A DNA stretch of 64,000 nucleotides from Rhodospirillaceae bacterium (GTDB lineage: Bacteria; Pseudomonadota; Alphaproteobacteria; Rhodospirillales; Rhodospirillaceae), in contig JAVJSV010000021.1 in NCBI GenBank assembly GCA_040219235.1, positions 1-64,000 on the forward strand, read 5' to 3'. The notes under the pieces were generated by a model. It was not told the origin of the DNA. It saw only the letters and a list, made by a program, of their open reading frames with translations, and made no database searches. Below, one piece after another: positions 1 through 64,000 of this stretch (position 1 is the stretch's first letter; every line of letters begins with the position of its first letter). Position numbers and translations under genes: made by a program.

Positions 1-140
1 TCGAAACCTTTATGCCCACCGCCGAGCAAGAAGCGGAATGGCAGAAGGACCGTGATCGCTTTATCGATCTGACCTACTCACCGCTGCTGCGTGAAGGGGA
101 TCTGCCGGTGTCGGCCGCCTTCACCCGCGAAAACCGGTAA
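1..140 (+). CDS. C-terminal end of an unidentified protein (5' end outside the window)
   Basis: An open frame with codons starting at base 3 runs into the window and stops at TAA 138-140, giving about 45 residues. The tail is hydrophilic and rich in Glu, Arg and Asp, and ends TRENR. No domain can be recognised from this fragment. It lies 36 bases upstream of the next gene on the same strand, so the two may be co-transcribed. The reading frame is inferred from openness and amino-acid composition only. Confidence 0.5.
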   Translation, partial: ETFMPTAEQEAEWQKDRDRFIDLTYSPLLREGDLPVSAAFTRENR

Positions 141-176
141 GTCTCAATAGCAATTCAGGAACAAGGAGGTCATCCC

Positions 177-1376
177 ATGATCGACCGTCGCACACTCTTT
201 GGGGCATCTGCTGCTGTGGCTTCCGCTATTGGCGCGGTGTTTGGATCTAAGTCTGCGTCCGCAACGCCAGCACCCATGTCTATCTTTCCCGGTGATGTTG
301 AACCCCGTGGCACCGACAAGCGTTTGGAGCGCCTGCCCAAGCTCGACCTGGAAAGTTATGACAATTTCTTGACCGGTCTTCGCATCTGGTCGGGCAGTGC
401 CTCTGGCCGCGTCGCCCGTGAGCGTTTCAATCAGGCGTTGACCGATGCAGGGCTTGATCCGAAAGACGATATCCCCCTGGAAAAGATTTTTCCCTTGGTC
501 GAGAACGACACCTATATCGGAACCTCAGGGCGGCTGCGCACCAGCGGTCAGCAATTGATGTGGAAAGCACTGCAACTGCATTATCATGAAAATGCAGAAA
601 CCTATCTGGCTGAGATGGAGGCTACCGATCAGACTGGCCCCGGCAAGTTAGAGCTAAATCCGGACATGGAGATTCCCGACTACACCAAGTACGAAATCCA
701 CATTCAACCCGGTGGATATGTCGGTGATGCCTTTGCGGGCCATATGTATCACTACGGCACCAACAACTTTTATCGGGCGGAGAATTATCAGGATGAGATT
801 CATCGCAATCTTGCTGCCCAGATGGCCACCCCTAAAGACGGCAAGGTCATGCGCATCCTCGATATGGGTTGCGGCACCGGTCAACTGACCGCCGCCCTTA
901 AAGAACGCTTCCCGGACGCCGAAGTCTGGGGCATCGATATCGGTGGTCCCATGGTTCGCTACGCCCACATGCGCTGCGTGGATTTAGGGATTGGCGCCAA
1001 CTTCCGTCAAGGCTTGGCCGAAGATACCAAGTTTGAAGACGGCTACTTCGATATTGTGACGTCTTACATCTTGCACCACGAAGTGCCGGCTAAGGAAACC
1101 AAAGACATCATCAACGAGGCTTTCCGTGTGCTGCGTCCGGGTGGCGTCTACTTCCCGATTGATTTTGAAACCGGAGCCGGGCGTGGTCGGTCAGCCAACG
1201 CTTACGGTCGCTTTGGCTCTTGGCGTGATCATCGCTGGAATGAAGAAGTCTGGCGTTTGGAATACAACTCAGTCGATTTCAATGGTGAAATGCGCAAGAC
1301 CGGCTTTGACGTGGTCGATGAAGGCCCAGCCGCGTGGCGCAGCCGGTATAACGTCCTCGGCACCAAGCCGGCCTAA
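177..1376 (+). CDS. Tat-signal-bearing class I SAM-dependent methyltransferase-like protein
   Basis: The start is supported by AGGAGG about 7 bases upstream. Residues 1-29 form a twin-arginine-like signal (DRRTLFG followed by an Ala-rich stretch ending SASA). The C-terminal half holds a clear Rossmann methyltransferase core: motif I LDMGCGTGQL near residue 229, an acidic motif II (VWGIDIGG) and a later VLRPGG motif near 320. The N-terminal ~200 residues are not recognised. Export is odd for a SAM enzyme because SAM is cytoplasmic. Either the signal is not used, the protein is anchored with the catalytic domain inside, or the fold has another role. The substrate is unknown. The gene ends at a strong hairpin shared with the convergent gene. 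Confidence 0.75.
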   Translation: MIDRRTLFGASAAVASAIGAVFGSKSASATPAPMSIFPGDVEPRGTDKRLERLPKLDLESYDNFLTGLRIWSGSASGRVARERFNQALTDAGLDPKDDIPLEKIFPLVENDTYIGTSGRLRTSGQQLMWKALQLHYHENAETYLAEMEATDQTGPGKLELNPDMEIPDYTKYEIHIQPGGYVGDAFAGHMYHYGTNNFYRAENYQDEIHRNLAAQMATPKDGKVMRILDMGCGTGQLTAALKERFPDAEVWGIDIGGPMVRYAHMRCVDLGIGANFRQGLAEDTKFEDGYFDIVTSYILHHEVPAKETKDIINEAFRVLRPGGVYFPIDFETGAGRGRSANAYGRFGSWRDHRWNEEVWRLEYNSVDFNGEMRKTGFDVVDEGPAAWRSRYNVLGTKPA

Positions 1377-1397
1377 ACTTTCACGGCTCTAAACACA

Positions 1398-1432
1398 AAA
1401 CGGCGCAGATTGAATGTCAGTCTGCGCCGTTT
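1398..1432. terminator. Bidirectional hairpin terminator between convergent genes
   Basis: A perfect 12-bp inverted repeat (AAACGGCGCAGA at 1398-1409 and its complement at 1421-1432) with an 11-base loop. A-rich and T-rich flanks on either side suit termination from both directions. It lies between the plus-strand methyltransferase and the minus-strand TlpA-like gene. Confidence 0.85.
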
Positions 1433-1457
1433 CTCTGTCTGCGTGGGTCTCGTTCTA

Positions 1458-2723
1458 TCAGACGTCTTCCGCCAGTAATGCGTCCATCAGCTTGTAAAAA
1501 TCGCGCTTAAATTTTTCGTGATGCTCCCCTGTGGCAGGACCTGGAAACCCAGTATGAATATGCCTAACAGCGCCCGTACGATCGACGAAGATCATGGTCG
1601 GATAGACCAACACAGCGTTGATCATGGGTAGGGTTTTGGCTGCGGCTTCCTTGTCCATCGTGCCGGCTATCAGCATGGGGTACTGCACCTCATAGCGGCG
1701 CTCGTAACGGCGGCAGGCTTTTACCGCATCCTCAAACACTGGCGAGTATTCATACATCAGTCCCACAGCTTCTAAGCCACGATCCTTATTCTCATTGAAA
1801 TAGGGCGAGAAGAACGCGGTCTCATCATGGCAGGTCGGGCACCAGCTGCCGCCAATGGTGATCACCACGACCTTGTTTTCAAATCGTGCATCCGACAGCG
1901 ACACTAGGTTGCCGTCTAGGTCTGGGAAGGAAAACGCCAGCCCATCGTAGCCGTCTTTGATATAGGTAAGCTTGGTTGCATCATCCAATGCGGCGGTCGC
2001 ATCCCTTTTGGCGGACCAATCCGCTGTGAACTGTCCTGTGAGAGAGTAGTTTTGGCCGGATAAGGTTCCATCTTCATTCAATGTGCCACGCCACAACGCC
2101 CCGCCGCCGCCGTAAAAGGTCGACAGGTACAGTTCTGTGCCCCGCAGTTCTCCCGTCAGAAAGCGGGAGTCTCCGGTTGTTACCATGGAAGCCCCAACAA
2201 CGACGGAGCCATCATCGTTAAGTTCCAGCAGCCCAACCCGAGGCTCGGTTGAAAACGCGCTGTTGATCTGGGTGAGGGCCCAGCGTCCTGCAAGATTTTC
2301 GGCGGGTGCAACAGCGTCGACAAAGAAGCGATGGCTTTGACCATGCTCTGCCGTGAAGGGCACAACCGTGTAACCATCGGGCCGTTTGAATTGCATGGTG
2401 CCTTGCATCTGTCCGTCTTTGATAATCACACTGGAGATGCTGTGTCCGTAGGATGGAAATTCAATGACCAAAGACGTGCCGCGCACTGTGGTGGTTTCAG
2501 CGGCCATGCGTTCTGGGCCATTGATAAAGGTCGCTTGCCACGTTTCACCCTCATTGGAGAGTTCCATGATGAACGGCATCTCGCCGATGGGCGTATCGAT
2601 GATCACGCGCCAGTCGCCGGTCGGCATGGCCTGCTCGTTCTGCACTGGCTCTTCAGCCGCTTGCACAGTAACGCTCGCGCAGTACGCTGTGAGTGCAGCG
2701 GCAACGATTGTCAGTTTTCTCAT
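1458..2723 (-). CDS. Secreted TlpA/ResA-like thioredoxin-fold protein with N-terminal beta domain
   Basis: I chose ATG 2723 because AGGAG lies 7 bases upstream; an in-frame GTG at 2729 is the alternative. A Sec signal peptide ends near residue 23 (AYCASVTVQA). Residues ~25-250 look like a beta-rich lipocalin-like region of unknown function. The C-terminal ~170 residues are a TlpA/AhpC-type thioredoxin domain with the redox motif WCPTC in GGSWCPTCHDE. The family acts as periplasmic thiol-disulfide reductases, for example in cytochrome c maturation or protein repair. The partner is not evident from the neighbours. It is convergent with the methyltransferase gene. Confidence 0.8.
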   Translation of the reverse strand: MRKLTIVAAALTAYCASVTVQAAEEPVQNEQAMPTGDWRVIIDTPIGEMPFIMELSNEGETWQATFINGPERMAAETTTVRGTSLVIEFPSYGHSISSVIIKDGQMQGTMQFKRPDGYTVVPFTAEHGQSHRFFVDAVAPAENLAGRWALTQINSAFSTEPRVGLLELNDDGSVVVGASMVTTGDSRFLTGELRGTELYLSTFYGGGGALWRGTLNEDGTLSGQNYSLTGQFTADWSAKRDATAALDDATKLTYIKDGYDGLAFSFPDLDGNLVSLSDARFENKVVVITIGGSWCPTCHDETAFFSPYFNENKDRGLEAVGLMYEYSPVFEDAVKACRRYERRYEVQYPMLIAGTMDKEAAAKTLPMINAVLVYPTMIFVDRTGAVRHIHTGFPGPATGEHHEKFKRDFYKLMDALLAEDV

Positions 2724-2775
2724 GATCACGCTCCTGCTCGACCGATCGATTAGTCATTTTAAGCGTGAATTCGAC

Positions 2776-3942
2776 CTACTTTGCCAGCTTTTCGATCAAA
2801 TCGCTCATGAACCGAGTCCCCAGATCCACCTGCTCTAACGTGATGAATTCATTGGGTTGATGAGCCTGGGCAATAGATCCAGGGCCACAAATGACCGTTG
2901 AGAGCCCACTTTCCTGGAATTGTCCGGCCTCGGCGGCAAAGCTCACAGCGCGGGTTGCATTGTCTCCCGTCAGCTGCCGGCACAGGCGTTCGGCCTCCGA
3001 GTCGCTTTCGAACTGAAGGGCCGGGGTGCCAGCACGCACCTGAATATCGATGGCACTTTTGGGCGCTGTTTTCCGCATGTCCGGCAGTACGGTATCGTGG
3101 CAGAAGTCCTCAAACTTACGGATGTACTGTTGTGGATCATCGCCCGGCAAAGAGCGAATATCCCAGGTCAGTGTACAGTGCCCGGCCAGAATGTTCAGCG
3201 CGGTACCGCCCTTGATGACATTTACTGTCATCGTCGTGTGGTCCGGCTCGAAACGAGGGTCTTTGTTTGTATTGTTGTCTGCCGCATTCGCTGCATTCAT
3301 GTCACTGACACATTGAATGAGCCGCCCGGCAGCCATGACCGCGCTAAAGCCCAATTGTGTTTGGGAGGAATGGGCTTCCTGTCCCGTAATGGCCGCTGTC
3401 ACAGCGGTGACCCCTTTATGGGCAGACACCACTTTCATATCGGTCGGTTCGCCAACAATCACGGCTTTCGGCAGCGGTAACTCTTCACGAATAAGTTTGA
3501 TTAACGATGGCACGCCCGCGCAGCCAACTTCTTCGTCGTAAGAAAAGGCGAAGTGAATCGGTACCGGCAAATCAGCAGCAATCATATCCGGTAAGGCGGC
3601 GATGGCCGTGGCCAGAAAGCACTTCATGTCGCAGGTGCCGCGCCCGAATAGTTTGCCGTCTTTTTCAACCAGAGAAAACGGGTCGGTATGCCAGTCTTGA
3701 TCCTCAACCGGCACCACGTCGGTATGGCCGGACAACACTACGCCGCCTTCAACCATGGGGCCTATGGTCGCCAATAAATTGGCCTTGGTGCCTTCGGCAT
3801 TATGAACCAGCCGCGACTCAATACCGTACTCGTTCAAGCGCTCTTGAACATAAGCTATGAGGTTTAGGTTGGAGTCCCGTGACACCGTTGGAAAGGCAAT
3901 CAACCGGGCCAGTTCAGCGCGTGTGTCAGCGGTGGTGACCAT
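2776..3942 (-). CDS. argE: Acetylornithine deacetylase (M20 family)
   Basis: A 388-residue M20 zinc peptidase-family protein, the usual length for proteobacterial ArgE, which hydrolyses N-acetylornithine to ornithine in arginine synthesis. Visible motifs are GHTDVVP near residue 70 (first metal His and Asp), GRGTCDMK near 100 (bridging Asp) and the catalytic EEVGCAG near 137. A dimerisation-domain-like middle and a C-terminal metal-His region (AQAHQPNEF) follow. The start ATG lies directly after the cysS stop codon, so the two are probably one transcript. Related M20 enzymes such as succinyl-diaminopimelate desuccinylase cannot be fully excluded, but sequence and length fit ArgE best. Confidence 0.85.
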   Translation of the reverse strand: MVTTADTRAELARLIAFPTVSRDSNLNLIAYVQERLNEYGIESRLVHNAEGTKANLLATIGPMVEGGVVLSGHTDVVPVEDQDWHTDPFSLVEKDGKLFGRGTCDMKCFLATAIAALPDMIAADLPVPIHFAFSYDEEVGCAGVPSLIKLIREELPLPKAVIVGEPTDMKVVSAHKGVTAVTAAITGQEAHSSQTQLGFSAVMAAGRLIQCVSDMNAANAADNNTNKDPRFEPDHTTMTVNVIKGGTALNILAGHCTLTWDIRSLPGDDPQQYIRKFEDFCHDTVLPDMRKTAPKSAIDIQVRAGTPALQFESDSEAERLCRQLTGDNATRAVSFAAEAGQFQESGLSTVICGPGSIAQAHQPNEFITLEQVDLGTRFMSDLIEKLAK

Positions 3943-5325
3943 CTAACAGCCCCGCCGCCATTTAGTGCCTTTGGGTCCGTCTTCCAATGTAATGCCGCGC
4001 GCAAGAAGCTCATCTCTGATCCGGTCAGACTCGGCAAAGTCTTTATTGGTTCTCGCGGTACGCCGGGCTTCAACCATGGCATCGATTTCCGCGTCTTCAT
4101 CGTTGCTGCCACCTTTAAGCCAGGACGACGGATCACCTTGCAGCAGGCCAAGGACTGCGCCAGCGGCGAGCAACTGTCCTTTAAGCAGGGCGCGGTCTTT
4201 ATCTGTCTTGGCGGTATTGGCCGCTTTGCACAGCGCTGACATTTCCGCCAGAGCCTTGGGCGTATTCACGTCATCGCTCAGCGCGTTCATGAAGGCGTCA
4301 GAGGGCGTAGCCGCTTTTGGAGCATTGATGTGCGCGAGATTGTCCAGCGTGCCATACAGCCGGTCCAAAGTGCTCTTGGCTTGCGCCAGCAAATCATCGC
4401 ACCAGTCCAGCGGCTGGCGATAGTGCGCGGTCAGCAGAGCAAAGCGAATGGTCTCGCCCGCATGGTCTTGCAGGAGCTCTTGAACAGTCACGATGTTGCC
4501 GATCGACTTAGACATTTTGTCCTTGTCCATGGTCAGGAAGCCGTTGTGCATCCACACCTGCGCCAGATCAGCACCGCCATGGCTGCACGTGCTTTGCGCC
4601 AGTTCATTTTCATGGTGCGGGAAAATCAAATCATGCCCGCCACCATGAATATCTATCGTCTCACCCAAATGCTTTTCGATCATGGCCGAGCATTCAATAT
4701 GCCAGCCTGGGCGTCCCCGGCCCCACGGACTGTCCCACCCTGGCAGATCATCGCTGGAGGGTTTCCACAACACAAAGTCAGCGGCATCTTTTTTGTAAGG
4801 CGCGACCTCAACACGTGCGCCCGCAATCATATCATCCTGATCGCGATTGGAGAGGCGGCCATAATTTTCGAACGACGGCACATCGAACAACACATGGTCC
4901 TCCGCCGCATAGGCATGGCCGCGTTCGATCAGCACCGTGATCATGGCAATGATTTCATCAACGTGCGCGGTGGCATGGGGTTCATGCGTTGGATTTAGAA
5001 CGCCCAGCGCCCCCATATCCGCCCGATAGATATCTGCGTACTGCTTCGTAATGTCGCTGATGAGCCGTCCGGTTTCTTTCGACGCCGCATTAATTTTATC
5101 ATCGATGTCGGTAATGTTGCGGGCATAGACCACATGGTCGTCGCCATAGACATGGCGGAGCAGCCTAAACACCACATCAAACACTACGGCGGGCCGGGCA
5201 TTGCCAATATGGGCGTAGCTGTAGACCGTTGGGCCACAGACATACATCGTCACCCGCTTCTCGTCGTGCGGCTGAAAGGCTGCCTTGGCCCGGGTCAGGG
5301 TGTTATGAAGATTGAGTGTTGTCAT
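3943..5325 (-). CDS. cysS: Cysteinyl-tRNA synthetase
   Basis: A 460-residue class I aminoacyl-tRNA synthetase charging tRNA-Cys. The zinc/substrate Cys sits in MYVCGPTVY near residue 28 and the HIGH-type motif is HIGN just after. Further zinc ligands lie in HIECSAM and [13 protein letters not shown], and the KMSKS motif is exact (DKMSKSIGN near 268). The C-terminal anticodon-binding part ends in the typical [10 protein letters not shown]. Length and all motifs are normal, so it should be functional. It is the first gene of a cysS-argE unit. No T-box or other leader was seen upstream. Confidence 0.96.
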
Positions 5326-5489
5326 GGCCGGGGTTTAGCGGAATTTCAGCGGAGTCTCTAGTCCCTACGCCCGTGCTGCTACCGATTTGCACGCTCTACC
5401 TTGAGAATTTAGTCATATAAGACTAAATGAGACCTTCTTCAGATGTATTTGGCCCCCAAGGGCGTCCTAGACCGCCCAGGCGGATCACA

Positions 5490-5993
5490 ATGCGGAAAAT
5501 AACTATGACCCAGACGAATTCCCCGTTTGCCGCCCGTAAGACTGTCGAGCAGGTCGAAGAAGGCGCAGAACTGGCTCCTAAATTCGATGCCAATGGCCTC
5601 ATTGCCGTGGTCACCACCGATGCCGAGACGGGCGAGCTGTTAATGCACGGCTATATGAACCAAGAAGCCCTGACCAAAACCATCGAAACTGGCGAGGCTC
5701 ATTACTGGAGCCGCAGTCGACAGGCGTTGTGGCACAAGGGCGCCACCTCTGGGCTCACCCAAGAGATCGCAGAAATGCGCATTGATGACGATCAGGATGC
5801 GGTGTGGCTGCGCGTGAAAGTCGCAGGCTCCGGGGCCAGCTGCCACGTGGGCTACCGGTCGTGTTTTTACCGGGCCATCCCTACAGGAATTCCGGTTGAA
5901 GACGCCGCAAAACTGCTTGAGTTTAAGGAAGATGACAAAACCTTCGATCCGAAGGATGTTTATGGCGACGCGCCGAATCCGACCAAACTTTAA
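5490..5993 (+). CDS. hisI: Phosphoribosyl-AMP cyclohydrolase
   Basis: Third step of histidine synthesis: opens the purine ring of PR-AMP to give ProFAR. The metal-binding acidic cluster RIDDDQDAV and the Cys motifs [12 protein letters not shown] are present, as is the SRQALWHKG substrate region. The open frame extends up to ATG 5427, but ATG 5490 has AGGCGG about 8 bases upstream and gives a length closer to the family; ATG 5505 is another candidate. It is a stand-alone HisI without the HisE domain, as usual in alphaproteobacteria. No other his genes are nearby. Confidence 0.92.
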
Positions 5994-6006
5994 GACCTTC
6001 TAAAAC

Positions 6007-6921
6007 TCACCATCCAATGCCGTAGAAGGCCAGCATGCGCCGCGCGTTGTCTTCAATGCGTGACTCGTAACCGCGTAGGTGGGCGAATTCCGGCACGCGA
6101 ATGACTTTGTGCAGCTCAAACGGATTAGCGCCCGAGGCCATAGCCTCGCGTGTGGCTTTCATCAGAGCTTCCAGGTACTGCCGCCGCTCGGTTACGGCGC
6201 TGGGGTGCGACAGCATCGCACCGTGCCCGCCGATGATAGCTTTGTAGTCGATGGCCTCTATTTCTTTCAGCGTGCGCACGTAATGATGCGGCGCATAGTC
6301 GGGCATGAACCCCAAGGGCGCGCCACCCGGGGTCACCAGATCGACGATGTACAGGTAATCCCCTGGATCAGGACGCATCACCACCATGCAATCGCCATGG
6401 TTAGGACCGAAGTAGAGCAGCTCCAGTTTGCGACCGCCCAATTCAAGTGTGTAGTCGTCCGAGAACGTAATGTCCGGCATGACAATGTCTGGGTTTGGCA
6501 GATCATAAAAATGCCGCGCGCAGTTTTCATGGGCGACAATTTGTGCGCCTTCGTCCTTAAAAATTTGCGCGCCGGGTACATGGTCCCAATGCTCGTGGCT
6601 ATACACCACATACTTCACCGGCTGGTCGGTGATCTTGGCCACTTCCTCCCGGAAAATTTTTGCGATGGCCGGGCTGATGGGGTCGGTCACGATGACGCCA
6701 TCGTCGGTTATCATGAACAGGCTGCGAGTGCCCGTATAACGAAACACGTACACGCCATCGGCAATCTTAGTGGTGTCATAGCCGGCGACGGCAAACTCAT
6801 TCCAGGCTGGGTTCGGCGCAGGCTTGAGCAGCTCCTCAATGCTTGGGCCTTGTTCTGCAGCCATAGCTGGCGCGGCTAGAAGAAGAGTCGCGATGCTGAG
6901 TGTGCTCAGTGTTTGTTTCAT
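6007..6921 (-). CDS. Secreted MBL-fold metallo-hydrolase, fourth of a tandem set
   Basis: I chose ATG 6921 because it begins a good Sec signal peptide (MKQTLSTLSIATLLL, cleavage after AMA); the open frame extends to 7029 without one. The mature protein has the metallo-beta-lactamase fold, with SHEHWDH near residue 107 as the HxHxDH zinc motif, a later His in FGPNHGDC and IIGGHG near the C terminus. It ends YGIGW, as its three neighbours end in GW. The family covers B3-like lactamases, SoxH-type and other periplasmic hydrolases, so the substrate is unknown. It is separated by 46 bases from its paralogue, a looser spacing than in the rest of the array. Confidence 0.85.
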   Translation of the reverse strand: MKQTLSTLSIATLLLAAPAMAAEQGPSIEELLKPAPNPAWNEFAVAGYDTTKIADGVYVFRYTGTRSLFMITDDGVIVTDPISPAIAKIFREEVAKITDQPVKYVVYSHEHWDHVPGAQIFKDEGAQIVAHENCARHFYDLPNPDIVMPDITFSDDYTLELGGRKLELLYFGPNHGDCMVVMRPDPGDYLYIVDLVTPGGAPLGFMPDYAPHHYVRTLKEIEAIDYKAIIGGHGAMLSHPSAVTERRQYLEALMKATREAMASGANPFELHKVIRVPEFAHLRGYESRIEDNARRMLAFYGIGW

Positions 6922-6950
6922 GAATACAATTCCCTGCTGAGCAATCTCGT

Positions 6951-6977
6951 GCTTACCAACCCGGCGCTTACCAACCC
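6951..6977. repeat. 15-bp tandem duplication across a stop codon
   Basis: GCTTACCAACCC occurs at 6951-6962 and again at 6966-6977, a period of 15 bases. On the minus strand this repeats the terminal codons Gly-Trp-stop of the MBL gene ending at 6968, so a second in-frame stop follows 15 bases later. Confidence 0.85.
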
Positions 6978-7840
6978 ATCGTATAGAAATGATAGATGCG
7001 TTCGGCGCCGCGCCGGATATGCGTGTCATAGCCGCGCATCTCTTGGAATTCCTGCGCCAACTCTATCGTATCGTAGAGCTCTTCCAGCCGTTTGCCCTCG
7101 GCTATGCCCTCGCGCACGGCGGCCATCAAGGCTTCCATATAGCGGCGGCGTTGTACCAGCGCGTCTTTCGGCGCGACGGGAATGCCGTGGCCACCGATGA
7201 ACTGTGTCCAGCCGTCCAGGGCTTCCAGTTCATGCAGGGTGCGCACCCATTCGCCCGGATCATAATCCGGCATGAACCCGAGGCCGACGGAATAGGGCGT
7301 CACCAGATCGTTGATGTACAGAATATCGGTGCCGTCCACCTGCATCACCAGCATACAGTCGCCGTGGTTGGGGCCGAAGTACATCAGCTTCAAAGTTTTA
7401 CCGCCGAGGATGATTTCACTGTCGCCTGGAATTACGCGGTCGGGCATCACCAGATCGTCGTTGGGATGGCGCACCCAGTGCGGAATACATTTTTCGTGGC
7501 TGATGAACTCTGCGCCTTCGTCCTTAAAAATCTGCCCGCCCAGCGCGTGATCCCAATGCTGATGGCTGTACACCACGTACTTCACGGGCAGGTCTGTCAC
7601 CTCGGCGATGGCCGCACGCATGTCGGCGGCATTCTTGGAATTCACGGGGTCGGTGGCAATCACACCCTCATCGGTCACCACAAACAAACTCCGCGCTGAA
7701 AACGCGCCGTAGGAATACACCCCCGGTGCGACTTCCGTTGTGGTCTTGGTAAAAATGTCCAGCGACTGCGCATGGGCTTGGAAGGCTTGGTTTTGTAAGG
7801 CCAGCGCAAAAATCGCCGCGCCGATAATGTGTTTCATCAT
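6968..7840 (-). CDS. Secreted MBL-fold metallo-hydrolase, third of a tandem set
   Basis: Start ATG 7840 has GGGTGG just upstream, inside the end of the previous gene; a GTG at 7849 is possible. A signal peptide (MMKHIIGAAIFALAL, cleavage after AHA) precedes a full MBL domain with SHQHWDH near residue 93, FGPNHGDC near 150 and FIGGHG near 210. The C terminus is YTMGW. It is probably translated together with the upstream paralogue, whose stop lies 2 bases before this ATG. Zinc ligands appear complete, so an active hydrolase is expected; the substrate is unknown. Confidence 0.85.
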   Translation of the reverse strand: MMKHIIGAAIFALALQNQAFQAHAQSLDIFTKTTTEVAPGVYSYGAFSARSLFVVTDEGVIATDPVNSKNAADMRAAIAEVTDLPVKYVVYSHQHWDHALGGQIFKDEGAEFISHEKCIPHWVRHPNDDLVMPDRVIPGDSEIILGGKTLKLMYFGPNHGDCMLVMQVDGTDILYINDLVTPYSVGLGFMPDYDPGEWVRTLHELEALDGWTQFIGGHGIPVAPKDALVQRRRYMEALMAAVREGIAEGKRLEELYDTIELAQEFQEMRGYDTHIRRGAERIYHFYTMGW

Positions 7841-7842
7841 GG

Positions 7843-8748
7843 TTACCACCCAATCGTGTAATAAATAAGCATACGTTGTGCGTTGGCCGCCAGGTATTGA
7901 TCATAGCCCTGCCAGTCTTTGTACTGGGGCAAAGAGACCGCCCCGGGAATGTCCTCGAAGGGCGTGCCCTTATCAATTTCCGCCTTCACCGCATCCAGCA
8001 ACGCTTGTTGATACTCACGCCGCGTGGTCACGGCATCGCGCGGCGCGATGGGTTCGCCATGGCCAGGGATCATGCGCTCGAACGGCACTTCATCTTCCAG
8101 CTTCTGCATCGAGGCGACAAACTGCTTGGGGTAGGAATCGTTCATGCGTCCACCGGCGCCCGACACCGCATAGGGCTGCACCGTATCCACGATATGTACA
8201 ATCTTGTGCGCCGGAAAATACAAGTGCGTGCTGCAATCCGAATGGTTGGGGCCGTGATATAGCAATTCGGCGACCGCGCCGCCGACGTCCAGCACCTGCT
8301 TTTGCTCGTAAGACCGGTCCGGCACCACCAGGTCCGGATGCGGGTTGCGATAAAAATGCGGCAGGCAGGCTTCATGGCTCCAAATCTCGGCGCCCTCGTC
8401 TTTAAAAACCTGGCCGCCCAAGGCGTGATCCCAATGATTGTGGGAATACACAACATAGAGAATGGGTTTGTCTGTGATCTTGCGAATCTCACTAAGGATT
8501 TGTTTGGCCGCGGGCGTGCTCACCGGATCGCCGACCAGCACACCGTCATCCCCCACCAGGGCAACGGTGCGATAGCCTCCGGTGCTGATGGTGTACAGGC
8601 CATCTCCCAGGTCCGTGGTGACAGCGCTAAACGTGCCGAATGGTGTGGGCGGACCGGGTGGCGAATCGGAACCTTGAGGCGTCGTGCAGCCTGATAAAAA
8701 GCCCGCGAACAGGATCACGGTGGATATGGATTTTAGAACCGTCATCAT
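7843..8748 (-). CDS. MBL-fold metallo-hydrolase lipoprotein, second of a tandem set
   Basis: The N terminus carries a lipoprotein signal with lipobox LSGC near residue 20, so this copy is probably membrane-anchored while its paralogues are soluble. The HxHxDH motif is SHNHWDH near residue 99; YHGPNHSDC and MIPGHGEP supply further metal ligands. It ends YTIGW. ATG 8748 follows AGGGGTGAGA; GTG 8754 and ATG 8745 are alternatives. It lies 8 bases downstream of the first paralogue. The sequence is clearly related to, but well diverged from, the other three, which points to old duplications and not a recent amplification. Confidence 0.85.
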   Translation of the reverse strand: MMTVLKSISTVILFAGFLSGCTTPQGSDSPPGPPTPFGTFSAVTTDLGDGLYTISTGGYRTVALVGDDGVLVGDPVSTPAAKQILSEIRKITDKPILYVVYSHNHWDHALGGQVFKDEGAEIWSHEACLPHFYRNPHPDLVVPDRSYEQKQVLDVGGAVAELLYHGPNHSDCSTHLYFPAHKIVHIVDTVQPYAVSGAGGRMNDSYPKQFVASMQKLEDEVPFERMIPGHGEPIAPRDAVTTRREYQQALLDAVKAEIDKGTPFEDIPGAVSLPQYKDWQGYDQYLAANAQRMLIYYTIGW

Positions 8749-8756
8749 TCTCACCC

Positions 8757-9713
8757 CTACCAGCCCAAAATATAATAGGTGCGGAAGCGTTCCGCATTCA
8801 GGGGCATCAGCCGGTCATAGTTGCGCAAGTGCTGAAACTTGGGCAGGGAAATCGCCTGATAAAACTCTGATGTCGGCGTGCCTTTGTCCATTTCCGCTTT
8901 CACAGCAGCCATCAATGCTTCCAGATATTCCCGCCGTTCCGTAATCGCCCAGGGCGGCGCCTTTGGTGGGCCGTGCCCCCCAATCATATAATCAAAGTCC
9001 ATGGCTTCAATTTGTTTCAGCGAGCGGATCCAATCCGTCGGGTAAAAGTCATTGATCAAGCCTGAGCCTCCACTCACCCCATAGGGCGTGACCAGATCGA
9101 CCAGGAAGATCGCGTTGATCGACGGCACGCGCATCACCACCAGGCATTCGCCGTGGTTCCGCCCGAAGTGATGCAGCTCTAGGGTTTGATCTCCCAGCGT
9201 TATGTCATGCCGGGGACCTTCAAAGGTGATGTCTGGCAGCACAACCTCTGGATTGGGGTCACGATGAAAATATTTCACGCAGGCTTGGTGGCTCACAACT
9301 TGCGCCCCGGCGTCTTTAAAAATCTGCCCGCCGCGCACGTGGTCCCAATGGTTGTGGGAATACACCAGATACTTAATCGGCTGATCGGTCACCTTACGGA
9401 TTTCGGTCATATAGGTGTCGGCAACGTCAGGGTTGACGGGGTCCGTAGCGATCACACCTTCGTCGGTGACAATAAAGATGTTGCGCGCGCCCTGTTTGGT
9501 GAACGTGTATACCCCGTTGCCCAGGTCCACGGTTGTGGCGCTACCGAAGTTGAGAGGAACTCTGGTCGTGGCTTGGCCACGCTCGCTAACCATCGTGGCT
9601 TGGCCACGCTCAGTTATCGTGGCTTGGCCCCGTTCTTGCGCGCTTACAGCAACAGCACACAGGCCGACACCTGCGATCGCCAATGTTGTCAGCCAAGATC
9701 TAAAGTGCACCAT
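8757..9713 (-). CDS. Secreted MBL-fold metallo-hydrolase with an N-terminal RGQAT repeat, first of a tandem set
   Basis: GAGGG lies upstream of ATG 9713. The signal peptide ends AVAVSAQ near residue 26. Directly after the cleavage site the mature N terminus holds three copies of ERGQAT(I/M/T), which the paralogues lack. The MBL domain follows, with SHNHWDH near residue 117, HFGRNHGEC near 177 and MIGGHGPP near 240; it ends YILGW. As first gene of the four-gene run it probably sets expression of the set. No regulator gene is adjacent. The substrate is unknown. Confidence 0.85.
   Translation of the reverse strand: MVHFRSWLTTLAIAGVGLCAVAVSAQERGQATITERGQATMVSERGQATTRVPLNFGSATTVDLGNGVYTFTKQGARNIFIVTDEGVIATDPVNPDVADTYMTEIRKVTDQPIKYLVYSHNHWDHVRGGQIFKDAGAQVVSHQACVKYFHRDPNPEVVLPDITFEGPRHDITLGDQTLELHHFGRNHGECLVVMRVPSINAIFLVDLVTPYGVSGGSGLINDFYPTDWIRSLKQIEAMDFDYMIGGHGPPKAPPWAITERREYLEALMAAVKAEMDKGTPTSEFYQAISLPKFQHLRNYDRLMPLNAERFRTYYILGW
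9567..9632. repeat. Three palindromic 15-mers inside the coding sequence
   Basis: CGTGGCTTGGCCACG occurs at 9567-9581 and 9594-9608, and with one change at 9618-9632. Each copy is an inverted repeat with a 3-base centre. Periods are 27 and 24 bases, so the reading frame is kept; they encode the RGQAT repeats. Confidence 0.9.
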
Positions 9714-9835
9714 ATATCCCTCCGTATCTCCGCATCGCAGCCCCTGTTCTACCAGTTGTGTCTGGCCGCGCGGTTCTCTTAATATGTAATCACACTACGC
9801 TGATCAGCAGCGCGGATAAAACAAGGGGCGGTCGA

Positions 9836-10813
9836 ATGGCGAAGAGTGGATATGCAGGCGCAATGCGGATGGCGACGGTTGGGGTCACCGATCTGGACCG
9901 GGCTCTGGGACTGTTCCGCAATATCATGGAGCTTAAGGTCGAGCGTGAGGGCCATTTATCCGGCTCTTTGTTGTCGGCCTGGGGACTGCCGTCTGGCATT
10001 TCCGGGCGTTTTGCTGAGCTATCCTGCAAGGGCTATCCGCTCGGCTGGTTGCGGTTGATCCAGTATCAACCCATCGCGCATGAGAAAGTCCGACTCGACT
10101 TTGGCGATGAGAACGCCGACTCCGGCACCGATGTGGGCGTCAAAGCCATCGACTTTTACGTTAAAGACCCCATCGCGCCTTATGTCGAAAAAATAGAACA
10201 CGCGGGCTACAAGTTCCGCTCACCGCCAGTGAAACACCAGATCGGCGACACGGTCAGCGAAGAATGTTTGTTCTCCGGCCCGGATGGGGTGCCGGTTCTC
10301 ATTATGGTCGGGCATGTTCACGCCGAGACCTCCATGCGGCCCGGTTCGCCGGATGGACCGTTCTCAGAAATTCCAACCATCTCGGTTGTCGCAGGTGATT
10401 TGGAGGAAACCCGCCGCTTCTACAAAGAAGGGCTCGGCCTTGTGGCCGTGGCCGATGCGGAAACCGGAGATGAGTACCGCGATAAAGTGGATGATCTCAC
10501 AGGCGTGCCCCATGGCACGCGCATTCACTTTCTGCTCTGGGCCGATGAAGGCGAAGCCAGCGGTAAAATCCTTTGCGTACATTTCTTTGACCGCACCGGT
10601 AAGCGTCTGGTTGATCGCATGAAGCCAGGCAAGCTTGGCTTCTCATTGCTCACCCATGACACCGATGACATCGCCGCCCTGCATGACCGCTTATCCGAGA
10701 TGGGCTATGAAATCGTTCAGCCGCCTATCGATATCAAAGGCGACGGCGCCCCCTATAAAATGATGCTGGTCAAAGGCCCCAACGAAGAGATGTTTGAGTT
10801 TACGCAGCGCTGA
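9836..10813 (+). CDS. Two-domain VOC (glyoxalase/bleomycin resistance/dioxygenase) superfamily protein
   Basis: Start ATG 9836 follows AAGGGGCGG. Residues ~8-150 and ~165-320 each form a VOC half: MATVGVTDLDRALGLFRNI begins the first and ISVVAGDLEETRRFYKEGLG begins the second. The C terminus has the typical GPNEEMFEFTQR end. VOC proteins bind a divalent metal and catalyse lyase, isomerase, epimerase or ring-cleaving dioxygenase reactions. Metal ligands were not assigned with confidence, so the reaction is not called. The GNAT gene follows 28 bases later and may be co-transcribed. Confidence 0.8.
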   Translation: MAKSGYAGAMRMATVGVTDLDRALGLFRNIMELKVEREGHLSGSLLSAWGLPSGISGRFAELSCKGYPLGWLRLIQYQPIAHEKVRLDFGDENADSGTDVGVKAIDFYVKDPIAPYVEKIEHAGYKFRSPPVKHQIGDTVSEECLFSGPDGVPVLIMVGHVHAETSMRPGSPDGPFSEIPTISVVAGDLEETRRFYKEGLGLVAVADAETGDEYRDKVDDLTGVPHGTRIHFLLWADEGEASGKILCVHFFDRTGKRLVDRMKPGKLGFSLLTHDTDDIAALHDRLSEMGYEIVQPPIDIKGDGAPYKMMLVKGPNEEMFEFTQR

Positions 10814-10841
10814 GTCTGGCAAACAAACCGGGAGCCTGAGG

Positions 10842-11306
10842 ATGGACATTAGACCGGCACAAGAAACCGACATCGTTGCCCTGGTCGAGTTGTTTCAAAG
10901 TTCTATCGAAACGCAAGCCTCCGAACATTATACAGAGGCGCAAGTGGAAGCGTGGTCGGGACGGGCGACGGAAACCAGCTTTCAAGATTTTATCCTCGGC
11001 CCGACAACATTTGTGGCGGTGGATGAGTCCGGTCCGATGGGCTTCTGCGGGTATGCCAAAGATGGTCATATCACCTCGCTCTATATTCGACCCGACTGCA
11101 AGGGGCAGGGGGTTGGGCGTGCGCTGTTGCAGCATGTCCTCGACCGTGCCAGCGCTGATGGCGTCAACGCCTTTCATGCGGAAGCCAGCGCTATGGCCAT
11201 ACCGCTGTTTGAGAAGCTGGGCTTTGAAAAAGCCGGGTTCGATCACATCACGGTCGGTGATGTGAAATTCAAACGCCAGTTGATGGCGCTCAAGGACCAG
11301 ACCTAA
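10842..11306 (+). CDS. GNAT-family N-acetyltransferase
   Basis: A 154-residue GNAT domain starting MDIRPAQETDI. The acetyl-CoA pyrophosphate loop is visible as RPDCKGQGVGRALLQHV near residue 88, followed by the Ala/Glu-rich strand and the FEKLGF motif typical of RimI/YafP-like members. The open frame extends to 10794, but ATG 10842 has GGAGC upstream and begins exactly where the family does. The substrate is unknown. Its end overlaps by 4 bases the end of the convergent membrane-protein gene. Confidence 0.85.
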   Translation: MDIRPAQETDIVALVELFQSSIETQASEHYTEAQVEAWSGRATETSFQDFILGPTTFVAVDESGPMGFCGYAKDGHITSLYIRPDCKGQGVGRALLQHVLDRASADGVNAFHAEASAMAIPLFEKLGFEKAGFDHITVGDVKFKRQLMALKDQT

Positions 11307-11737
11307 AACAATACAAAATCCACACCGGCGATCAGGGCTGCATAACGTGCGCCTTTGCCAATCGCCACCAGTACAACAAACACATCAAACCGCACCCGCA
11401 AAATGCCCGCGATCACCGTCAGGGCATCGCCGCCAATAGGCAGCCACGACAGCAACAAAGACCACACACCGTATTTGTTAAACCACGCTTCGCCTTTCAC
11501 CATTTGCGCGGGCGAGGCCGGCCACCATTTGCGATCCTGAAAGTGAGCGGCATAGCGGCCGAGCACCCAGTTCACCGCAGCCCCCAAGGTGTTGCCGGTG
11601 GTTGCGGCGGTCCAAAGGGCGAGACGGTTCAGATCTTCATCGGCCAGCGCGGCGCTCACAACGACCTCCGAAAAGAAGGGCAGAATGGTGGCGGCGAGAA
11701 AGGCAGTCCCAAAAACGGCGGCGAGGGTCAGAAGCAT
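11303..11737 (-). CDS. YqaA/DedA-family (SNARE-associated Golgi protein-like) membrane protein
   Basis: A 144-residue integral membrane protein with about four hydrophobic segments. The Gly-rich G.TLGAAVNW motif and FNKYGVWSLLLSWLPIGGD are characteristic of the small YqaA branch of the DedA superfamily. DedA-family proteins are linked to undecaprenyl-phosphate or phospholipid flipping, but the role of the YqaA branch is not established. It is convergent with the GNAT gene and 43 bases downstream of the broken Sel1-type gene. Confidence 0.8.
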   Translation of the reverse strand: MLLTLAAVFGTAFLAATILPFFSEVVVSAALADEDLNRLALWTAATTGNTLGAAVNWVLGRYAAHFQDRKWWPASPAQMVKGEAWFNKYGVWSLLLSWLPIGGDALTVIAGILRVRFDVFVVLVAIGKGARYAALIAGVDFVLF

Positions 11738-11779
11738 GTGACGGGGTATCAGGCTCCGTCTTGCAGATCAAGAACCGGC

Positions 11780-12490
11780 TTAATAGCTCTCTTGAAGCTG
11801 CCTGCGTGAGCGCCGTTCGCCAGACCGTGCTCCGTCTCCTCCTGGCCCGGTAAACTCTGCGTCTTTGGGCGGAATCCAAACCGTTGGTTGCCAGCTTGCC
11901 ACGTCCGTTGCAACAGCTGTGATGTCGGCGTCGGTAAATGCCGCTTTTAGACGCGCTTCTGTTGCGGATGCGAGCGCGACAAACGCAACCCGGCCACGCG
12001 AAGCATTGTCTTTGTATAGGGCATACCAGAACAAAGCCTGCGGGCGATTTCTCAAGGCGTCTGGTCCGTCAAGATAAACGGCGGCCAAAGCGCCTTGGGC
12101 TTCTGTACGTCCCCCTTCTGCCGCGCGACGCAGCCATACCAGCGCGTTGAGTTGATCCGTGACGGCATCAGGGGCCGCGTTCTGGAGAAGACATTCACCC
12201 AGCGCCTGTTGTGCCCCTTCATAGCCGGGACCCTAGTGCGCCAGTGTTTGCAATGGGGCCAGCGTTTTCTGGCAGTCACCGTTCGCTTTCTGCTCCATGG
12301 TCCGGCGGTATAAGGCATTGAAATCCACAGTGCCAAAACCGCCACCGCGTTCCGTCATCTGAGCGTTACTGTCGCCCATTCCATCCCCTGGGCCGCCCCC
12401 GCGTTTACCGCGTGGCCCATCAGACGCGCAGGCGGAGAACAGGAGGGCAGTGATACTTGCCATAACGGCTGTGCGAGCGAGCACGTTCAT
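11780..12490 (-). pseudogene. Sel1/TPR-like lipoprotein gene interrupted by one in-frame TAG
   Basis: From ATG 12490 a lipoprotein signal (lipobox FSAC) leads into a Gly-rich linker and a helical repeat region. At 12235-12233 an in-frame TAG stops translation after LQTLAH. The same frame continues without interruption for another 150 codons to TAG/TAA at 11782-11780, with clear Sel1-like sequence on both sides: ALGECLLQ, then LVWLRRAAEGGRTEAQGALA and YALYKDN. One base change at this codon would restore a protein of ~236 residues. It may be a recent nonsense mutation, readthrough of TAG, or a sequencing error. No normal start lies just after the stop except ATG 12088. Confidence 0.8.
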
Positions 12491-12525
12491 CTTAGACGTC
12501 AAAATGTTCTTCCTTAAAAGTAATA

Positions 12526-12553
12526 TGAGGCTCAGTAAACGAGGCTCAATCAA
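12526..12553. repeat. Imperfect 14-bp tandem duplication across a stop codon
   Basis: GAGGCTCA recurs at 12527-12534 and 12541-12548 within two 14-base units that match at 11 of 14 positions. The TGA stop of the upstream minus-strand gene (12548-12546) lies within one unit. The period is not a multiple of 3, so the second copy is out of frame. Confidence 0.7.
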
Positions 12554-13103
12554 CGATGCGCCAGGCGCCGTCGGGTTGAAGGCAGGCAATGCCATAGGCC
12601 GTTTCGCTGCGGCCCCCAATGGTCACCGCCTGGCTGAATTCACGACAGGGCTGGCCGCTGGGAGCCGTGCCTGTGCGCAAGACCGTTACGCTGCCTGACT
12701 GGGGGCCGTCATTCCAGGTGATGGTTTCACCCCGGGTGGCCCGGGTGGCTTCGATCATGGATTGCTCATGGGCGCGTTGCTGGGATTCAGTCGCCGAGTT
12801 GAGAATGGCCAGTGTCACGGCAGCGAGTCCTAAAAACACAAGGGCGTCATTGTCTGTAGTGTAGTGGCCATAGCCATAATAGCGCCTGTTATAACGCCCA
12901 TACCGCTGGTGCCGGTCGCTGCGCCACGGTCGACTGTGTACATACTTTACGGGGACCACACGGGTCTGTTTGACGATCACGGTTGTGCCGGGGCTATCCC
13001 GCCAGACGACATTTCTGGCGGCACTGGCGTGCGGCACAGATGTGACCATCATGACTGCCGCCAGGGGCAGAGCCAGCTGTTTAAAGGCAAAGTGTTTGAA
13101 CAT
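12546..13103 (-). CDS. Secreted protein with C-terminal RT0821/17-kDa surface-antigen-like domain
   Basis: ATG 13103 has GGAGG upstream and begins a signal peptide ending PHASA. A Tyr/Arg-rich stretch follows (residues ~45-75, with YNRRYYGYGHYTT), then one short hydrophobic segment (ALVFLGLAAVTLAILN). The C-terminal ~60 residues hold the pattern SGQPCREFSQAVTIGG and YGIACLQPDGAWRIV, with two Cys, typical of RT0821/Lpp0805-type surface proteins. It is an envelope protein of unknown function. It precedes the broken Sel1-type lipoprotein by 55 bases on the same strand, so the two may form an envelope operon. Confidence 0.7.
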   Translation of the reverse strand: MFKHFAFKQLALPLAAVMMVTSVPHASAARNVVWRDSPGTTVIVKQTRVVPVKYVHSRPWRSDRHQRYGRYNRRYYGYGHYTTDNDALVFLGLAAVTLAILNSATESQQRAHEQSMIEATRATRGETITWNDGPQSGSVTVLRTGTAPSGQPCREFSQAVTIGGRSETAYGIACLQPDGAWRIVD

Positions 13104-13306
13104 CAGGAGACCCTCCAAAGCTATAGCGTCTGAACATCGCAGCAAAACGCTAGGTCCAAGTTGTGTTCAGAATGTGTCCAGCTCAGGTTTTTTTGGTAAC
13201 GGCGTGTAACCCGGTGGTCTTACCTGTGCGGAGCCCTTCAGCGTCTTGACCCTTTTGCCCCAGCCCCTTAAGCACGATGGGTAACACCATTTGTTCTGGG
13301 GGGCCT

Positions 13307-14191
13307 ATGTCAGACCGCATTGGCGCTATTGATATTGTCGTCAACATCCGCACGCCGCGTGAGTTTGAGGAAGGGCGCATCTCCTCCGATTCCTCTTTCC
13401 AGGAAAAGGTCCGCCAGGACGGATCCATCCGTCAGGGCGTGGAGATCGAGGATTACCTCAAGCTGATGGATGAGGTAGGCATCGACCGTTCGTTCCTGAT
13501 CGCGGTGCGGTGTGGAGATCTCAACGTCAAAGGCTCAACCGAGATCACCTATGAGCGTGTCGCCGAAGTGGTGCAAAAGCACCCGGACCGTTTTTCCGGT
13601 CTGGCGGGGATTGATCCGACCAAAGGCATGACACAGCTGCGCGAGTTGGAAACAGCCGTCAAAGATTATGGTTTCGTTGGCGCGCATTGGTATCCCCATT
13701 GGTTTGCCATGGCCCCGGACGCTGCCCAGATTTATCCAACCTACGCCAAGTGTTGCGAGCTGGATATTCCGATCATGCTGCAAGTGGGCCAGAACCTGAT
13801 TTATTCCAAAGACCGTCGCCTGCCGTCGGTCGGCCGCCCGATCACGCTGGATCAAGTGGCGATTGATTTCCCAGAGCTGAAAATCATCGGCATTCATCTC
13901 GGCACGCCCTGGGCCGAGGAAATGATCGCCATGTGCTGGAAACACGAGAACGTTTACATGGCCGGGGATGCCTATGCACCCAAGTATTGGCCGCCCGCGG
14001 TGGTGCATTACGCCAACACGTATGGCCAGGATAAGTTTTTGTTCGGCACCGATTTCCCTGTGGTTGATCCGCGCCGGGCTATTCAGGAAGTCGATGGTCA
14101 TGGGTTTCGCGACATTCCGAAAAAGAAAGTGCTCCGCGATAATGCTATTCGCTTGTTCAACCTGCCGGATAAACCGGCGATCAACGGGTAA
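13307..14191 (+). CDS. Amidohydrolase-2 (ACMSD-like) family protein with altered metal motif
   Basis: A TIM-barrel protein of ~294 residues. I prefer ATG 13307 (GGGGGG upstream) to ATG 13277. Family landmarks are present: FSGLAGIDP near residue 98, the GAHWYPHW strand, LKIIGIHLGTPW near 195, and FLFGTDFPV with the catalytic-type Asp near 250. The N-terminal metal motif, normally DxHxH, reads DIVVNI, so both His are absent. Members act as decarboxylases or hydrolases of cyclic acids. Loss of HxH suggests a changed metal site or a non-catalytic role. It stands alone on its strand. Confidence 0.75.
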   Translation: MSDRIGAIDIVVNIRTPREFEEGRISSDSSFQEKVRQDGSIRQGVEIEDYLKLMDEVGIDRSFLIAVRCGDLNVKGSTEITYERVAEVVQKHPDRFSGLAGIDPTKGMTQLRELETAVKDYGFVGAHWYPHWFAMAPDAAQIYPTYAKCCELDIPIMLQVGQNLIYSKDRRLPSVGRPITLDQVAIDFPELKIIGIHLGTPWAEEMIAMCWKHENVYMAGDAYAPKYWPPAVVHYANTYGQDKFLFGTDFPVVDPRRAIQEVDGHGFRDIPKKKVLRDNAIRLFNLPDKPAING

Positions 14192-14322
14192 CGGCCAAGC
14201 GGGCCCGGCCCCTTGTCTTGCTGTTGTCCTGCTGTAGTCCTGGCCTTGTCTTGGCACGTGAGGCGGTGATAAAGACTGTCATTATCTTGTTACTTTAGCC
14301 TCTTCCACCACCGGGTAAGCCT

Positions 14323-14682
14323 ATGATTCCAAGTAAACAAGCGGATACGGTCACCCAGGCCCTTCATATTCTCAGTCAGCGCAATCCACCTGCGGAAGTG
14401 GCTGCTGCGGTTGAGCGCCTTCAGCGGGTGATTGCCACGTACGCGGGCGATGATGATGCTTTTGTGCCCGTGGACTTTACAGAGAGTGATCTCAACGAAG
14501 CCATGCGCGTCTTTGAAGCCGCCGCGCGCAAGGAAATTTCTGGGTATGCCGAGGCTACTAAAACCGCCAATCAGACCTTCCGTTCGAAAATGAATGCGGC
14601 CGTCGATCAGAAAGAGCGGGTCAAGTGCCGCACCACTCTGATTGTCGAACAGGTTGTCGTGGTTGCTAAAAAACTAGGCTAG
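14323..14682 (+). CDS. Conserved-looking helical hypothetical protein
   Basis: A 119-residue soluble protein, predicted almost entirely helical, with no signal peptide and no membrane segment. Ala, Glu and Lys dominate, with heptad-like spacing that may allow coiled-coil pairing. No family is recognised. The codon usage matches its neighbours and the start follows the AGCCTATG context without a strong ribosome site, so moderate confidence is given that the gene is real. It stands alone between the amidohydrolase and the Cas2-like gene. Confidence 0.55.
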   Translation: MIPSKQADTVTQALHILSQRNPPAEVAAAVERLQRVIATYAGDDDAFVPVDFTESDLNEAMRVFEAAARKEISGYAEATKTANQTFRSKMNAAVDQKERVKCRTTLIVEQVVVVAKKLG

Positions 14683-14846
14683 CCGCCAAAACCCCTTCTA
14701 TTCTCGTAAAAGTAGAACCACCCCCTTCACTGCGTCAGGGGTTGATTTATAGCCTCAACGCCCCCTAAAAATGTTTCGGCTCAACGCAATATCTTGACCC
14801 AAGCCCCAGGGATGAGCTGACATACGGCTGGGGCATCATAAGAAAC

Positions 14847-14911
14847 GGGCAGCGAACCTGTCTTAAAAATCGGACAGTGAACTGTCGAGAAAATTGACAG
14901 CGCCCCTGTTG
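14847..14911. promoter_or_regulatory. Three phased palindromic CAG...CTG elements (possible operator array)
   Basis: Three related imperfect palindromes: GGCAGCGAACCTGTC at 14848-14862, GGACAGTGAACTGTC at 14872-14886 and TGACAGCGCCCCTGTTG at 14895-14911. Centres are about 24 bases apart. The last one ends 23 bases before the start codon at 14935, a position suited to repression. The binding factor is unknown. Confidence 0.5.
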
Positions 14912-14934
14912 CAAAAAGAGTGTGGAGACCTGGG

Positions 14935-15228
14935 ATGGCAAAAACCCGTAATATATTTATTTCCTTCCAGCAGCTTCGTCCTGAGAAGGGGGATGACAAG
15001 GTCCGTGAAACCATTGAGGAGCTAGGGTGTTCCTGGGCTAAGCTCGGGCGCGGCATTTACTATATGCATGGCGAGTACGACGCTCAGTACGTTGGCAACA
15101 AAGTCTGGGGGGCGCTGAACATGGATGACAAGCTGGTGGTGATCGACAGCACCAACAACGATGCCCGTTGGTACAATATCAAACCGGAAATTTCTAAGTT
15201 CATGATGGATAACTGGCATTCCGAGTGA
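14935..15228 (+). CDS. Small protein with SinR-family/Cas2-like fold pattern
   Basis: A 97-residue protein from ATG 14935 (GGAGACCTGGG upstream). The layout beta strand (RNIFISFQQLRP), helix, hairpin (AKLGRGIYYMHGEYDA), helix, and the motif DDKLVVIDSTNNDARW matches small stand-alone proteins annotated as SinR family, which share the ferredoxin-like fold of Cas2 and VapD. No cas genes or CRISPR array are nearby, so a role in adaptive immunity is not implied. A toxin- or nuclease-like role is possible but unproven. Three palindromes just upstream suggest regulated expression. Confidence 0.55.
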   Translation: MAKTRNIFISFQQLRPEKGDDKVRETIEELGCSWAKLGRGIYYMHGEYDAQYVGNKVWGALNMDDKLVVIDSTNNDARWYNIKPEISKFMMDNWHSE

Positions 15229-15400
15229 TCGGCTTGCGGCACCACCCTGACTTTATCAGCCCGTCAAGTCTGTTTGATCCTCTCCTTTTTTTCTCACTTT
15301 GACTCCTATCAAGGGATTGTCCCTGTCAGACGCCTAGACTGGTTTGGTGTCGGCTCATGTATGCTGAGTCATCAGAAAACAGGCGAGGGGGGAAACCGCC

Positions 15401-16915
15401 ATGTTTGAAACCGTTTCCAAAGCCCAGACATTGGACGATAAGACCTTCAATGCGGCGAAGGATGATCGGCGCATTCGGCTCATCAACCTGCAACAGCGGT
15501 TGCGCCGCGAGCCTTGCCCGGTGTTTGTGCAGTTCACGGGCATCAAAGGGGCTGGCCGTATTCAAGTGGCCAATCTGCTAACGCATTGGATGGATCCCCG
15601 GTGGATCCGCGTGCACGCGTTTCGGGATCGCACAGACGTTGAGCTGGAGCAGCCTCCTTATTACCGCTATTGGCAGGCGTTGGTGCCAGCCGGAAGTATT
15701 GGTCTGTACTTTCATGCGTGGTGGGAGACGGCCCTCAAGAAACGTATGGCGGGTTTGTTTACTGAAGAGACCTTCATCGCGGCGTTGAACCGGATTGAAA
15801 AATTCGAGAGCACGTTGGCCGCGGAAGGCGCGTTGCATTTCAAAGTGTGGTTTCACCTCAGCAAAGACTCACAGCAGGAACGACTTAAGAACCTCAACGA
15901 TGATCCTTTGGAAACGTGGCGCGTCGATGCCCAGGATTGGCGCAAAGTTGCGCAATACGACCACTATGTAGAGGCGGCGGAAGTCGCGCTGCGGGCCACC
16001 TCGACCGCTCAGGCTCCGTGGCACTTGATTGAAGGCAGCGATCCCAACCATCGCGCTGCCGCATGCATAGATATGTTTGCCGGTGCTCTGGAAGCGCATT
16101 TAGACGCGCGCAAAGCAAACGCGAAAAAATCAGTACAAAAGAAAGCGGCTGTTACGCCGCCCAAACTGACCGATACTCAAAGCTCGGTTTTGGGGGGCTT
16201 AGATATGAGCCCGGATGTTTCAAAAGAGATGTTTTCTGAGGCCAGAAAAATTCAGGAAACGCGCCTTGGTATCATTCAAGCGAAAGCGCGCGATGCTGGC
16301 ATTTCAAGCGTGCTGGTGTTTGAAGGCTGGGATGCCGCCGGGAAGGGCGGCACCATTCGCCATCTCACCCACGGGATTGACCTGCGGGATTATCAAGTGG
16401 TCCCCGTTGCGGCGCCCACCGATGAAGAGCAGGCCCAGCATTACCTGTGGCGGTTTTGGCGGCGTCTGGGCCGGGCTGGCACGCTCACCGTGTTTGACCG
16501 CTCCTGGTATGGGCGGGTTCTGGTTGAGTGGGTCGAGGGTTTGATCTGCGAGGAGGCGTTACAGCGCGCTTACGGTGAGATCAACGAGTTTGAGACTAAG
16601 CTGGCTGACAATGGGGCCGTTGTTCTGAAGTTCTGGTTGCACATTACCCCGGAGGAACAACTCAAGCGGTTCAATAAGCGCGCCAAGGTCCCGTACAAAC
16701 AATGGAAATTGACCGACGAAGATTGGCGCAACCGCGAGAAGTGGGATCAGTACGAAGCGGCTGTGCATACCATGGTCGAGCGCACGTCAACGGGGCAGGC
16801 GCCCTGGCACCTGATCCCCGCCAATTCAAAACGCTACGCCCGACTGCGGATTGTTGATCTGTACATTGAAGCGCTGGAACGCCGCCTGGAACAAGACCGC
16901 CGCCAGAGGGATTAA
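15401..16915 (+). CDS. pap: Two-domain PPK2 polyphosphate:AMP phosphotransferase
   Basis: A 504-residue protein built from two PPK2 domains. Domain 2 (~265-500) has the canonical P-loop GWDAAGKGG near residue 307, and the lid and Walker B region DRSWYGRVLVEWVEG near 366. Domain 1 (~20-230) keeps the fold but has a degenerate P-loop (TGIKGAGRIQ). This arrangement is the class II PPK2 pattern, which transfers phosphate from polyphosphate to AMP to make ADP. Class II enzymes have an inactive N-terminal and an active C-terminal domain, as seen here. It is convergent with the small membrane-protein gene and overlaps its end by 4 bases. Confidence 0.88.
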   Translation: MFETVSKAQTLDDKTFNAAKDDRRIRLINLQQRLRREPCPVFVQFTGIKGAGRIQVANLLTHWMDPRWIRVHAFRDRTDVELEQPPYYRYWQALVPAGSIGLYFHAWWETALKKRMAGLFTEETFIAALNRIEKFESTLAAEGALHFKVWFHLSKDSQQERLKNLNDDPLETWRVDAQDWRKVAQYDHYVEAAEVALRATSTAQAPWHLIEGSDPNHRAAACIDMFAGALEAHLDARKANAKKSVQKKAAVTPPKLTDTQSSVLGGLDMSPDVSKEMFSEARKIQETRLGIIQAKARDAGISSVLVFEGWDAAGKGGTIRHLTHGIDLRDYQVVPVAAPTDEEQAQHYLWRFWRRLGRAGTLTVFDRSWYGRVLVEWVEGLICEEALQRAYGEINEFETKLADNGAVVLKFWLHITPEEQLKRFNKRAKVPYKQWKLTDEDWRNREKWDQYEAAVHTMVERTSTGQAPWHLIPANSKRYARLRIVDLYIEALERRLEQDRRQRD

Positions 16916-17151
16916 TTCTGCTCATCGCGCACAGCGCGTCTGTTCCACGTGAAGGGCAGGGCTAAGCCGAATAAGGCAGCTTGAAGCGCTAACGCATGAA
17001 CAAAACGGGCTTCAGGGGCTCCGAGTAAGCCAGCTGCAACGGTGTTCCAACCCCACAGAACCAGCACAGCGCCAATCAGCAGAGTCAGGCCCATGATCGC
17101 GAGAATACGGCCATAGCCACGTTTATGTAATGGTGTTTCTAAGTTAGTCAT
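16912..17151 (-). CDS. Small two-helix inner-membrane protein
   Basis: A 79-residue protein with two hydrophobic segments (about residues 15-35 and 48-66) and a charged C terminus (RRAVRDEQN). No family is recognised. Its ATG lies inside the end of the MarR gene (8-base overlap), so it is translationally coupled as the last gene of the desaturase-marR-small protein operon. That coupling is the best evidence that it is real. Its function presumably relates to membrane lipid change in this operon, which is inference. Confidence 0.7.
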   Translation of the reverse strand: MTNLETPLHKRGYGRILAIMGLTLLIGAVLVLWGWNTVAAGLLGAPEARFVHALALQAALFGLALPFTWNRRAVRDEQN

Positions 17152-17608
17152 CTTGATCTTCTCCTTCGGTGGCTAATCGCTCATCAAGAGCGGTTTGTAA
17201 TTTATTCAACGTGCGCAACGTCACGACCAAGTCCTTCTCTGGCACGACGGTTGCCAATTCCTGGAGCGCAACCACCTCCCGGTCTTTCATGGCCGCAAAG
17301 GCGCGTTTGCCGTTCGCGGTTAAGCCCATCAGGGAGGAGCGTTTGTGACTGGGGTTTTTTTTAAATGTTAGCAAACCAGCCTGTGCCACCTGATCCGCGA
17401 GGGTTTGAATGTGTTGACGGCTGACACGTTTGTTTTTGGCAACATCCGGAACGGTTTGCGCTCCGCCTTCCGCAAGGCTCTCCATTACGGCGCGCATGGC
17501 AGACGTGATTCCTACATCTGCGTGCAGCGCGTCTCCTGTGGCTTTCAGACGGTTAAAGCAGGCGCGGATAGACCGGATGACAGCGTCTAAGGTTTGAGGT
17601 TTTGCCAC
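17144..17608 (-). CDS. MarR-family transcriptional regulator
   Basis: A 154-residue winged-helix regulator. I chose GTG 17608 because GGAGG lies 9 bases upstream and the codon sits 4 bases after the desaturase stop; the open frame upstream overlaps that gene and is a shadow. The DNA-binding helix region reads VPDVAKNKRVSRQHIQTLAD, followed by the wing (NPSHKRSSLMGLTANGKRAF). MarR proteins usually repress their own operon and release DNA on binding a small ligand. Two matching 17-bp palindromes upstream of the operon are good candidates for its sites. Confidence 0.85.
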   Translation of the reverse strand: MAKPQTLDAVIRSIRACFNRLKATGDALHADVGITSAMRAVMESLAEGGAQTVPDVAKNKRVSRQHIQTLADQVAQAGLLTFKKNPSHKRSSLMGLTANGKRAFAAMKDREVVALQELATVVPEKDLVVTLRTLNKLQTALDERLATEGEDQDD

Positions 17609-17612
17609 GAGG

Positions 17613-18452
17613 TCATACCTCCGCGGTCGAGGCTGCGTTTGGCTGGGATACGGGCAGTCCAGCGAGCGGCAGCGCCAAAAGCCAGGCAATACTTTCGCTT
17701 TGCTGTGGGCTAACAGATTCCAGCCCCAGGTGGGTAGGCGCCTCGCCGTCCCGCGCGGTCGCGCGATAGGTACCGAACATCCGATCCCAAAAAGAAAATG
17801 TTGCGCCAAAGTTGCTATCCGTCTCGGCCTGCCAGTTTGAATGATGAATGCGATGCATCGCAGGCGTGACAAGACCCCAGCGCAAGGCGCGGTCCACAGG
17901 CTTTGGCAAGCGCACGTTAGTATGGGTGAATACCGCCATACCGGAATCGAGGATTTCATAGAGAATCACCGCTTCCACTGGAATCCCGAAGGCGACCACG
18001 CACGGCAGGATCAGCGCCGCCGAGATGATGAACTCTACGGGATGCATCCGCACCGCCGTTGTCACATCCATGTCTGTGTCGGTGTGATGGACGGCGTGCA
18101 GCCGCCACAGCCAGGGCGCTTTATGGAACGCGATGTGAATCATATAAGATAAGAGACTACGTAAGAGGATGCCTGCAGCAATCGCGAGTCCAGCCGGGAT
18201 CAATGGGTCGTTCAAAAGGCCAGTTCCGCGTTCTGCAGCATAATCTGCGGCCATAAGGGCACTCACGGGCAGAACACCGAGGGTCAATACGCACAACACA
18301 GTCAGCATGAGATTGCTGCGCCACCGGATGCCGCGTGCCGCGGGTTTATCTGTCAGCCATAGCTCCATCAGACCCAACCCGGCAAACAGGCTGAAAAAGA
18401 TCAGGTACTGTAAACTCTCGGCGTTATCACGCAAAAAAACGTCCATGACCAT
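17613..18452 (-). CDS. Sterol desaturase/fatty-acid hydroxylase superfamily membrane protein
   Basis: A 279-residue integral membrane di-iron oxygenase. The His clusters that bind the two irons are visible: HIAFH near residue 127, HAVHH near 138 and HRIHH near 202, with TPAMHRIHHSN giving the family signature. About four hydrophobic segments precede and separate them. Bacterial members hydroxylate or desaturate lipids, sterols, carotenoids or alkylglycerols; the substrate here is unknown. It is the first gene of an operon with a MarR regulator, so its expression is probably ligand-induced. Confidence 0.85.
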   Translation of the reverse strand: MVMDVFLRDNAESLQYLIFFSLFAGLGLMELWLTDKPAARGIRWRSNLMLTVLCVLTLGVLPVSALMAADYAAERGTGLLNDPLIPAGLAIAAGILLRSLLSYMIHIAFHKAPWLWRLHAVHHTDTDMDVTTAVRMHPVEFIISAALILPCVVAFGIPVEAVILYEILDSGMAVFTHTNVRLPKPVDRALRWGLVTPAMHRIHHSNWQAETDSNFGATFSFWDRMFGTYRATARDGEAPTHLGLESVSPQQSESIAWLLALPLAGLPVSQPNAASTAEV

Positions 18453-18464
18453 GACCTAACTAAA

Positions 18465-18481
18465 TGACAATATACCTGTCA
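18465..18481. promoter_or_regulatory. Palindromic operator candidate 1 (TGACA-N7-TGTCA)
   Basis: A 17-base inverted repeat with TGACA at 18465-18469 and TGTCA at 18477-18481, 13 bases upstream of the desaturase start codon. The size and symmetry fit a MarR dimer, and a marR gene is in the operon. Confidence 0.65.
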
Positions 18482-18490
18482 AATATTATA

Positions 18491-18507
18491 TGACAATAGT
18501 GTTGTCA
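18491..18507. promoter_or_regulatory. Palindromic operator candidate 2 (TGACA-N7-TGTCA)
   Basis: A second 17-base inverted repeat with the same half-sites and the same 7-base spacer as the first, centred 26 bases further upstream. A further half-site TGTCA lies at 18533-18537. The surroundings are AT-rich and promoter-like. Confidence 0.65.
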
Positions 18508-18574
18508 ATAAAGTTTTTGAGAGCTTGAATATTGTCAGGCGAGTTTGCTGATCTGATTCTCTGCTACGTCCGCG

Positions 18575-19320
18575 TCATTTGAGTTTCGCTATAGCCCGGG
18601 CATCAACCTCGGCCATCTTCTGCACATAGCCACCGGTATACTCGGCTTTGACAGCGGCCACGATGTCCGGGTCCGCGGTGTCGGGATGGCCACAGGCAAA
18701 CGGTGGGGCCGGGGCGTATTCCATGCCCAACTGAATCGACTTGGCGATTTTTTCGCTGCGCAGTTCGGCGGCCACCGTCAAGGCAAAGTCCAGGGCCGCG
18801 GTAACGCCGCCGCCAGTGATGCGGTTGCGGTCAATCACCACGCGCGCGGGGTCTGGGGTTGCGCCAAACGGGCTCAGGCGGTTTAACGACACCCAGTGTG
18901 TTGTCGCGCGGTAACCGTCAATCAAACCCGCTGCGCCCAGCACCAAGGTGCCGGTGCACACGGCTGTCACATAATGGCTGTGGTGGCGTGATCACGCAGG
19001 TGCTCCAGCAGCACGTCATCGCCCATGGCCTTCACATGCCCCACCCCACCGGGCACGCACATTACATCTAATTTGATGTTGTTTTCGCGCAACGCAGTCC
19101 ATGTGGTCGTCGGCACAATGGTCATGCCGCTTGCTGTAACCGGCGTCAGATCATGCGCCACCAGATGTGTGGTGGCATTGGGCAGACGCTTGAACACATC
19201 CCAGGGTCCGGCGAAATCCATCAACGTGGCCTTGTCGAACAGCACGATGCCGATGTTCAGCGGCGAATACTCAGTCTGTGCGGGTGTTATCGTGGCCGGT
19301 GTTATCGTGGTCCGTGTCAT
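18575..19320 (-). pseudogene. DJ-1/PfpI (ThiJ) family gene split by a frameshift
   Basis: ATG 19320 follows GGAGGTGCC and begins a DJ-1/PfpI domain (NIGIVLFDKATLMDFAGPW). The frame stops at TGA 18969-18967, after DHATTAIM. The rest of the domain, starting with the nucleophile elbow TAVCTGTLVLGAAGLIDGYR, is in another frame beginning at GTG 18970. The break falls inside the central sheet, directly before the strand carrying the catalytic Cys, so two separate proteins would not fold alone. One inserted base would restore ~245 residues, the family length. Decay, a sequencing error or a coupled split gene (GTGA overlap) are all possible; the first two are more likely. A TITPA-TITPA duplication sits near the N terminus. 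Confidence 0.75.
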
Positions 19321-19596
19321 AACGGCACCTCCTTTTTTTTGGGGGTGCCCAGACGAACGGCGCAACCGGACTTAACTGTATCTCAGCAGTCCGAGTCGCA
19401 CTTCCCAGTGGTCAGCCACCTTGCGTTCCTTATACGTCAGAACGGTTTTCGTCAGTCATGCAACGCTGCAATAATATTCCGCGTGCTGATGCCATGCAAC
19501 GGGCGAGCGTCTCTTGTGTATATTTTTTACGCTTTCCCTTGCGTCCGGCTATAGCCCTATTAGACTCACAAAATCAAACTCAGGGGAGCTGTAAAA

Positions 19597-20739
19597 ATGA
19601 CACCATCCAACGTGCGCAACGGGATGTTGCGTAAAAAGACATTAGGTTTGGCCAGCGCTTTATGCGTCGGGTTGTTCAGCCTGTCTGCCTGTGCCCAAAC
19701 TCCAACGCCGCAATTGGTCATGCCCGACGGCAGCTATTCGACCGTGCCGCTGGAAAAAGACACCGTGGTCGTCAAAGTGGTGCAAAACGCGCCTATCAAC
19801 TTGCAACAGGCCCCGACCATCGCCGAGGGGTTAGCCACCAATGTGGAGCGCATGGCCTACTGGATCAACCGGGCGTGCACCGAGGGCAATAAGCCTGACT
19901 TCATTCTGTTTAACGAATTTCCACTGACCGGATATTCCTCCGGCTCTCGTGATGAAAAACTGAAATTCACCATTCAAGTGCCCGGCCCGGAAACAAAACG
20001 CATCGGTGAGCTGGCGAAGGAGTGTGACACGTACATCATCTTCGGCAGTTACGCGACCGACCCGGAGTGGCCGGGACATATCCTCAGCCTTAATCCGGTG
20101 ATTGGCCGCGATGGCGAAATCAAGGCCACCTACTGGAAATCACGCAATGTGATCCGGTTGGGCGATGACGGTGAAATTCCAACCACCACCCTTGAGAACG
20201 TGCGTGATAAATTCCGTGCCAAGTACGGCATCGAAGAAGAATTCCCGGTTCTTAAAACCGAATACGGCAACATCGCCGTCAGCACCGTACAAATTGATCC
20301 GTTTGTGTTTGCCGCCTATGCCATGCGCGGGGTCGAAATTATGATGCGTACCGCAACGTTGTTTTCAAAAGTCGATGTGCAGGCCATCGCCTTTTACAAC
20401 GACATGTATTCGGCCATGTCCAACATCATCTTTCCACCAGAGTCCGGCGTGCCGGCCAGCTTTGGCGGCCAGTCTTTGATTGTTGGGCCAGATGGTAAAG
20501 TGTTGGCGGAAGACCCCAGCAACAACGAAAGCTTCATCGAAGCTGAAATTCCCATTGCCGAATTCCGCAAGGGCCGCACCATCCCGCGTTATCCGTTGGA
20601 AGTGGTGGCACCGGTGTTTGATCAATATCAACAGGAAATTCCGCTCAACCATTTAGACTTGCCGCGTGATCAGTTGCCGCAGTCTCGTGATGATATGAAG
20701 AATTTGCTCGATGGTCAGAGTCGCTGGTTGAATAAGTAG
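19597..20739 (+). CDS. Nitrilase-superfamily lipoprotein lacking the catalytic cysteine
   Basis: Start ATG 19597 follows GGGGAG; ATG 19624 is a shorter option. A lipoprotein signal with lipobox LSAC ends near residue 31. The carbon-nitrogen hydrolase fold follows: Glu in FNEFPLTG, IIFGSYA, Lys in ATYWKSRNVI, then the strand that normally carries the Cys (ICYD-type), which reads IAVSTVQIDPFVF with no Cys, and MRGVEIM. Glu and Lys of the triad are kept but the nucleophile is not. It is therefore probably not an ordinary amidase. Being a predicted lipoprotein is also unusual for the superfamily. A 15-bp tandem repeat covers its stop codon. Confidence 0.75.
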   Translation: MTPSNVRNGMLRKKTLGLASALCVGLFSLSACAQTPTPQLVMPDGSYSTVPLEKDTVVVKVVQNAPINLQQAPTIAEGLATNVERMAYWINRACTEGNKPDFILFNEFPLTGYSSGSRDEKLKFTIQVPGPETKRIGELAKECDTYIIFGSYATDPEWPGHILSLNPVIGRDGEIKATYWKSRNVIRLGDDGEIPTTTLENVRDKFRAKYGIEEEFPVLKTEYGNIAVSTVQIDPFVFAAYAMRGVEIMMRTATLFSKVDVQAIAFYNDMYSAMSNIIFPPESGVPASFGGQSLIVGPDGKVLAEDPSNNESFIEAEIPIAEFRKGRTIPRYPLEVVAPVFDQYQQEIPLNHLDLPRDQLPQSRDDMKNLLDGQSRWLNK

Positions 20740-20785
20740 GGGTTGAATAAGTAGGTGCTAAATCAGTAAGCGCTAAATCAGTAAG
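20726..20785. repeat. Four 15-bp tandem units spanning a stop codon
   Basis: Units lie at 20726-20740, 20741-20755, 20756-20770 and 20771-20785. The first two are identical (GGTTGAATAAGTAGG), and the last two are near-identical to each other and related to the first pair. Because 15 is a multiple of 3, the nitrilase-like frame meets TAG, TAG, TAA, TAA in succession, each preceded by Leu-Asn-Lys or Leu-Asn-Gln. Confidence 0.92.
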
Positions 20786-20922
20786 CGCTTCACAAGGACG
20801 TCACTGACTGAACACCTGGGCTATTGATTTAATAAAGGAACACGCTTTCTGCATCTGACTGGTATAAGCCCCTACCATAAATACATGCAGATCAGGTTCG
20901 GTGGCTGGCAACAGTCACTGAG

Positions 20923-20982
20923 GTTAGGGTCGGACTTTGGTCATTCGGTGCATCGGGTGAGCGGGTTCGGCCCTAACTTTTT
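20923..20982 (+). terminator. Rho-independent terminator or end of a structured RNA
   Basis: GTTAGGGTCG at 20923-20932 pairs with CGGCCCTAAC at 20968-20977 (one G-U pair) around a 35-base loop, followed by TTTTT. It lies 180 bases after the nitrilase-like gene. The stretch 20786-20922 before it has no gene and could be a 3' UTR or a small RNA. Confidence 0.6.
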
Positions 20983-21100
20983 CTGGCCCCATTGTTCGGT
21001 TTGAGCGGTGCTCTTGTTTGAGCTGAATCAAGGTTATCGCCGCCGCGATGGTTCAGAATTGGCGTAATATTCCCCGTCCCGCCGATTGAAGGAGGCCACC

Positions 21101-21367
21101 ATGAATCATAAACATCGCAAGGTTTTACATGCGCTGTTTGCGCACCCAGTTAGCGCCAACATTAGTTTCAATCAAGTTGAGTCAGTGTTAGGGGAACTGG
21201 GGGCGGACGTTTCGTCCACCCATACCGGCAAAGTGTCAGTCAAACTCAAGGGCCATACCGCGAACTTCAGTCACGCCAGCCATAGCTTACCGCCACAGGA
21301 AGTGACCCAAATTCGCAAGTTTATTGAAACCTGCGGTGTTGATCCGGAACGCGATTATCCACTTTAA
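21101..21367 (+). CDS. HicA-like small protein without a HicB partner
   Basis: An 88-residue protein from ATG 21101 (GGAGG upstream). The pattern KHRKVLHALFAHPVSANISF, VESVLGELGADV and a final helix with RKFIETCGVDPERD matches chromosomal HicA-family proteins, small dsRBD-fold mRNA-binding toxins. The usual catalytic-type His region is replaced here by NFSHASH. No hicB is next to it; the following gene is a membrane protein 49 bases away. It may be a domesticated or inactive HicA-like RNA-binding protein and not a working toxin-antitoxin pair. Confidence 0.6.
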   Translation: MNHKHRKVLHALFAHPVSANISFNQVESVLGELGADVSSTHTGKVSVKLKGHTANFSHASHSLPPQEVTQIRKFIETCGVDPERDYPL

Positions 21368-21416
21368 ACAGGGCTAAACCGCGACCGCATACAAGACGGG
21401 CGGAAAGGGGCATAAT

Positions 21417-22079
21417 ATGATGACCGGTATTGATCTGGTGCATTACCTGCACATCGTTGCTTTTGCCGTCATCGTCGGGCTTGAGCTGCCAGTCCTCTAT
21501 GCCGTGCGGCTCTCCCGGCGGACTGACGTGAGTGCGGATGCGCAAGCCCTTGTGGCCCAGGTGCGCCGTTGGAGCTACGCCGTCAGTGGCCTGCTGCTGG
21601 TCACGTTTTTGCCCTTTGGGGTGTCCATCGCCATCGATATTGGTGTGTATACTTTGATGTCACCTAGGTGGTTAACAGCCACATGGAGTGTGGCGCTGGC
21701 CTGGCTGCTGATTGTGCTGATTGCGGAAGTGTCCGGCAACGCGGCCTTTGCCCGCCGCACCTACACCACTGAAATTGTGTTGCGGTTCATAATCGGTCTT
21801 GGTCATGTTTATGATGGCATTGTCGGTTTTCTCGGTACGGGCATGATTCAAACCAATTGGCTTGCCGCCAAGGTGGTGTTGTTTGGCCTCATGCTGATGG
21901 TCAGCAGCCTCTTGCGGTGGCAGACACGGCCGCTGCGGTTTTACAAAGCCTCCGATGGTGCAGTAGAGGCCGAGGTGCTCTCGGCCGCCCATGTGAAATG
22001 GGGCAGTTACGCCATTGTTGCTATGGCGTTGATGGCCGCCTGGATGGGTGCGATCAAGCCCGAGATCAAACCATGGTAA
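21417..22079 (+). CDS. CopD/DUF2269-like multi-pass membrane protein
   Basis: A 220-residue protein with about six hydrophobic segments. His in DLVHYLHIVAFAVIVG and in LGHVYDG near residue 128 could ligate heme in a b-type membrane protein of the CopD or YckC-like type; this is inference. A protein of the same size and topology is encoded at 58143-58802 and appears to be a distant paralogue. The gene overlaps the cytochrome c gene by 7 bases, which suggests the two form an electron-transfer pair. Confidence 0.6.
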   Translation: MMTGIDLVHYLHIVAFAVIVGLELPVLYAVRLSRRTDVSADAQALVAQVRRWSYAVSGLLLVTFLPFGVSIAIDIGVYTLMSPRWLTATWSVALAWLLIVLIAEVSGNAAFARRTYTTEIVLRFIIGLGHVYDGIVGFLGTGMIQTNWLAAKVVLFGLMLMVSSLLRWQTRPLRFYKASDGAVEAEVLSAAHVKWGSYAIVAMALMAAWMGAIKPEIKPW

Positions 22080-22480
22080 CGGCGCTGCGCGGTCTAGCTT
22101 TCGTCGCTGTGATGCTCAGTTTTATAACCGCACCCTCAATGGTGTTGGCGCAAGGTAACCCCGAGCGCGGGGCTTTGTTGTATCGCGAATGTGCGCCTTG
22201 TCATTCCTTGTACCGCGACGGGCGACAAGCGGGCCCGCCGCTGCGGGGCGTGTTCGGACGGCAAGCCGGCACGGTGCCAGATTTTTCGTATTCAGAGGCT
22301 TTGCGTGCGTCCGGTATCATTTGGACCGATGAAACCTTGAAGGCATGGCTGTCAGATCCTTTAACGTTCATCCCTGGGTCCCGCAAGCGCGGTCACAGCG
22401 TGTGGCGTGACGAACGCCTTGATGATGTTTTGGCCTATCTCAAACGGGCGCAGGGACTGCGCCAGTCGTCCGGTCTCTAG
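22073..22480 (+). CDS. Class I cytochrome c lacking the axial methionine
   Basis: A 135-residue protein starting at ATG 22073, within the end of the upstream membrane-protein gene. A signal peptide ends MVLAQ near residue 27. The heme motif CAPCH lies near residue 39, and GPPLRGVFGRQAG and ALRASGIIW are typical of cytochrome c550/c2. The conserved FIPGTKM loop reads FIPGSRKRGHSVW: the Met ligand is missing and the mature protein has no Met at all. The His just after this loop could take its place, giving bis-His ligation and a low redox potential, or the sixth site may be open. Confidence 0.85.
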   Translation: MVTALRGLAFVAVMLSFITAPSMVLAQGNPERGALLYRECAPCHSLYRDGRQAGPPLRGVFGRQAGTVPDFSYSEALRASGIIWTDETLKAWLSDPLTFIPGSRKRGHSVWRDERLDDVLAYLKRAQGLRQSSGL

Positions 22481-23135
22481 CCCTTATTATCCATGTTCAC
22501 GGCTGCGGTGCACGGTGCGGCAAAGTTAAAATGCACACCAGTGGTCGGGGCTCAGCAGAGTCTTGAATGCGCTATGTGTTTATCATCTGCCCAAACCCCA
22601 ATGCGCCAAGGGGGCATTATCAAAGCGCGCCATGTTATTCGTGCCGATTGAGATATGAGACAAGCTGCTGTGCAGTGTTGCGATGTTTTTATTGACACGT
22701 TCTGACAGAAGCTGTCTTCAGAGAGATGAACGCCCCCCTGCCTCGAGGTATAGATCTCAGTTTGCCTAGAACGGGATTGTCTGTTTTTGAACAGGAGCCT
22801 CACGCTTTGATCTTCAAACCGTAATGTTTTTTCAGTACCGAATTTGCAAATACATCATATGACAAAGCGTTGGCCATTTTATGACGCAGCATATTAATGC
22901 AGCTCTAGCGCAATTCTTTATCCCTTTTTCACAAGAGAGTCATTGGCAGCGTTAAAATTAAAAAACCAATAAATGACCTGCTCCCCTATTTTATTTCACC
23001 ATTATGTCTGCGGACTTCCATATCCCTGTCGCAGTTGGCAACTAAGGTCCTCTCCTGCGGGCTTTAGGGGCCAATTAAGCAACATCGGTGGCTTCACATG
23101 TGGGGCAGATGTTGTAATCATTTTTGGAGTGACTC
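22481..23135. other. 655-base intergenic stretch with no recognisable gene
   Basis: No frame here has a convincing start, ribosome site and codon usage; the longest is an 83-codon minus-strand frame (22803-22552) of odd composition. The sequence becomes AT-rich near 22800-22990, which fits a promoter zone for the TonB receptor at 23136. It may hold decayed sequence or regulatory elements I cannot identify. Confidence 0.6.
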
Positions 23136-25691
23136 ATGGGACGGACCTATAGAAGTGGTGCGAGACAGCACGGACGATTTATCAACGCTCTGATGCTTTC
23201 AGTGGCATTACCAACACTGGCGGTTGCGCAACAGGCGCCAGTGATAAAAGTCGAAGAGATCATTGTAGAAGGTCAGGTGGTGACCGAGCAGATCTCAGAA
23301 ATCGCGGTCGATTTTGCCAGGTTTGGCACCCAGGTTCAGGTCATCAATTCCTTTGAAATTGAAACCGGCGGATTTACCAACTTTGGCGAGCTGGCCTCTG
23401 GGCTTATTCGCGGGGCCAACATTGGCTATTCGCCCGATGAAGGGGAGTTCACCATCCGCATTGACGGCGGTACCGACCGCGACACTTTGTTGCTGTTGGA
23501 CGGTGTTCCCACCTTTGACCGTGGTACCCCGCTTGAAACCATTTGGGGTGCGACTGTGATCGACCCGCGCATGATTGAAAGTGTTGAAATCTTCCGTGGT
23601 GGGCAAAGTCTTTATTACGGCGGCAATGGCGGTCTTGGGGTGGTTAATGTGCGCTACAAGGAACCCGATGGCACCAACAAGGGTCAGTTCGGTGCTTACG
23701 CTGGCTCCTTTAAAACCCGTGAAATCTACGGCAACTATACCTTCCCGATTGATCAGGAGGGGCGCCACAGCCTGATGGTTTTCGGGCGGTCTTATGAAAC
23801 CGATGCCCACAACTTATTTAACGAAGAATCTTATGTCGATACGGTGCTGGAGCTTGGCGGTAAGCACGAGTTTCCTTACAGCTACAATCTCATCGGCGCT
23901 AAGTATTTGTTCCAGGTTGATGCAGACACGGAGTTCCGTCTTGGCGGGCAATTCGGCACGGTCGATTTCCGAGATTCCTTTCCGAACTCTCACGTGTTCA
24001 ATCCGAACTACACCGAGTTTCCGATCTTCGATGCCAAGTTTAAAACCCGGTTCAGTGACCGCATCGGCTTTGAAGCCGAGGCCTACTACACCGAACCAAA
24101 GCTGTCCAACACGGAAGTCGACGCCCAGATTTGCCGCATCCCTCAAGGAGTCATCAACCCGGCCACAGGTTCACGCTTTACGCTGGCCTCCGACTATGAA
24201 GCCTTCGCGGCAGCCAACGGCCTTCCCATCGGATGCGTGACCAATCCGGAGTCCAGTCCCCGTGCCGATGGCACGTCGCGGGATGGGTTTTATGTGGATG
24301 CCAACGGCAACATTCTGGGCACGCTTGAAAACCCCTTCCGCATTGGTGACCCCATGGGCACTGTCATTCAGTCGATTGCCGGGTTCGGCACAGGCATCCC
24401 AACCAAGGGTTATGGTGAAGGCACCCAGTTTAAAGCCGGCTTCCGCGATTACGGCGTCAATGCGCGCACCAAAATAGAGTGGAGCGATTATTTTGAAACC
24501 GTCGTCGGGGCACAGTACACGGCCTATCAGGACGCCTCAGCAGATGTGTATGGATTATCCAACCAGACTGTCAGAAGCACCGGTGTGTATGGTGATGTGC
24601 GTGCCGAATTGCCGTTCCTCGAAGGCACGTCGGTGTCCTTCGCGGTGCGTAACGATTTCAACAGTGCGTTCCAGGATGAGTTCATTTGGAAGTACGGCAT
24701 CCGCCAGGAATTGCCGGGCGGCTTTTATCTCCGCTCCAACGGCGGCACGTCCTACAGTAATCCCACACTGACCGAAACCGGTGCCCGTCCCGACCGTGCC
24801 GAGAACGCGTCTTTGGAAACCCAACGGGTTGAAAATTATAACTTCGGGGCCGGCATCAACGGTGAAGTCTGGGGCGGCACCTTTAACGTCGAAGTGGGGT
24901 ATTTTGATACGGTGATCGACAACTTATTCGGCACCGATCAAATACGTGACGTTTGCCCTGGTGTAGATCCCTCCCGCACCATCAACCCCAATATCAAAAC
25001 GCCGACCGAACTGTGCGCAAACTTTGCCTCTCTTGGGTTAAGTCCACTCGATACCGCAGTGTTTAACACACTCAACGAGCAGGATATCGAGGGCTTTACG
25101 ATTGACATTGCGCTTGACCTTGACCAGTGGCAGCTCGACCTCAGCTACACCGACCAGAAATCCCTGGAACCCAACCCGGTGTTTGGTGCCAGAGCCATTC
25201 GTGCCGGCACGGGGCAAGTTCTGACAACGGTTGTTCCCGGGGAGGCGGGCAGTAACGAGTTCCGTCAATCCAGCGAGCGGCCCGAATGGATGCTGTCCGG
25301 TCTGATCACCTACACGCCAACGGATCGGTGGATCCTTTCTGCCAACCCACGCATACAGGGGCCGGAGGCAAACTATGTGCAGAACACCGCCGCCCGGCTG
25401 GTGGATGCCAATGGCAACCGCACCAACCCGGATCAAAACATCGGTGATTACTTCCTCCTCAACGCTTCGGTTCAGTACCTGATGGGCGATAATCTGGAGC
25501 ACCGCTTCATGCTGCGGATCGTCAATGTCACCGATGAAAAATACTTTGAACGTGGGGGTGCGAGCGATCAGCAATTGTCGCGCGCTGGTATTCGTGGCGA
25601 GTTGGGGCCGAATGATCCCAACTACTATTACACCTACGGCTGGAACGGGAAGCCGCGCTCATTCTGGCTTCAGTATGAATATAACTTCTAA
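23136..25691 (+). CDS. TonB-dependent outer-membrane receptor
   Basis: An 851-residue receptor with GGAG upstream of ATG 23136. A signal peptide ends VAQQ near residue 32, followed by a TonB-box-like IKVEEIIVEGQ. The plug domain (~50-175) includes RIDGGTDRDTLLLLDGVP and VEIFRGGQSLYYGG. The 22-strand barrel ends in FWLQYEYNF with the C-terminal Phe expected for outer-membrane insertion. No STN signalling domain is present, so it is not directly linked to FecI/FecR. The next gene on the strand is a PhoD phosphatase, so a phosphate ester or other phosphorus compound is one possible ligand. Confidence 0.92.
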   Translation: MGRTYRSGARQHGRFINALMLSVALPTLAVAQQAPVIKVEEIIVEGQVVTEQISEIAVDFARFGTQVQVINSFEIETGGFTNFGELASGLIRGANIGYSPDEGEFTIRIDGGTDRDTLLLLDGVPTFDRGTPLETIWGATVIDPRMIESVEIFRGGQSLYYGGNGGLGVVNVRYKEPDGTNKGQFGAYAGSFKTREIYGNYTFPIDQEGRHSLMVFGRSYETDAHNLFNEESYVDTVLELGGKHEFPYSYNLIGAKYLFQVDADTEFRLGGQFGTVDFRDSFPNSHVFNPNYTEFPIFDAKFKTRFSDRIGFEAEAYYTEPKLSNTEVDAQICRIPQGVINPATGSRFTLASDYEAFAAANGLPIGCVTNPESSPRADGTSRDGFYVDANGNILGTLENPFRIGDPMGTVIQSIAGFGTGIPTKGYGEGTQFKAGFRDYGVNARTKIEWSDYFETVVGAQYTAYQDASADVYGLSNQTVRSTGVYGDVRAELPFLEGTSVSFAVRNDFNSAFQDEFIWKYGIRQELPGGFYLRSNGGTSYSNPTLTETGARPDRAENASLETQRVENYNFGAGINGEVWGGTFNVEVGYFDTVIDNLFGTDQIRDVCPGVDPSRTINPNIKTPTELCANFASLGLSPLDTAVFNTLNEQDIEGFTIDIALDLDQWQLDLSYTDQKSLEPNPVFGARAIRAGTGQVLTTVVPGEAGSNEFRQSSERPEWMLSGLITYTPTDRWILSANPRIQGPEANYVQNTAARLVDANGNRTNPDQNIGDYFLLNASVQYLMGDNLEHRFMLRIVNVTDEKYFERGGASDQQLSRAGIRGELGPNDPNYYYTYGWNGKPRSFWLQYEYNF

Positions 25692-25712
25692 GCCGGCAAA
25701 ATTATAAGCCGG
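25689..25712. repeat. Degenerate 16-bp tandem duplication across a stop codon
   Basis: TAAGCCGG occurs at 25689-25696, where TAA is the TonB-receptor stop, and again at 25705-25712. The two 16-base units around them agree at about 12 of 16 positions. Confidence 0.65.
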
Positions 25713-25768
25713 ATACGACCAAGTTCATGGCCTTCCTGATCACCCCGTAGAGGAAGCCCATAGTGCGA

Positions 25769-25810
25769 GGGCGGTAAACATCTCTCCCCAGTGTAGTTTT
25801 ACCGCCCTTT
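25769..25810 (+). terminator. Rho-independent terminator after the TonB receptor
   Basis: GGGCGGTAAA at 25769-25778 pairs perfectly with TTTACCGCCC at 25798-25807, followed by TTT. It lies about 80 bases after the receptor stop codon and before the phoD-like gene. Confidence 0.8.
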
Positions 25811-25853
25811 CACATCTTGGCTGCGGCACATGTTTTAGGTTCTAGATTTTAAA

Positions 25854-25874
25854 CGTTTCACGTTTCAGGTTTCA
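25854..25874. repeat. 7-bp motif repeated three times upstream of the phoD-like gene
   Basis: CGTTTCA at 25854-25860 and 25861-25867, then GGTTTCA at 25868-25874, lying 30 bases before the start codon. It may be a protein-binding site or simple slippage. Confidence 0.5.
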
Positions 25875-25904
25875 AACAAGGCTCAGCGCCTAAAGGAGAT
25901 CATC

Positions 25905-27428
25905 ATGTTTTCACGCCGTTTGTTTATGGCCTCGACCGGGGCCGCCCTGTGGGTGCCGACAGCGCGCGCCCAAAGCAGCGCCTATCATTTTACCCTTGGT
26001 GTGGCGTCCGGATGCCCGCGTCCAAACAGCGTTGTTTTGTGGACCCGCCTTGCGCCCAAGCCGTTGCAAGGCGGCGGTATGCCCGCAGGTTTGACTCAGG
26101 TGCGCTACCGGTTGTGTTCCGATGCAGCCATGCGCCGCACCGTCCAGGACGGTTATGTGCCGACCTCCGACGCCAAAGGCCATGCCGTGCATGTGCTGGC
26201 GCAGGGCTTAGAGCCTGGTCGGGAATATTGGTATCAATTCTACTTCGGTCAGGATGAAAGCCCGGTTGGCCGCACCCGCACGGCTGACCCCAAAGCCAAA
26301 ACCTCAAATATGGCCGTGGCCACCTGCCAGCACTGGGAAACAGGTTACTTTGCCGCTTATCGGGATCTGGCTGAGTGGGCACCGGACTGTGTGGTGCATG
26401 TCGGCGATTACATCTACGAAGGCGGCATGAATTCCCTCGGCAAAACAACGCAGGAGATCCGTGGACGGATACTGAACATGGAGATCGTGCGTCAGCACGA
26501 TGGTCCTGAAATCGTGTCGCTGTGGGATTACCGCAATCGCTACGGTCTGTACAAAAGCGATCCTCATCTCCAAGCCGCCCACGCGGCCTCGCCCTGGATT
26601 GTGGCTATGGACGATCACGAGATCGACAACAACTGGGCGGCCGACATCCCTCAAGATCCGGACAAGCAAACGCCGGATGAATTTACCGTCCGCAAGCGCG
26701 CGGCCTTGCAAGCTTATTGGGAACATATGCCGCTGGAGATGCCTCCCACCATGAACGGCCTACAAATGTATGGCGCGTTCAGGTTTGGACCCATGCATGT
26801 GAACTTGCTGGATACACGTCAGTTTCGCTCGGATCAGGCTTGCGATCCGGAAGTTTTTCCGGGCGATGACCGCTGTGACGACGCGTTCGGTCCCGAGCGC
26901 ACCATGACCGGTCCGCAACAGGAGGCATGGCTCATGGAGCAATTGCGCACGTCAGATGCCAAGCACAACGTGCTCGCCAGTCAAACCTGGTTTGGCCCGG
27001 TGCAATACACAACCGAAGGCCGCTCTCGCTACAACATGGATCAGTGGGACGGCTATCCCGCCCAGCGCCAGCGTATCATCGACGCCCTGGTTGCCCATGA
27101 CGTGTCCAACCCGGTTGTGGTCAGTGGTGATTGGCACAGTGCTGTCGCCATGAAGGTTCATCAAAACCCCGATGATATGCGTACGCCGGTAGTCGCGCAT
27201 AACTTTGCCGCGACGTCGATTTCATCCAACTGTCCCTGGGCGGCTGACATGTACGACTCACGCGATGCCAATCCGCACATGATGTATCTGGATGGCGATC
27301 AGCGTGGCTATCTTAGGTGCAGTGCGGACCAGAACGACTTCACCGCCGTGTTCCGCACCGTCGCCAACCCCTGGGATGCAAACTCTCAAGTGGGAACCGA
27401 TCAGGAAATCCGTACCGGGGACAGTTAA
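25905..27428 (+). CDS. phoD: PhoD-family alkaline phosphatase/phosphodiesterase, Tat-exported
   Basis: AAAGGAG lies upstream of ATG 25905. The N terminus is a short Tat signal (FSRRLFMAS, cleavage after ARA near residue 22). A PhoD N-terminal beta domain follows (FTLGVASGCPRPNSVVLWTRL). The metallophosphatase core has VGDYIYEGG near residue 165, MDDHEIDNNW near 235 and VSGDWHSA near 405, the usual Fe/Ca ligand segments. Length (507) is normal. PhoD enzymes release phosphate from mono- and diesters outside the cytoplasm. It is separated from the TonB receptor by a terminator, so it is probably transcribed on its own. Confidence 0.9.
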   Translation: MFSRRLFMASTGAALWVPTARAQSSAYHFTLGVASGCPRPNSVVLWTRLAPKPLQGGGMPAGLTQVRYRLCSDAAMRRTVQDGYVPTSDAKGHAVHVLAQGLEPGREYWYQFYFGQDESPVGRTRTADPKAKTSNMAVATCQHWETGYFAAYRDLAEWAPDCVVHVGDYIYEGGMNSLGKTTQEIRGRILNMEIVRQHDGPEIVSLWDYRNRYGLYKSDPHLQAAHAASPWIVAMDDHEIDNNWAADIPQDPDKQTPDEFTVRKRAALQAYWEHMPLEMPPTMNGLQMYGAFRFGPMHVNLLDTRQFRSDQACDPEVFPGDDRCDDAFGPERTMTGPQQEAWLMEQLRTSDAKHNVLASQTWFGPVQYTTEGRSRYNMDQWDGYPAQRQRIIDALVAHDVSNPVVVSGDWHSAVAMKVHQNPDDMRTPVVAHNFAATSISSNCPWAADMYDSRDANPHMMYLDGDQRGYLRCSADQNDFTAVFRTVANPWDANSQVGTDQEIRTGDS

Positions 27429-27444
27429 GAGTACTGTTAAGGCT
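27421..27444. repeat. 12-bp tandem duplication across two convergent stop codons
   Basis: ACAGTTAAG at 27421-27429 is repeated as ACTGTTAAG at 27433-27441, a period of 12. The first holds the phoD stop (27426-27428); the second supplies a further in-frame stop and also the stop of the convergent minus-strand gene (27439-27437). Confidence 0.7.
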
Positions 27445-27730
27445 TCATAGATTCTCTGATCGCTTTCATCTGGGCTTTCAGCCATCTGATTTGATCGGCC
27501 AGGCGTTTGCGTTCGGCCCGTGCGGCGGCGGAATAGTAGCCGTGTAAAAACGCGTTCTGATTTCCAAGTTGTCCGCCCGAGGGTTTCAAACCGGTTCTCG
27601 ATCCGCCGTGCATGCGACAGCGGGTCCGGTCAGTCACGGGGGGCAACTTGCACGGTGTGCCGCCGCGGGTGCGTGCGCCACAGTGTGTGGGCCGCTCATG
27701 GGCGCGGCGCGGGTGGGACTCTGTGCTCAT
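27437..27730 (-). CDS. HGGxxG-motif small protein (phage-type)
   Basis: A 97-residue protein with the pattern CGARTRGGTPCKLPP and RCRMHGGSRTG, in which four Cys/His could bind zinc, then GNQNAFLHGYYSAAARAERKR and a basic helical tail. Small HGG-motif proteins of this kind are common in alphaproteobacteria and phage-derived loci, often near packaging genes; their role is not established. The start region is duplicated: a second ATGAGCACA lies 17 bases upstream (27747) and leads to a short out-of-frame stop. No clear ribosome site is seen. It follows the 141-residue gene by 52 bases. Confidence 0.7.
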   Translation of the reverse strand: MSTESHPRRAHERPTHCGARTRGGTPCKLPPVTDRTRCRMHGGSRTGLKPSGGQLGNQNAFLHGYYSAAARAERKRLADQIRWLKAQMKAIRESMKP

Positions 27731-27782
27731 AGAAACTGTGTGCTCATAAAAATTGCTCTAAGCTCTATTACGTCTGTGCGAT

Positions 27783-28208
27783 CTAGGATTGGCGTTTCCA
27801 GGTGCGGTAGCGCGCCAGGGTTTCAATTTGACGCAGGGTCAGCGTGGAAATGCGGCAAGCATCGATAATGCAGGTGCCATAGTGGCTTGAGCCTGTCGTG
27901 CGTTTCATCGCGCGCTTTATCGTGGCCATGGTCAGGTTCTGAGAGGCCACCAGTTGCGCCGCAATCATGGCTTCAACCGCATCCCCCTCCTTGGTCATGC
28001 CAACCCATGCGGTAATCGCGCTCTGAACTTTATCCGTAGTCTGTTGGTCAGGGTCCGATGGGGCGGAGGTGTCCAGGGTGGGAGCGCTGGCCGCGACCGT
28101 ATCGATGATCTGTGCCTGAATGTGATTCATCATCGTTTGTTCGCACGTCGCCGCTGGATCGGCTGCTGCAGATTTTGGTTCCGGGCGGGAAGAGCTTTTG
28201 TTGGTCAC
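27783..28208 (-). CDS. Phage-type hypothetical protein paired with the HGGxxG gene
   Basis: A 141-residue protein. The N-terminal ~75 residues are disordered and rich in Ser, Pro, Asp and Thr. The C-terminal half is helical, with AVEAMIAAQLVASQNLTMATIKRAM and a final LRQIETLARYR. This helical layout is often seen in alphaproteobacteria directly beside HGGxxG proteins, as here, which supports both as a real pair. The function is unknown. They may be leftovers of an integrated element; no integrase or att site was found nearby. Confidence 0.6.
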   Translation of the reverse strand: MTNKSSSRPEPKSAAADPAATCEQTMMNHIQAQIIDTVAASAPTLDTSAPSDPDQQTTDKVQSAITAWVGMTKEGDAVEAMIAAQLVASQNLTMATIKRAMKRTTGSSHYGTCIIDACRISTLTLRQIETLARYRTWKRQS

Positions 28209-28302
28209 AGCAAGATCCGGTCACACTCTCAATGGAGCGGAAGTATACAATTTAAATTGTTATTTAGGCAAGGTAAATTTGTAATTGGCTTCGCTGCTAG
28301 CG

Positions 28303-28415
28303 TCCATGGGCTCGTTCCACGGGGGGGCGCCGGAGAGGTTCCATGGGCTCGTTCCGCCGATCATACGTGCATGGGCTCGTGTGAGGGAAACCAGTGGTGC
28401 ATGGGCTTGTCCCAC
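28303..28415. repeat. Four copies of a CATGGGCTCGT motif
   Basis: TCCATGGGCTCGTTCC at 28303 and 28340, TGCATGGGCTCGTG at 28368 and TGCATGGGCTTGTCCCAC at 28398. Spacing is 37, 28 and 30 bases, and spacers differ in length and sequence, so this is not a CRISPR array. It fills most of the gene-free gap between the phage-type pair and the M24 gene. Confidence 0.75.
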
Positions 28416-28469
28416 GGACAAGCCCCAGAAAAAGATTCTCGAACCGAGGTTCCCACAAAAATTTCTCGC

Positions 28470-28503
28470 AAAAAAGCCCCCGCCTTTTTGCACAGACGGG
28501 GGC
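28470..28503 (-). terminator. Rho-independent terminator of the fecI-fecR-M24 operon
   Basis: On the minus strand, GCCCCCG (28503-28497) and CGGGGGC (28482-28476) form a GC-only stem with a 14-base loop, followed by TTTTTT (28475-28470). It lies about 30 bases after the M24 peptidase stop codon. Confidence 0.88.
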
Positions 28504-28533
28504 GAGTCGCAGTTTGGTGAAGGGGCGTCCCAG

Positions 28534-29916
28534 CTAGACGATGATCAGCGGGTCTTCTTCCGAGTTCAGGGGTTCGTAGCCGTCGTCTGTGATCAGCAGC
28601 AGGTCTTCGTTATGCCCCGCGCCGAAGCCGATTTCGATGTACGGCAGATCAACCGTAATCACCATGCCCGCTTTGAGCACAATGTCCTCGCCACCGCGCC
28701 AGGGGTTGCTGTCGTCATAGGGTTGATCGGTGTGCTGTAGGCCAAGCGAATGCGGGTTCACAATCAGCGTATCCGGGTTTGCGCCGGCTTTCTTGAAGGT
28801 CTCAAATCCTACCTTGCGGATATCCGAATATTTCACGCCAGGTTTGAGCATTGAAAAAATGGCTTCACGTGTCACGTGTTGGGCCTCTGCGCGCTGTATC
28901 ACGTCTTTGCTGGGTTCACCGACCACAATCGAGCGGGCAAAATCGCCGTGATACTGATGAAAGTCTGAGACCGCATCAATCAGAAACGGTTTGCCCGGCA
29001 CCACTTCGGCATCTGGAAAATAGCCAAGCGAAACACCCGCGATGAAGAAGGTCATGGCGTTCCCCCGCACCGCGCATTCGGCCAGGAACTTGCGCTCGAC
29101 GTCCGCAAAGGTCATGCCTTTTTCGATCGAGCGCGCGGTCGCCAATGTCGCTGCGGCATTCTTTTCACCGGCCAGGCGCATCAACGCAATTTCGGGTTCT
29201 GATTTGATATAGCGAATGCGCCGGAACAAATTATCGCCGTCGACAAACTCAATGTTGTCTGCCGCGCCGATCCGTTGCAACAAGTGTGCGATGCGCATGT
29301 CGTCCACGGCCACGCGGCCTTTGACGATGCCTGATTCTTTCATCGCCCGCGCCAGCGCCCATTCGGGTGTCGCGGAGGGTTGTGCGTTTGTTTGGCTCGT
29401 CGCCCAGCCTTGTTCCCGCTCGGTCAGTGGTACTCCATCTCGCACCGCAAGTCCGCCGGTGGCCGCGACCGGCTCTTCAGTTAAAGCTTTGCCGTTCTCT
29501 CCCAAGTAATCCGCTGTATTTGTTGGGGCTGAATAGGGCATGACCTCTGGGCTCCAGCGGTCTCCATTAGCGATGTCCCACATCTGAAGAGCTGTTGTGA
29601 CCAAGAAGGTGGGTTGATCCAGGTCCCGCGGAAGGGTTGCAAATGCAGGGTACTCCCAGCGCATTTTGGCGCCGATGGGCATGGTATTGGTCAGGTAGTA
29701 AATGTTGACCGGGTTCAGCGCCAGCATGCCGGCCAGGTCATATTCTTCCATCACCGCCTGCGCCTGGGCTGTGTTCATAAGTGGCTGGCGCAGGGCCTCC
29801 AATTCACTTCCCACAGGAGCAACAGTCACACCCGATTTTGCGGCCTGCGCTGATGTGGGCAACGCCGAGGCCGCAACGGCTGCGACTCCAGTCTTCAGCA
29901 TGTTGCGTCGTTCCAT
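28534..29916 (-). CDS. Tat-exported M24-family (Xaa-Pro peptidase-like) metallopeptidase
   Basis: GGAG precedes ATG 29916. A Tat-like signal (MERRNMLKTG, cleavage after AQA near residue 25) leads into a creatinase N-terminal-like domain (~55-225) and a C-terminal pita-bread domain. Metal ligands are LIDAVSDFHQYHGDFAR (two Asp, 11 apart), PHSLGLQHTDQPY (His) and GHNEDLLLIT (last Glu). The Glu expected in the TIEPG strand is Asp here (TVDLPY). It is the third gene of the fecI-fecR operon and is paralogous to the two M24 genes across the divergent TonB receptor. The family cleaves Xaa-Pro bonds or creatine-like amides. Confidence 0.85.
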   Translation of the reverse strand: MERRNMLKTGVAAVAASALPTSAQAAKSGVTVAPVGSELEALRQPLMNTAQAQAVMEEYDLAGMLALNPVNIYYLTNTMPIGAKMRWEYPAFATLPRDLDQPTFLVTTALQMWDIANGDRWSPEVMPYSAPTNTADYLGENGKALTEEPVAATGGLAVRDGVPLTEREQGWATSQTNAQPSATPEWALARAMKESGIVKGRVAVDDMRIAHLLQRIGAADNIEFVDGDNLFRRIRYIKSEPEIALMRLAGEKNAAATLATARSIEKGMTFADVERKFLAECAVRGNAMTFFIAGVSLGYFPDAEVVPGKPFLIDAVSDFHQYHGDFARSIVVGEPSKDVIQRAEAQHVTREAIFSMLKPGVKYSDIRKVGFETFKKAGANPDTLIVNPHSLGLQHTDQPYDDSNPWRGGEDIVLKAGMVITVDLPYIEIGFGAGHNEDLLLITDDGYEPLNSEEDPLIIV

Positions 29917-29972
29917 CTCAAATCTCCGGCAATGTGCTTTGACAGTCTCAGCAGACTGTCAATTTCTTTCGG

Positions 29973-31046
29973 TCACATCTGTGTTGCAGACAGATAAACC
30001 TTTGAATTTGGGTCCCGTTTTACGTCCACACCAAAGCTTTGCTCCAGAGCGTCAAACAGGGCGTCGACGTTGCCCACTTTAAAGAATCCGCCAAACCGCA
30101 GTTCATTCAGGACCGGGTCTTCGATGATGATGTCGATCTCTGTATAGCGGCTAACCTCTGCAATAACGTCAGACAGGGGTTCCCCGGCAAACGCCAGAAC
30201 ACCCTGACGCCAGGCCAGTTTGCGGTTCAGTTCGGGTTCGGGTATCACCTCAACTTGTTCCAGCGTCTCGGCAAATATGACCTTCTCGCCCGCGGTCAGG
30301 TTGGCAACCGTCGAGCGTATTGACGCTTGCTCGAGTGTTGCTGGATTCGCATCGGCCTCTGGTGAAAAGTAGAGCTTCACATCACCTTCGGTGACCGTCA
30401 CTTCAATGCCGGTTTCGCGCCGCATCACGGCAAAGGCTGTGCCGGTGGCTGTCACAACGCGTTCATCTGCATAGACGGAAAAGGGCCGCTCTTTGTCCTT
30501 GGCGACGGTAAAGTGTACTTCGCCTTTGTGCAGATACACATCGCGTTTCTGGTCTGAATATTCCACATCCACGTGACTGTTTGTATTTAACAGCAGAACG
30601 CTACCGTCAGGTAAGGTCACCGTTTTTTGCGTGCCAACCACAGTACGATGAGCCTGCATGTAATGGGGGTCCGAGAACGTAAAAGGCCCAACAAAGATAA
30701 CCAGCAGCACCATAGCCGCAACAGAGGCCAGTGACGCCACCACCCGATGCTTAAGCTCGAAACCAGCCCGCTCAAGCCATGTGGGATTCAGCGCGATATT
30801 CGAACGATCCTGCAAATCGCTAAGACCATCAAGGGTTCTCCACAGCCCCGACATTCCATCAAACGCAGCTTGATGTTCCGTGCTGGTGCCGCGCCAGGCG
30901 TCAAACGCACGTTTGTCTTCCACCGAGAGATCAGTTTTATCCATGCGGACAATCCAGGCGCTGGCCTCAGCTTCAAGTGTGCCCTGATCTGGAAAATCCA
31001 CCACCTTTGGGTCCGTCCCCGGCGTTGCTGTGTTATCGCGGTCCAT
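29973..31046 (-). CDS. fecR: FecR-family anti-sigma/signal-transducing protein
   Basis: A 357-residue protein with the standard layout: N-terminal cytoplasmic DUF4880-type domain (residues ~18-65, with DAWRGTSTEHQAAFDGM), one membrane helix near 95-115 (VASVAAMVLLVIFVG), a periplasmic FecR beta domain (~135-245, GEVHFTVAKDKERPFSVY) and a C-terminal STN-like domain (~290-350). FecR proteins pass a ligand signal from the STN domain of a TonB receptor to the sigma factor. It starts 2 bases after the sigma gene stop. The receptor at 31928 has the matching STN domain. Confidence 0.92.
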   Translation of the reverse strand: MDRDNTATPGTDPKVVDFPDQGTLEAEASAWIVRMDKTDLSVEDKRAFDAWRGTSTEHQAAFDGMSGLWRTLDGLSDLQDRSNIALNPTWLERAGFELKHRVVASLASVAAMVLLVIFVGPFTFSDPHYMQAHRTVVGTQKTVTLPDGSVLLLNTNSHVDVEYSDQKRDVYLHKGEVHFTVAKDKERPFSVYADERVVTATGTAFAVMRRETGIEVTVTEGDVKLYFSPEADANPATLEQASIRSTVANLTAGEKVIFAETLEQVEVIPEPELNRKLAWRQGVLAFAGEPLSDVIAEVSRYTEIDIIIEDPVLNELRFGGFFKVGNVDALFDALEQSFGVDVKRDPNSKVYLSATQM

Positions 31047-31048
31047 GT

Positions 31049-31645
31049 TTAGGTCTTGTGCCCATTTGTTTTAGCCTGCGGTTTCATCTGCTGCACATTT
31101 GATCCCTGTTTTCTTTCTTTAGCGCCAAAGTCAGCCGGGTCATGCCCTTGTCGTCTTAGAACGTCGATGCATTTTGACAACCCCGTCGCCACATGCTTCT
31201 CAACCGTGCTTTCTGAGAGGGACAGATGGTGTGCAATCTCTTTGTACGACAAACCTTCCATTTTTCTCATGACAAATGCGCGACGACACTGTTTCGGAAG
31301 TGTCATAATGGCCTGAGACACGATCACGAGCTGTTGTCGCGCCGACACTTCATCTTCGACAGAAATTTGGCCGTCATCTGTTAAGACCTCTGAGTCGGCA
31401 AAATCCTCTATATAATCTGTCTCGGAAAATGATTTTCTGGCCAGAGAGTTCAGCGCAAGATTCTTTGCAACGCGGAAAAGATAAGCTTTTGGCGCGCGAA
31501 TATCGCTTTTCGATTCTGCGGCGAACGCCTGCAAGAACGTTTCTTGAGCAATATCTTCAATTTGGTGACGGCGAGACAAAAACCGGGACAGAAAGCGTCG
31601 CAAAGCGGCTTCGTTCTCAATGAAGGATCTCAGAATTCTAGACAT
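31049..31645 (-). CDS. fecI: FecI-like ECF sigma factor
   Basis: A 198-residue ECF sigma factor. Region 2 (~8-75) includes RRHQIEDIAQETFLQAF and KAYLFRVAKNLALN. Region 4 (~115-170) includes LPKQCRRAFVMRKMEGLSYKEIAHHLSLSES, a clear helix-turn-helix. A ~25-residue basic tail rich in Lys and Gln follows. It is the first gene of fecI-fecR-M24. It is expected to direct transcription of the divergent TonB receptor and perhaps its own operon. The 282-base gap between them holds a repeated 12-mer (TTCACCTGTCTC) that could be part of such control. Confidence 0.92.
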   Translation of the reverse strand: MSRILRSFIENEAALRRFLSRFLSRRHQIEDIAQETFLQAFAAESKSDIRAPKAYLFRVAKNLALNSLARKSFSETDYIEDFADSEVLTDDGQISVEDEVSARQQLVIVSQAIMTLPKQCRRAFVMRKMEGLSYKEIAHHLSLSESTVEKHVATGLSKCIDVLRRQGHDPADFGAKERKQGSNVQQMKPQAKTNGHKT

Positions 31646-31653
31646 CGCTGGAT

Positions 31654-31665
31654 TTCACCTGTCTC
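31654..31665 (+). promoter_or_regulatory. 12-mer TTCACCTGTCTC, copy 1 (next to fecI start)
   Basis: An exact 12-base element 8 bases upstream of the fecI start codon on the fecI side of the divergent gap, in plus orientation. The other copy lies 233 bases away beside the receptor gene. Confidence 0.5.
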
Positions 31666-31886
31666 GTATCGAAGACACAAAATGAGCGGTATTGCCTCAT
31701 TTACCAGCTTTTTCGAGCGGTGGTGGCTTCGTTTTCTCTCCCCACACTGCTACGGCATGGTCAGTTATGCAATCCTAGCCATGCAACCCTAAGCCACGTA
31801 GCGGCGACATATCTCCGCCGCACAGCGGCGATGCAAAGAGGAGCCATATGAAAAAATGTGCAATTCCTTATGGTGGGTTTCCCAAC

Positions 31887-31898
31887 TTCACCTGTCTC
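31887..31898 (+). promoter_or_regulatory. 12-mer TTCACCTGTCTC, copy 2 (upstream of TonB receptor)
   Basis: An exact copy of the 12-mer found beside fecI, 30 bases before the TonB-receptor start codon. The position would suit a -35 element or activator site for the receptor promoter. The link to the FecI sigma factor is inference. Confidence 0.5.
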
Positions 31899-31927
31899 AA
31901 TACATAAGGCTGGTGAAACAGTGCTGA

Positions 31928-34810
31928 ATGATTGCTGACACCATGCTGGTTAGAAAGGATAGGCAGACCCTGCGATACGTCATTCCATTTATGTGGTTTG
32001 CGATATGCGTTTCGTTGGGTTCTGGTTCAAGTTTCGCCGTGTCTGATCAAAATCAACGCTATGATTTGAACATTACGCAGCCCAACTTGGGCGACGCAGC
32101 TGAGGCCCTGGCTAAGCAGACCGGGCTAGAGCTTCTCTTTCCGTTCGAACTGGCAGAGACAGGGGGAATTAACCCTGTGGTTGGCACATACAGCATACCG
32201 GATGCGCTCTCAGAAATGCTGAGAGATACGGGTTTCTCAGGCAGCCTAACAACAAGCGGTGTCATTACGATTTACCGCGGGGCAAACGCTGAAGACAGCG
32301 CACCGGAGGGAACTATGGAAACAACTACTCGGCCTGCAACAGGGCAAAACCGAACATCATTACTGGGCAGATTGCTGTCCTCTGTGGCCGCCGTGCTGAC
32401 CGTCGCAACGGCCACACCGGACTCTCAAGCTGTGGCACAGCAGGTCGCCCTTGAAGAAATCGTCGTCACGGCGCGTAAACGGGATGAGCGATTGATAGAT
32501 ATCCCATTATCCGTTCAGGCTTTTTCAGCGGCTGATCTTTCTGCGGCTGGGATTGATGACCTGGAGGATTTGACATTATTTTCGCCTGGGCTTGATTACA
32601 ATAGCCAGTCCTCAACGTCATTTACCGGGCGGTATATCCCGGCCATTCGTTTCCGCGGCTTGACTACCGTCAGTACGTTGCCGTCGAACCAGGTCGGTTC
32701 CCTCTTTGTTGACGGTGTTTTTGTCTTGGGTGGTGCGCAATCCATTGGTTTTGAAGATGTGGAGCGCGTTGAAATCATTAAGGGTCCGCAGGCGGCCTTC
32801 TTTGGCCGGTCGACCTTTGGTGGCGCCATCAATTACATCACTGCTGATCCAGCGGATGAGTTTGGCGGCAAGGTTTCTGCTGAGTACAGCCCCAATCACG
32901 GCAGTTACCGCGGCTCTGTTACAGTTGAAGGCCCTTTGGTTGAGGGCCTGTTGAGTGGCCGTCTCACCGCGTCCGGTTTTGAAAACGGCGGCTATGAAAC
33001 CGCCAATGACGGTGGAACGCTTGGCGAAGAAACCACAGATGCCGTTCACGCCAGCTTGTTGTTCACACCATCGGAAACGGTGCGCATTAAGGTTCGCGCG
33101 TCGTACATCGAAGATGAAGACAGCCAGCCAGCCGTTACAACCATCCAGTTTTTTAACAAAAGCAACTGTGCTGCGGGAACGCCATTGACTGTGCTCGACG
33201 CTTCAGGTGCGTCTCGTAATGTTTCTCTCCAGGGTGATTATTGGTGCGGCGGCCTGCCGGAAGATGTGCCGGTCACGGCTAATACCACGTTCCCCGTTTT
33301 TCCAGCCGTCGGCAACCTCCCTGAGCTTGATGTGCGTGACCTGTTTGTTGGGAACAGTCTTGGCATCGACGAAATCGACCGGGCACCATTTCTGGATCAC
33401 TTTGGCTTGCGCCGTCAGACGGTGCGGCTGGCAACAACCTTCGATGTCGAGGCGTCGGATGCCGTCACTGTTTCTGGCAGCTTGGCCTATAACGATCAGA
33501 AAATTCGACGGATCAACGACCAAGATTATACCGACGCGGAGTCGGTCTACATTGGAGCTCCGAGCTTCTTTGAAGACTATTCTGGTGAAATCCGTGCTCA
33601 GTATGATGATGGCGGAAAACTGCGTGGCCTGATTGGGACCAATTACTATAAACAAAAGATCAAGGCGGCTTTCGGCAATGCGATCGAAGCCACCAACCAG
33701 TTGTCACTCGATTTCCTGCCAACGGCACCGACGATTCGTGTGACCGGGGCTCAGAATTCCGGCAACAACGACGATAAGATCAGAACTTTCGGCATCTTCG
33801 GCTCTCTTGAATACGACATCCTTGATAACTTGACCGCCACCCTGGAAGGGCGTTGGCAGAACGACAAGGTCACGCAATTTGGGGGTCAATTCCTGACGCC
33901 GGGTGCGGCACAGTCTCTGACGTCTAAGAAATTCCTGCCACGTGCAATTCTCAGCTATCGCCCGATGGATGACATGACGACCTATGTCAGTTATTCCCAA
34001 GGCACATTGCCGGGACAGTTTAATGGCACGTTTATAAACTTGTCAGCCGCAGACAAAGCCATCGTACAGGCACAGATTCCAGGCCTGCAGGACTCCATTC
34101 CACCAGAAAAACTTGAAAGCTATGAAATTGGCTTGAAGCAAAGTCTTCTTGAAGGCCGGGCGACGTATGCGTTGGCGGCTTACATGATGGATTGGACCAA
34201 CATGAAGTCGGCGGTCTCGTTTATCCCGCCAGGTGCGACAGGTTTGCAGGGGGCGTTGATCTCAGGAACATCCGAGATCAAGGGCGTTGAGTTTGAGGCC
34301 AACTGGCTTGTTTCAGAGGCCTTCGATCTCGGGTTCACAGCCAACTATACCGACGCCACGTATAATGATTTTGCCATCTCTGGCGTCAATCAGTTGTTTG
34401 GCCTGAGCAATGCGGAAGGGTATCGCGTTGATGGCAACACCCTGCCTGCGTTCCCAAAATGGAGCGGCAGTCTCTCTGGCACATACACCGGAACAGTCAA
34501 CGCTGATTGGGATTGGTACACCCGTGCGGATGTGGCTTATCAGGGCAAGGCTTATGCTGACCCGTCGAACATTAACTGGGTCAAAGCCTATACGCTTGTG
34601 AACCTTAAGGTCGGGATCGAAAACGAAGGCACTACGCTCGAGTTCTTCGCCAACAACCTGTTTGACGAGACTGGATGGGCCAGCGGAACGACAGGTCTTG
34701 ACCTGGGTGTCGTGCCAGTTCTGTTCTCGAACCTGTTTGTCAGGCGCGGTGCTGTGGTTACCGCCCTGCGTGACCGTGAAGTTGGCGTGAGAGCGACCTG
34801 GTCGTTTTAA
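31928..34810 (+). CDS. TonB-dependent transducer with N-terminal STN signalling domain
   Basis: A 960-residue receptor. After a signal peptide (~1-38) comes an STN domain (~40-120, with AAEALAKQTGLELLFPFELA and GVITIYRG), the part that talks to FecR. A ~50-residue linker contains a second hydrophobic, signal-like stretch (LLSSVAAVLTVATATP) before the TonB box (EEIVVTARKRDE), the plug (~175-300, with GVFVLGGAQSIGFEDVERV and IKGPQAAFFGR) and the barrel ending in ATWSF. The internal signal-like stretch suggests an STN module was fused in front of a complete receptor precursor. ATG 31943 is an alternative start. Divergent fecI-fecR and three M24 peptidases point to a peptide-like ligand. Confidence 0.93.
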   Translation: MIADTMLVRKDRQTLRYVIPFMWFAICVSLGSGSSFAVSDQNQRYDLNITQPNLGDAAEALAKQTGLELLFPFELAETGGINPVVGTYSIPDALSEMLRDTGFSGSLTTSGVITIYRGANAEDSAPEGTMETTTRPATGQNRTSLLGRLLSSVAAVLTVATATPDSQAVAQQVALEEIVVTARKRDERLIDIPLSVQAFSAADLSAAGIDDLEDLTLFSPGLDYNSQSSTSFTGRYIPAIRFRGLTTVSTLPSNQVGSLFVDGVFVLGGAQSIGFEDVERVEIIKGPQAAFFGRSTFGGAINYITADPADEFGGKVSAEYSPNHGSYRGSVTVEGPLVEGLLSGRLTASGFENGGYETANDGGTLGEETTDAVHASLLFTPSETVRIKVRASYIEDEDSQPAVTTIQFFNKSNCAAGTPLTVLDASGASRNVSLQGDYWCGGLPEDVPVTANTTFPVFPAVGNLPELDVRDLFVGNSLGIDEIDRAPFLDHFGLRRQTVRLATTFDVEASDAVTVSGSLAYNDQKIRRINDQDYTDAESVYIGAPSFFEDYSGEIRAQYDDGGKLRGLIGTNYYKQKIKAAFGNAIEATNQLSLDFLPTAPTIRVTGAQNSGNNDDKIRTFGIFGSLEYDILDNLTATLEGRWQNDKVTQFGGQFLTPGAAQSLTSKKFLPRAILSYRPMDDMTTYVSYSQGTLPGQFNGTFINLSAADKAIVQAQIPGLQDSIPPEKLESYEIGLKQSLLEGRATYALAAYMMDWTNMKSAVSFIPPGATGLQGALISGTSEIKGVEFEANWLVSEAFDLGFTANYTDATYNDFAISGVNQLFGLSNAEGYRVDGNTLPAFPKWSGSLSGTYTGTVNADWDWYTRADVAYQGKAYADPSNINWVKAYTLVNLKVGIENEGTTLEFFANNLFDETGWASGTTGLDLGVVPVLFSNLFVRRGAVVTALRDREVGVRATWSF

Positions 34811-34836
34811 CCTCACCCGCTTAGAAACATGAGATG

Positions 34837-34875
34837 CGGCCGCCCGTTTGCCACAAGAGCAGGGGCGGCCGTTTT
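34837..34875 (+). terminator. Rho-independent terminator after the STN TonB receptor
   Basis: CGGCCGCCC at 34837-34845 pairs perfectly with GGGCGGCCG at 34863-34871, followed by TTTT. It lies 26 bases after the receptor stop codon, so the M24 genes downstream probably have their own promoter or depend on readthrough. Confidence 0.88.
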
Positions 34876-34946
34876 CATTGCGATACGCTATCAATCACGT
34901 TCAACTAAGACCCAGCCGCATCCCTTGCGTACATAGGAGATTTGTC

Positions 34947-36335
34947 ATGATCAACCGCCGAACGGCTCTCACCAGCCTCACGGGTGCGGCCACCGCCGCC
35001 GCAGCAGCCTCAATCCCGGCACATGCCCGAGCTGACGCTAAGCCTGCCGGTTATGCCGTGCCCAAGCCTGAAATCGACGGTAAGCTGCTGGTCAACCGAC
35101 CGCGCGCCCATGATGTGCTGGAGCGGTTTGGTCTTGAAGGCATGATCGCGCTGGACCCCATCAACGTCTACTACCTCACGAATGTGGTCACCATCGGTGT
35201 GAAATTCCTGTCGCAGTATCCGGGCTTCGCAACTTACGCCCGCGATCCAGAGCAGCCGATTTATCTGGTTTCTGGCTCCTCATCGGCCTGGGACATTGCC
35301 AACGGCGACCGGGAAACGGCGGAGCTTATGCCCTACGGGTTCGGGGGCTGGAATGAAGCGGAACTCAACTCAAATGGCATCCCTACGGACCCTGGCAACG
35401 GCAGCACGCGGAATTACTACGTCCGGAGCGATGTTGAACTGACACTCCGGGAAAAGCAGTGGCAAGCGGCGCAAGAGCGCGTGTCGGCAAATCTCGCTGC
35501 CGGTGCGGCTTGGGGCTTGGCCCGAGCGCTCAAAGCGCAAGGCATTACCAAGGGCAAAGTCGCGGTTGATGACATGCGCATCGCCGATTTTCTGGCCCAG
35601 ACGGATTTGGTAGATGTCGAATGTGTGCCGGGCTACGGCATTTTCCAGCTCATTCGTATGGTCAAGACGGAACAGGAACTGGCTTATCAGCGCGTCGGCG
35701 GACGTAACAATGGCGATGCAGGGCTGGCAACCATCCATGCCATTGAAGCCGGCATGACGCACAAAGACATCGAGCAGATTTTCCTTATGGAATGCGCCAA
35801 GCGTGGCAATCATGTGGACGGCTTTATCGTCGGCTTTCCCGGCGGCGGATTCCCCGACGGCGAGATGGTTGCCGGTAAACCCTTTCTGATTGATGCGGTC
35901 AGCAATTACCGCGGCTACATGGGGGACTTTGCCCGCACCTTCATCATCGGCGAGCCCTCAAAAGAGGTGGAGACGCGCCGCCGTGCCAACCAACTTGCGC
36001 GGGAGGCTGTGTTTGATGCCATCAAGCCGGGGGTGAAATATGACACTCTGCGCAAAATCGGCTTTGACACCATGGTCAAAAATGGCATGCCCGAGCATGC
36101 TGTCTTTGTGACTCCCCACAGCGTTGGCCTACAGCATGGTGACAACCCCTACAGCATGCCCGAATTCGGAATTAGGTCCTTTGAGCATGTCTTAGAAGAA
36201 AACATGGTGCTGACCGTCGACCTGCCCTATCTGGAAGTCGGATTTGGCTGTGGTCATAACGAGGACCTCTTCCGGGTGACAAAAACCGGATACGAGGTCT
36301 TGAACACAGAAGAAGAGCCGTTCATCCTGTTGTAA
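34947..36335 (+). CDS. Tat-exported M24-family metallopeptidase-like protein, second paralogue
   Basis: ATG 34947 follows AGGAGA; the longer open frame upstream runs through the terminator and is not coding. A Tat signal (MINRRTALTS, cleavage after AHARA) is followed by a creatinase-type N domain and a pita-bread domain. Metal residues: LIDAVSNYRGYMGDFAR (two Asp), PHSVGLQHGDNPY (His), GHNEDLFRVT (Glu). As in its paralogue at 28534, the central Glu is Asp (TVDLPY). Both proteins also share the sequence ITKGKVAVDDMRIAD and MTHKDIEQIFL-type segments, so they are close relatives. It lies 48 bases before the third paralogue. Confidence 0.85.
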   Translation: MINRRTALTSLTGAATAAAAASIPAHARADAKPAGYAVPKPEIDGKLLVNRPRAHDVLERFGLEGMIALDPINVYYLTNVVTIGVKFLSQYPGFATYARDPEQPIYLVSGSSSAWDIANGDRETAELMPYGFGGWNEAELNSNGIPTDPGNGSTRNYYVRSDVELTLREKQWQAAQERVSANLAAGAAWGLARALKAQGITKGKVAVDDMRIADFLAQTDLVDVECVPGYGIFQLIRMVKTEQELAYQRVGGRNNGDAGLATIHAIEAGMTHKDIEQIFLMECAKRGNHVDGFIVGFPGGGFPDGEMVAGKPFLIDAVSNYRGYMGDFARTFIIGEPSKEVETRRRANQLAREAVFDAIKPGVKYDTLRKIGFDTMVKNGMPEHAVFVTPHSVGLQHGDNPYSMPEFGIRSFEHVLEENMVLTVDLPYLEVGFGCGHNEDLFRVTKTGYEVLNTEEEPFILL

Positions 36336-36383
36336 GATGGTTTGAGGCTATACGCGCCCAGACGCTTCGACAGGAGAACTGCC

Positions 36384-37766
36384 ATGATTGAACGCCGACA
36401 TGTTCTTGGAGGCTTGGTTGCTGGTGTTGCTGGAACAGCAGGGGCAGCCTCAAGCCTGATCCCGTCCGCACAGGCAAAAGGGCCAGCTATGTCACTCAGT
36501 GCCAGCGTGCCACCACCGGTTTTTGGCCCCCGCATGAACTTTGAGCAGGCTGATAAAATCATGGCCGAGCTTGGGCTCGATGCCATTGTCGTGGGCGCGG
36601 GCACCAATCTGTATCATGCAACCGGTCTGGATCTCACAGCGACGAAGATGGGCCATACGCCGAGTGTGTATGCGCTGATTACCCGCCAGGAAGGACAGCG
36701 CCTGTCGCTCATCGCGCCCGCCTTTTTATATTACTACACCATCGCTATGGATCATCAGCATCTAGACTACCCAGCTTATTTGTATGAGGCACCAGGGAGT
36801 GCCGGAGAGGATGCCGAATTGGGTCTTAGCGATTTACCGCTGTATCCCGATTTGCAGCAAGCCCCCCTGGATGAGATTGAAAAAACGCGCCTTAGTATTA
36901 TCGAGCGCGCCGTGCGTGCTGAAGCCGCCCGCCCGAACCTTGTTTTTGCTTTGCGCAAAGCGTTGGTAGATACGGGCGTAGCAGCAGGACGTATCGCCGC
37001 CGATGTCGAGCCCGTTATGCGCTCTGTGCTGGAGGCGACCGATGCCACCAAAGCTACAGTCGTGTCAGCCGATGATGCTCTGCGGCGTATCCGGCCAGTG
37101 AAGTCCGAAGCTGAAATCACTTTGATGCGCTATGCCGCTCAGGCCAATGCGGACGGTGCCCTGCAAGCCGCGCGCGCCGTGCGGGCCGGGGCCAATGTGC
37201 GTGAGTTGCGGGCGTCTTATTTTGCGGCGGTGGCGTCTCGCGGGATGCGCGGTGTGTTTATGGTCATTGATCGCGTGAGCTCGCCCACCTACGAGGCCCA
37301 ACTGCGCGATGGCCAGTGTTTCTCGATTGATTGTGTCAGCGAATATATGGGCTATCACGGCGACTTTGCCCGGGCTGTTTATATTGGAGAACCTGCTAAG
37401 CGGATGCAGCGGGTGACGGATATCACCGGCAAAGCCTGGGATTCGATTCGTGAGCAAATCCGGCCTGGCCTGCGCTTCTCAGAAATCCGCGCCATGGGTA
37501 AGACAGCCCTCGAAAAACTGGGTGCGGACTTCTCCATCTCGTTTACGCCCCACAGTGTTGGTCTTTATCACGCGGATCACGTCGGCAATGCGGGGTCTCC
37601 GCCGCGCGAAGACATCGTGCTCGAAAAGAACATGGTGCTCAGCGTCGATTGTCCGATGGGGGCCACTGGAATGGGGGGGTCATCCCACTTGGAAGATCTT
37701 ATGCTCATCACGGAAGACGGGGCGGAGCCGATTAACGATATCGGCAGTCAAACGGTGATGGTCTAG
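36384..37766 (+). CDS. Tat-exported M24-family metallopeptidase-like protein, third and most diverged paralogue
   Basis: ATG 36384 follows AGGAGAA. A Tat signal (MIERRHVLGG, cleavage near PSAQA) precedes the two-domain M24 layout. Metal residues: SIDCVSEYMGYHGDFAR, PHSVGLYHADHVG and HLEDLMLIT; the central Glu position is again Asp (SVDCP). The N-terminal domain differs clearly from the other two copies, which suggests a different peptide specificity. It probably forms an operon with the preceding gene. Creatinase-, dimethylpropiothetin-lyase- or ectoine-hydrolase-like activities are alternatives to Xaa-Pro cleavage. Confidence 0.83.
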   Translation: MIERRHVLGGLVAGVAGTAGAASSLIPSAQAKGPAMSLSASVPPPVFGPRMNFEQADKIMAELGLDAIVVGAGTNLYHATGLDLTATKMGHTPSVYALITRQEGQRLSLIAPAFLYYYTIAMDHQHLDYPAYLYEAPGSAGEDAELGLSDLPLYPDLQQAPLDEIEKTRLSIIERAVRAEAARPNLVFALRKALVDTGVAAGRIAADVEPVMRSVLEATDATKATVVSADDALRRIRPVKSEAEITLMRYAAQANADGALQAARAVRAGANVRELRASYFAAVASRGMRGVFMVIDRVSSPTYEAQLRDGQCFSIDCVSEYMGYHGDFARAVYIGEPAKRMQRVTDITGKAWDSIREQIRPGLRFSEIRAMGKTALEKLGADFSISFTPHSVGLYHADHVGNAGSPPREDIVLEKNMVLSVDCPMGATGMGGSSHLEDLMLITEDGAEPINDIGSQTVMV

Positions 37767-37779
37767 ACGCCTCACACGC

Positions 37780-37827
37780 CCTTGGCGTCCTGATCTTACA
37801 GCGTGCAGATCTCTTAGCGTCCAGATC
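37780..37827. repeat. Three 16-bp tandem units spanning a stop codon
   Basis: On the minus strand the units GATCTGGACGCTAAGA (37827-37812), GATCTGCACGCTGTAA (37811-37796) and GATCAGGACGCCAAGG (37795-37780) follow each other without gap. The first contains the TAA stop (37816-37814) of the small cytochrome gene. Confidence 0.85.
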
Positions 37828-38158
37828 CCGGGCTGTAATGTTCCGTGAGATAATCAACCACCAGCGCTTGTTCATCAGCGTGTAAGGCGGCCATGCCGAA
37901 GTCTGTGGTCATGCGTGTAATCGCATCCCGCCAGCCTCTGCGGCTATAACGCTTTTGTAACACATGGCTCATGGCATGACAGTCAGAGCACAACAGATGG
38001 GTGAAATCCTTACCTTCCCCCTCGGCCATGGCCAGATATTCCGGGTCTTCCTGGGCGGTCGCCGCTGAGGCGGACATCCAGCACAGCATTACGATCAGAC
38101 TGAGCCCGGAGGGCTGAAAGGGTAACAAAAAGCGCTGCTTTAACATGATCTGATCCAT
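37814..38158 (-). CDS. Small secreted monoheme c-type cytochrome-like protein
   Basis: About 114 residues from ATG 38158 (ATG 38146 is the alternative). The signal peptide (LSLIVMLCWMSASAATAQ) is followed by a single heme motif CSDCH, in the context FTHLLCSDCHAMSHVLQKR. A later Met (in MTTDFGMAALHADE) could be the axial ligand. The short GWRDAITRM segment and final VVDYLTEHY helix resemble small cytochromes that serve as subunits of periplasmic dehydrogenases such as sulfite dehydrogenase. No dehydrogenase is adjacent, so the partner is unknown. It is convergent with the M24 pair. Confidence 0.75.
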   Translation of the reverse strand: MDQIMLKQRFLLPFQPSGLSLIVMLCWMSASAATAQEDPEYLAMAEGEGKDFTHLLCSDCHAMSHVLQKRYSRRGWRDAITRMTTDFGMAALHADEQALVVDYLTEHYSPGSGR

Positions 38159-38287
38159 TGAAAACGGTCCGCACGTTCCTAATGATACCGCAGCACGAAA
38201 TCGCAAAATACCGGTGTTTGTTGCAGCCACATCCTAGCAATGTCAAACTAGCGGGCACACCAACTTATGATGGCGCAGATATAGGTG

Positions 38288-38770
38288 ATGATTCGGATGG
38301 TCGGCAAACTCGCAATCGTATTTTTACTCGCCGCGACGGTCAGTCTGCTGACCGGTGTGTCCGCGTTTGTTGTACCCTCGTCTGCCGTTGCACAAGAAGC
38401 GGGAGATGGTCCGCCGGAGAGTGGTTTCCTGCAGCCGGAAACAGAAGGGCAGCGGCTGGGGAATATTCCTAACGATCAAATCCGGCAGTTTCAGATGCGC
38501 CGGGCCTGCGAGCAGGACTTACCTGAATGCCTGCCAGCCGTACGCGCCATCATCGAGGAAGAACGCCGCAATCGCATGTGGATGGCAATTGGCATTGTCG
38601 CGATTCTTGTTTTGGTCGCGTTGCTTGCCATTCGAGAGTCCGATAAAAAGAAGAAAAAGGTGGATGCCGAAATGCGTCAGCATCGCAAACTTGGTCAACG
38701 GCTTAAAAGTAAATGGCGCGGTGCCGTCAAAGACCCCTACAAGGATCATGACCCGCTCGGCGACGAATAG
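38288..38770 (+). CDS. Hypothetical inner-membrane protein with basic cytoplasmic tail
   Basis: About 160 residues. An N-terminal hydrophobic segment (possible signal peptide, ending SSAVAQ), a periplasmic-looking middle with two Cys (RRACEQDLPECLPAV), one membrane helix near 98-115 (MWMAIGIVAILVLVALLAI) and a Lys/Arg-rich tail. The two Cys could form a disulfide. No family is recognised. GTG 38285 and ATG 38297 are other possible starts. It stands alone on its strand between minus-strand genes. Confidence 0.6.
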   Translation: MIRMVGKLAIVFLLAATVSLLTGVSAFVVPSSAVAQEAGDGPPESGFLQPETEGQRLGNIPNDQIRQFQMRRACEQDLPECLPAVRAIIEEERRNRMWMAIGIVAILVLVALLAIRESDKKKKKVDAEMRQHRKLGQRLKSKWRGAVKDPYKDHDPLGDE

Positions 38771-38796
38771 ACGTAAGGCTTATTGATGACCTGCGT

Positions 38797-39066
38797 CTAA
38801 GACACAGCCCAACTCATAAGCACAAGCCCGATTGCGCCGCTCAGTATTGAACCAACCACGCGACCGGCCATAAGCCCTTTAACTCCCGAAATCAGCAGGG
38901 CAATGCCGATGATCAGGGCGGCCCAATCCACCCAGCCATAAACCCCGGCTCCTTGGCCGACGCCCGTAAAGAAATTGCCAATGGCGGGCGGAATACTGGC
39001 GAGAAAGCCGCCGACAACTTCGCCGAGCCATTGCACCATGCCGCCAGAGTCCGGTGTCCCGTCCAT
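38797..39066 (-). CDS. Small membrane protein at the end of the TRAP operon
   Basis: An 89-residue protein with two or three hydrophobic segments, rich in Gly (GNFFTGVGQGAGVYGW, then LIIGIALLISGVKGLMAGRVVG). It starts 24 bases after the TRAP large-permease stop on the same strand, so it is probably the last gene of that operon. The Gly-rich helices are typical of small accessory membrane proteins. No family is recognised and a role in transport is only inferred from position. Confidence 0.6.
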   Translation of the reverse strand: MDGTPDSGGMVQWLGEVVGGFLASIPPAIGNFFTGVGQGAGVYGWVDWAALIIGIALLISGVKGLMAGRVVGSILSGAIGLVLMSWAVS

Positions 39067-39090
39067 TGCAGTGCTTTCCTTTCCTTTCCT

Positions 39091-40398
39091 CTACATCAAA
39101 CCCAGGGCTTTGGGCAGCCACAGGGTGAGTACAGGGAACAAGGTGAGAATGATCAACCTGACAAAGTCAGACAACAAGAACGGCCAAATGCCGGCATAGA
39201 CCGTGCTGAGAGACACATCTTTATTCATGCCGTGCATGACAAACACATTCAAACCAATGGGCGGTGTGATCATGCCCATTTCCATCACCACCACGTTAAT
39301 CACGCCCCACCAGATGGGGTCGTAGCCCATGCCCGTGATCAACGGGAACACGAACGGCAGCGTGATCACCATGGCCGCCACCGTATCGAAAATCGCCCCG
39401 AGAATAATGTACATGGCTTGCAGCATCAAAATCACCAGAAGCGGTTGAAGCCCGAGGTTTTCAATCGAACTGACGATAATGTCCGGCAGATGTGACAGCG
39501 TAATGGCGTAGGAGAAAATCGATGCGCCGATAATGATCAAGTAGATCAAGGCTGTGCTCGCGGCTGTCTCTTTAAGATTGGCGAAGAATACACTGCGGTT
39601 GAGATGCCCGCGCAACGCGGTAAAGGCAATGGCCACGGTTGCGCCCACGGCGGCTGCTTCATTCACCGTAAAGAGACCAGAGTAAATACCGCCAGAAACG
39701 ATCACCGCCAGGGTCACAACGCCCCAGCTTTTTTTGAGGATTTGGCGGCGCTCTGACCACGGAACCCGCTCTGCCGCGGGGCCTGAGTCTGGTGAGATTT
39801 TCACGTAGGTGAACACCGTGATCATGTACAAAAAGACAGCAATCAGCGCTGGTCCGAGGGCGGCGACAAAGAGCGCCGTGACAAACTGTTCTGTGAGAAT
39901 GGCGTAAAGCACCAGCAACACAGAGGGCGGCACGATCACCCCTAGCGTAGAGCCAGCGGCGATGGACCCCGTTGACAGGCGTCGCGCATAGCCGCGTTTG
40001 TCCATTTCTGGCAGGGCAATGCGGGTCATGGTGGCCGTGGTCGCCAGGGACGAACCGCAGACCGCACCAAATCCAGCGCAGGTCGCAACAGTCGCCATGG
40101 CCAGTCCGCCCTTGCGATGCCCCAGGAACGCCTGCGCAAGACGGTACAGATCGCCGGACAAACCCGCTGCGGCGGCAAAATTTCCCATCAACAGAAACAG
40201 CGCGATGATGGCCAATTCCTGGCTGGCAATGGCCGCCGAAGGTTCAATACCAAAGAGCGCGATGGCAGGCTCAAAGCCGATGATCACGCCCGTTCCAATA
40301 AACCCCGCAATGGCCATGGCGATGCCAATAGGCACATGAAGCGCGATCATCACAAACATTCCGGCGACGACTAGGCCGCCAATGACAGGAGGTTCCAT
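39091..40398 (-). CDS. dctM: TRAP transporter large permease (DctM family)
   Basis: A 435-residue membrane protein with about 12-13 hydrophobic segments and DctM signatures: the N-terminal HVPIGIAMAIAGFIG, CAGFGAVCGSSLATTATM, GSIAAGSTLGVIVPPSV and the C-terminal MITPPIGLNVFVMHGM. It carries Na+-driven import of a solute delivered by the periplasmic DctP protein. It is 13 bases after dctQ. Substrate is not predictable from the permease; carboxylates are the commonest in the family. Confidence 0.95.
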   Translation of the reverse strand: MEPPVIGGLVVAGMFVMIALHVPIGIAMAIAGFIGTGVIIGFEPAIALFGIEPSAAIASQELAIIALFLLMGNFAAAAGLSGDLYRLAQAFLGHRKGGLAMATVATCAGFGAVCGSSLATTATMTRIALPEMDKRGYARRLSTGSIAAGSTLGVIVPPSVLLVLYAILTEQFVTALFVAALGPALIAVFLYMITVFTYVKISPDSGPAAERVPWSERRQILKKSWGVVTLAVIVSGGIYSGLFTVNEAAAVGATVAIAFTALRGHLNRSVFFANLKETAASTALIYLIIIGASIFSYAITLSHLPDIIVSSIENLGLQPLLVILMLQAMYIILGAIFDTVAAMVITLPFVFPLITGMGYDPIWWGVINVVVMEMGMITPPIGLNVFVMHGMNKDVSLSTVYAGIWPFLLSDFVRLIILTLFPVLTLWLPKALGLM

Positions 40399-40411
40399 GT
40401 TTTATGCGGTC

Positions 40412-40951
40412 CTAGAGTGATTCTGCTTCATGTTCGATGGGTTTGCCAGCCTTGGCCGCTGACACGGTTTCTCTCAGCACCCAACTTTGGACCAAAACAC
40501 AAGCGACCATAATCAGGCTGACGACGCTCCAGACCGGCGTGACAGACCACTCCAATGTTGATGTCGTGCGGTTTGTGGCGGCGTAATCAATAGTAAAGGC
40601 AACAAATTGCCAGGCGGTCAGCACAAAGAAGGTCAGCATGAATGCTGCGCCAATGACATCAAGCTTGCTGTGCGCTTTGGGCCCTAAGATTTTTCCAAGC
40701 ACACGTACAGTCACAGCGTTGCCTTTTTTTAAGCCAGCTGGAAAGCAGCTGGCGATAACAATAGCAAAGGCTACTTCTTCGATATCATTCAGGCCCGGGA
40801 TGCGAGGCAGACCCATGTAGCGCAGAAACACATCGACCACGGTCATGAACGCAATAATGACTAGACCGGTAAATCCGATGATGGCCATAGTATCCACAGC
40901 ACGATCTAGGAGTTGCGTCGAGGTGCGGGTGTCGTGTGAGGTCTCAGACAT
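40412..40951 (-). CDS. dctQ: TRAP transporter small permease (DctQ family)
   Basis: A 179-residue protein with four hydrophobic segments, the standard DctQ layout; FRYMGLPRIPGLNDIEEVAF and the CFPAGLKKGNAVTV region match the family. Its ATG overlaps the dctP stop by one base (TGATG), so the two are translationally coupled. It forms the membrane complex with DctM. Confidence 0.92.
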   Translation of the reverse strand: MSETSHDTRTSTQLLDRAVDTMAIIGFTGLVIIAFMTVVDVFLRYMGLPRIPGLNDIEEVAFAIVIASCFPAGLKKGNAVTVRVLGKILGPKAHSKLDVIGAAFMLTFFVLTAWQFVAFTIDYAATNRTTSTLEWSVTPVWSVVSLIMVACVLVQSWVLRETVSAAKAGKPIEHEAESL

Positions 40952-41985
40952 CAGGATTGGCGCTCCCGACGCCGCAGGTCTTTGAGAATGTCTTGGATCG
41001 CTTCATAAGTTTCGGCACCAAATGGCGTGCGCTCGGCCCAGGTGTCTGCAATCGGTTTGACATAGGTTTGCATTTCTTCGAGTTCTGCAGGATCGGCATC
41101 AACAAAAATAAGATGTTCGTCTGCTCTCAGTTGGGCTGAAATCTCGGCCTGTTTTTGATCGTACGCTTGCCCACCCAGCAACGCGATATAATCGCCGCTG
41201 TTGTCATTGATGATTTGTTGCAGATCAGCAGGAACCTGCTCCCACTTATCTTTGTTCATCATGATCCCAAAGGTGACTGTGCCAAGAGGGGCGGTGATGA
41301 CATAACTGGTTTCCCGGTAAGTCTGGAAGGTATTAATGGCGATCCAGCCTTGAATTGCACCATCAATCGTGCCGCGCCTTAGCGCTTCAACGGCATCCGC
41401 TGGGTGCAGCGCTTCGGGCACAGAATCCATCTTGCTGAGAAAGTCACCCTCAAGGCGCCCCACGGAACGGATTTTCATGCGGGCAATGTCTTTGTAACTT
41501 TTGATGGGATCGCGTGTATACAAATTGCTGGGTTCTGCAGTCCACAGTCCGATGAGTTTGACATCTTCAAACCCTTTCAACAGACCACGCTCATATAAAC
41601 GCCAAGCCACCAGGCTCGCTTCTGTCGATGACCGCATCATAAAGGGCAGTTCAAACGCTTGAAGTTGAGGGAACTGACCAGGCGTGTAACTGGGTTGTAC
41701 CAGACCAATGTCAGTGATGCCTGCCTTTACCAGATCAAATTGCTTGTAAGGATTGCGACCCAAGCCACCACCCCAAAAAGTTTCAAACTTGATGCGTCCG
41801 TTTGAGGCTTCAGTGATGCGCTCCATCCAGGGTTTATAAATATGCGCAACGCTATGACTTAGCGGAGACAGATAGGCAGAAACCCGGAGCGTCATTGTCT
41901 CTTTAGGCTGTGCGTGAGCAGGCAGGCCAATAAAACCACAGATGAAGAGACTGAAGGAAACGGTCAACGTATTAAAAAAGCGCAT
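40951..41985 (-). CDS. dctP: TRAP transporter periplasmic solute-binding protein (DctP family)
   Basis: I chose ATG 41985 because GGAGC lies just upstream and it starts the signal peptide (MRFFNTLTVSFSLFIC, cleavage after AHA); the longer frame runs into the upstream gene. The mature protein shows the TAXI/DctP binding fold: FETFWGGGLGRNPYKQFDLV, then PSNLYTRDPIKSYKDIARMKIRSVGR with the Arg that usually grips a carboxylate, and GTIDGAIQGWIAI. A carboxylic-acid-type substrate is therefore likely. It starts 13 bases after the response-regulator gene, so regulation and transport genes share a transcript. Confidence 0.93.
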   Translation of the reverse strand: MRFFNTLTVSFSLFICGFIGLPAHAQPKETMTLRVSAYLSPLSHSVAHIYKPWMERITEASNGRIKFETFWGGGLGRNPYKQFDLVKAGITDIGLVQPSYTPGQFPQLQAFELPFMMRSSTEASLVAWRLYERGLLKGFEDVKLIGLWTAEPSNLYTRDPIKSYKDIARMKIRSVGRLEGDFLSKMDSVPEALHPADAVEALRRGTIDGAIQGWIAINTFQTYRETSYVITAPLGTVTFGIMMNKDKWEQVPADLQQIINDNSGDYIALLGGQAYDQKQAEISAQLRADEHLIFVDADPAELEEMQTYVKPIADTWAERTPFGAETYEAIQDILKDLRRRERQS

Positions 41986-41998
41986 CTTTGCTCCCATT

Positions 41999-42958
41999 TT
42001 AGATATCCACGGAATTACCTGCGATGCGTCCGTCATATTTTGCGGTCAACTCATCTTCTTCATTTTGCTTGCGTTGGGCGGCAGAGTCGATGGCCATGCG
42101 GAACGCCTGTGAGAGCTTTTGGATCAAATCAATGTCGCCGTCTTCCAAAGATTCGTAGTTGATCTCCATCATCGCAACGTTCTCTGCCAAAGACAGGCAG
42201 AGACTTTCCAAAGAATTATCTTTTAAGGTTTGGGCCATATTTGCAGCTTCGCGCAATATAGCCGTGAGGGCTGTGAAGTTATCGCGCAGCTCTTCTGTAA
42301 TGTGTCCGCTTTTATGGGCGTCGAGAATCACGTCACACAGTTGACCCATTTTCATGCTTTGACTTGTAAGTTGGGCTTCAACCACTGCGCTGAGAGAGTC
42401 TGTAATGGCTTCTTTGAGTTCCCAAGGTTCAAATTTACGACCATCCGCTTTTTCGCGCATCGTGTTTAACACATTGACACGGCGCGCACCTGGGTGGCTG
42501 ACCTTATCACTCTTGCGATCGGGGCCAACGTACTCGGACGTCGCTACAAACGGCTGACGGTGGTAGGTGATCAGGCGAAGACGCTCATGTATTTTTTTCG
42601 GATCGAGCGGTTTGATAACAACGTCATCGGCACCGACCTCAATGGCTTTTTGAATGTTGTGGCCATTCCGTTGGCCGACCAATACGCTGATAATGATAAA
42701 CGGGTTCCCGCCTAGCTGGTTAAAACGCACCTCTTTGACGACTTCGAAAACATCCGGGTCAAAGTCATCAGACAAAACCAATAAATCGGGGGGCACTTCG
42801 AACATCAACGTACGCAGACTCGCCACATTGGCATGTGTCGAGATGTTCTTAATTCCTTCAGAGAGGAACATCTCCCGTAACTTTTGACGTTGGTGATAGT
42901 CTTTTTCACCAATGTAGACGGTTATGGAAGCGAGGTTTGCGCGGTCCAGTTGGGACAT
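41999..42958 (-). CDS. Response-regulator-like (REC-domain) protein leading the TRAP operon
   Basis: A 319-residue protein. Residues ~12-130 form a CheY-like receiver domain: VYIGEKDY in place of the usual acidic pair, LLVLSDDFDP with the phospho-acceptor Asp, a Ser in FIIISVLVG and Lys in VVIKPLDP. Then comes the short YVGPDRKSD motif, and a helical C-terminal half (~165-319) of unknown fold without a recognisable DNA-binding domain. A paralogue lies at 43157. No histidine kinase is nearby. It may act as an adaptor tied to the transporter. It lies 13 bases upstream of dctP. Confidence 0.75.
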   Translation of the reverse strand: MSQLDRANLASITVYIGEKDYHQRQKLREMFLSEGIKNISTHANVASLRTLMFEVPPDLLVLSDDFDPDVFEVVKEVRFNQLGGNPFIIISVLVGQRNGHNIQKAIEVGADDVVIKPLDPKKIHERLRLITYHRQPFVATSEYVGPDRKSDKVSHPGARRVNVLNTMREKADGRKFEPWELKEAITDSLSAVVEAQLTSQSMKMGQLCDVILDAHKSGHITEELRDNFTALTAILREAANMAQTLKDNSLESLCLSLAENVAMMEINYESLEDGDIDLIQKLSQAFRMAIDSAAQRKQNEEDELTAKYDGRIAGNSVDI

Positions 42959-43156
42959 AAGTTTTTAAAGTTGCCTTGAGAATTCCCCACTCAGCGATAT
43001 CCGTATCGCTAATTCCCTATGATCGGCGATCAACCGCCATGAGGCAAGTAAACACTGGAGTTTGAGTAATATGGTCTTGCGTGGCAGGGGGGCAATGTGC
43101 CGTTTTTTTGGTCCACTTGAAAACAATCACAGCGTTATGAAGCCGGTGGAAGGACT

Positions 43157-44218
43157 CTATTGGGCCGCTGCGCGCTTGCTGCCTGGACCCTCGCCATTGC
43201 CCGTGCCAGGGTTTTCGGGCGGTTCAGCCTTCTTTTGTGCCGGCGGGGCCGGGCTCGTTGGCCCACCAGAGGTCCCCGATTGAGCTGGGGCGGGCGCGGG
43301 TTTTGGAGCTGGGGGGACGTTAGAATTGCCTTTTGCTAATTCAAAGGCCTTCGTCAGCTTGCGAATAAGAGCAAGTTCACTCGCTGATGGCTCCTCGTAT
43401 TTCTCGGCCAGTTCTTCGACCTGACGCGCCAAATCAACACAAATAGCTGAGAGTTCTGCTTCACCGACGCCTTTCGCGGTTTTTGCCGCATCCTCTAACA
43501 CGGTGACCAGAACGATAAGGTTTTCTTCAACCTCTTTGGTGACGTTTTTCTCGTCATAAGCCTTTAGGATCAGGTTGCACACATAGCCCAAACGCAAACC
43601 ATGTGAGTCCAGCTTCGCAGCCATGACTTCGTTCATGCAGTGTTCGACGCCACGCGCAAGATCGACGGATGTCACCCGCTTGCCTTCCAGCTTAGCCTGA
43701 AGGGTGTTGATGACTTTAAGTTGACGAATTTTAGACGGGCGGCTGCCGTCACCGCGTCGCCGCTCAGGCCCCACGTAATCTGTTGTCGCAATAAATGGCA
43801 GACGCTTGGTCCCAAGTTGACTAACTCGCTCAAGCAAACGCCCCGGGGCGACAGGCTTGATCATGACGTCATCCGCCCCGGCCAGAATGGCTTTCTTAAT
43901 CGCGCGATCTTCTTCCGCATTGACCATGAAGCTAATGACAATGAACGGATTTCTGCCGATACGATGATGGCGGATGTCTTTAACGATCTGAAAAATCTCG
44001 GGGTCCATGTCATCGGCAACAATCAACAAATCCGGTGACCGTTCTTTCATGGCATTCATCAGGTCGTCCATGCGCGTAAAGGTACGCGTGCGGCGCAGTC
44101 CTTCCGAACGCAGCATGGCCCGCAGGCCTTCTCTCACCTGCTCGTTCGGCTCTCCCAAATAGATATCGAGTTCCGCGAGCTTATCTTTGTCGAACTTCTT
44201 CATAAACTGCTTTCGCAA
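43157..44218 (-). CDS. Response-regulator-like (REC-domain) protein with proline-rich tail
   Basis: A 353-residue paralogue of the gene at 41999, with the same order of parts: receiver domain (~15-135; LLIVADDMDP, FIVISFMV, VMIKPVAP), YVGPERRRGD motif, helical region (~180-300), here followed by a ~55-residue low-complexity tail of Pro, Ala, Gly and Lys. The acidic pair at the start of the receiver is again GE. The helical part shares GLRLGYVCNLILKA-type segments with GQLCDVILDA of the paralogue. ATG 44203 is an alternative start. The 198 bases between the paralogues show no terminator, so they may be one operon. Confidence 0.72.
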   Translation of the reverse strand: MRKQFMKKFDKDKLAELDIYLGEPNEQVREGLRAMLRSEGLRRTRTFTRMDDLMNAMKERSPDLLIVADDMDPEIFQIVKDIRHHRIGRNPFIVISFMVNAEEDRAIKKAILAGADDVMIKPVAPGRLLERVSQLGTKRLPFIATTDYVGPERRRGDGSRPSKIRQLKVINTLQAKLEGKRVTSVDLARGVEHCMNEVMAAKLDSHGLRLGYVCNLILKAYDEKNVTKEVEENLIVLVTVLEDAAKTAKGVGEAELSAICVDLARQVEELAEKYEEPSASELALIRKLTKAFELAKGNSNVPPAPKPAPAPAQSGTSGGPTSPAPPAQKKAEPPENPGTGNGEGPGSKRAAAQ

Positions 44219-44544
44219 TGGCAGCTGGGTGCCAAATCAAACTAGACTGCGAACGGCAGACTAACCCCCAAAATTGAGGCAGCATAGTCAGCATAGCCCC
44301 AACATAACAGACGGAACTGCCTATTAGTTCCTAATGATTAAGGTGATTTCGACACAAAATCAACTCAGACGCGCATTGGGGCCCGGGGCCAACTGCGAAT
44401 AAATCTCTAGCACCGTGAAAAAGCATTTTAGATCATAGACCTAGGCGTTTTTGCGCTATCTGTTGTTGTCAGGCTGCGGGCAGGCGGCTGAATGTCGCTG
44501 CTAACTTTGTTCTTTGGTGATTCGCTGGAAACCGGCGTCGGATG
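44219..44544. other. 326-base gap between minus-strand genes, no gene seen
   Basis: No frame with good coding signs. It follows the extracellular-solute-binding gene that starts further upstream at 46095 and precedes the response-regulator start at 44218, so it should contain the promoter of the latter. AT-rich patches lie at 44320-44370 and 44400-44460. No clear hairpin terminator was identified. Confidence 0.5.
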
Positions 44545-46095
44545 TTAATTGGGCTTTAGATCACGGTAGTTAATAATCAGATTAACCGGATTGTACCCGC
44601 GCACATTTTTGCTCAAACCGTCAAACATCACGGTGTCATGCATGTAAAGCATAGGTGGGTCGTCATGATACGCCTTGAGCAAACCGCGCACCAAAGTGAG
44701 GCGTTTTTCTGGGTCCCATTCCGCCTGCGCGTCTTGTGTTCTCTCGGCCAATTCGGGGCGGCAGTGCCACAGATCTCTGGTCAGGCAACCGACAAACGGG
44801 CGCAGGGCATCTAAGCTTGGCTTGACGTTAAAGTCCATGTTGAAGCCATTGCCTTCCCATCCGCCAAATGTGAACTTCGTGATCATGTCAGGGATGGTGA
44901 TGGTACGCACCTCAAGGCCAACGCCGATCTTGGCTAGGTCCTGGGCAATCGCTTGGTGAATCGCTGTATCGGCTGCTGCGCCGCCAGCCGCGAGTTCAAT
45001 GACCAGGTTAAAGCCATCGCCGTAGCCAGCATCGATCAACATGGACTTTGCTTTTTCAGGATCATAGGTCCATGCGGGAAGGTCCGGATCCCAGCCCAGC
45101 GCATTCGCAGGTGTCGCCTGTGTGGCCGCAGATGTGCTGCCTTTAAGTAAGGCCGCGATGTAAGCATCCCGGTTGATCGCGAAGTTTAGGGCCCGGCGCA
45201 CACGCACATCGGCAATAGGCCCGCCTTTTTGTGGAAGCCAGGCAATGCCCATGGCACCGACGCCACGGCTGACATGATGGGTGTGTCCCGAAGTGGCCAG
45301 CGTTTCAATCTCGTCTGGTCCAATGACCAAGGCAATGTCCAGATTGTCAGCCAATATGCCCTGAGTCCGCGACGTTGGATCGCTCAATTGATTGAGCTCT
45401 AAGGCGTCATACCCTGGGCTATGCCAGCCCGCACGAAAGGCACTCAGAGAGATTTTCCCAGGGCGCCAAGTCTCCACCTTGAAGGGGCCCGTGCCAACCG
45501 GGTCGCGCGCAAAAGCCTCTGGCCCCAGATCTTGCCAGTGCTTGGGCGCGACAATGCGAATAATACCAAGCTCGGCCGGCAGCATCAGGTTGGGATACTG
45601 GGTGCTGATTTCAACCGTGTACGGATCAAGCGCGCGGACCTCTGAAATAGAATTGGTAAGCCTTGAAAGCGCTTCCCGCCGCCCTGCCTCAGACGTCAAA
45701 TAGCTAAGTGTGTTGACAACAGCGTCCGCATTAAAGGGCTCACCGTTATGAAAGGTCACGTCTTGGCGGAGGCGAAAATGCCAGGTGGTTGGGGTCACGG
45801 CCTCCCAGCTTTCCATCAACCACGGCTGCACCGTGGCATCCTCGGCAACCAGGGTGAGGGGGTCAAACATCGCGGCCCAAGAGTATAGCTCAGAGGAACT
45901 GGTCGAACGATGCACGTTGCCCAGCGCGGCCGGCAAAGACTGGACAGCCACCCGCAATGTTGTGTCTGCTTGAGACGAAACAGGCATTGCAGTTGCAATC
46001 AAAGCCGCGCATAGGGTGAGCTTGAGGCGGCTGCATAGGCTCCGGACTTGCTCAGGGATAGCTCGCCCACAAAGAACTGAGGTAAGGTTGATCAT
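44545..46095 (-). CDS. Orphan ABC-transporter solute-binding protein (SBP_bac_5, peptide/opine type)
   Basis: A 516-residue family-5 binding protein. The signal peptide is preceded by a ~20-residue basic leader (cleavage after SQA near residue 43). The typical WHFRLRQDVTFHNGEPFNADAV region, DPVGTGPFKVETW and RRALNFAINRDAYI are present. No permease or ATPase genes are near, so it must work with a distant transporter or as a chaperone or sensor. It is clearly paralogous to the protein at 58807, including the shared MDFN..PSLD and LWHCRPE segments, and they may share a transporter. It is divergent from the RraA-like gene. Confidence 0.88.
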   Translation of the reverse strand: MINLTSVLCGRAIPEQVRSLCSRLKLTLCAALIATAMPVSSQADTTLRVAVQSLPAALGNVHRSTSSSELYSWAAMFDPLTLVAEDATVQPWLMESWEAVTPTTWHFRLRQDVTFHNGEPFNADAVVNTLSYLTSEAGRREALSRLTNSISEVRALDPYTVEISTQYPNLMLPAELGIIRIVAPKHWQDLGPEAFARDPVGTGPFKVETWRPGKISLSAFRAGWHSPGYDALELNQLSDPTSRTQGILADNLDIALVIGPDEIETLATSGHTHHVSRGVGAMGIAWLPQKGGPIADVRVRRALNFAINRDAYIAALLKGSTSAATQATPANALGWDPDLPAWTYDPEKAKSMLIDAGYGDGFNLVIELAAGGAAADTAIHQAIAQDLAKIGVGLEVRTITIPDMITKFTFGGWEGNGFNMDFNVKPSLDALRPFVGCLTRDLWHCRPELAERTQDAQAEWDPEKRLTLVRGLLKAYHDDPPMLYMHDTVMFDGLSKNVRGYNPVNLIINYRDLKPN

Positions 46096-46124
46096 GACAC
46101 TAGATTAGCGCAGGGGCAAAGATC

Positions 46125-46799
46125 ATGCACGACATCATCACAGACTTTAAACGGCCCGATCCGGCCCTGATCGAAAAAGTAGCTAAGCAGCATGTTGGGG
46201 TGGCCGGTTTTGAGGCTGGACCGCGTCAGGTGGCCCATCCCGATATTAAGCCGCTGGATTCCGCGTGGCGCATCTGTGGCCCGGCCTTCACCGTCAGGCC
46301 AGACTATTGGGACGACCGTTTGATGGGAGAACTCGCCCCGAAATACGCCAAGCCCGGTGACGTGTTGGTGGTGGACGCTGGCGGACACACGGAGATTGCG
46401 GCTTGGGGGATGTCCATGACCATTGCGGCGGCAAAGGCGGGGGTTGTGGGAATCGTGATTGATGGCAGTTGCATGAATTCCAGCCTGCTGGCTCGTGAAC
46501 GGCCTCAGATTCCCTTGTTTGTGCGTGGGGTCTCCCCCACGGCCAAAGGCGCGGACCATCCAGGTTCCCTGAATGTGCCGGTGATTTGTGGCGGTGTGAT
46601 TGTTAACCCTGGTGATATTATTCTCGCTGATTCTGATGGGGTCGTTGTGCTCAAACCAGAGATGGCGGAAAAAATAATAGCTGCGGCTGAAGCCCATGAT
46701 GACCAGGCCCGCAGCGACAACGATCAGAGTATTCCCTATTACGAGCGCAAAAAGAGTGAAGAAAAGGTTCGGGCGTTTCCAGACGTGACGTGGCGCTAA
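46125..46799 (+). CDS. RraA/HMG-aldolase-fold family protein with altered active site
   Basis: A 224-residue protein with AGGGGC upstream of ATG 46125. The fold is seen from GDVLVVDAGGHTEIAAWG, the helix AAKAGVVGIVIDG and the late GDIILADSDGVVVLKPE. Active aldolases of this family (4-hydroxy-4-methyl-2-oxoglutarate/4-carboxy-4-hydroxy-2-oxoadipate) carry Arg-Asp after the DGxxR turn for substrate and metal. Here the segment reads DGSCMNSSLL, so both are replaced. It may be a non-aldolase member, such as an RNase E regulator-like or structural protein. It is divergent from the solute-binding gene, suggesting co-regulation. Confidence 0.8.
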   Translation: MHDIITDFKRPDPALIEKVAKQHVGVAGFEAGPRQVAHPDIKPLDSAWRICGPAFTVRPDYWDDRLMGELAPKYAKPGDVLVVDAGGHTEIAAWGMSMTIAAAKAGVVGIVIDGSCMNSSLLARERPQIPLFVRGVSPTAKGADHPGSLNVPVICGGVIVNPGDIILADSDGVVVLKPEMAEKIIAAAEAHDDQARSDNDQSIPYYERKKSEEKVRAFPDVTWR

Positions 46800-46861
46800 A
46801 GCCGGCTCAACACCAACAACATCTCTTGCGAAAGAGCCGCTGAGGCGATACACGCAGCGCC

Positions 46862-48703
46862 ATGGCCGCGCCTCCTTTACTCACCCTACAAGATATTCAC
46901 CTAACCTTTGGCGGAGCCCCTGTTCTGCAAGGGGCTGAATTGATGGTTATGCCCGAAGAGACGGTGTGTCTCGTGGGGCGCAATGGCTCCGGCAAATCCA
47001 CCTTGCTTAAAATTGCGGCAGGCTTGATTGACTTTGAGGGCGGCGAACGTTTTGTGCAGCCGGGGGCTACGGTGCGGTATTTGCCGCAAGAGCCAGATCT
47101 GACGGGCTACAGCACCACGCTTGGCTATGTGGAAGAAGGTCTGGAAGATGGCGATGATCCCTATCGGGCGCTTTATCTGCTTGAGCAACTCGGACTGACA
47201 GGAGAAGAGGAGCCAGCCCATTTGTCAGGTGGGGAGCGCCGCCGCGCCGCCCTGGCGCGAATCCTCGCCCCCCGACCGGATGTCGTTCTTCTGGATGAGC
47301 CAACCAACCATCTCGATCTTCCGACGATTGAGTGGTTGCAGAAAGAACTCAAAAGTCTGCGACGCGCACTTGTGCTGATCAGTCACGACCGTCGCTTCCT
47401 GGAAGATTTATCGCAGGCAACCGTATGGCTGGACCGTGGGCAAACCCGGCGTTTGAACAAGGGGTTCTCGCATTTCGAAGCTTGGCGCGATGAGATCATT
47501 GATCAGGAAGACCGCACCCAGCAAAAACTCGATCGTAAAATTGTGCGCGAAGAGCATTGGTTGCGCTATGGCGTCAGTGGTCGGCGCAAGCGCAACGTGC
47601 GGCGGTTGGAGTCTCTGCATACCCTCCGGCAAGACCGGCGCGAACATCGCGGCCGTGTTGGCAACGTCAATCTTCAGGTTGGCGAGTCTGATGCCTCAAG
47701 CAAAATGGTGATTGAGGCCAAAGACATTTCAAAGTCCTTTGACGGCTTAACCGTGATTGAGAATTTCTCGGTCCGCATACAGCGGGGCGACCGGGTTGGC
47801 ATCGTCGGCCCGAATGGTGCGGGTAAAACCACCCTGTTGAATATGCTCACCGGCGGTCTCAAGCCAGATACGGGCCGGGTCCGCATGGGCACCTTTCTCG
47901 ATCTTGCAACCATGGACCAGAACCGTGATGCCCTTGATCCAAAATGGACCGTAAAGCAGGCGCTGACTGGCGACTCTGGCGATAATGTCGATGTTCAGGG
48001 CACGCCGCGCCATGTCATCGGGTACATGAAAGATTTTCTGTTTTCGCCCGACATGGTCAATACGCCGATCACGGTCCTCTCCGGCGGTGAGCGCGGTCGT
48101 CTCATGTTGGCGCGTGCGTTGGCAAAAAAATCCAACCTCCTGGTCCTTGATGAGCCCACCAACGACCTCGATTTAGAGACCCTCGATCTCCTGCAAGAAC
48201 TGCTGGCCGATTACGAGGGTACCGTGCTGCTGGTCAGTCACGACCGGGATTTTCTGGATCGTGTTGTGACCTCAGTGATTGCGTCTGACTCGCCGGGCCA
48301 TTGGCTGGACTATGCGGGCGGATACTCGGATATGATCGCGCAACGCGGTTCGGGTGTCGAAGATATGGACAGCGCTCGTGGTGTGGCGGCTGAACAGAAA
48401 TCAAAATCTAAGGGGGCAAAGCGCTCCAAGACAAATGCCAACTCCGGCTCAAGTGGCACGCGTCGTAAGCTCTCATTTAAAGATAAATTTGCGCTCGAAA
48501 GCCTGCCAAAAGAGATGGCAGGTTTGCAGACCCGTATGACCGATCTTCAGGCGCATTTGACTGATCCGGGTTTTTACGCCCGTGACCCTGATGGATTTAC
48601 CAAAGCAACGGCGGAGCTGGAAGCCGCGGAAGCCCGTTTGGCAGCGGCAGAAGAAGAGTGGCTCGCTCTTGAACTTCTCCGTGAAGAGGTCGAAAGGTCT
48701 TGA
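46862..48703 (+). CDS. uup: ABC-F family ATPase (Uup-like)
   Basis: A 613-residue soluble protein with two ATPase domains and no membrane segments. Domain 1: Walker A GRNGSGKST near residue 38, signature LSGGERRR near 121 and Walker B VLLDEPTNHLD. Domain 2: GPNGAGKTT near 318, LSGGERGR near 407 and LLVLDEPTNDLDLE. A charged linker separates them, and a C-terminal coiled-coil region (~500-613) follows a Lys/Ser-rich stretch, as in Uup. ABC-F proteins act on the ribosome or, for Uup, also on branched DNA. Terminates at a hairpin at 48722. Confidence 0.9.
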   Translation: MAAPPLLTLQDIHLTFGGAPVLQGAELMVMPEETVCLVGRNGSGKSTLLKIAAGLIDFEGGERFVQPGATVRYLPQEPDLTGYSTTLGYVEEGLEDGDDPYRALYLLEQLGLTGEEEPAHLSGGERRRAALARILAPRPDVVLLDEPTNHLDLPTIEWLQKELKSLRRALVLISHDRRFLEDLSQATVWLDRGQTRRLNKGFSHFEAWRDEIIDQEDRTQQKLDRKIVREEHWLRYGVSGRRKRNVRRLESLHTLRQDRREHRGRVGNVNLQVGESDASSKMVIEAKDISKSFDGLTVIENFSVRIQRGDRVGIVGPNGAGKTTLLNMLTGGLKPDTGRVRMGTFLDLATMDQNRDALDPKWTVKQALTGDSGDNVDVQGTPRHVIGYMKDFLFSPDMVNTPITVLSGGERGRLMLARALAKKSNLLVLDEPTNDLDLETLDLLQELLADYEGTVLLVSHDRDFLDRVVTSVIASDSPGHWLDYAGGYSDMIAQRGSGVEDMDSARGVAAEQKSKSKGAKRSKTNANSGSSGTRRKLSFKDKFALESLPKEMAGLQTRMTDLQAHLTDPGFYARDPDGFTKATAELEAAEARLAAAEEEWLALELLREEVERS

Positions 48704-48721
48704 AACCTCTGCCCAAAGAAG

Positions 48722-48752
48722 AACCTCACGTGCGGCATGCCGACGTGAGGTT
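48722..48752 (+). terminator. Hairpin terminator after the ABC-F gene
   Basis: AACCTCACGT at 48722-48731 pairs with ACGTGAGGTT at 48743-48752 with an 11-base loop. It is followed by TAAGTTTGT, a weak T run. It lies between the convergent ABC-F and pspC genes and could serve both. Confidence 0.7.
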
Positions 48753-48799
48753 AAGTTTGTAGGGGGAGGGTAATATTGCTTTTCTCCGCGGGGATTTTT

Positions 48800-49183
48800 C
48801 TAACGTCGGCCCAATTCCTGATCCATCTGAAAGGCCCGCGACGTCACCACGCTTTCCAGCGCGCGCAATCTTTCTTCAAGCTTTTGATAGCGCTCAGACG
48901 TGGTTGCAAACTTGCGGCGCGCTGATCCGGGGCGGGCGGGTTTTGCCGCTTCTTCCATGGCTTTGAGATCGACGTCCAGATCCTCTGTTGGCAGGGGATC
49001 AAGAAAGAACGCCAGGGCGATATAACTCAGGATGAAAATTGGGGCCCACGCCCAGCATCCGAGAAAGAAGCCGATGCGAACAATCTTAACGTCCCAATCG
49101 AAGTGGCGCGCCAGGCCAGCGCACACGCCCGAGACCCAGGCGTTCTCTTTATCCAGATATATTCTATCCCACTTCTTACTCAT
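48800..49183 (-). CDS. pspC: Phage shock protein C-like (PspC domain) protein
   Basis: A 127-residue protein. I chose ATG 49183, which overlaps the pspB stop (ATGA). Residues ~5-65 form the PspC domain: LDKENAWVSGVCAGLARHF, then a hydrophobic stretch (FFLGCWAWAPIFILSYIALAFFL). A charged C-terminal region with coiled-coil-like ERYQKLEERLRALE follows. PspC sits in the inner membrane with PspB and draws PspA away from PspF under envelope stress. It is last in the pspABC operon. Confidence 0.92.
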   Translation of the reverse strand: MSKKWDRIYLDKENAWVSGVCAGLARHFDWDVKIVRIGFFLGCWAWAPIFILSYIALAFFLDPLPTEDLDVDLKAMEEAAKPARPGSARRKFATTSERYQKLEERLRALESVVTSRAFQMDQELGRR

Positions 49184-49416
49184 TGTACTTTGTCCTTCCA
49201 ATTCGCATCTTCTGAGTCGAGAATTTTCTCCAACGACTCAATGCGTTTTTCCATTCTGTCCGCGGCCTCTGCGAGAGTCTCAAGCGCTTCGTTTTCTTCA
49301 GACAACAAGGTCTGCGCTTCACGCCGTTTTGCCCTATAATGCATGGTCACCCAAATCGGCCCGAGCACGGTGATGAACAGAATGGTCGGAACGAATAGAA
49401 ACTGTAGAAAATCCAT
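49180..49416 (-). CDS. pspB: Phage shock protein B
   Basis: A 78-residue protein with the PspB pattern: N-terminal membrane helix (FLFVPTILFITVLGPIWV), HYRAKRREA, and a C-terminal amphipathic coiled coil (LAEAADRMEKRIESLEKIL). Length is normal. It lies 57 bases after pspA and overlaps pspC by 4 bases. Confidence 0.92.
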   Translation of the reverse strand: MDFLQFLFVPTILFITVLGPIWVTMHYRAKRREAQTLLSEENEALETLAEAADRMEKRIESLEKILDSEDANWKDKVQ

Positions 49417-49473
49417 AAATCACCGTTGAATCTGACGAGGCTTTTTTGCTTTAGCACACATGGTAAGTCGTGC

Positions 49474-50187
49474 TTAGGCGATTTTTACGTCATCTGTTGT
49501 ATTGGGCTTTCCGGTTTTCGTTTTATCAGCGCCCGACAAGCTTGCTTTCAGCTTTGCCAGTTCGTCTTCGATATCACTCTCGGCTTCCAACTCAGCAATT
49601 TCCTGGGCGAGGGATTTCTTGCCGCCCATGTCATACGCTTCTACCAGCCCTTCCATTTCGTCGACCTTTTTTTCAATCGAACTGAACCGGGCGAGGGCGG
49701 CATCGGCACGGCCATCGTAAAGGGTCTCACGCACATTCAGCCGGGACTGTGCCGTCGAAGAGCGGGCAATCAGCGTCTGTTGCTTCGCTTTCGCTTCTTG
49801 CAGCTTATTTTGCAGGCGTGAGATGTCTGCATCCAGGCCGGTTAGCCGCTCATCAAGTTCGGCTAAGTCCTCAGCAATGATCTTCGCTGTTTCAACAACC
49901 TTGGTCTTTTCAACCAGGGCCGCTTTGGCGAGGTCTTCGCGATCCCGCTCAAGGGCCAGCGTGGCGCGTGTGGTCCATTCGTCTTCGGCGGTGGTCAGGC
50001 GATCAATGCGGCGTGCGGCTTCTTTCTTTTCCGCAATCAGTCGGGCGGCATCTGAGCGCACTTCAACCAGGGTGTCCTCCATCTCCTGAATCATCAGGCG
50101 GATCATCTTGGCGGGGTCTTCGGCACGGTCGAGCAGATTGGTCAGGTTCGAGTTCACGATATCGGAGAGGCGGGAAAAGATACCCAT
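49474..50187 (-). CDS. pspA: Phage shock protein A (ESCRT-III-like membrane-repair protein)
   Basis: A 237-residue, almost wholly helical protein. The N-terminal amphipathic helix MGIFSRLSDIVNSNLTNLLD is typical, as are EDPAKMIRLMIQEMEDTLVEVR and the long coiled coil. PspA binds PspF to keep the operon off, and on membrane stress forms scaffolds on the inner membrane. It is the first gene of pspABC and lies downstream of a sigma-54 promoter. The C-terminal ~15 residues are Lys/Thr-rich and not conserved. Confidence 0.95.
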   Translation of the reverse strand: MGIFSRLSDIVNSNLTNLLDRAEDPAKMIRLMIQEMEDTLVEVRSDAARLIAEKKEAARRIDRLTTAEDEWTTRATLALERDREDLAKAALVEKTKVVETAKIIAEDLAELDERLTGLDADISRLQNKLQEAKAKQQTLIARSSTAQSRLNVRETLYDGRADAALARFSSIEKKVDEMEGLVEAYDMGGKKSLAQEIAELEAESDIEDELAKLKASLSGADKTKTGKPNTTDDVKIA

Positions 50188-50247
50188 GGTGCGCAGTCCT
50201 TTGGTTGTTTGGCGCTGAAGAGAATTTTCAGCAGATGCGCTATGAAA

Positions 50248-50264
50248 TGCACAAAGCGTGCCAA
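50248..50264 (-). promoter_or_regulatory. Sigma-54 (-24/-12) promoter of pspABC
   Basis: On the minus strand, TTGGCACGCTTTGTGCA matches the sigma-54 consensus YTGGCACGN4TTGCW with the invariant GG and GC 12 bases apart; one position differs (GTGC for TTGC). It lies about 60 bases upstream of the pspA start codon, on the expected side of a PspF-controlled operon. Confidence 0.88.
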
Positions 50265-50284
50265 CTGTGGTTGGATCATAAAAA

Positions 50285-50383
50285 CAATAAATATCAATGA
50301 CTTACTGTTTTTCATGCTAACATTAATATGTAAAAAAATAATAACTAATAGTAAAATATAATAATATATATCTATAATAAATA
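50285..50383. promoter_or_regulatory. AT-rich control region with IHF-like site, between pspA and pspF
   Basis: TATCAATGACTTA at 50292-50304 fits the IHF consensus WATCAANNNNTTR exactly and sits ~30 bases upstream of the sigma-54 promoter, where DNA bending would bring PspF to the polymerase. The rest, to the pspF start, is almost pure A/T and contains no Shine-Dalgarno sequence. Confidence 0.7.
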
Positions 50384-51430
50384 ATGACAGATCGCCCCGC
50401 ACCTCTTGGTCAATCCCCGGCCTTTCTGACCCATATGGACGAGTTGTCCCGGGTCGCGCCTATTGATCGCCCGGTTCTGATTATCGGCGAGCGTGGCACG
50501 GGTAAGGAACTCTCCGCGGCCCGGGTGCATTATCTTTCCGGACGCTGGGGTGGACCCTTCGTGGCCATCAACTGCGCCGCAATTCCAGACTCTTTGTTGG
50601 AAGCCGAACTGTTCGGGGTCGAGCCGGGCGCGTTTACAGGCGCCGCCCAGCGGCGGGCCGGACGGTTCGAGCGGGCCGATGGTGGCACGTTGTTTCTGGA
50701 TGAGGTCGGCAACGCGCCCATGGCCGTTCAGGAGAAGATTCTCCGAGTTATTGAATACGGCGAGTTTGAGCGCCTTGGCGGATCTGAAACCATCAGTGTG
50801 TCCGTGCGCATTGTTGCAGCTACCAACGCTGACCTTCCCGCCCTCGCCGCCGCCGGAAAATTCAGAGAGGACTTGCTCGACCGCCTGGCCTTTGATGTTC
50901 TCACTTTGCCGCCGCTTAGGGCGCGCACCGGTGATGTGCCAATGCTGACAGACGTATTTGGGCGTGCGATGGCAAATGAACTCGATTGGCCGGTGTTTCC
51001 CGGGTTCAACGCTGCGGCTATTGCCGCTCTGGACTCGCACCCCTGGCCGGGCAATGTGCGGGAGTTGAGGAACGTTGTGGAGCGCGCGGTGGCATCCTGT
51101 GAACCTTCTGGGCAGCCCATCGACGACACTGCGATTATTCTCGACCCCTTTGCATCTCCCTACCGCATGGTTGCCTTTACGCCCAATGCACACGCATCTG
51201 CGACCGAGGTCGTGCCAGTGAAAAACGCAGGTGAAAATATACCGGGTCGTATGCCCTGTGATTTTAAAACGGAAACCGCTGCTTTTGAGAAGCGCATTCT
51301 TGAAACGGCGCTGGATGCGTGTCGGCACAACCAAAAAAGCGCCGCCGAGCATCTGGGCCTGACCTATAATCAGCTGCGCAACAGTTTACGTAAGCACGGC
51401 CTGCTGCCCAGTCAGGAGGAAGCCCCGTGA
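50384..51430 (+). CDS. pspF: PspF-type sigma-54 enhancer-binding activator
   Basis: A 348-residue AAA+ activator without an N-terminal receiver domain, the hallmark of PspF. Walker A is GERGTGKEL near residue 34, the sigma-54 loop is GAFTGA near 84, Walker B is TLFLDEVG near 104, and a Fis-type helix-turn-helix closes the protein ([21 protein letters not shown]). It activates the divergent pspABC operon from upstream sites and is held in check by PspA. The start has no ribosome site in an A/T-only leader, so translation may be leaderless. Its end overlaps the methyltransferase gene (GTGA). Confidence 0.93.
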
Positions 51431-52233
51431 GCAAATTTAATGAGACGAATCTCAAGAACTGGGAAGGCCGCGTGCCGCTGCATTTGCGGTCATACCCTTT
51501 GGAAAAATTCAAAGCCGGTTGGGACCCGTTGTTTCCGATTGAAGCCAGCGAGATCGGCGATATTTCCGGTTTGGATGTTCTGCATCTGCAATGTCACATT
51601 GGCATGGACAGTCTTGGTTTGGTCCGCCGTGGGGCTAATGTTACCGGTTTAGATTTTTCACCGTCGGCGGTCAAAGCGGCGCGCGACCTGGCCACAGCAA
51701 CAGGATTGGACGCGACGTTTGTTGAGGGGGATCTTTATGAAACGCCCAAGCTCATCAAACAGAAATTCGATCTTGTGTATACCACCTGGGGCACCATCAC
51801 CTGGCTGCCAGACATCGAGAAATGGGCGAAGGTTGTCGCGGCCATGCTCAAACCCGGTGGCCGTTTGTATTTCGCAGATGGGCACCCCACGATGCTGCTG
51901 ATGGAGGAAGTAGGGGACAAGCTGGTCCATCAGTATCCCTGGCGCACAGAAGTCGACTCGCCAATGTCTTTTGATGAAGAAATCACCTACACCGGCGAGC
52001 CTATGCCACTCGACAGCAGCCGCAGTTACGATTGGGCTCACCCGCTGTCCTCAATTATCGGCGGACTTCTAGACGCAGGCATGACGCTCGATTTTCTGCA
52101 TGAGTATGACACGGTCGCGTGGCAGTTTGCCACGCTGATGGTGCCGGATCCCGATGAACCACGCATGTTCCGTCTGCCTGCACACCTGCCACAATTGCCG
52201 CTGTCGGTTTCACTGGGTGCCACGAAGGTCTGA
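51427..52233 (+). CDS. Class I SAM-dependent methyltransferase
   Basis: A 268-residue methyltransferase starting at GTG 51427, overlapping the pspF stop by 4 bases and so translationally coupled. Motif I is VLHLQCHIGMDSLGL near residue 47, motif II VTGLDFSPSAVKAA, and the later VAAMLKPGGRLYFADGHP. The variant LQCHIG in place of GxGxG marks a known branch of small-molecule methyltransferases. Coupling to pspF is unexpected; no link to the stress response is known to me. The substrate is unknown. Confidence 0.85.
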   Translation: MSKFNETNLKNWEGRVPLHLRSYPLEKFKAGWDPLFPIEASEIGDISGLDVLHLQCHIGMDSLGLVRRGANVTGLDFSPSAVKAARDLATATGLDATFVEGDLYETPKLIKQKFDLVYTTWGTITWLPDIEKWAKVVAAMLKPGGRLYFADGHPTMLLMEEVGDKLVHQYPWRTEVDSPMSFDEEITYTGEPMPLDSSRSYDWAHPLSSIIGGLLDAGMTLDFLHEYDTVAWQFATLMVPDPDEPRMFRLPAHLPQLPLSVSLGATKV

Positions 52234-52414
52234 AAGAAAAAGCTGCTAAAGACTTAGCCAATGCCCAGCGCAAGATATCCAAATACCAGCTAAGCGTCAG
52301 TCAAAAGCCAGGCTTTCCAGGGACTTAAGGGCCAAGCCGTTCGCTGGAGTTGCCGAGGCTTGCAGATCAAGCCTGACCCGAGTCACTCTAGCGGTGCAAC
52401 TCAGGAGAAAAATC

Positions 52415-53866
52415 ATGCTCAACCGCCGATCCTTGCTTTCCTCAGTCGTGGCCGCAGGCACGTTTGCCAGCGTCGCTCCCAAGCCACTCAGGGCGGCCAC
52501 CAAGAAATTCGATGCCATCGTCATCGGGTCGGGGCTGTCGGGTCTGAATGCTGCCATGCTGCTTGAAGAGCAAGGCATGAAAGTGCAGGTGTTGGAAGGC
52601 CGCAACCGCGTTGGTGGCCGGGTCTATACCTTGATGGATGTGCCGGGACGTCCGGAAGCCGCAGGTGAGCTGATCGGCGGCAACTACGCCCGCATGATTG
52701 ATACGGCTGAACGCCTGGGCTTGGACTTGATACCGCCTGTTCAGCTGGGCGCGTCACGTGGCTGGCTCTATCGCATTAAAGACCAGAACATCACAGCGGA
52801 AGAATGGCCGAGCCATGCACTGAACCCGTTGGACGGTGAGGACCGTCAACTTCTGCCACATCAATTGCTGGCAACGCTGTCTCACCGCAACAGCCCGTTG
52901 TCTGGAAGGGCCTTGGACGATTGGATTTTACCAGAGTTTCAGCAGTTCGATATTCCCCATTCGCAGTATCTGCGGGAAACGCTGGGCTATAACCAAGCAA
53001 CCATCGATCTTATGAACGTGGTCATCCACACGGATCACATCGACAACACCTCTGCATTGCATGAAATCCGCCGCTATGCGGTTGGAGAGTTTAATCGCAG
53101 TGCAACTTTGGCGAATAACGAACGTCCAGCCTCACTACAGGTCAAAGGCGGCAATTCGCTGATGCCGTTTGCCATGGCGGAGAGCCTGGAGAACGGCGTG
53201 GAACTGAACAAGACCGTTCACACCATCGAAGATGACGGCACTTTGGTCACCGTCCACTGTGTTGATGGCACCATCTACCAGGCCAATCAGGTGATTTGCT
53301 CTGTGCCGTACCCGGTGCTGCGTCATATGAAATTTACCCCGCGCCTACCGATGTTGATGGAAAGCGCTATCGATGAAATTGATTACGGTATTTCCATTCA
53401 GGTCCACTTCCTGATCGAAAAAGAATACTGGAAGGAAGATGGGTTGCAGGCCAGCATCTGGACCGATGGTCCCATTGAACGTTTTGCCGTGCTGAACCGT
53501 GGGGATGACGGCGAAGCGACCTCGGCCATCGCTTTTATCAATGGCAATGAAGCTTATAAGTACGATTACATGACCGACGCTCAGGCGTCAGCCTACACCT
53601 TGCAGGAGTTGGCACGTATTCGTCCGTCAACCAAGGGGGCGCTGAAACCTATTTTGGTGCAGTCCTGTCATCGTGATGTCCACGGCGCGGGCGACTGGGT
53701 GTTCTGGCGTCCCGGTCAGATCACCAAGTACGCAGGCAACATGCGCGCCAACCATGGCAACATTCATTTCTGCGGCGAACATACAGCCTTGCTGGAGCGC
53801 GGCATGGAAGGGGCGTTTGAGTCCGGCGAGCGGGCTGCCTTCGATAGTTTGGAGATGGTGGGATAA
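52415..53866 (+). CDS. Tat-exported flavin amine oxidase
   Basis: I chose ATG 52415 (AGGAGAA upstream). A Tat signal (NRRSLLSS, cleavage near PLRAA at ~28) precedes an FAD-binding Rossmann motif (IVIGSGLSGLNAAML) and the RNRVGGRVYTL segment typical of monoamine oxidases. The C-terminal FAD motif HFCGEHTA, with ERGMEGAFESGERAA, is also present. Members oxidise amines, amino acids or polyamines, giving aldehyde, ammonia and H2O2; the substrate is not known. It heads an operon with the CpeT-like (4 bases downstream) and DUF1838 genes, all exported. Confidence 0.88.
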   Translation: MLNRRSLLSSVVAAGTFASVAPKPLRAATKKFDAIVIGSGLSGLNAAMLLEEQGMKVQVLEGRNRVGGRVYTLMDVPGRPEAAGELIGGNYARMIDTAERLGLDLIPPVQLGASRGWLYRIKDQNITAEEWPSHALNPLDGEDRQLLPHQLLATLSHRNSPLSGRALDDWILPEFQQFDIPHSQYLRETLGYNQATIDLMNVVIHTDHIDNTSALHEIRRYAVGEFNRSATLANNERPASLQVKGGNSLMPFAMAESLENGVELNKTVHTIEDDGTLVTVHCVDGTIYQANQVICSVPYPVLRHMKFTPRLPMLMESAIDEIDYGISIQVHFLIEKEYWKEDGLQASIWTDGPIERFAVLNRGDDGEATSAIAFINGNEAYKYDYMTDAQASAYTLQELARIRPSTKGALKPILVQSCHRDVHGAGDWVFWRPGQITKYAGNMRANHGNIHFCGEHTALLERGMEGAFESGERAAFDSLEMVG

Positions 53867-53870
53867 AGAC

Positions 53871-54875
53871 ATGCGATTTTTTGCAGCCATCGTTTCTTTA
53901 TGGATTTTGATGTTATCAGGAGGTGTCGTCGCCGAAGGCGATATGGACCCCAATGCGCGGGATCTCCTCATCCTCACCGACTGGTTTGAGGGTGAATTCG
54001 ACAACGAAGAACAGCGCTGGTTTTATACCCGCAACGGCGGCGAAGGCGAGCCAAAACACCTGCGCATGCATGCCGCCCACAAACGGCTCGACTTACCCAA
54101 CATTGGCGAGCACGTTTTTTACCTTCAGCACCATATTAATGATGATCCCACAGACGTCGCACGTCAGCGCATTGCCGTTTTTATCTCCGAGCCGGAAGAC
54201 CAAAGCATCCGCATGAAGCAGGGCTTCTTCAAGGACCCCGGCAAAGCCCTCAACGCGCATCTCGATCCGTCAAAGCTGGCGGACCTGACCGCAGACGATA
54301 TTTTCTTTATCGAAAACTGCGACATTTTCTGGCGCCGGGAGGCCGATCAATACGTCGCCAACATGAAACCCAAAGCCTGCCAGTTTGGCGAAGGCGATCT
54401 GTTGCGCTACTCGGTGCACCGCTGGACGTTGTCTGAGACTAAGCTCTGGCTGGTGGACTCGTCTTTCCTGGTTTCTAACGACAGCCTTCATGTGGGTTTG
54501 CCGGTGGACGAACCGTTCCGCATGCGCCGTTCTAAGATTTTTGAGTGTGAAGTGACCTTCCGCACTGAAGATGGCCGTGAGGCGCGGTCTGTCAAAGACA
54601 TTCGTCTCCACAGCCAGGGCGGCCTGGTGTGGTTTGATCCCGACGAGAATGGCGATGTGTATGGCCTTCGTATGCGCGATAAAGAATACCCGTTTTATAG
54701 CGAACGGCCCGACTTCTTGCTGTTGTCTCTGCAGAAAAAGGGCCAGGCGACCATGGTCGGGTATGCGCTGACAGATGTTGAGGCCCGCCGCGTTGGTTTT
54801 AATCTTGGCTCGGTTCTGGGCCACTGCCATCGTGAAGGGTATGATTTCCGCCAGACCCTTGATCAGTTGCCATAG
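53871..54875 (+). CDS. CpcT/CpeT-like (chromophore lyase family) secreted protein
   Basis: A 334-residue protein with a signal peptide ending GGVVA near residue 22. ILTDWFEGEFDNEEQ near residue 33, HVFYLQHHINDDP, ARQRIAVFISEP and later MKQGFFKDP resemble the CpcT/CpeT family, which in cyanobacteria attaches bilins to phycobiliproteins. There is no sign of phycobiliproteins here, so the beta-barrel probably binds another small hydrophobic ligand. It is long for the family; the C-terminal ~120 residues are extra. It starts 4 bases after the amine oxidase gene, so the two are expected to act together. Family assignment is from pattern recognition only. Confidence 0.65.
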   Translation: MRFFAAIVSLWILMLSGGVVAEGDMDPNARDLLILTDWFEGEFDNEEQRWFYTRNGGEGEPKHLRMHAAHKRLDLPNIGEHVFYLQHHINDDPTDVARQRIAVFISEPEDQSIRMKQGFFKDPGKALNAHLDPSKLADLTADDIFFIENCDIFWRREADQYVANMKPKACQFGEGDLLRYSVHRWTLSETKLWLVDSSFLVSNDSLHVGLPVDEPFRMRRSKIFECEVTFRTEDGREARSVKDIRLHSQGGLVWFDPDENGDVYGLRMRDKEYPFYSERPDFLLLSLQKKGQATMVGYALTDVEARRVGFNLGSVLGHCHREGYDFRQTLDQLP

Positions 54876-54890
54876 GCCAGTTGCCATAGG
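54863..54890. repeat. 14-bp tandem duplication across a stop codon
   Basis: CAGTTGCCATAGG occurs at 54864-54876 and 54878-54890. The first copy holds the last codons and TAG stop (54873-54875) of the CpeT-like gene. With a period of 14, the second copy is out of frame. Confidence 0.85.
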
Positions 54891-54894
54891 ATTT

Positions 54895-55812
54895 ATGATG
54901 AAGACTCAGAAATTAACCCGCAGATACGCCCTGGCCGCTGCCGGTGGTGTTAGCTTATCGGTCGCCACCGCCACTGCGACAGCCACTAGGACACGGGCGC
55001 AGCCCCAAACGTTAGACCTGTCTGACCCGGCAACAAATCTGGACGCCTACGTCAAGTTACGCGGCTCGACGGCGGATGAGACCGTCTATCAGGTATACAG
55101 CGGCAATATTTTTCAGGCGGTGCCTGGAGAAGTCCCCCGCCCCATCATTGGTTTCTGGGGCTTGCAAAAAGCCAACTGGCGGCCGGATGGTGCCGGCGGA
55201 TACCTCAGCACCGATTATGATCTCGGTCTGTATGTAGACCCTGACTCTCGTCAAATCCTCAGCACCTGGGACAACCCTCTCACTGGAAAATCTGTTGATG
55301 TTCTGCACTATCGGTCCGGGCCATCCGACGGTGTGCATAGTCTGGCCGCCGAGGGCGAAAGCGCTTACGGCACGTTTACAGACAATTGGCAGGTGTCGGG
55401 CGATCAGGTGGTTCACGAAACAACCCTCTGGAGTGACCGGAAGAACCTGCTGCAGCCCGAGGCATATCCCCTGGGCTCAACCGGCGAACGTTTTCGAACA
55501 TCTATGTCTTACTCGTTGATGGGACGAGCCTCTGAACTGCTCGACCCAACCATAAGCAAAGCGCCGTGCTCCTACATTTGGAGCTTTATCGCGCCGTGGC
55601 CACCGTGGATGGAAATGGGACAACGCGATGATTTCGTAGTTTGGCGCTGGGTGGGCCACAAACTCATGTCGCGGTCTGAGATCCCGCAAGATTTGATCGA
55701 TGGTGTGGAAGCCGTGTGGCCCGGCTATGTCGATGACAAGCGCCCCTGGGAAGAGGGATCGTCCGGTTGGCACCAGTACAAATGGCTGCAAGATGGTCAC
55801 ACGCCAACGTAG
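54895..55812 (+). CDS. DUF1838-family Tat-exported protein
   Basis: A ~305-residue protein starting MMKTQKLTRRYALAAAGG, a Tat signal followed by an Ala-Thr repeat (TATATATRTRA). The mature part begins LDLSDPATNLDAYVKLRGS and includes VYQVYSGNIFQAVPGE and APCSYIWSFIAPWPPWMEMG, in line with DUF1838 proteins, which are of unknown function. ATG 54898 is equally possible; the ribosome site is weak. It is the third gene of the amine oxidase operon. A short hairpin and T run follow at 55805-55829. Confidence 0.75.
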   Translation: MMKTQKLTRRYALAAAGGVSLSVATATATATRTRAQPQTLDLSDPATNLDAYVKLRGSTADETVYQVYSGNIFQAVPGEVPRPIIGFWGLQKANWRPDGAGGYLSTDYDLGLYVDPDSRQILSTWDNPLTGKSVDVLHYRSGPSDGVHSLAAEGESAYGTFTDNWQVSGDQVVHETTLWSDRKNLLQPEAYPLGSTGERFRTSMSYSLMGRASELLDPTISKAPCSYIWSFIAPWPPWMEMGQRDDFVVWRWVGHKLMSRSEIPQDLIDGVEAVWPGYVDDKRPWEEGSSGWHQYKWLQDGHTPT

Positions 55813-55829
55813 CGTTGTTCTGTTTTTTT
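55805..55829 (+). terminator. Weak hairpin terminator after the DUF1838 gene
   Basis: CAACG at 55805-55809 pairs with CGTTG at 55813-55817 around the TAG stop codon, followed by TTCTG and TTTTTTT. The stem is short, so the call is tentative. Confidence 0.45.
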
Positions 55830-55840
55830 AGTGACCGTTG

Positions 55841-57475
55841 TTACGTCTGTGGTGATGCTGGCGTTGCCAGCGGTGCAAGACCGTTTTCCACATCTGGTGA
55901 CAGGCTCGTGTCTTCTGCTTGTCTGAGGTGATGTACCGCCCGCCACACATGATAGGCGCTGCGGTGAAGCCAGCGAATGCTATCCAGCCGATCCGCCACT
56001 TGCTCCGGTTCAATATCGCCCCGCGAGGCGCGAGTAATCAGCGTATGGCGGTATGAGCGCCGCTGCGTCCTCAAGAGGGCGCGGACGCGATCCAGAGAGA
56101 CTTCTGTCTGTTCATTCAGGGTGTCGTTCGACACCCTTTTTGCCACGCGCTCCAATAGCCCCGCCAGACGTTTGAGACGGTGATCGTAGCGGCGAACTCT
56201 TAGGGGATCAGAATTTTTACAGCGGACATACAACCGGTTCAGGTGGTCGATGGCATGGATCGTTGCCACATGCCGCAGATGGACAAAGCTTTGGCTGGGG
56301 TCTGTTTTGACCCGATTGAGATAGGTGCGCGTGTCATTAAGGGCACGTCGCGTTGCGTCCAGGCGTTCTTCCTCTGCATCGTCTCTTAAATGCGGGTCTA
56401 ACAAATCCGCAAGAATCTGAAACAGATCCAAAGCAATAGCCTGCGCTGTTGCCGCTGCCGCATCCACGGCGGCCGAGGCGTCTGGGATTAAGCGGTCGTC
56501 TAGGCGCGTCGTCAAATGTGGGCCGCGCTCGGGCACCAATCGGGTAATCAGGTTTGCAAACGCCGTTGTAAAAGGCAGCACCAGCAGCACGCCGATGATG
56601 TTGAACAGAGAATGAAACGCCACCAGGGCGACTTGCGCATCACCACTGCCGGCGCTCAAGCTGCCGTGCACGGCAGCGGTGTAAAACCCCAACAGGATAA
56701 ACGCCATAACACCGGTCATGATATTGTAAACGACATGCGCATAGCCGGTTTGGCGCATCGCCGTCGACCCACCGATGGTGGCCAGAAACGCGGTGAAGGT
56801 CGTGCCCACATCCATGCCAATCACCATGGCGGCGGCTTGGGGAAACGAAATCGTTCCGGTGGACAGTGCCACCATCGCTGTGGCAATGCCCGCGCTCGAG
56901 GATTGCGTCACCAGGGTAATGGCAATGCCAATCCCCACCAGTTGCAGGCGACCGATAAGGCTGTCGCCGGGAAAATCACTGGGCGTCACACGGCCTTCAA
57001 ATACCGCCATACCTTGCTGCATGGCATCGATGCCGATGAACAGCAGGCTGAACCCAGCCAAGGCCCAGCCCGCAGACTGCGCTCGGCCCCGGCCAAACAT
57101 TTTCAGCAGAACGCCCAGCAGCACGACGGGCAAAACCACCACACCCAGGTGCAGTTTGAAGCCAATCAAGGCCACCAGCCAGCCGGTCATGGTGGTGCCG
57201 ATGTTGGCACCAAAAATAACGCCTAACGCTTGAGGAAAGGTCATCAGACCCGCACCGACAAAGCCGATGGCGGTGACCGTGGTCGCACTTGAAGATTGAA
57301 TGACGGCTGTGGTGACGGCCCCCGCCGCCGCGCCAGAAACCGGGTTGGTCGTGAAGCGCGCGAGGGCCCGGCGTAGGGCGTTGCCCGCCAAGTCTTTCAG
57401 ACCGTCGGTCAGAATCAGCATGCCCAGCAAAAACAGGCCAACGCCGCCGATCGCGAGCAAGATGTCGGTGTTCAT
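55841..57475 (-). CDS. Na+/phosphate cotransporter (NptA/PhoU-domain family)
   Basis: A 544-residue protein. The first ~310 residues are an inverted-repeat membrane domain with about eight helices; each half carries a Gln-Ser-Ser-Ser motif (VIQSSSATTV near residue 60 and VTQSSSAGIA near 190) that marks Na/Pi symporters. The C-terminal ~220 residues are helical and PhoU-like (LDATRRALNDTRTYLNRV). Import of inorganic phosphate driven by sodium is the likely role. It is the last gene of a minus-strand run starting at 60315, 38 bases after the NTF2-like gene. Confidence 0.9.
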   Translation of the reverse strand: MNTDILLAIGGVGLFLLGMLILTDGLKDLAGNALRRALARFTTNPVSGAAAGAVTTAVIQSSSATTVTAIGFVGAGLMTFPQALGVIFGANIGTTMTGWLVALIGFKLHLGVVVLPVVLLGVLLKMFGRGRAQSAGWALAGFSLLFIGIDAMQQGMAVFEGRVTPSDFPGDSLIGRLQLVGIGIAITLVTQSSSAGIATAMVALSTGTISFPQAAAMVIGMDVGTTFTAFLATIGGSTAMRQTGYAHVVYNIMTGVMAFILLGFYTAAVHGSLSAGSGDAQVALVAFHSLFNIIGVLLVLPFTTAFANLITRLVPERGPHLTTRLDDRLIPDASAAVDAAAATAQAIALDLFQILADLLDPHLRDDAEEERLDATRRALNDTRTYLNRVKTDPSQSFVHLRHVATIHAIDHLNRLYVRCKNSDPLRVRRYDHRLKRLAGLLERVAKRVSNDTLNEQTEVSLDRVRALLRTQRRSYRHTLITRASRGDIEPEQVADRLDSIRWLHRSAYHVWRAVHHLRQAEDTSLSPDVENGLAPLATPASPQT

Positions 57476-57513
57476 ATCCTACTATAGGGGGCGGTGTTTG
57501 GGTTTGTGCACCC

Positions 57514-58143
57514 CTAAAACTCAATCCCTTTTGCTTTGAGGTGTTCAATCAGCTTGGGGTCAACGTTGGCTTCGTGGGCGCGCTTGAGCTGAATCAGGGA
57601 GGCCAGGGGCGCTTCAATCCAATGGAAGAATTTCCAAGCCTCGTCCTTTTGCCGCAACAGCGCGGTCACCCGGACTTCACCACCGATGGGCTTCTGGTAA
57701 AGTTTTTCGGTGGCGAAATAAACATTCCAGTTCATCGTCCAGAAGGCCTGCACCACGCCCGGGGCGATCTCGCGCGCGGTCACGTCACGATAGGTGATCA
57801 GATGGGCGGTGGTGTCCGGGTCGGCCCCACGAAAATAACTTTCAAGGGCCGGCCAACCGCGCAGCGCGTCGATTTCTTCGGCGACATAAATCAGCCCCGG
57901 GTCTGCGGTATCCCAGAAGGGCACCATGCCGTCGGCATCGTAATCATTCCATCGCGCCACATAGTCCGAGAGCAGGCGTTCAAACGTATCCGTCATATCG
58001 GTCATTTCTGCGTTGTCCTTTTGCAAGCGAGCCTCTTGTGCGCCCGCCCGGTGCGGCGTGGCGACCAGGGTGGCGGCTGTGACGCCAGCCGTGATGCCGG
58101 CCATGTGACGGCGGGTAAGTTTGGGCATCATTGTTTTGGTCAT
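57514..58143 (-). CDS. Tat-exported NTF2/SnoaL-like protein
   Basis: A 209-residue protein. ATG 58143 overlaps the stop of the upstream membrane-protein gene by one base. The Tat signal (PKLTRRHMAG, cleavage after AGA near 35) is followed by an alpha+beta cone domain: FERLLSDYVARWNDYDADGMVPFW, LRGWPALESYF, VRVTALLRQKDEAWKFFHW. This is the DUF4440/SnoaL-type fold, used for ligand binding or isomerase-like chemistry. Substrate unknown. Coupling to the membrane protein suggests a joint function. Confidence 0.75.
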   Translation of the reverse strand: MTKTMMPKLTRRHMAGITAGVTAATLVATPHRAGAQEARLQKDNAEMTDMTDTFERLLSDYVARWNDYDADGMVPFWDTADPGLIYVAEEIDALRGWPALESYFRGADPDTTAHLITYRDVTAREIAPGVVQAFWTMNWNVYFATEKLYQKPIGGEVRVTALLRQKDEAWKFFHWIEAPLASLIQLKRAHEANVDPKLIEHLKAKGIEF

Positions 58144-58802
58144 TAGGGTTTCCAAATGCTGAGTATAACAATGCCGCCAATCAGCAGCCAAAGCCCCACC
58201 AGTATGGCGGTGCCGTAGGTATAGATATGGCGGATTTTTGCTTCCAGGGCGTCAGAAGATCCATCCCGTTTGATGACGGCCCAGGTGCGATAGAAATCGA
58301 TGATCGAAAGCCGGATGCCCACACCGCAGGCCATCACCCCGGCAAACAGCATGAGTTTCCAGGCCAGCCAGAACGGCACGTTCGTTCCGTTTGCCAAGGC
58401 ATATAATCCCGCAGCGGCCAATCCAACCATCACCACATACCGCAGTCCCCGGTCGAGTCTGGCGAGGGCGGCTCCGGCAGGGTCTTTGCGTTTGTGATGA
58501 ATGACCTCAACAAAGAGAAGCCACAGAATTGCTATCGCGGCGGTTGCCATCGCTGTCTCTGATCCGCCAGGCACAAAGCCGTACAGTGCGGCTAAGGTAA
58601 AGCCCAGTCCCAGTTGCAGGATCAGCGCATAGCGCACATGCTGGTCCACATCCAAAACATGGTCCATCAGCTTGTTGCGCTCTTCAAAAGGCATAGAGGC
58701 CGCGCGGCAGACATAGCGGTAGCCACTGTTAATGACGAATTCTGCACCAAGCCAGTACCCCAGCACGGCAATATGAGCGACCAGCAGTGTGGGTTCCAGC
58801 AT
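58143..58802 (-). CDS. CopD-like multi-pass membrane protein
   Basis: A 219-residue protein with about six hydrophobic segments and conserved-looking His in LLVAHIAVLGYW, DVDQHVRYALI and EVIHHKRKDP, which could ligate heme. Size and topology match the protein at 21417, which is paired with a cytochrome c. Here the partners are the NTF2-like protein (1-base overlap) and a solute-binding protein 4 bases after the end of that gene. No clear family name can be given. Confidence 0.6.
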   Translation of the reverse strand: MLEPTLLVAHIAVLGYWLGAEFVINSGYRYVCRAASMPFEERNKLMDHVLDVDQHVRYALILQLGLGFTLAALYGFVPGGSETAMATAAIAILWLLFVEVIHHKRKDPAGAALARLDRGLRYVVMVGLAAAGLYALANGTNVPFWLAWKLMLFAGVMACGVGIRLSIIDFYRTWAVIKRDGSSDALEAKIRHIYTYGTAILVGLWLLIGGIVILSIWKP

Positions 58803-58806
58803 GGGG

Positions 58807-60315
58807 TTACTCCTTTACATCCAGCTCATGGAAGTTGATGAACGCGTGACGCGGTTGGTAGTTCAACACCCGCGCCGCAACGCCATCAACGCCGGGCATT
58901 TCCCACAGGTACAAGGAGGTTGGTTCATCATTGTAGAGCTTCACCAGCTGTTGGGTTTTGCGCCGGCGTTCTTCCAAGTCGAATTCCCGTTCCGCATCTT
59001 CAATCAACGGCACCCATTCCGGGCGGCAATGCCAGGGCGCGGCCCACAGGCAGGAATGAATGCGCAGCGGCCACAGCACGTCCAAGGACGGCAGGTTGTT
59101 GAAGTCCATGCCAAAGGCAATGCCGTTCCAGCCGCCCTGGCGGATTTTACGAATATGAACCGGGAAGGGGTAAGACTGAAATGTCACGTTGACACCCACA
59201 GCTGCCAGATCACTGGCAATTTGCAAATACCACGTGCCGTCGCCCGCCATCGCGCCGAGGGTCATATCGGCGGGCATATCGAAGCCGTCCGGATAGCCGG
59301 CTTCCGCCAGCAACGCCCGGGCTTTGTCCGGGTCGTAAGGGTAGGCTTTAACGTCCGGGTTGTAACCGAACGAGGCTTTCACCGCCGCCTGACCAGACGG
59401 CTCGGTTGCGCCGCCCAGCAGAATATCAATGATCTGCTGTTTGTTGACGGCATAGTTCAGCGCCTGGCGCACGCGCACATCGGCCAGCGGGTTATCGCCG
59501 GTGGACAGAAACGTCAGCAGTTGCACCCGGCCCGAGGGGCGGAAATTCAGCCGTGCCCCTGCGGCGTCCAGCAACGGGCCATCATCGGGTCCAATATCAA
59601 AGGCGATATCCAGCGCCCCGGTCAGTAGACCTTGCAGCCGCGTGGTGATTTCCGGCACCGCTTTGATTTCAATCCGATCCAGCAGCGGCGCGCGCCACGA
59701 GTTGGGGTTGGCCACCAGATTAATTTGCGTGGTGTCCCAGCGGGTGGCGATAAACGGCCCTGATCCCACCGGCGCTTGCGCAAAGCCTTGGCGGCCCAGG
59801 GCGGCCCAGGGGCCGGGGGCGGGAATGCGAATGCCGGAGAGTCGTCGTGGCAAAAGAATATTCGGCGCTTTGGTTTTGACCTCCAGGGTCAAGCTGTCGA
59901 TGGCGCGTGCGCTGGCGACATCAATCACCGACTGGGCAACCACTTCAATCAGGCCATCGCCAGAGGCAAAATAATTCAGAGCTGCCGCTGCTGCCGCCGC
60001 ATCAAACGGCTCGCCGTTTGAGAAAAAGACATCCGGACGCAAATAAAAATGCCAGGTTAGCGGATCAACGCTGTCCCATCGCTCGGCGATCCAAGGCCGC
60101 AATGTGCCCTCGAGGTCGATGACCGTGAGAGAATCAAACACCGCCAGTCCCGGCACCACAGAGGGGATGGTATAAGAGCCATAGGGGTTGCCCAGGTCTT
60201 GCGGTAAGCTCACGGTGCCGATTCGCAGCATCTTCTCCGCGCTGGCTGTGGTGGGGGCCAGAGCAGACGCCACCAGCATCAAGGTCAAAATCGTCAGGTG
60301 CAGCGCACGTTTCAT
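58807..60315 (-). CDS. Orphan ABC-transporter solute-binding protein (SBP_bac_5), second paralogue
   Basis: A 502-residue family-5 binding protein from ATG 60315, which starts a signal peptide (MKRALHLTILTLMLVASAL, cleavage after ASA). WHFYLRPDVFFSNGEPFDAAA, PVGSGPFIATRW and RQALNYAVNKQQII match the family, and the C-terminal half shares MDFNNLPSLDVLWPL and WHCRPE with the paralogue at 44545. No permease or ATPase genes are nearby. It is divergent from the amidohydrolase pair and in a run with the membrane protein, NTF2-like and Na/Pi genes. It may deliver a substrate for the amidohydrolases. Confidence 0.88.
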   Translation of the reverse strand: MKRALHLTILTLMLVASALAPTTASAEKMLRIGTVSLPQDLGNPYGSYTIPSVVPGLAVFDSLTVIDLEGTLRPWIAERWDSVDPLTWHFYLRPDVFFSNGEPFDAAAAAAALNYFASGDGLIEVVAQSVIDVASARAIDSLTLEVKTKAPNILLPRRLSGIRIPAPGPWAALGRQGFAQAPVGSGPFIATRWDTTQINLVANPNSWRAPLLDRIEIKAVPEITTRLQGLLTGALDIAFDIGPDDGPLLDAAGARLNFRPSGRVQLLTFLSTGDNPLADVRVRQALNYAVNKQQIIDILLGGATEPSGQAAVKASFGYNPDVKAYPYDPDKARALLAEAGYPDGFDMPADMTLGAMAGDGTWYLQIASDLAAVGVNVTFQSYPFPVHIRKIRQGGWNGIAFGMDFNNLPSLDVLWPLRIHSCLWAAPWHCRPEWVPLIEDAEREFDLEERRRKTQQLVKLYNDEPTSLYLWEMPGVDGVAARVLNYQPRHAFINFHELDVKE

Positions 60316-60471
60316 GAGTAAACCAATCCTAATACCGTATCTATCCTGAAATGATTTTGCGGGGTTCTGCGCTGCAACGCAATCGCGCTTGTTTTGCCCC
60401 CCGGGGTATGGGGTAGGGTGAGGCATATCTTATGGGACGTTTGGGACGTTCAGAACACATGGGAGGGGCGC

Positions 60472-61911
60472 ATGCGCCACATTTTATTCACGGCAGCGGC
60501 TTTGACGACAACGGCTTTGGTGGCAGCTTGGACCATGACCACCGTCACAGAGGCTGTGGCGCAAACGGAACAGTCGGCAGCCGGAAAATTGCTGGCCTCG
60601 GTCAATCGCAATCCTTATCCCAGCACCTATGTGCCACGCCCAGCGCCGGTGACCGCTTTGGTTGGCGCGACCATTCTGGATGGGGCTGGCCAGCAGATTG
60701 ACAACGGCACGGTCGTCATGGCTGGCAGCAAAGTGCTCGCCATCGGGGCCAATATCGCCATTCCCGACAACGCCGTTGTGGTGGATGCAGCCGGAAAATG
60801 GGTGACCCCAGGGATTATCGATATTCATTCCCACATTGGCATCGGCCCGGTGCCGGACACGGAACAGTCAGGCGACGTGAATGAAGCCACCTCGCCCAAT
60901 ACCGCACAGGTCTGGACCGAGCATGCTGTATGGCCGCAAGACCCGGCCTTCGGGCGGGCCATCGCCGGCGGCATCACCACTCAGCACATTTCGGTTGGCT
61001 CTGCCAATCTGTTTGGCGGTCGCACGGTCGTGGTCAAAAACGTACCCGCCCGCACCACCCAGGGCATGAAGTTTCCGGGGGCTAAACAGGGCCTTAAAAT
61101 GGCCTGCGGGGAGAATCCCAAACGCGTCTATGGCAGCAAAAGCGGTCCCAGTACCCGCATGGCCAACTTCGCAGGCTATCGCGATGGTTGGTACGATGCA
61201 CTCCAGTATCAATACGATTGGGATTTGTATGACTCAAAAGTTCAACAGGGCGACCCGGCGGCCAAGCCACCCAAGCGGGATTTAAAGCTGGAAACTCTGG
61301 CCATGGCGCTGTCCGGCGACATTCTGGTGCAGATGCATTGCTACCGTGCCGATGAAATGGCGTTGGTGCTCGATATGGCCAAGGAGTTCGGCTATCACGT
61401 CACCACCTTCCATCACGCCGTGGAAGCCTACAAGATCGCCGATCTGTTGGCCGAGGCTGGTGTCTGTGGCGCGATGTGGGCCGACTGGTGGGGCTTCAAG
61501 CTCGAAAGCTTCGATGGCATTCGTGAAAACATTGCCTTGGTCGATGCGGCGGAAAATGGCTGTGCCATTGTCCATTCGGATTCCAATGTTGATATCCAAC
61601 GACTCAATCAGGAAGCGGCCAAAGCCATGGCCGCCGGCAATCGCATCGGGTTGAACATCTCCAAGGCGCGCGCCTGGACCTGGCTGTCGCTCAATCCGGC
61701 TAAGGCGCTGGAGCTTGACGATCAAACCGGATCTTTGGAACCAGGCAAAATGGCCGACGTGGTGCTGTGGAATGGTGACCCGTTCTCGGTCTACACCCAG
61801 GCGGAGCAGGTCTATATTGATGGCGCGCTGACTTATGATCGTGATGATCCGTCCAAGCAGTTTTTGTCGGACTTTGAAGTGGGGTACGTCGAGCAGGGAG
61901 ACCTGAAATGA
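60472..61911 (+). CDS. Secreted amidohydrolase (imidazolonepropionase-like), first of a coupled pair
   Basis: GGGAGGGG precedes ATG 60472. A signal peptide ends AVAQ near residue 31. The amidohydrolase fold shows WVTPGIIDIHSHIGIG with an intact HxH near residue 119, then VTTFHHAVEAYKIADLL with later metal His, IVHSDSNVD with the catalytic-type Asp, and the closing SLEPGKMADVVLWNGDPF. The metal site looks complete. The second gene begins within its end (ATGA). Such pairs may form heteromeric periplasmic amidases or peptidases; the substrate is unknown. Confidence 0.87.
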   Translation: MRHILFTAAALTTTALVAAWTMTTVTEAVAQTEQSAAGKLLASVNRNPYPSTYVPRPAPVTALVGATILDGAGQQIDNGTVVMAGSKVLAIGANIAIPDNAVVVDAAGKWVTPGIIDIHSHIGIGPVPDTEQSGDVNEATSPNTAQVWTEHAVWPQDPAFGRAIAGGITTQHISVGSANLFGGRTVVVKNVPARTTQGMKFPGAKQGLKMACGENPKRVYGSKSGPSTRMANFAGYRDGWYDALQYQYDWDLYDSKVQQGDPAAKPPKRDLKLETLAMALSGDILVQMHCYRADEMALVLDMAKEFGYHVTTFHHAVEAYKIADLLAEAGVCGAMWADWWGFKLESFDGIRENIALVDAAENGCAIVHSDSNVDIQRLNQEAAKAMAAGNRIGLNISKARAWTWLSLNPAKALELDDQTGSLEPGKMADVVLWNGDPFSVYTQAEQVYIDGALTYDRDDPSKQFLSDFEVGYVEQGDLK

Positions 61912-63182
61912 GAGCGCTTCTTTTCGGGGCAGCAGTTCTGGTGTTGTCTCACCCGGCTGCGGCAGACGTGACCGCCATCATCAACGGCACCGTGCACACC
62001 ATGACCGATGCCGGCGTGCTTGAAAACGCCATCGTGTTGATCGATGACGATGAAATCGTCGCGGTCGGCAGCGCTGTTGAAATTCCGGACGGCGCAACCA
62101 TAATCGATGCCGCTGGCCGCCCGGTCACGCCCGGTCTGATGAACGTGGTCACCAAAATCGGTTTGCTGGAAGTTGGGCAAGTCGATGCCGCGGAGGACTA
62201 TGGTTTATCCGGTGCACCGTTCACCGCGGCCTTTAATGTTGCCGCTGGACTCAATCCGGACTCAGTATTGATTCCCATCACACGTTTGGATGGCATTACC
62301 CGGGCGGTCACAGTCCCATCCGGGTGGGGCGCCGTCTTCGATGGTCTTGGAGCCGTCGTTCATCTTGGCATCGACGACGACATTGTCGAAGAAGATGAAG
62401 CGGCGTTGTACACGTCCTTTGGCGGTCGTTCTGCCAGCGTTATGGGCGGTGCACGTGGCGCACTTGATGTGTTTTTGCGCCAAGCGTTTGAGGATGCCTT
62501 GCACTTTGATAAAAACCGTCGCGACTTTGAAAAGAACCGAACCCGTGAGTACGTCCTGCATCATCTGGACCTTGAAGCGCTGTTGCTCGTCTTGAGCGGC
62601 GAGATTCCCATGGTGGTGGACGTCAATCGCGCCGCTGACATGCGCGTGCTGATGGATCTCGCGGACGACTATGACATTCGCATGATTTTCACCAGCGCAA
62701 GGGAAGCCTGGAAAGTGGCTGAGGATCTGGCCGATGAAGAGATCACGGTAATCATTGATCCGTCCAACAACCTGCCGACCACTTTCGATAACATCTACGC
62801 CACCAAAGACAACGCACGGCTGTTGCACGAGGCCGGGGTGAAATTTGCCATCGCGACCATTTCGTTCAACGATCTTAATAACCCGCGCAACATCACTCAG
62901 CTGGCCGGAATCGCTGTCGCCAATGGTTTGCCCTATGACGCCGCGCTTAAAGCCATCACCCGCAATCCCGCGGAGATGTTTGATGTCGATGATGACTACG
63001 GCACGCTGGCGCCGGGTATGGACGCCGATGTGGTGGTGTGGGAGGGCGATCCGCTGGAACTCGTCACCCTCCCAACACATGTCTTCATCAAAGGCGATCT
63101 GATGCCGCAGGACAACCGCCAGCTCCGCCTGCGCGACCGCTACAAAAACCTCAGCAATCCAACGCCCATGCAGTATCGGTAA
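61908..63182 (+). CDS. Secreted amidohydrolase-like protein lacking the HxH metal motif, second of a coupled pair
   Basis: A 424-residue protein, overlapping its partner by 4 bases. A signal peptide ends AAA near residue 20. The fold is clear (ALVENAIVLIDDDEIVAVGS-type start and GTLAPGMDADVVVWEGDPL end), but where the partner has DIHSHIG this one reads NVVTKIG, so the first metal pair is missing. Later segments (AGVKFAIATIS) also lack the usual His and Asp. It is probably a non-catalytic partner subunit. Keeping it coupled and in frame suggests that it is under selection. Confidence 0.82.
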   Translation: MRALLFGAAVLVLSHPAAADVTAIINGTVHTMTDAGVLENAIVLIDDDEIVAVGSAVEIPDGATIIDAAGRPVTPGLMNVVTKIGLLEVGQVDAAEDYGLSGAPFTAAFNVAAGLNPDSVLIPITRLDGITRAVTVPSGWGAVFDGLGAVVHLGIDDDIVEEDEAALYTSFGGRSASVMGGARGALDVFLRQAFEDALHFDKNRRDFEKNRTREYVLHHLDLEALLLVLSGEIPMVVDVNRAADMRVLMDLADDYDIRMIFTSAREAWKVAEDLADEEITVIIDPSNNLPTTFDNIYATKDNARLLHEAGVKFAIATISFNDLNNPRNITQLAGIAVANGLPYDAALKAITRNPAEMFDVDDDYGTLAPGMDADVVVWEGDPLELVTLPTHVFIKGDLMPQDNRQLRLRDRYKNLSNPTPMQYR

Positions 63183-63186
63183 GGGG

Positions 63187-63203
63187 CGTACGTAACGCCC
63201 CTC
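63187..63203. terminator. Hairpin after the amidohydrolase pair
   Basis: AGGGGCG and CGCCCCT form a 7-bp GC-rich stem around a TACGTAA loop, a few bases after the stop codon at 63182. There is no T run, so termination is likely but not certain. It also marks the point where base composition changes. Confidence 0.6.
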
Positions 63204-63466
63204 CTGTCGAATTTCGCCTTGCGGAGAAGGAAGCTGCTGAACTAAATCTTACGTGGGTAAAAGCTTTGTCAGCTAAAGGTGAGCGTGTTGCTTTGAATAC
63301 CTTGCGCGATAGATTAGGACTAGAAGAAGATATCTGCAAAAAGCTAGATATGTTCAATTGTTCAGGTTTTATGTCTCTTCACTTAACTCCATTAGGTAAG
63401 GTCATAGCAATCTCAAGTTTGCAGGCAAATGATCAAATAAATGGAAGTATGGACGAGTTGCTGTGA
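63203..63466 (+). pseudogene. C-terminal remnant of an unknown gene at the edge of foreign DNA
   Basis: A frame ending at TGA 63464-63466 codes about 85 residues of protein-like sequence (LRDRLGLEEDICKKLDMF and FMSLHLTPLGKVIAISS), but it has no ATG and no ribosome site after the end of the amidohydrolase gene. Upstream codons in this frame are only the shadow of that gene. The simplest reading is a gene that lost its 5' end when the DNA was joined here. The LTPLG tail resembles ends of some small defence or DUF4393-like proteins; this is a weak resemblance. Confidence 0.5.
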
Positions 63467-63509
63467 TTTTAAATTCGCTTAAATCACTAGACGTTTATCG
63501 AACTTAGCT

Positions 63510-64000
63510 ATGGCCGCTCGTAGTCAGATTATCAGAGATCGTTTGCTGAGCATTCTCCAGTCGCGGCAACATGATTATTCGATTGAATATAGCCGTGAGC
63601 AAGCCAAAATGATCGCTAAACACGATGGCTGGCTGTCTAACAGTAGGCGTGGAGTTTGGGCTGGTATGCTAGCACTTACAGAATTTCGAACGTCTATTTT
63701 AGTTGTGGGTCGTGCATATCTCAAAAAGTGTAGCCTTTCTAGGGTATGCCCAGCAGATCACATTGATATTGTTGAAGAAGTTATCGCTCACCATGTCGAG
63801 CGCATAGAGAGCATATTTATAACTAGTATCAATTCAGGTGCATCTTATGGGCATGTAAGTGGACATAAAAAAGTGTTCTGGAACGTTACCGGGCAGTTTA
63901 AGGAGCATGAGCTGCCAGCTTCCTTAAGTGAACTGCAGCGAGGGTTTGTTGATGACGAACTAATTTATGAGCACAAACCGATGATATTGCGTGTTTGGGA
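63510..64000 (+). CDS. Unknown protein, N-terminal 163 residues (runs off the window)
   Basis: An open frame from ATG 63510 to the window end with no stop. It begins MAARSQIIRDRLLSILQSRQ and is mostly helical, with two Cys (KKCSLSRVCPAD), several His and the pair HHVERIESIF. No family is recognised. The codon usage is AT-rich at third positions (AAA, ATA, TTA, AGT), unlike the rest of the window. It follows the truncated gene by 43 bases, so it probably belongs to the same acquired segment. The ribosome site is weak. Confidence 0.6.
   Translation, partial: MAARSQIIRDRLLSILQSRQHDYSIEYSREQAKMIAKHDGWLSNSRRGVWAGMLALTEFRTSILVVGRAYLKKCSLSRVCPADHIDIVEEVIAHHVERIESIFITSINSGASYGHVSGHKKVFWNVTGQFKEHELPASLSELQRGFVDDELIYEHKPMILRVW

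Follow-up and report, generated by a model that had tools for sequence, protein, structure and literature searches.

Surface signalling of the FecI/FecR/FecA type, in which FecR cleaves itself at a Gly-Thr bond according to an excerpt of PMC9249621, is the closest described counterpart of the regulatory genes reported here. Measured against the mechanism as given in that excerpt, the locus shares with these systems an ECF sigma factor, a FecR with DUF4880, FecR and FecR_C domains and the Gly-Thr bond, a receptor with an STN-like region and the adjacency of the genes; it differs in that the receptor gene is divergent and in that the cassette sits within a cluster of M24 enzyme genes, in one genome only. 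The M24B peptidases (prolidase, Xaa-Pro aminopeptidase) match the enzymes of this cluster in the pita-bread fold and in all but one of the five metal ligands: their fourth-ligand Glu is Asp here. In addition, the Arg two residues before their last Glu is His here, and a twin-arginine leader is present here. TonB-receptor catabolic loci, of which the carbohydrate loci of Xanthomonas are reportedly an example, also contain a receptor adjoining degradative enzymes, which are glycan-active there and of the M24 fold in our locus. The M24 fold is also that of DddP, a DMSP lyase whose metal ligands include Asp297 and Glu406 (excerpt of PMC4108388).

The window, a 64,000-nucleotide stretch from the genome of an uncultured Rhodospirillaceae bacterium (contig JAVJSV010000021.1), contains a divergent locus of six genes (Table 1), with M24-A, fecR and the ECF sigma factor gene on the reverse strand and the receptor gene, M24-B and M24-C on the forward strand. 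This composition had been proposed in a first-pass annotation and is confirmed for all six genes, each of which has a significant domain match, excluding a chance reading. The most likely start codons are ATG 34947 for M24-B, rather than TTG 34848, and ATG 36384 for M24-C. Further along are three transporter genes, which from their sequences are putative TRAP/Dct genes.

Table 1. Positions of the genes and intergenic elements of the locus and of its conserved neighbour in the window.
Feature	Position	Strand	Remarks
M24-A	28534..29916	-	twin-arginine leader; M24-fold enzyme with Asp-for-Glu metal site
10-bp perfect palindrome	29939..29962	.	between fecR and M24-A; T run absent in the fecR-to-M24-A direction
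FecR-type anti-sigma factor/regulator	29973..31046	-	DUF4880, FecR, FecR_C; hydrophobic stretch from residue 102; Gly-Thr at residue 202
FecI-type ECF sigma factor	31049..31645	-	2 nt upstream of fecR
Divergent intergenic region	31646..31927	.	TTCACCTGTCTC twice, both copies perfect (31654, 31887)
TonB-dependent receptor	31928..34810	+	STN-like signalling region at N-terminus
Terminator-like hairpin	34837..34875	+	between receptor gene and M24-B; 9-bp perfect GC arms (34837-34845 and 34863-34871), then TTTT
M24-B	34947..36335	+	twin-arginine leader; ORF opens at TTG 34848
M24-C	36384..37766	+	twin-arginine leader; ORF opens at TTG 36342
Three transporter genes (M, Q, P; TRAP-type)	39091..42036	-	beside the M24 cluster in 7/7 relatives; conserved neighbour

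The product of the sigma factor gene contains regions 2 and 4 (Pfam Sigma70_r2 and r4), and the adjoining fecR encodes a protein with Pfam matches to DUF4880, FecR and FecR_C, in which the membrane stretch, lying between a cytosolic N-domain and the periplasmic FecR domain, and the Gly-Thr bond were read from the sequence. The receptor, encoded beside fecIR, has the Plug and TonB barrel domains (Pfam), preceded by the STN-like region. The STN match itself is weak (PF07660, E-value 7.4e-4; it scores 19.7 bits, where the cut-off is 28.4); the N-terminal region matches (44 bits) that of a second receptor of the same genome (L098), in which STN is over the cut-off with 30.7 bits. The best reading of these three genes is a standard surface-signalling cassette. 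Close relatives of the window FecR are absent from the family genomes, where the best other matches are 28–36% identical over long stretches and at most 40% identical over 127 residues.

Peptidase_M24 (Pfam) is matched in all three enzymes, with E-values of 1.2e-21, 5e-21 and 1.6e-24. M24-A and M24-B are 47–49% identical and M24-C is 27–32% identical to either. The suggestion that the three enzymes cut a peptide stepwise, one bond after another, finds no support: in the tree they are old paralogues, and all have the same altered metal site. Reading of the sequences gives the twin-arginine leaders ERRNMLK, NRRTALT and ERRHVLG, and a crude RR pattern occurs within the first 60 residues of 82 of the 106 clade members, the rest being partly truncated and partly leaderless. 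All three M24 enzymes are probably exported. The clade is expanded, with 5 to 12 matches per genome in 13 clade-rich genomes, fragments counted. The predicted fold of M24-B (model pLDDT 84.8) is the M24 pita-bread fold; Foldseek pairs this model with M24B enzymes at a probability of 1.00, the prolidase and aminopeptidase matches being 13–21% identical to it, and SPT16 is also among its structural matches.

Of greater interest than the signalling switch are the M24 enzymes, whose metal site is altered. The canonical M24 ligand set is Asp, Asp, His, Glu, Glu; of the 103 readable clade sequences, 102 have Asp in the fourth position (Asp427 in window:34941 numbering). The other four positions are filled as in M24 in all readable rows (Asp 105/105, Asp 105/105, His 104/104 and Glu 103/103), among which further His and Asp residues are also invariant. 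Glu is the fourth ligand in the five solved M24 enzymes compared and in nine of the 12 readable homologues from outside the clade, the other three having other residues and a degenerate site.

Seven other genomes have the divergent M24-A/M24-B pair: G001–G006, which the genome collection places in the same genus as the window genome, and G009, of another genus. In all seven, the pair is without fecI, fecR or receptor between its members. Co-conservation of the M24 genes with fecIR or with this receptor is thus lacking, an outcome that the first-pass annotation had itself named as refuting its proposal. The spacing between the M24-A and M24-B matches is 177 to 1,077 bp in these relatives, several of the gaps holding a methyltransferase gene or its remains; M24-C is intact in six of them, and a 48-bit remnant is present in G005. 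By tblastn, the 113 fetched stretches in which M24 is matched contain no FecI, FecR or STN match, even at an E-value of 1e-3, and the five other FecIR stretches contain no M24 match. Of the 73 family genomes, 18 have strong M24 matches, at 50 places, and 31 have FecR matches, at 60 places. Thirteen of the 18 have no match to the window FecR (E-value 1e-15); the five with both strong M24 and FecR matches hold seven FecR places, and the two share a contig only in the window. The FecR matches say little about an M24 link, since 53 of the 60 are in genomes without strong M24 matches. Among the genomes examined, the cassette between M24-A and M24-B is seen only in this one. As the relatives keep the M24 enzymes without the switch, it is improbable that enzymes and switch evolved together as a single system. 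A FecIR-M24 link as a conserved system is rejected, given the cassette-free relatives and the lack of shared stretches or contigs.

The hairpin between the receptor gene and M24-B has a dG of -29.9 kcal/mol (z -3.98), with none of 200 shuffles as good. Its perfect arms are separated by 17 nt, and a simple scan, which covered loops of 3–8 only, does not include it in its 15 terminator-like sites, a number barely above that of shuffled sequences (mean 11.4, s.d. 3.1). In the intergenic region shared by fecI and the receptor gene, the 12-nt repeat TTCACCTGTCTC is present in two perfect copies. In the five other FecIR stretches, every match to it has at least two mismatches, and its reading as a FecI promoter motif common to the FecIR stretches was rejected. 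A spaced TGTCA motif is absent from the window. The short distance of 56 nt from fecR to M24-A speaks for some co-transcription, and M24-A may be read through from fecIR. M24-B and M24-C probably keep their own promoter; they would be largely shielded by the hairpin, with a promoter expected within the ~70 nt that precede 34947.

We favour, with a probability of roughly 0.6, a standard cassette that was probably inserted into an older M24 cluster, at its divergent promoter region, with M24-A perhaps being read together with fecIR and M24-B and M24-C from a promoter of their own. The older element would be the divergent three-enzyme cluster, M24-A facing M24-B and M24-C, beside the TRAP-type transporter genes and kept in the genus and one neighbouring genus; the cassette, presumably acquired on the lineage of the window genome, occupies the intergenic region between M24-A and M24-B, with fecIR leading into M24-A and the receptor gene pointing towards M24-B. 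The GC content, which is 0.474 to 0.540 in the cassette and 0.572 to 0.577 in the M24 genes, is weak evidence for insertion, because seven further TonB receptor genes in this genome have similarly low values (0.48 to 0.55). At the cassette edges there is no insertion scar or target duplication, nor any direct repeat of at least 7 nt, and one 9-nt inverted match is taken as chance. The alternative, an ancestral cassette in the cluster that a single loss removed from the other lineages, is unlikely. The M24-C part of the tree (FastTree only) does have the window branching before G009, outside G009 and the genus, which makes a single loss nearly as simple as an insertion, but the cassette is absent in all seven cluster-bearing relatives, one of them of another genus, the collection's placement groups the window genome with G001–G006 apart from G009, and the window intergenic pieces have nothing beyond 10–11 nt matches to the relatives' gaps, several of them with the methyltransferase gene or remains. 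The first-pass annotation had envisaged a single FecI regulon with which the cell would detect a peptide or amide ligand, take it up and trim it, with the three M24 proteins as its dedicated enzymes. The two divergent arms (fecI-fecR-M24-A and receptor-M24-B-M24-C), the perfect repeat between them and the recurrence of the clade near other TonB receptors agree with this, yet we consider it doubtful, given that co-conservation is found in no relative examined, that the hairpin separates the receptor gene from M24-B and that the repeat lacks a near counterpart in the five other FecIR stretches. What stands of the functional joining is the physical interleaving, with M24-A close behind fecR, and the general recurrence of the clade near TonB receptors, without fecIR; for the most part, the joining is not supported. 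The locus is a clear natural case in which to study how surface-signalling cassettes may gain targets by landing between divergent promoters.

The members of the M24 clade probably act in the periplasm on imported small molecules, as hydrolases or lyases; they would be metal-dependent, with an amide, peptide or similar bond as target. Rather tentatively, they may represent a new periplasmic metalloenzyme class with an Asp-Asp-His-Asp-Glu centre, acting on small molecules that enter via TonB receptors, and here a FecI/FecR/receptor cassette would have entered the divergent promoter region of their genes and brought part of the regulation under its control. Some proteins with the M24 fold lack peptidase function, for example SPT16. 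Its presence among the structural matches and the alteration of a core metal ligand across nearly the whole clade fit non-catalytic proteins (for binding or as a scaffold) in which Glu-to-Asp broke the metal centre; this is quite improbable, as Asp can still bind metal, and the remaining ligand positions and the further His and Asp residues are invariant in the readable rows, as expected of an active site under selection. Very unlikely are lyases resembling DddP, with the M24 fold acting on a sulfonium compound or another osmolyte and not on a peptide. Apart from the fold, the likeness consists of weak matches to the DddP profile (38.9 bits for M24-A, 35.3 bits for M24-C, M24-B unlisted), far under the 600-bit cut-off (NCBIfam NF043017), which no protein exceeds in the 61 genomes. 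By hand-drawn equivalence with the ligands named in the excerpt of PMC4108388, Asp427 (window:34941 numbering) is found where DddP has Glu406, and Val320, two residues after the first Asp, where it has Asp297; cut-off and ligand positions together rule out identity with the DMSP lyase. Ectoine hydrolase DoeA is ruled out by scores of at most 37.4 bits against NCBIfam DoeA cut-offs of 575–613, and a plain prolidase is likewise rejected on its profile cut-offs and metal ligands. Should the clade be active, a fixed Glu-to-Asp change would be compatible with a working M24 metal centre, and a centre changed in this way would have multiplied in uncultured bacteria, with peptidases as its nearest curated names.

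Among the papers listed from open-licence PMC literature, none treats an M24 clade of this kind or FecI together with M24. A neighbourhood of STN receptors with M24 genes, for which the first-pass annotation had suggested a search, is not seen in the 113 stretches, which contain no fecIR or STN match. TonB receptors in general do recur near the clade, whose genes often lie near such receptors without fecIR and amid catabolic genes. Overall, a TonB receptor is near M24 clade genes at 19 of 53 loci, a count from five receptor queries only that leaves out 15 of 68 loci whose flanking sequence is shorter than 4 kb on one side and includes non-independent loci of related genomes. In this genome, the four other M24 loci all have a TonB receptor nearby, without fecIR.

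All six genes named in the first-pass annotation of this locus were found, each with the expected domains. The cassette, made up of fecI (encoding an ECF sigma factor), fecR and the gene for an STN-type TonB receptor, is flanked by genes for three paralogous M24 enzymes with twin-arginine leaders (M24-A, M24-B and M24-C). The STN region of the receptor gives a weak Pfam match and resembles that of another receptor encoded in this 3.97-Mb genome. The FecR sequence contains a Gly-Thr bond at residue 202, which is the bond type where such FecR regulators self-cleave, according to PMC9249621. Taken by itself the FecI part is typical of such systems; its location is what is unusual.

Positions of the cassette and M24 genes in the window (best start for M24-B and M24-C)
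Gene	Start	End	Strand
fecI	31645	31049	minus
fecR	31046	29973	minus
M24-A	29916	28534	minus
receptor	31928	34810	plus
M24-B	34947		plus
M24-C	36384		plus

When 61 genomes were searched with M24-B, matches were obtained in 22 (E 0.001). M24-A and M24-B are divergent neighbours in seven genomes besides that of the window, six from its genus (G001–G006) and one from another (G009), the two matches lying 177 to 1,077 bp apart. M24-C is intact in six of these relatives and a remnant in G005. Neither fecI, fecR nor the receptor gene is present in the A–B gap of any of the seven. In G001 and G002 this gap encodes a 264-residue protein, with a methyltransferase domain in the G001 copy, which was the one tested; the gaps of G003, G004, G005 and G006, read by eye, hold shortened or broken versions. 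Genes named from sequence as TRAP-type transporter genes adjoin the cluster in all seven relatives, and no TonB receptor lies within range of their clusters. The absence of the cassette from all seven, one of them of a different genus, favours its gain in the lineage of the window. Alternatively, the cassette may be ancestral and have been lost in the relatives; in the M24-C part of the FastTree tree the window branches outside G009, so loss is a possibility alongside gain. GC content is 0.572 to 0.577 in the M24 genes and lower in the cassette (0.474 in fecI, 0.540 in fecR and 0.533 in the receptor gene), but seven other receptor genes of the genome are also at 0.48 to 0.55. M24-B relatives with 68–71% identity are also found in Gammaproteobacteria MAGs (L052–L056, L058); in the tree they are placed next to G009, a position that suggests transfer between classes.

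Among 73 genomes of the family, M24-B matches 50 places in 18 genomes (E 1e-90) and the FecR of the window 60 places in 31 (E 1e-15). As judged by eye from the match lists, only five genomes contain both (the window's own, G001, G002, G030 and G105, with 7 FecR places), and the sole contig with both is that of the window. FecR of this type is absent from 13 of the 18 M24-bearing genomes at E 1e-15; a laxer domain search gives weak FecR-domain proteins in several of them. No tblastn match to FecI, FecR or STN was obtained, even at E 1e-3, in any of 113 fetched M24-matching stretches (L027–L089 and L103–L152, some being the same genome via two collections and three having only matches under 150 bits), the flanks of which are mostly 4 to 10 kb, some shortened by contig ends. 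Such matches are confined to five stretches fetched for FecR, none with an M24 match. With seven cassette-free relatives and these 113 stretches, the neighbourhood of STN receptor or fecIR with M24 genes is not conserved, and the comparative data give no support to the proposed single dedicated system for sensing, importing and trimming a peptide or amide ligand.

The 136-nt spacer between receptor and M24-B contains a hairpin of -29.9 kcal/mol (z -3.98), with two perfect GC arms of 9 nt and then TTTT, missing from a pattern scan that allowed loops of at most 8 nt. Given this hairpin, M24-B and M24-C are probably insulated from receptor transcription. The spacer between fecR and M24-A has a perfect 10-bp palindrome, with no T run in the fecR-to-M24-A direction, and M24-A could thus share a transcript with fecIR. 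M24-A is closely followed by a strong hairpin, rich in GC and ending in a T tail (28476–28503), which is its likely terminator. Between fecI and the receptor gene are two perfect copies of the 12-nt direct repeat TTCACCTGTCTC (31654–31665 and 31887–31898). No other copy occurs in the window within one mismatch, as many copies occurred in 2 of 100 shuffles, and nothing in the other FecIR stretches comes closer to it than two mismatches.

The enzymes themselves belong to a variant clade within the M24 family. The canonical M24 ligand set is Asp-Asp-His-Glu-Glu, with which the comparisons below agree, and five solved enzymes aligned to the profile have Glu at the fourth ligand. In 106 clade sequences, unique by their last 200 residues, the readable rows give Asp (105/105), Asp (105/105) and His (104/104) at the first three ligands, Asp at the fourth (102/103, with one Glu, in L140) and Glu at the fifth (103/103). 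Two residues before the last Glu, 100 of 104 sequences have His and the other four Phe. A wider profile search yielded 127 unique ORFs, with 105 Asp, 10 Glu, 9 gapped and 3 degenerate at the fourth position; the 10 Glu are L140 and nine M24 proteins that do not belong to the clade, and in three of these nine the second Asp is missing. Of nine PF00557 proteins in the window's genome, seven belong to the clade, spread over five loci. The AlphaFold model of M24-B (pLDDT 84.8) has prolidases, DoeA, DddP and creatinase among its Foldseek matches. For DddP, PMC4108388 lists the ligands Asp295, Asp297, Asp307, His371, Glu406 and Glu421. No description of this variant clade was found in the literature searched.

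At all five M24 loci of the window's genome a TonB receptor lies less than 2 kb from an M24 gene (1,295, 104, 1,970 and 245 bp in L034–L037, the loci other than that of the window). The genome has 48 plug domains, from which a nearby receptor is expected by chance at about 10% per locus, a rough sum rather than a test. Among 53 M24 loci from 13 genomes, all with 4 kb or more of flank on each side, including these four and excluding that of the window, 19 have a receptor within 4 kb, against a rough expectation of 5 to 9; orthologous loci are counted repeatedly in this tally. Clade neighbours elsewhere, hand-picked without a background count, include glyoxalase/dioxygenase-fold proteins, flavin amine oxidases, a TauD dioxygenase, FAD-binding oxidoreductases, an arylmalonate-decarboxylase-like protein, solute-binding proteins and an IclR regulator. 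They look like genes of small-molecule catabolism, rather than of iron uptake or bulk protein digestion. An arrangement in which a TonB receptor is followed by one or two glyoxalase-fold proteins and then M24 is recurrent, being present at L034:3414–8523, in the genus and in stretches from several other Rhodospirillaceae MAGs.

The two other FecI/FecR/TonB-receptor systems of the genome (L098:5866–11970 and L099:5481–16978) likewise adjoin genes with twin-arginine-type leaders. In L098 this is a flavin amine oxidase gene overlapping fecI by 4 bp; in L099 there are an adjacent FAD protein and four tandem look-alike proteins (10072–15227), of which the two tested have a methyltransferase domain. 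Such leaders are odd on methyltransferases, because SAM, the methyl donor, is not expected in the periplasm. A further methyltransferase-domain protein with a twin-arginine-type leader is encoded at 177–1376 of the window.
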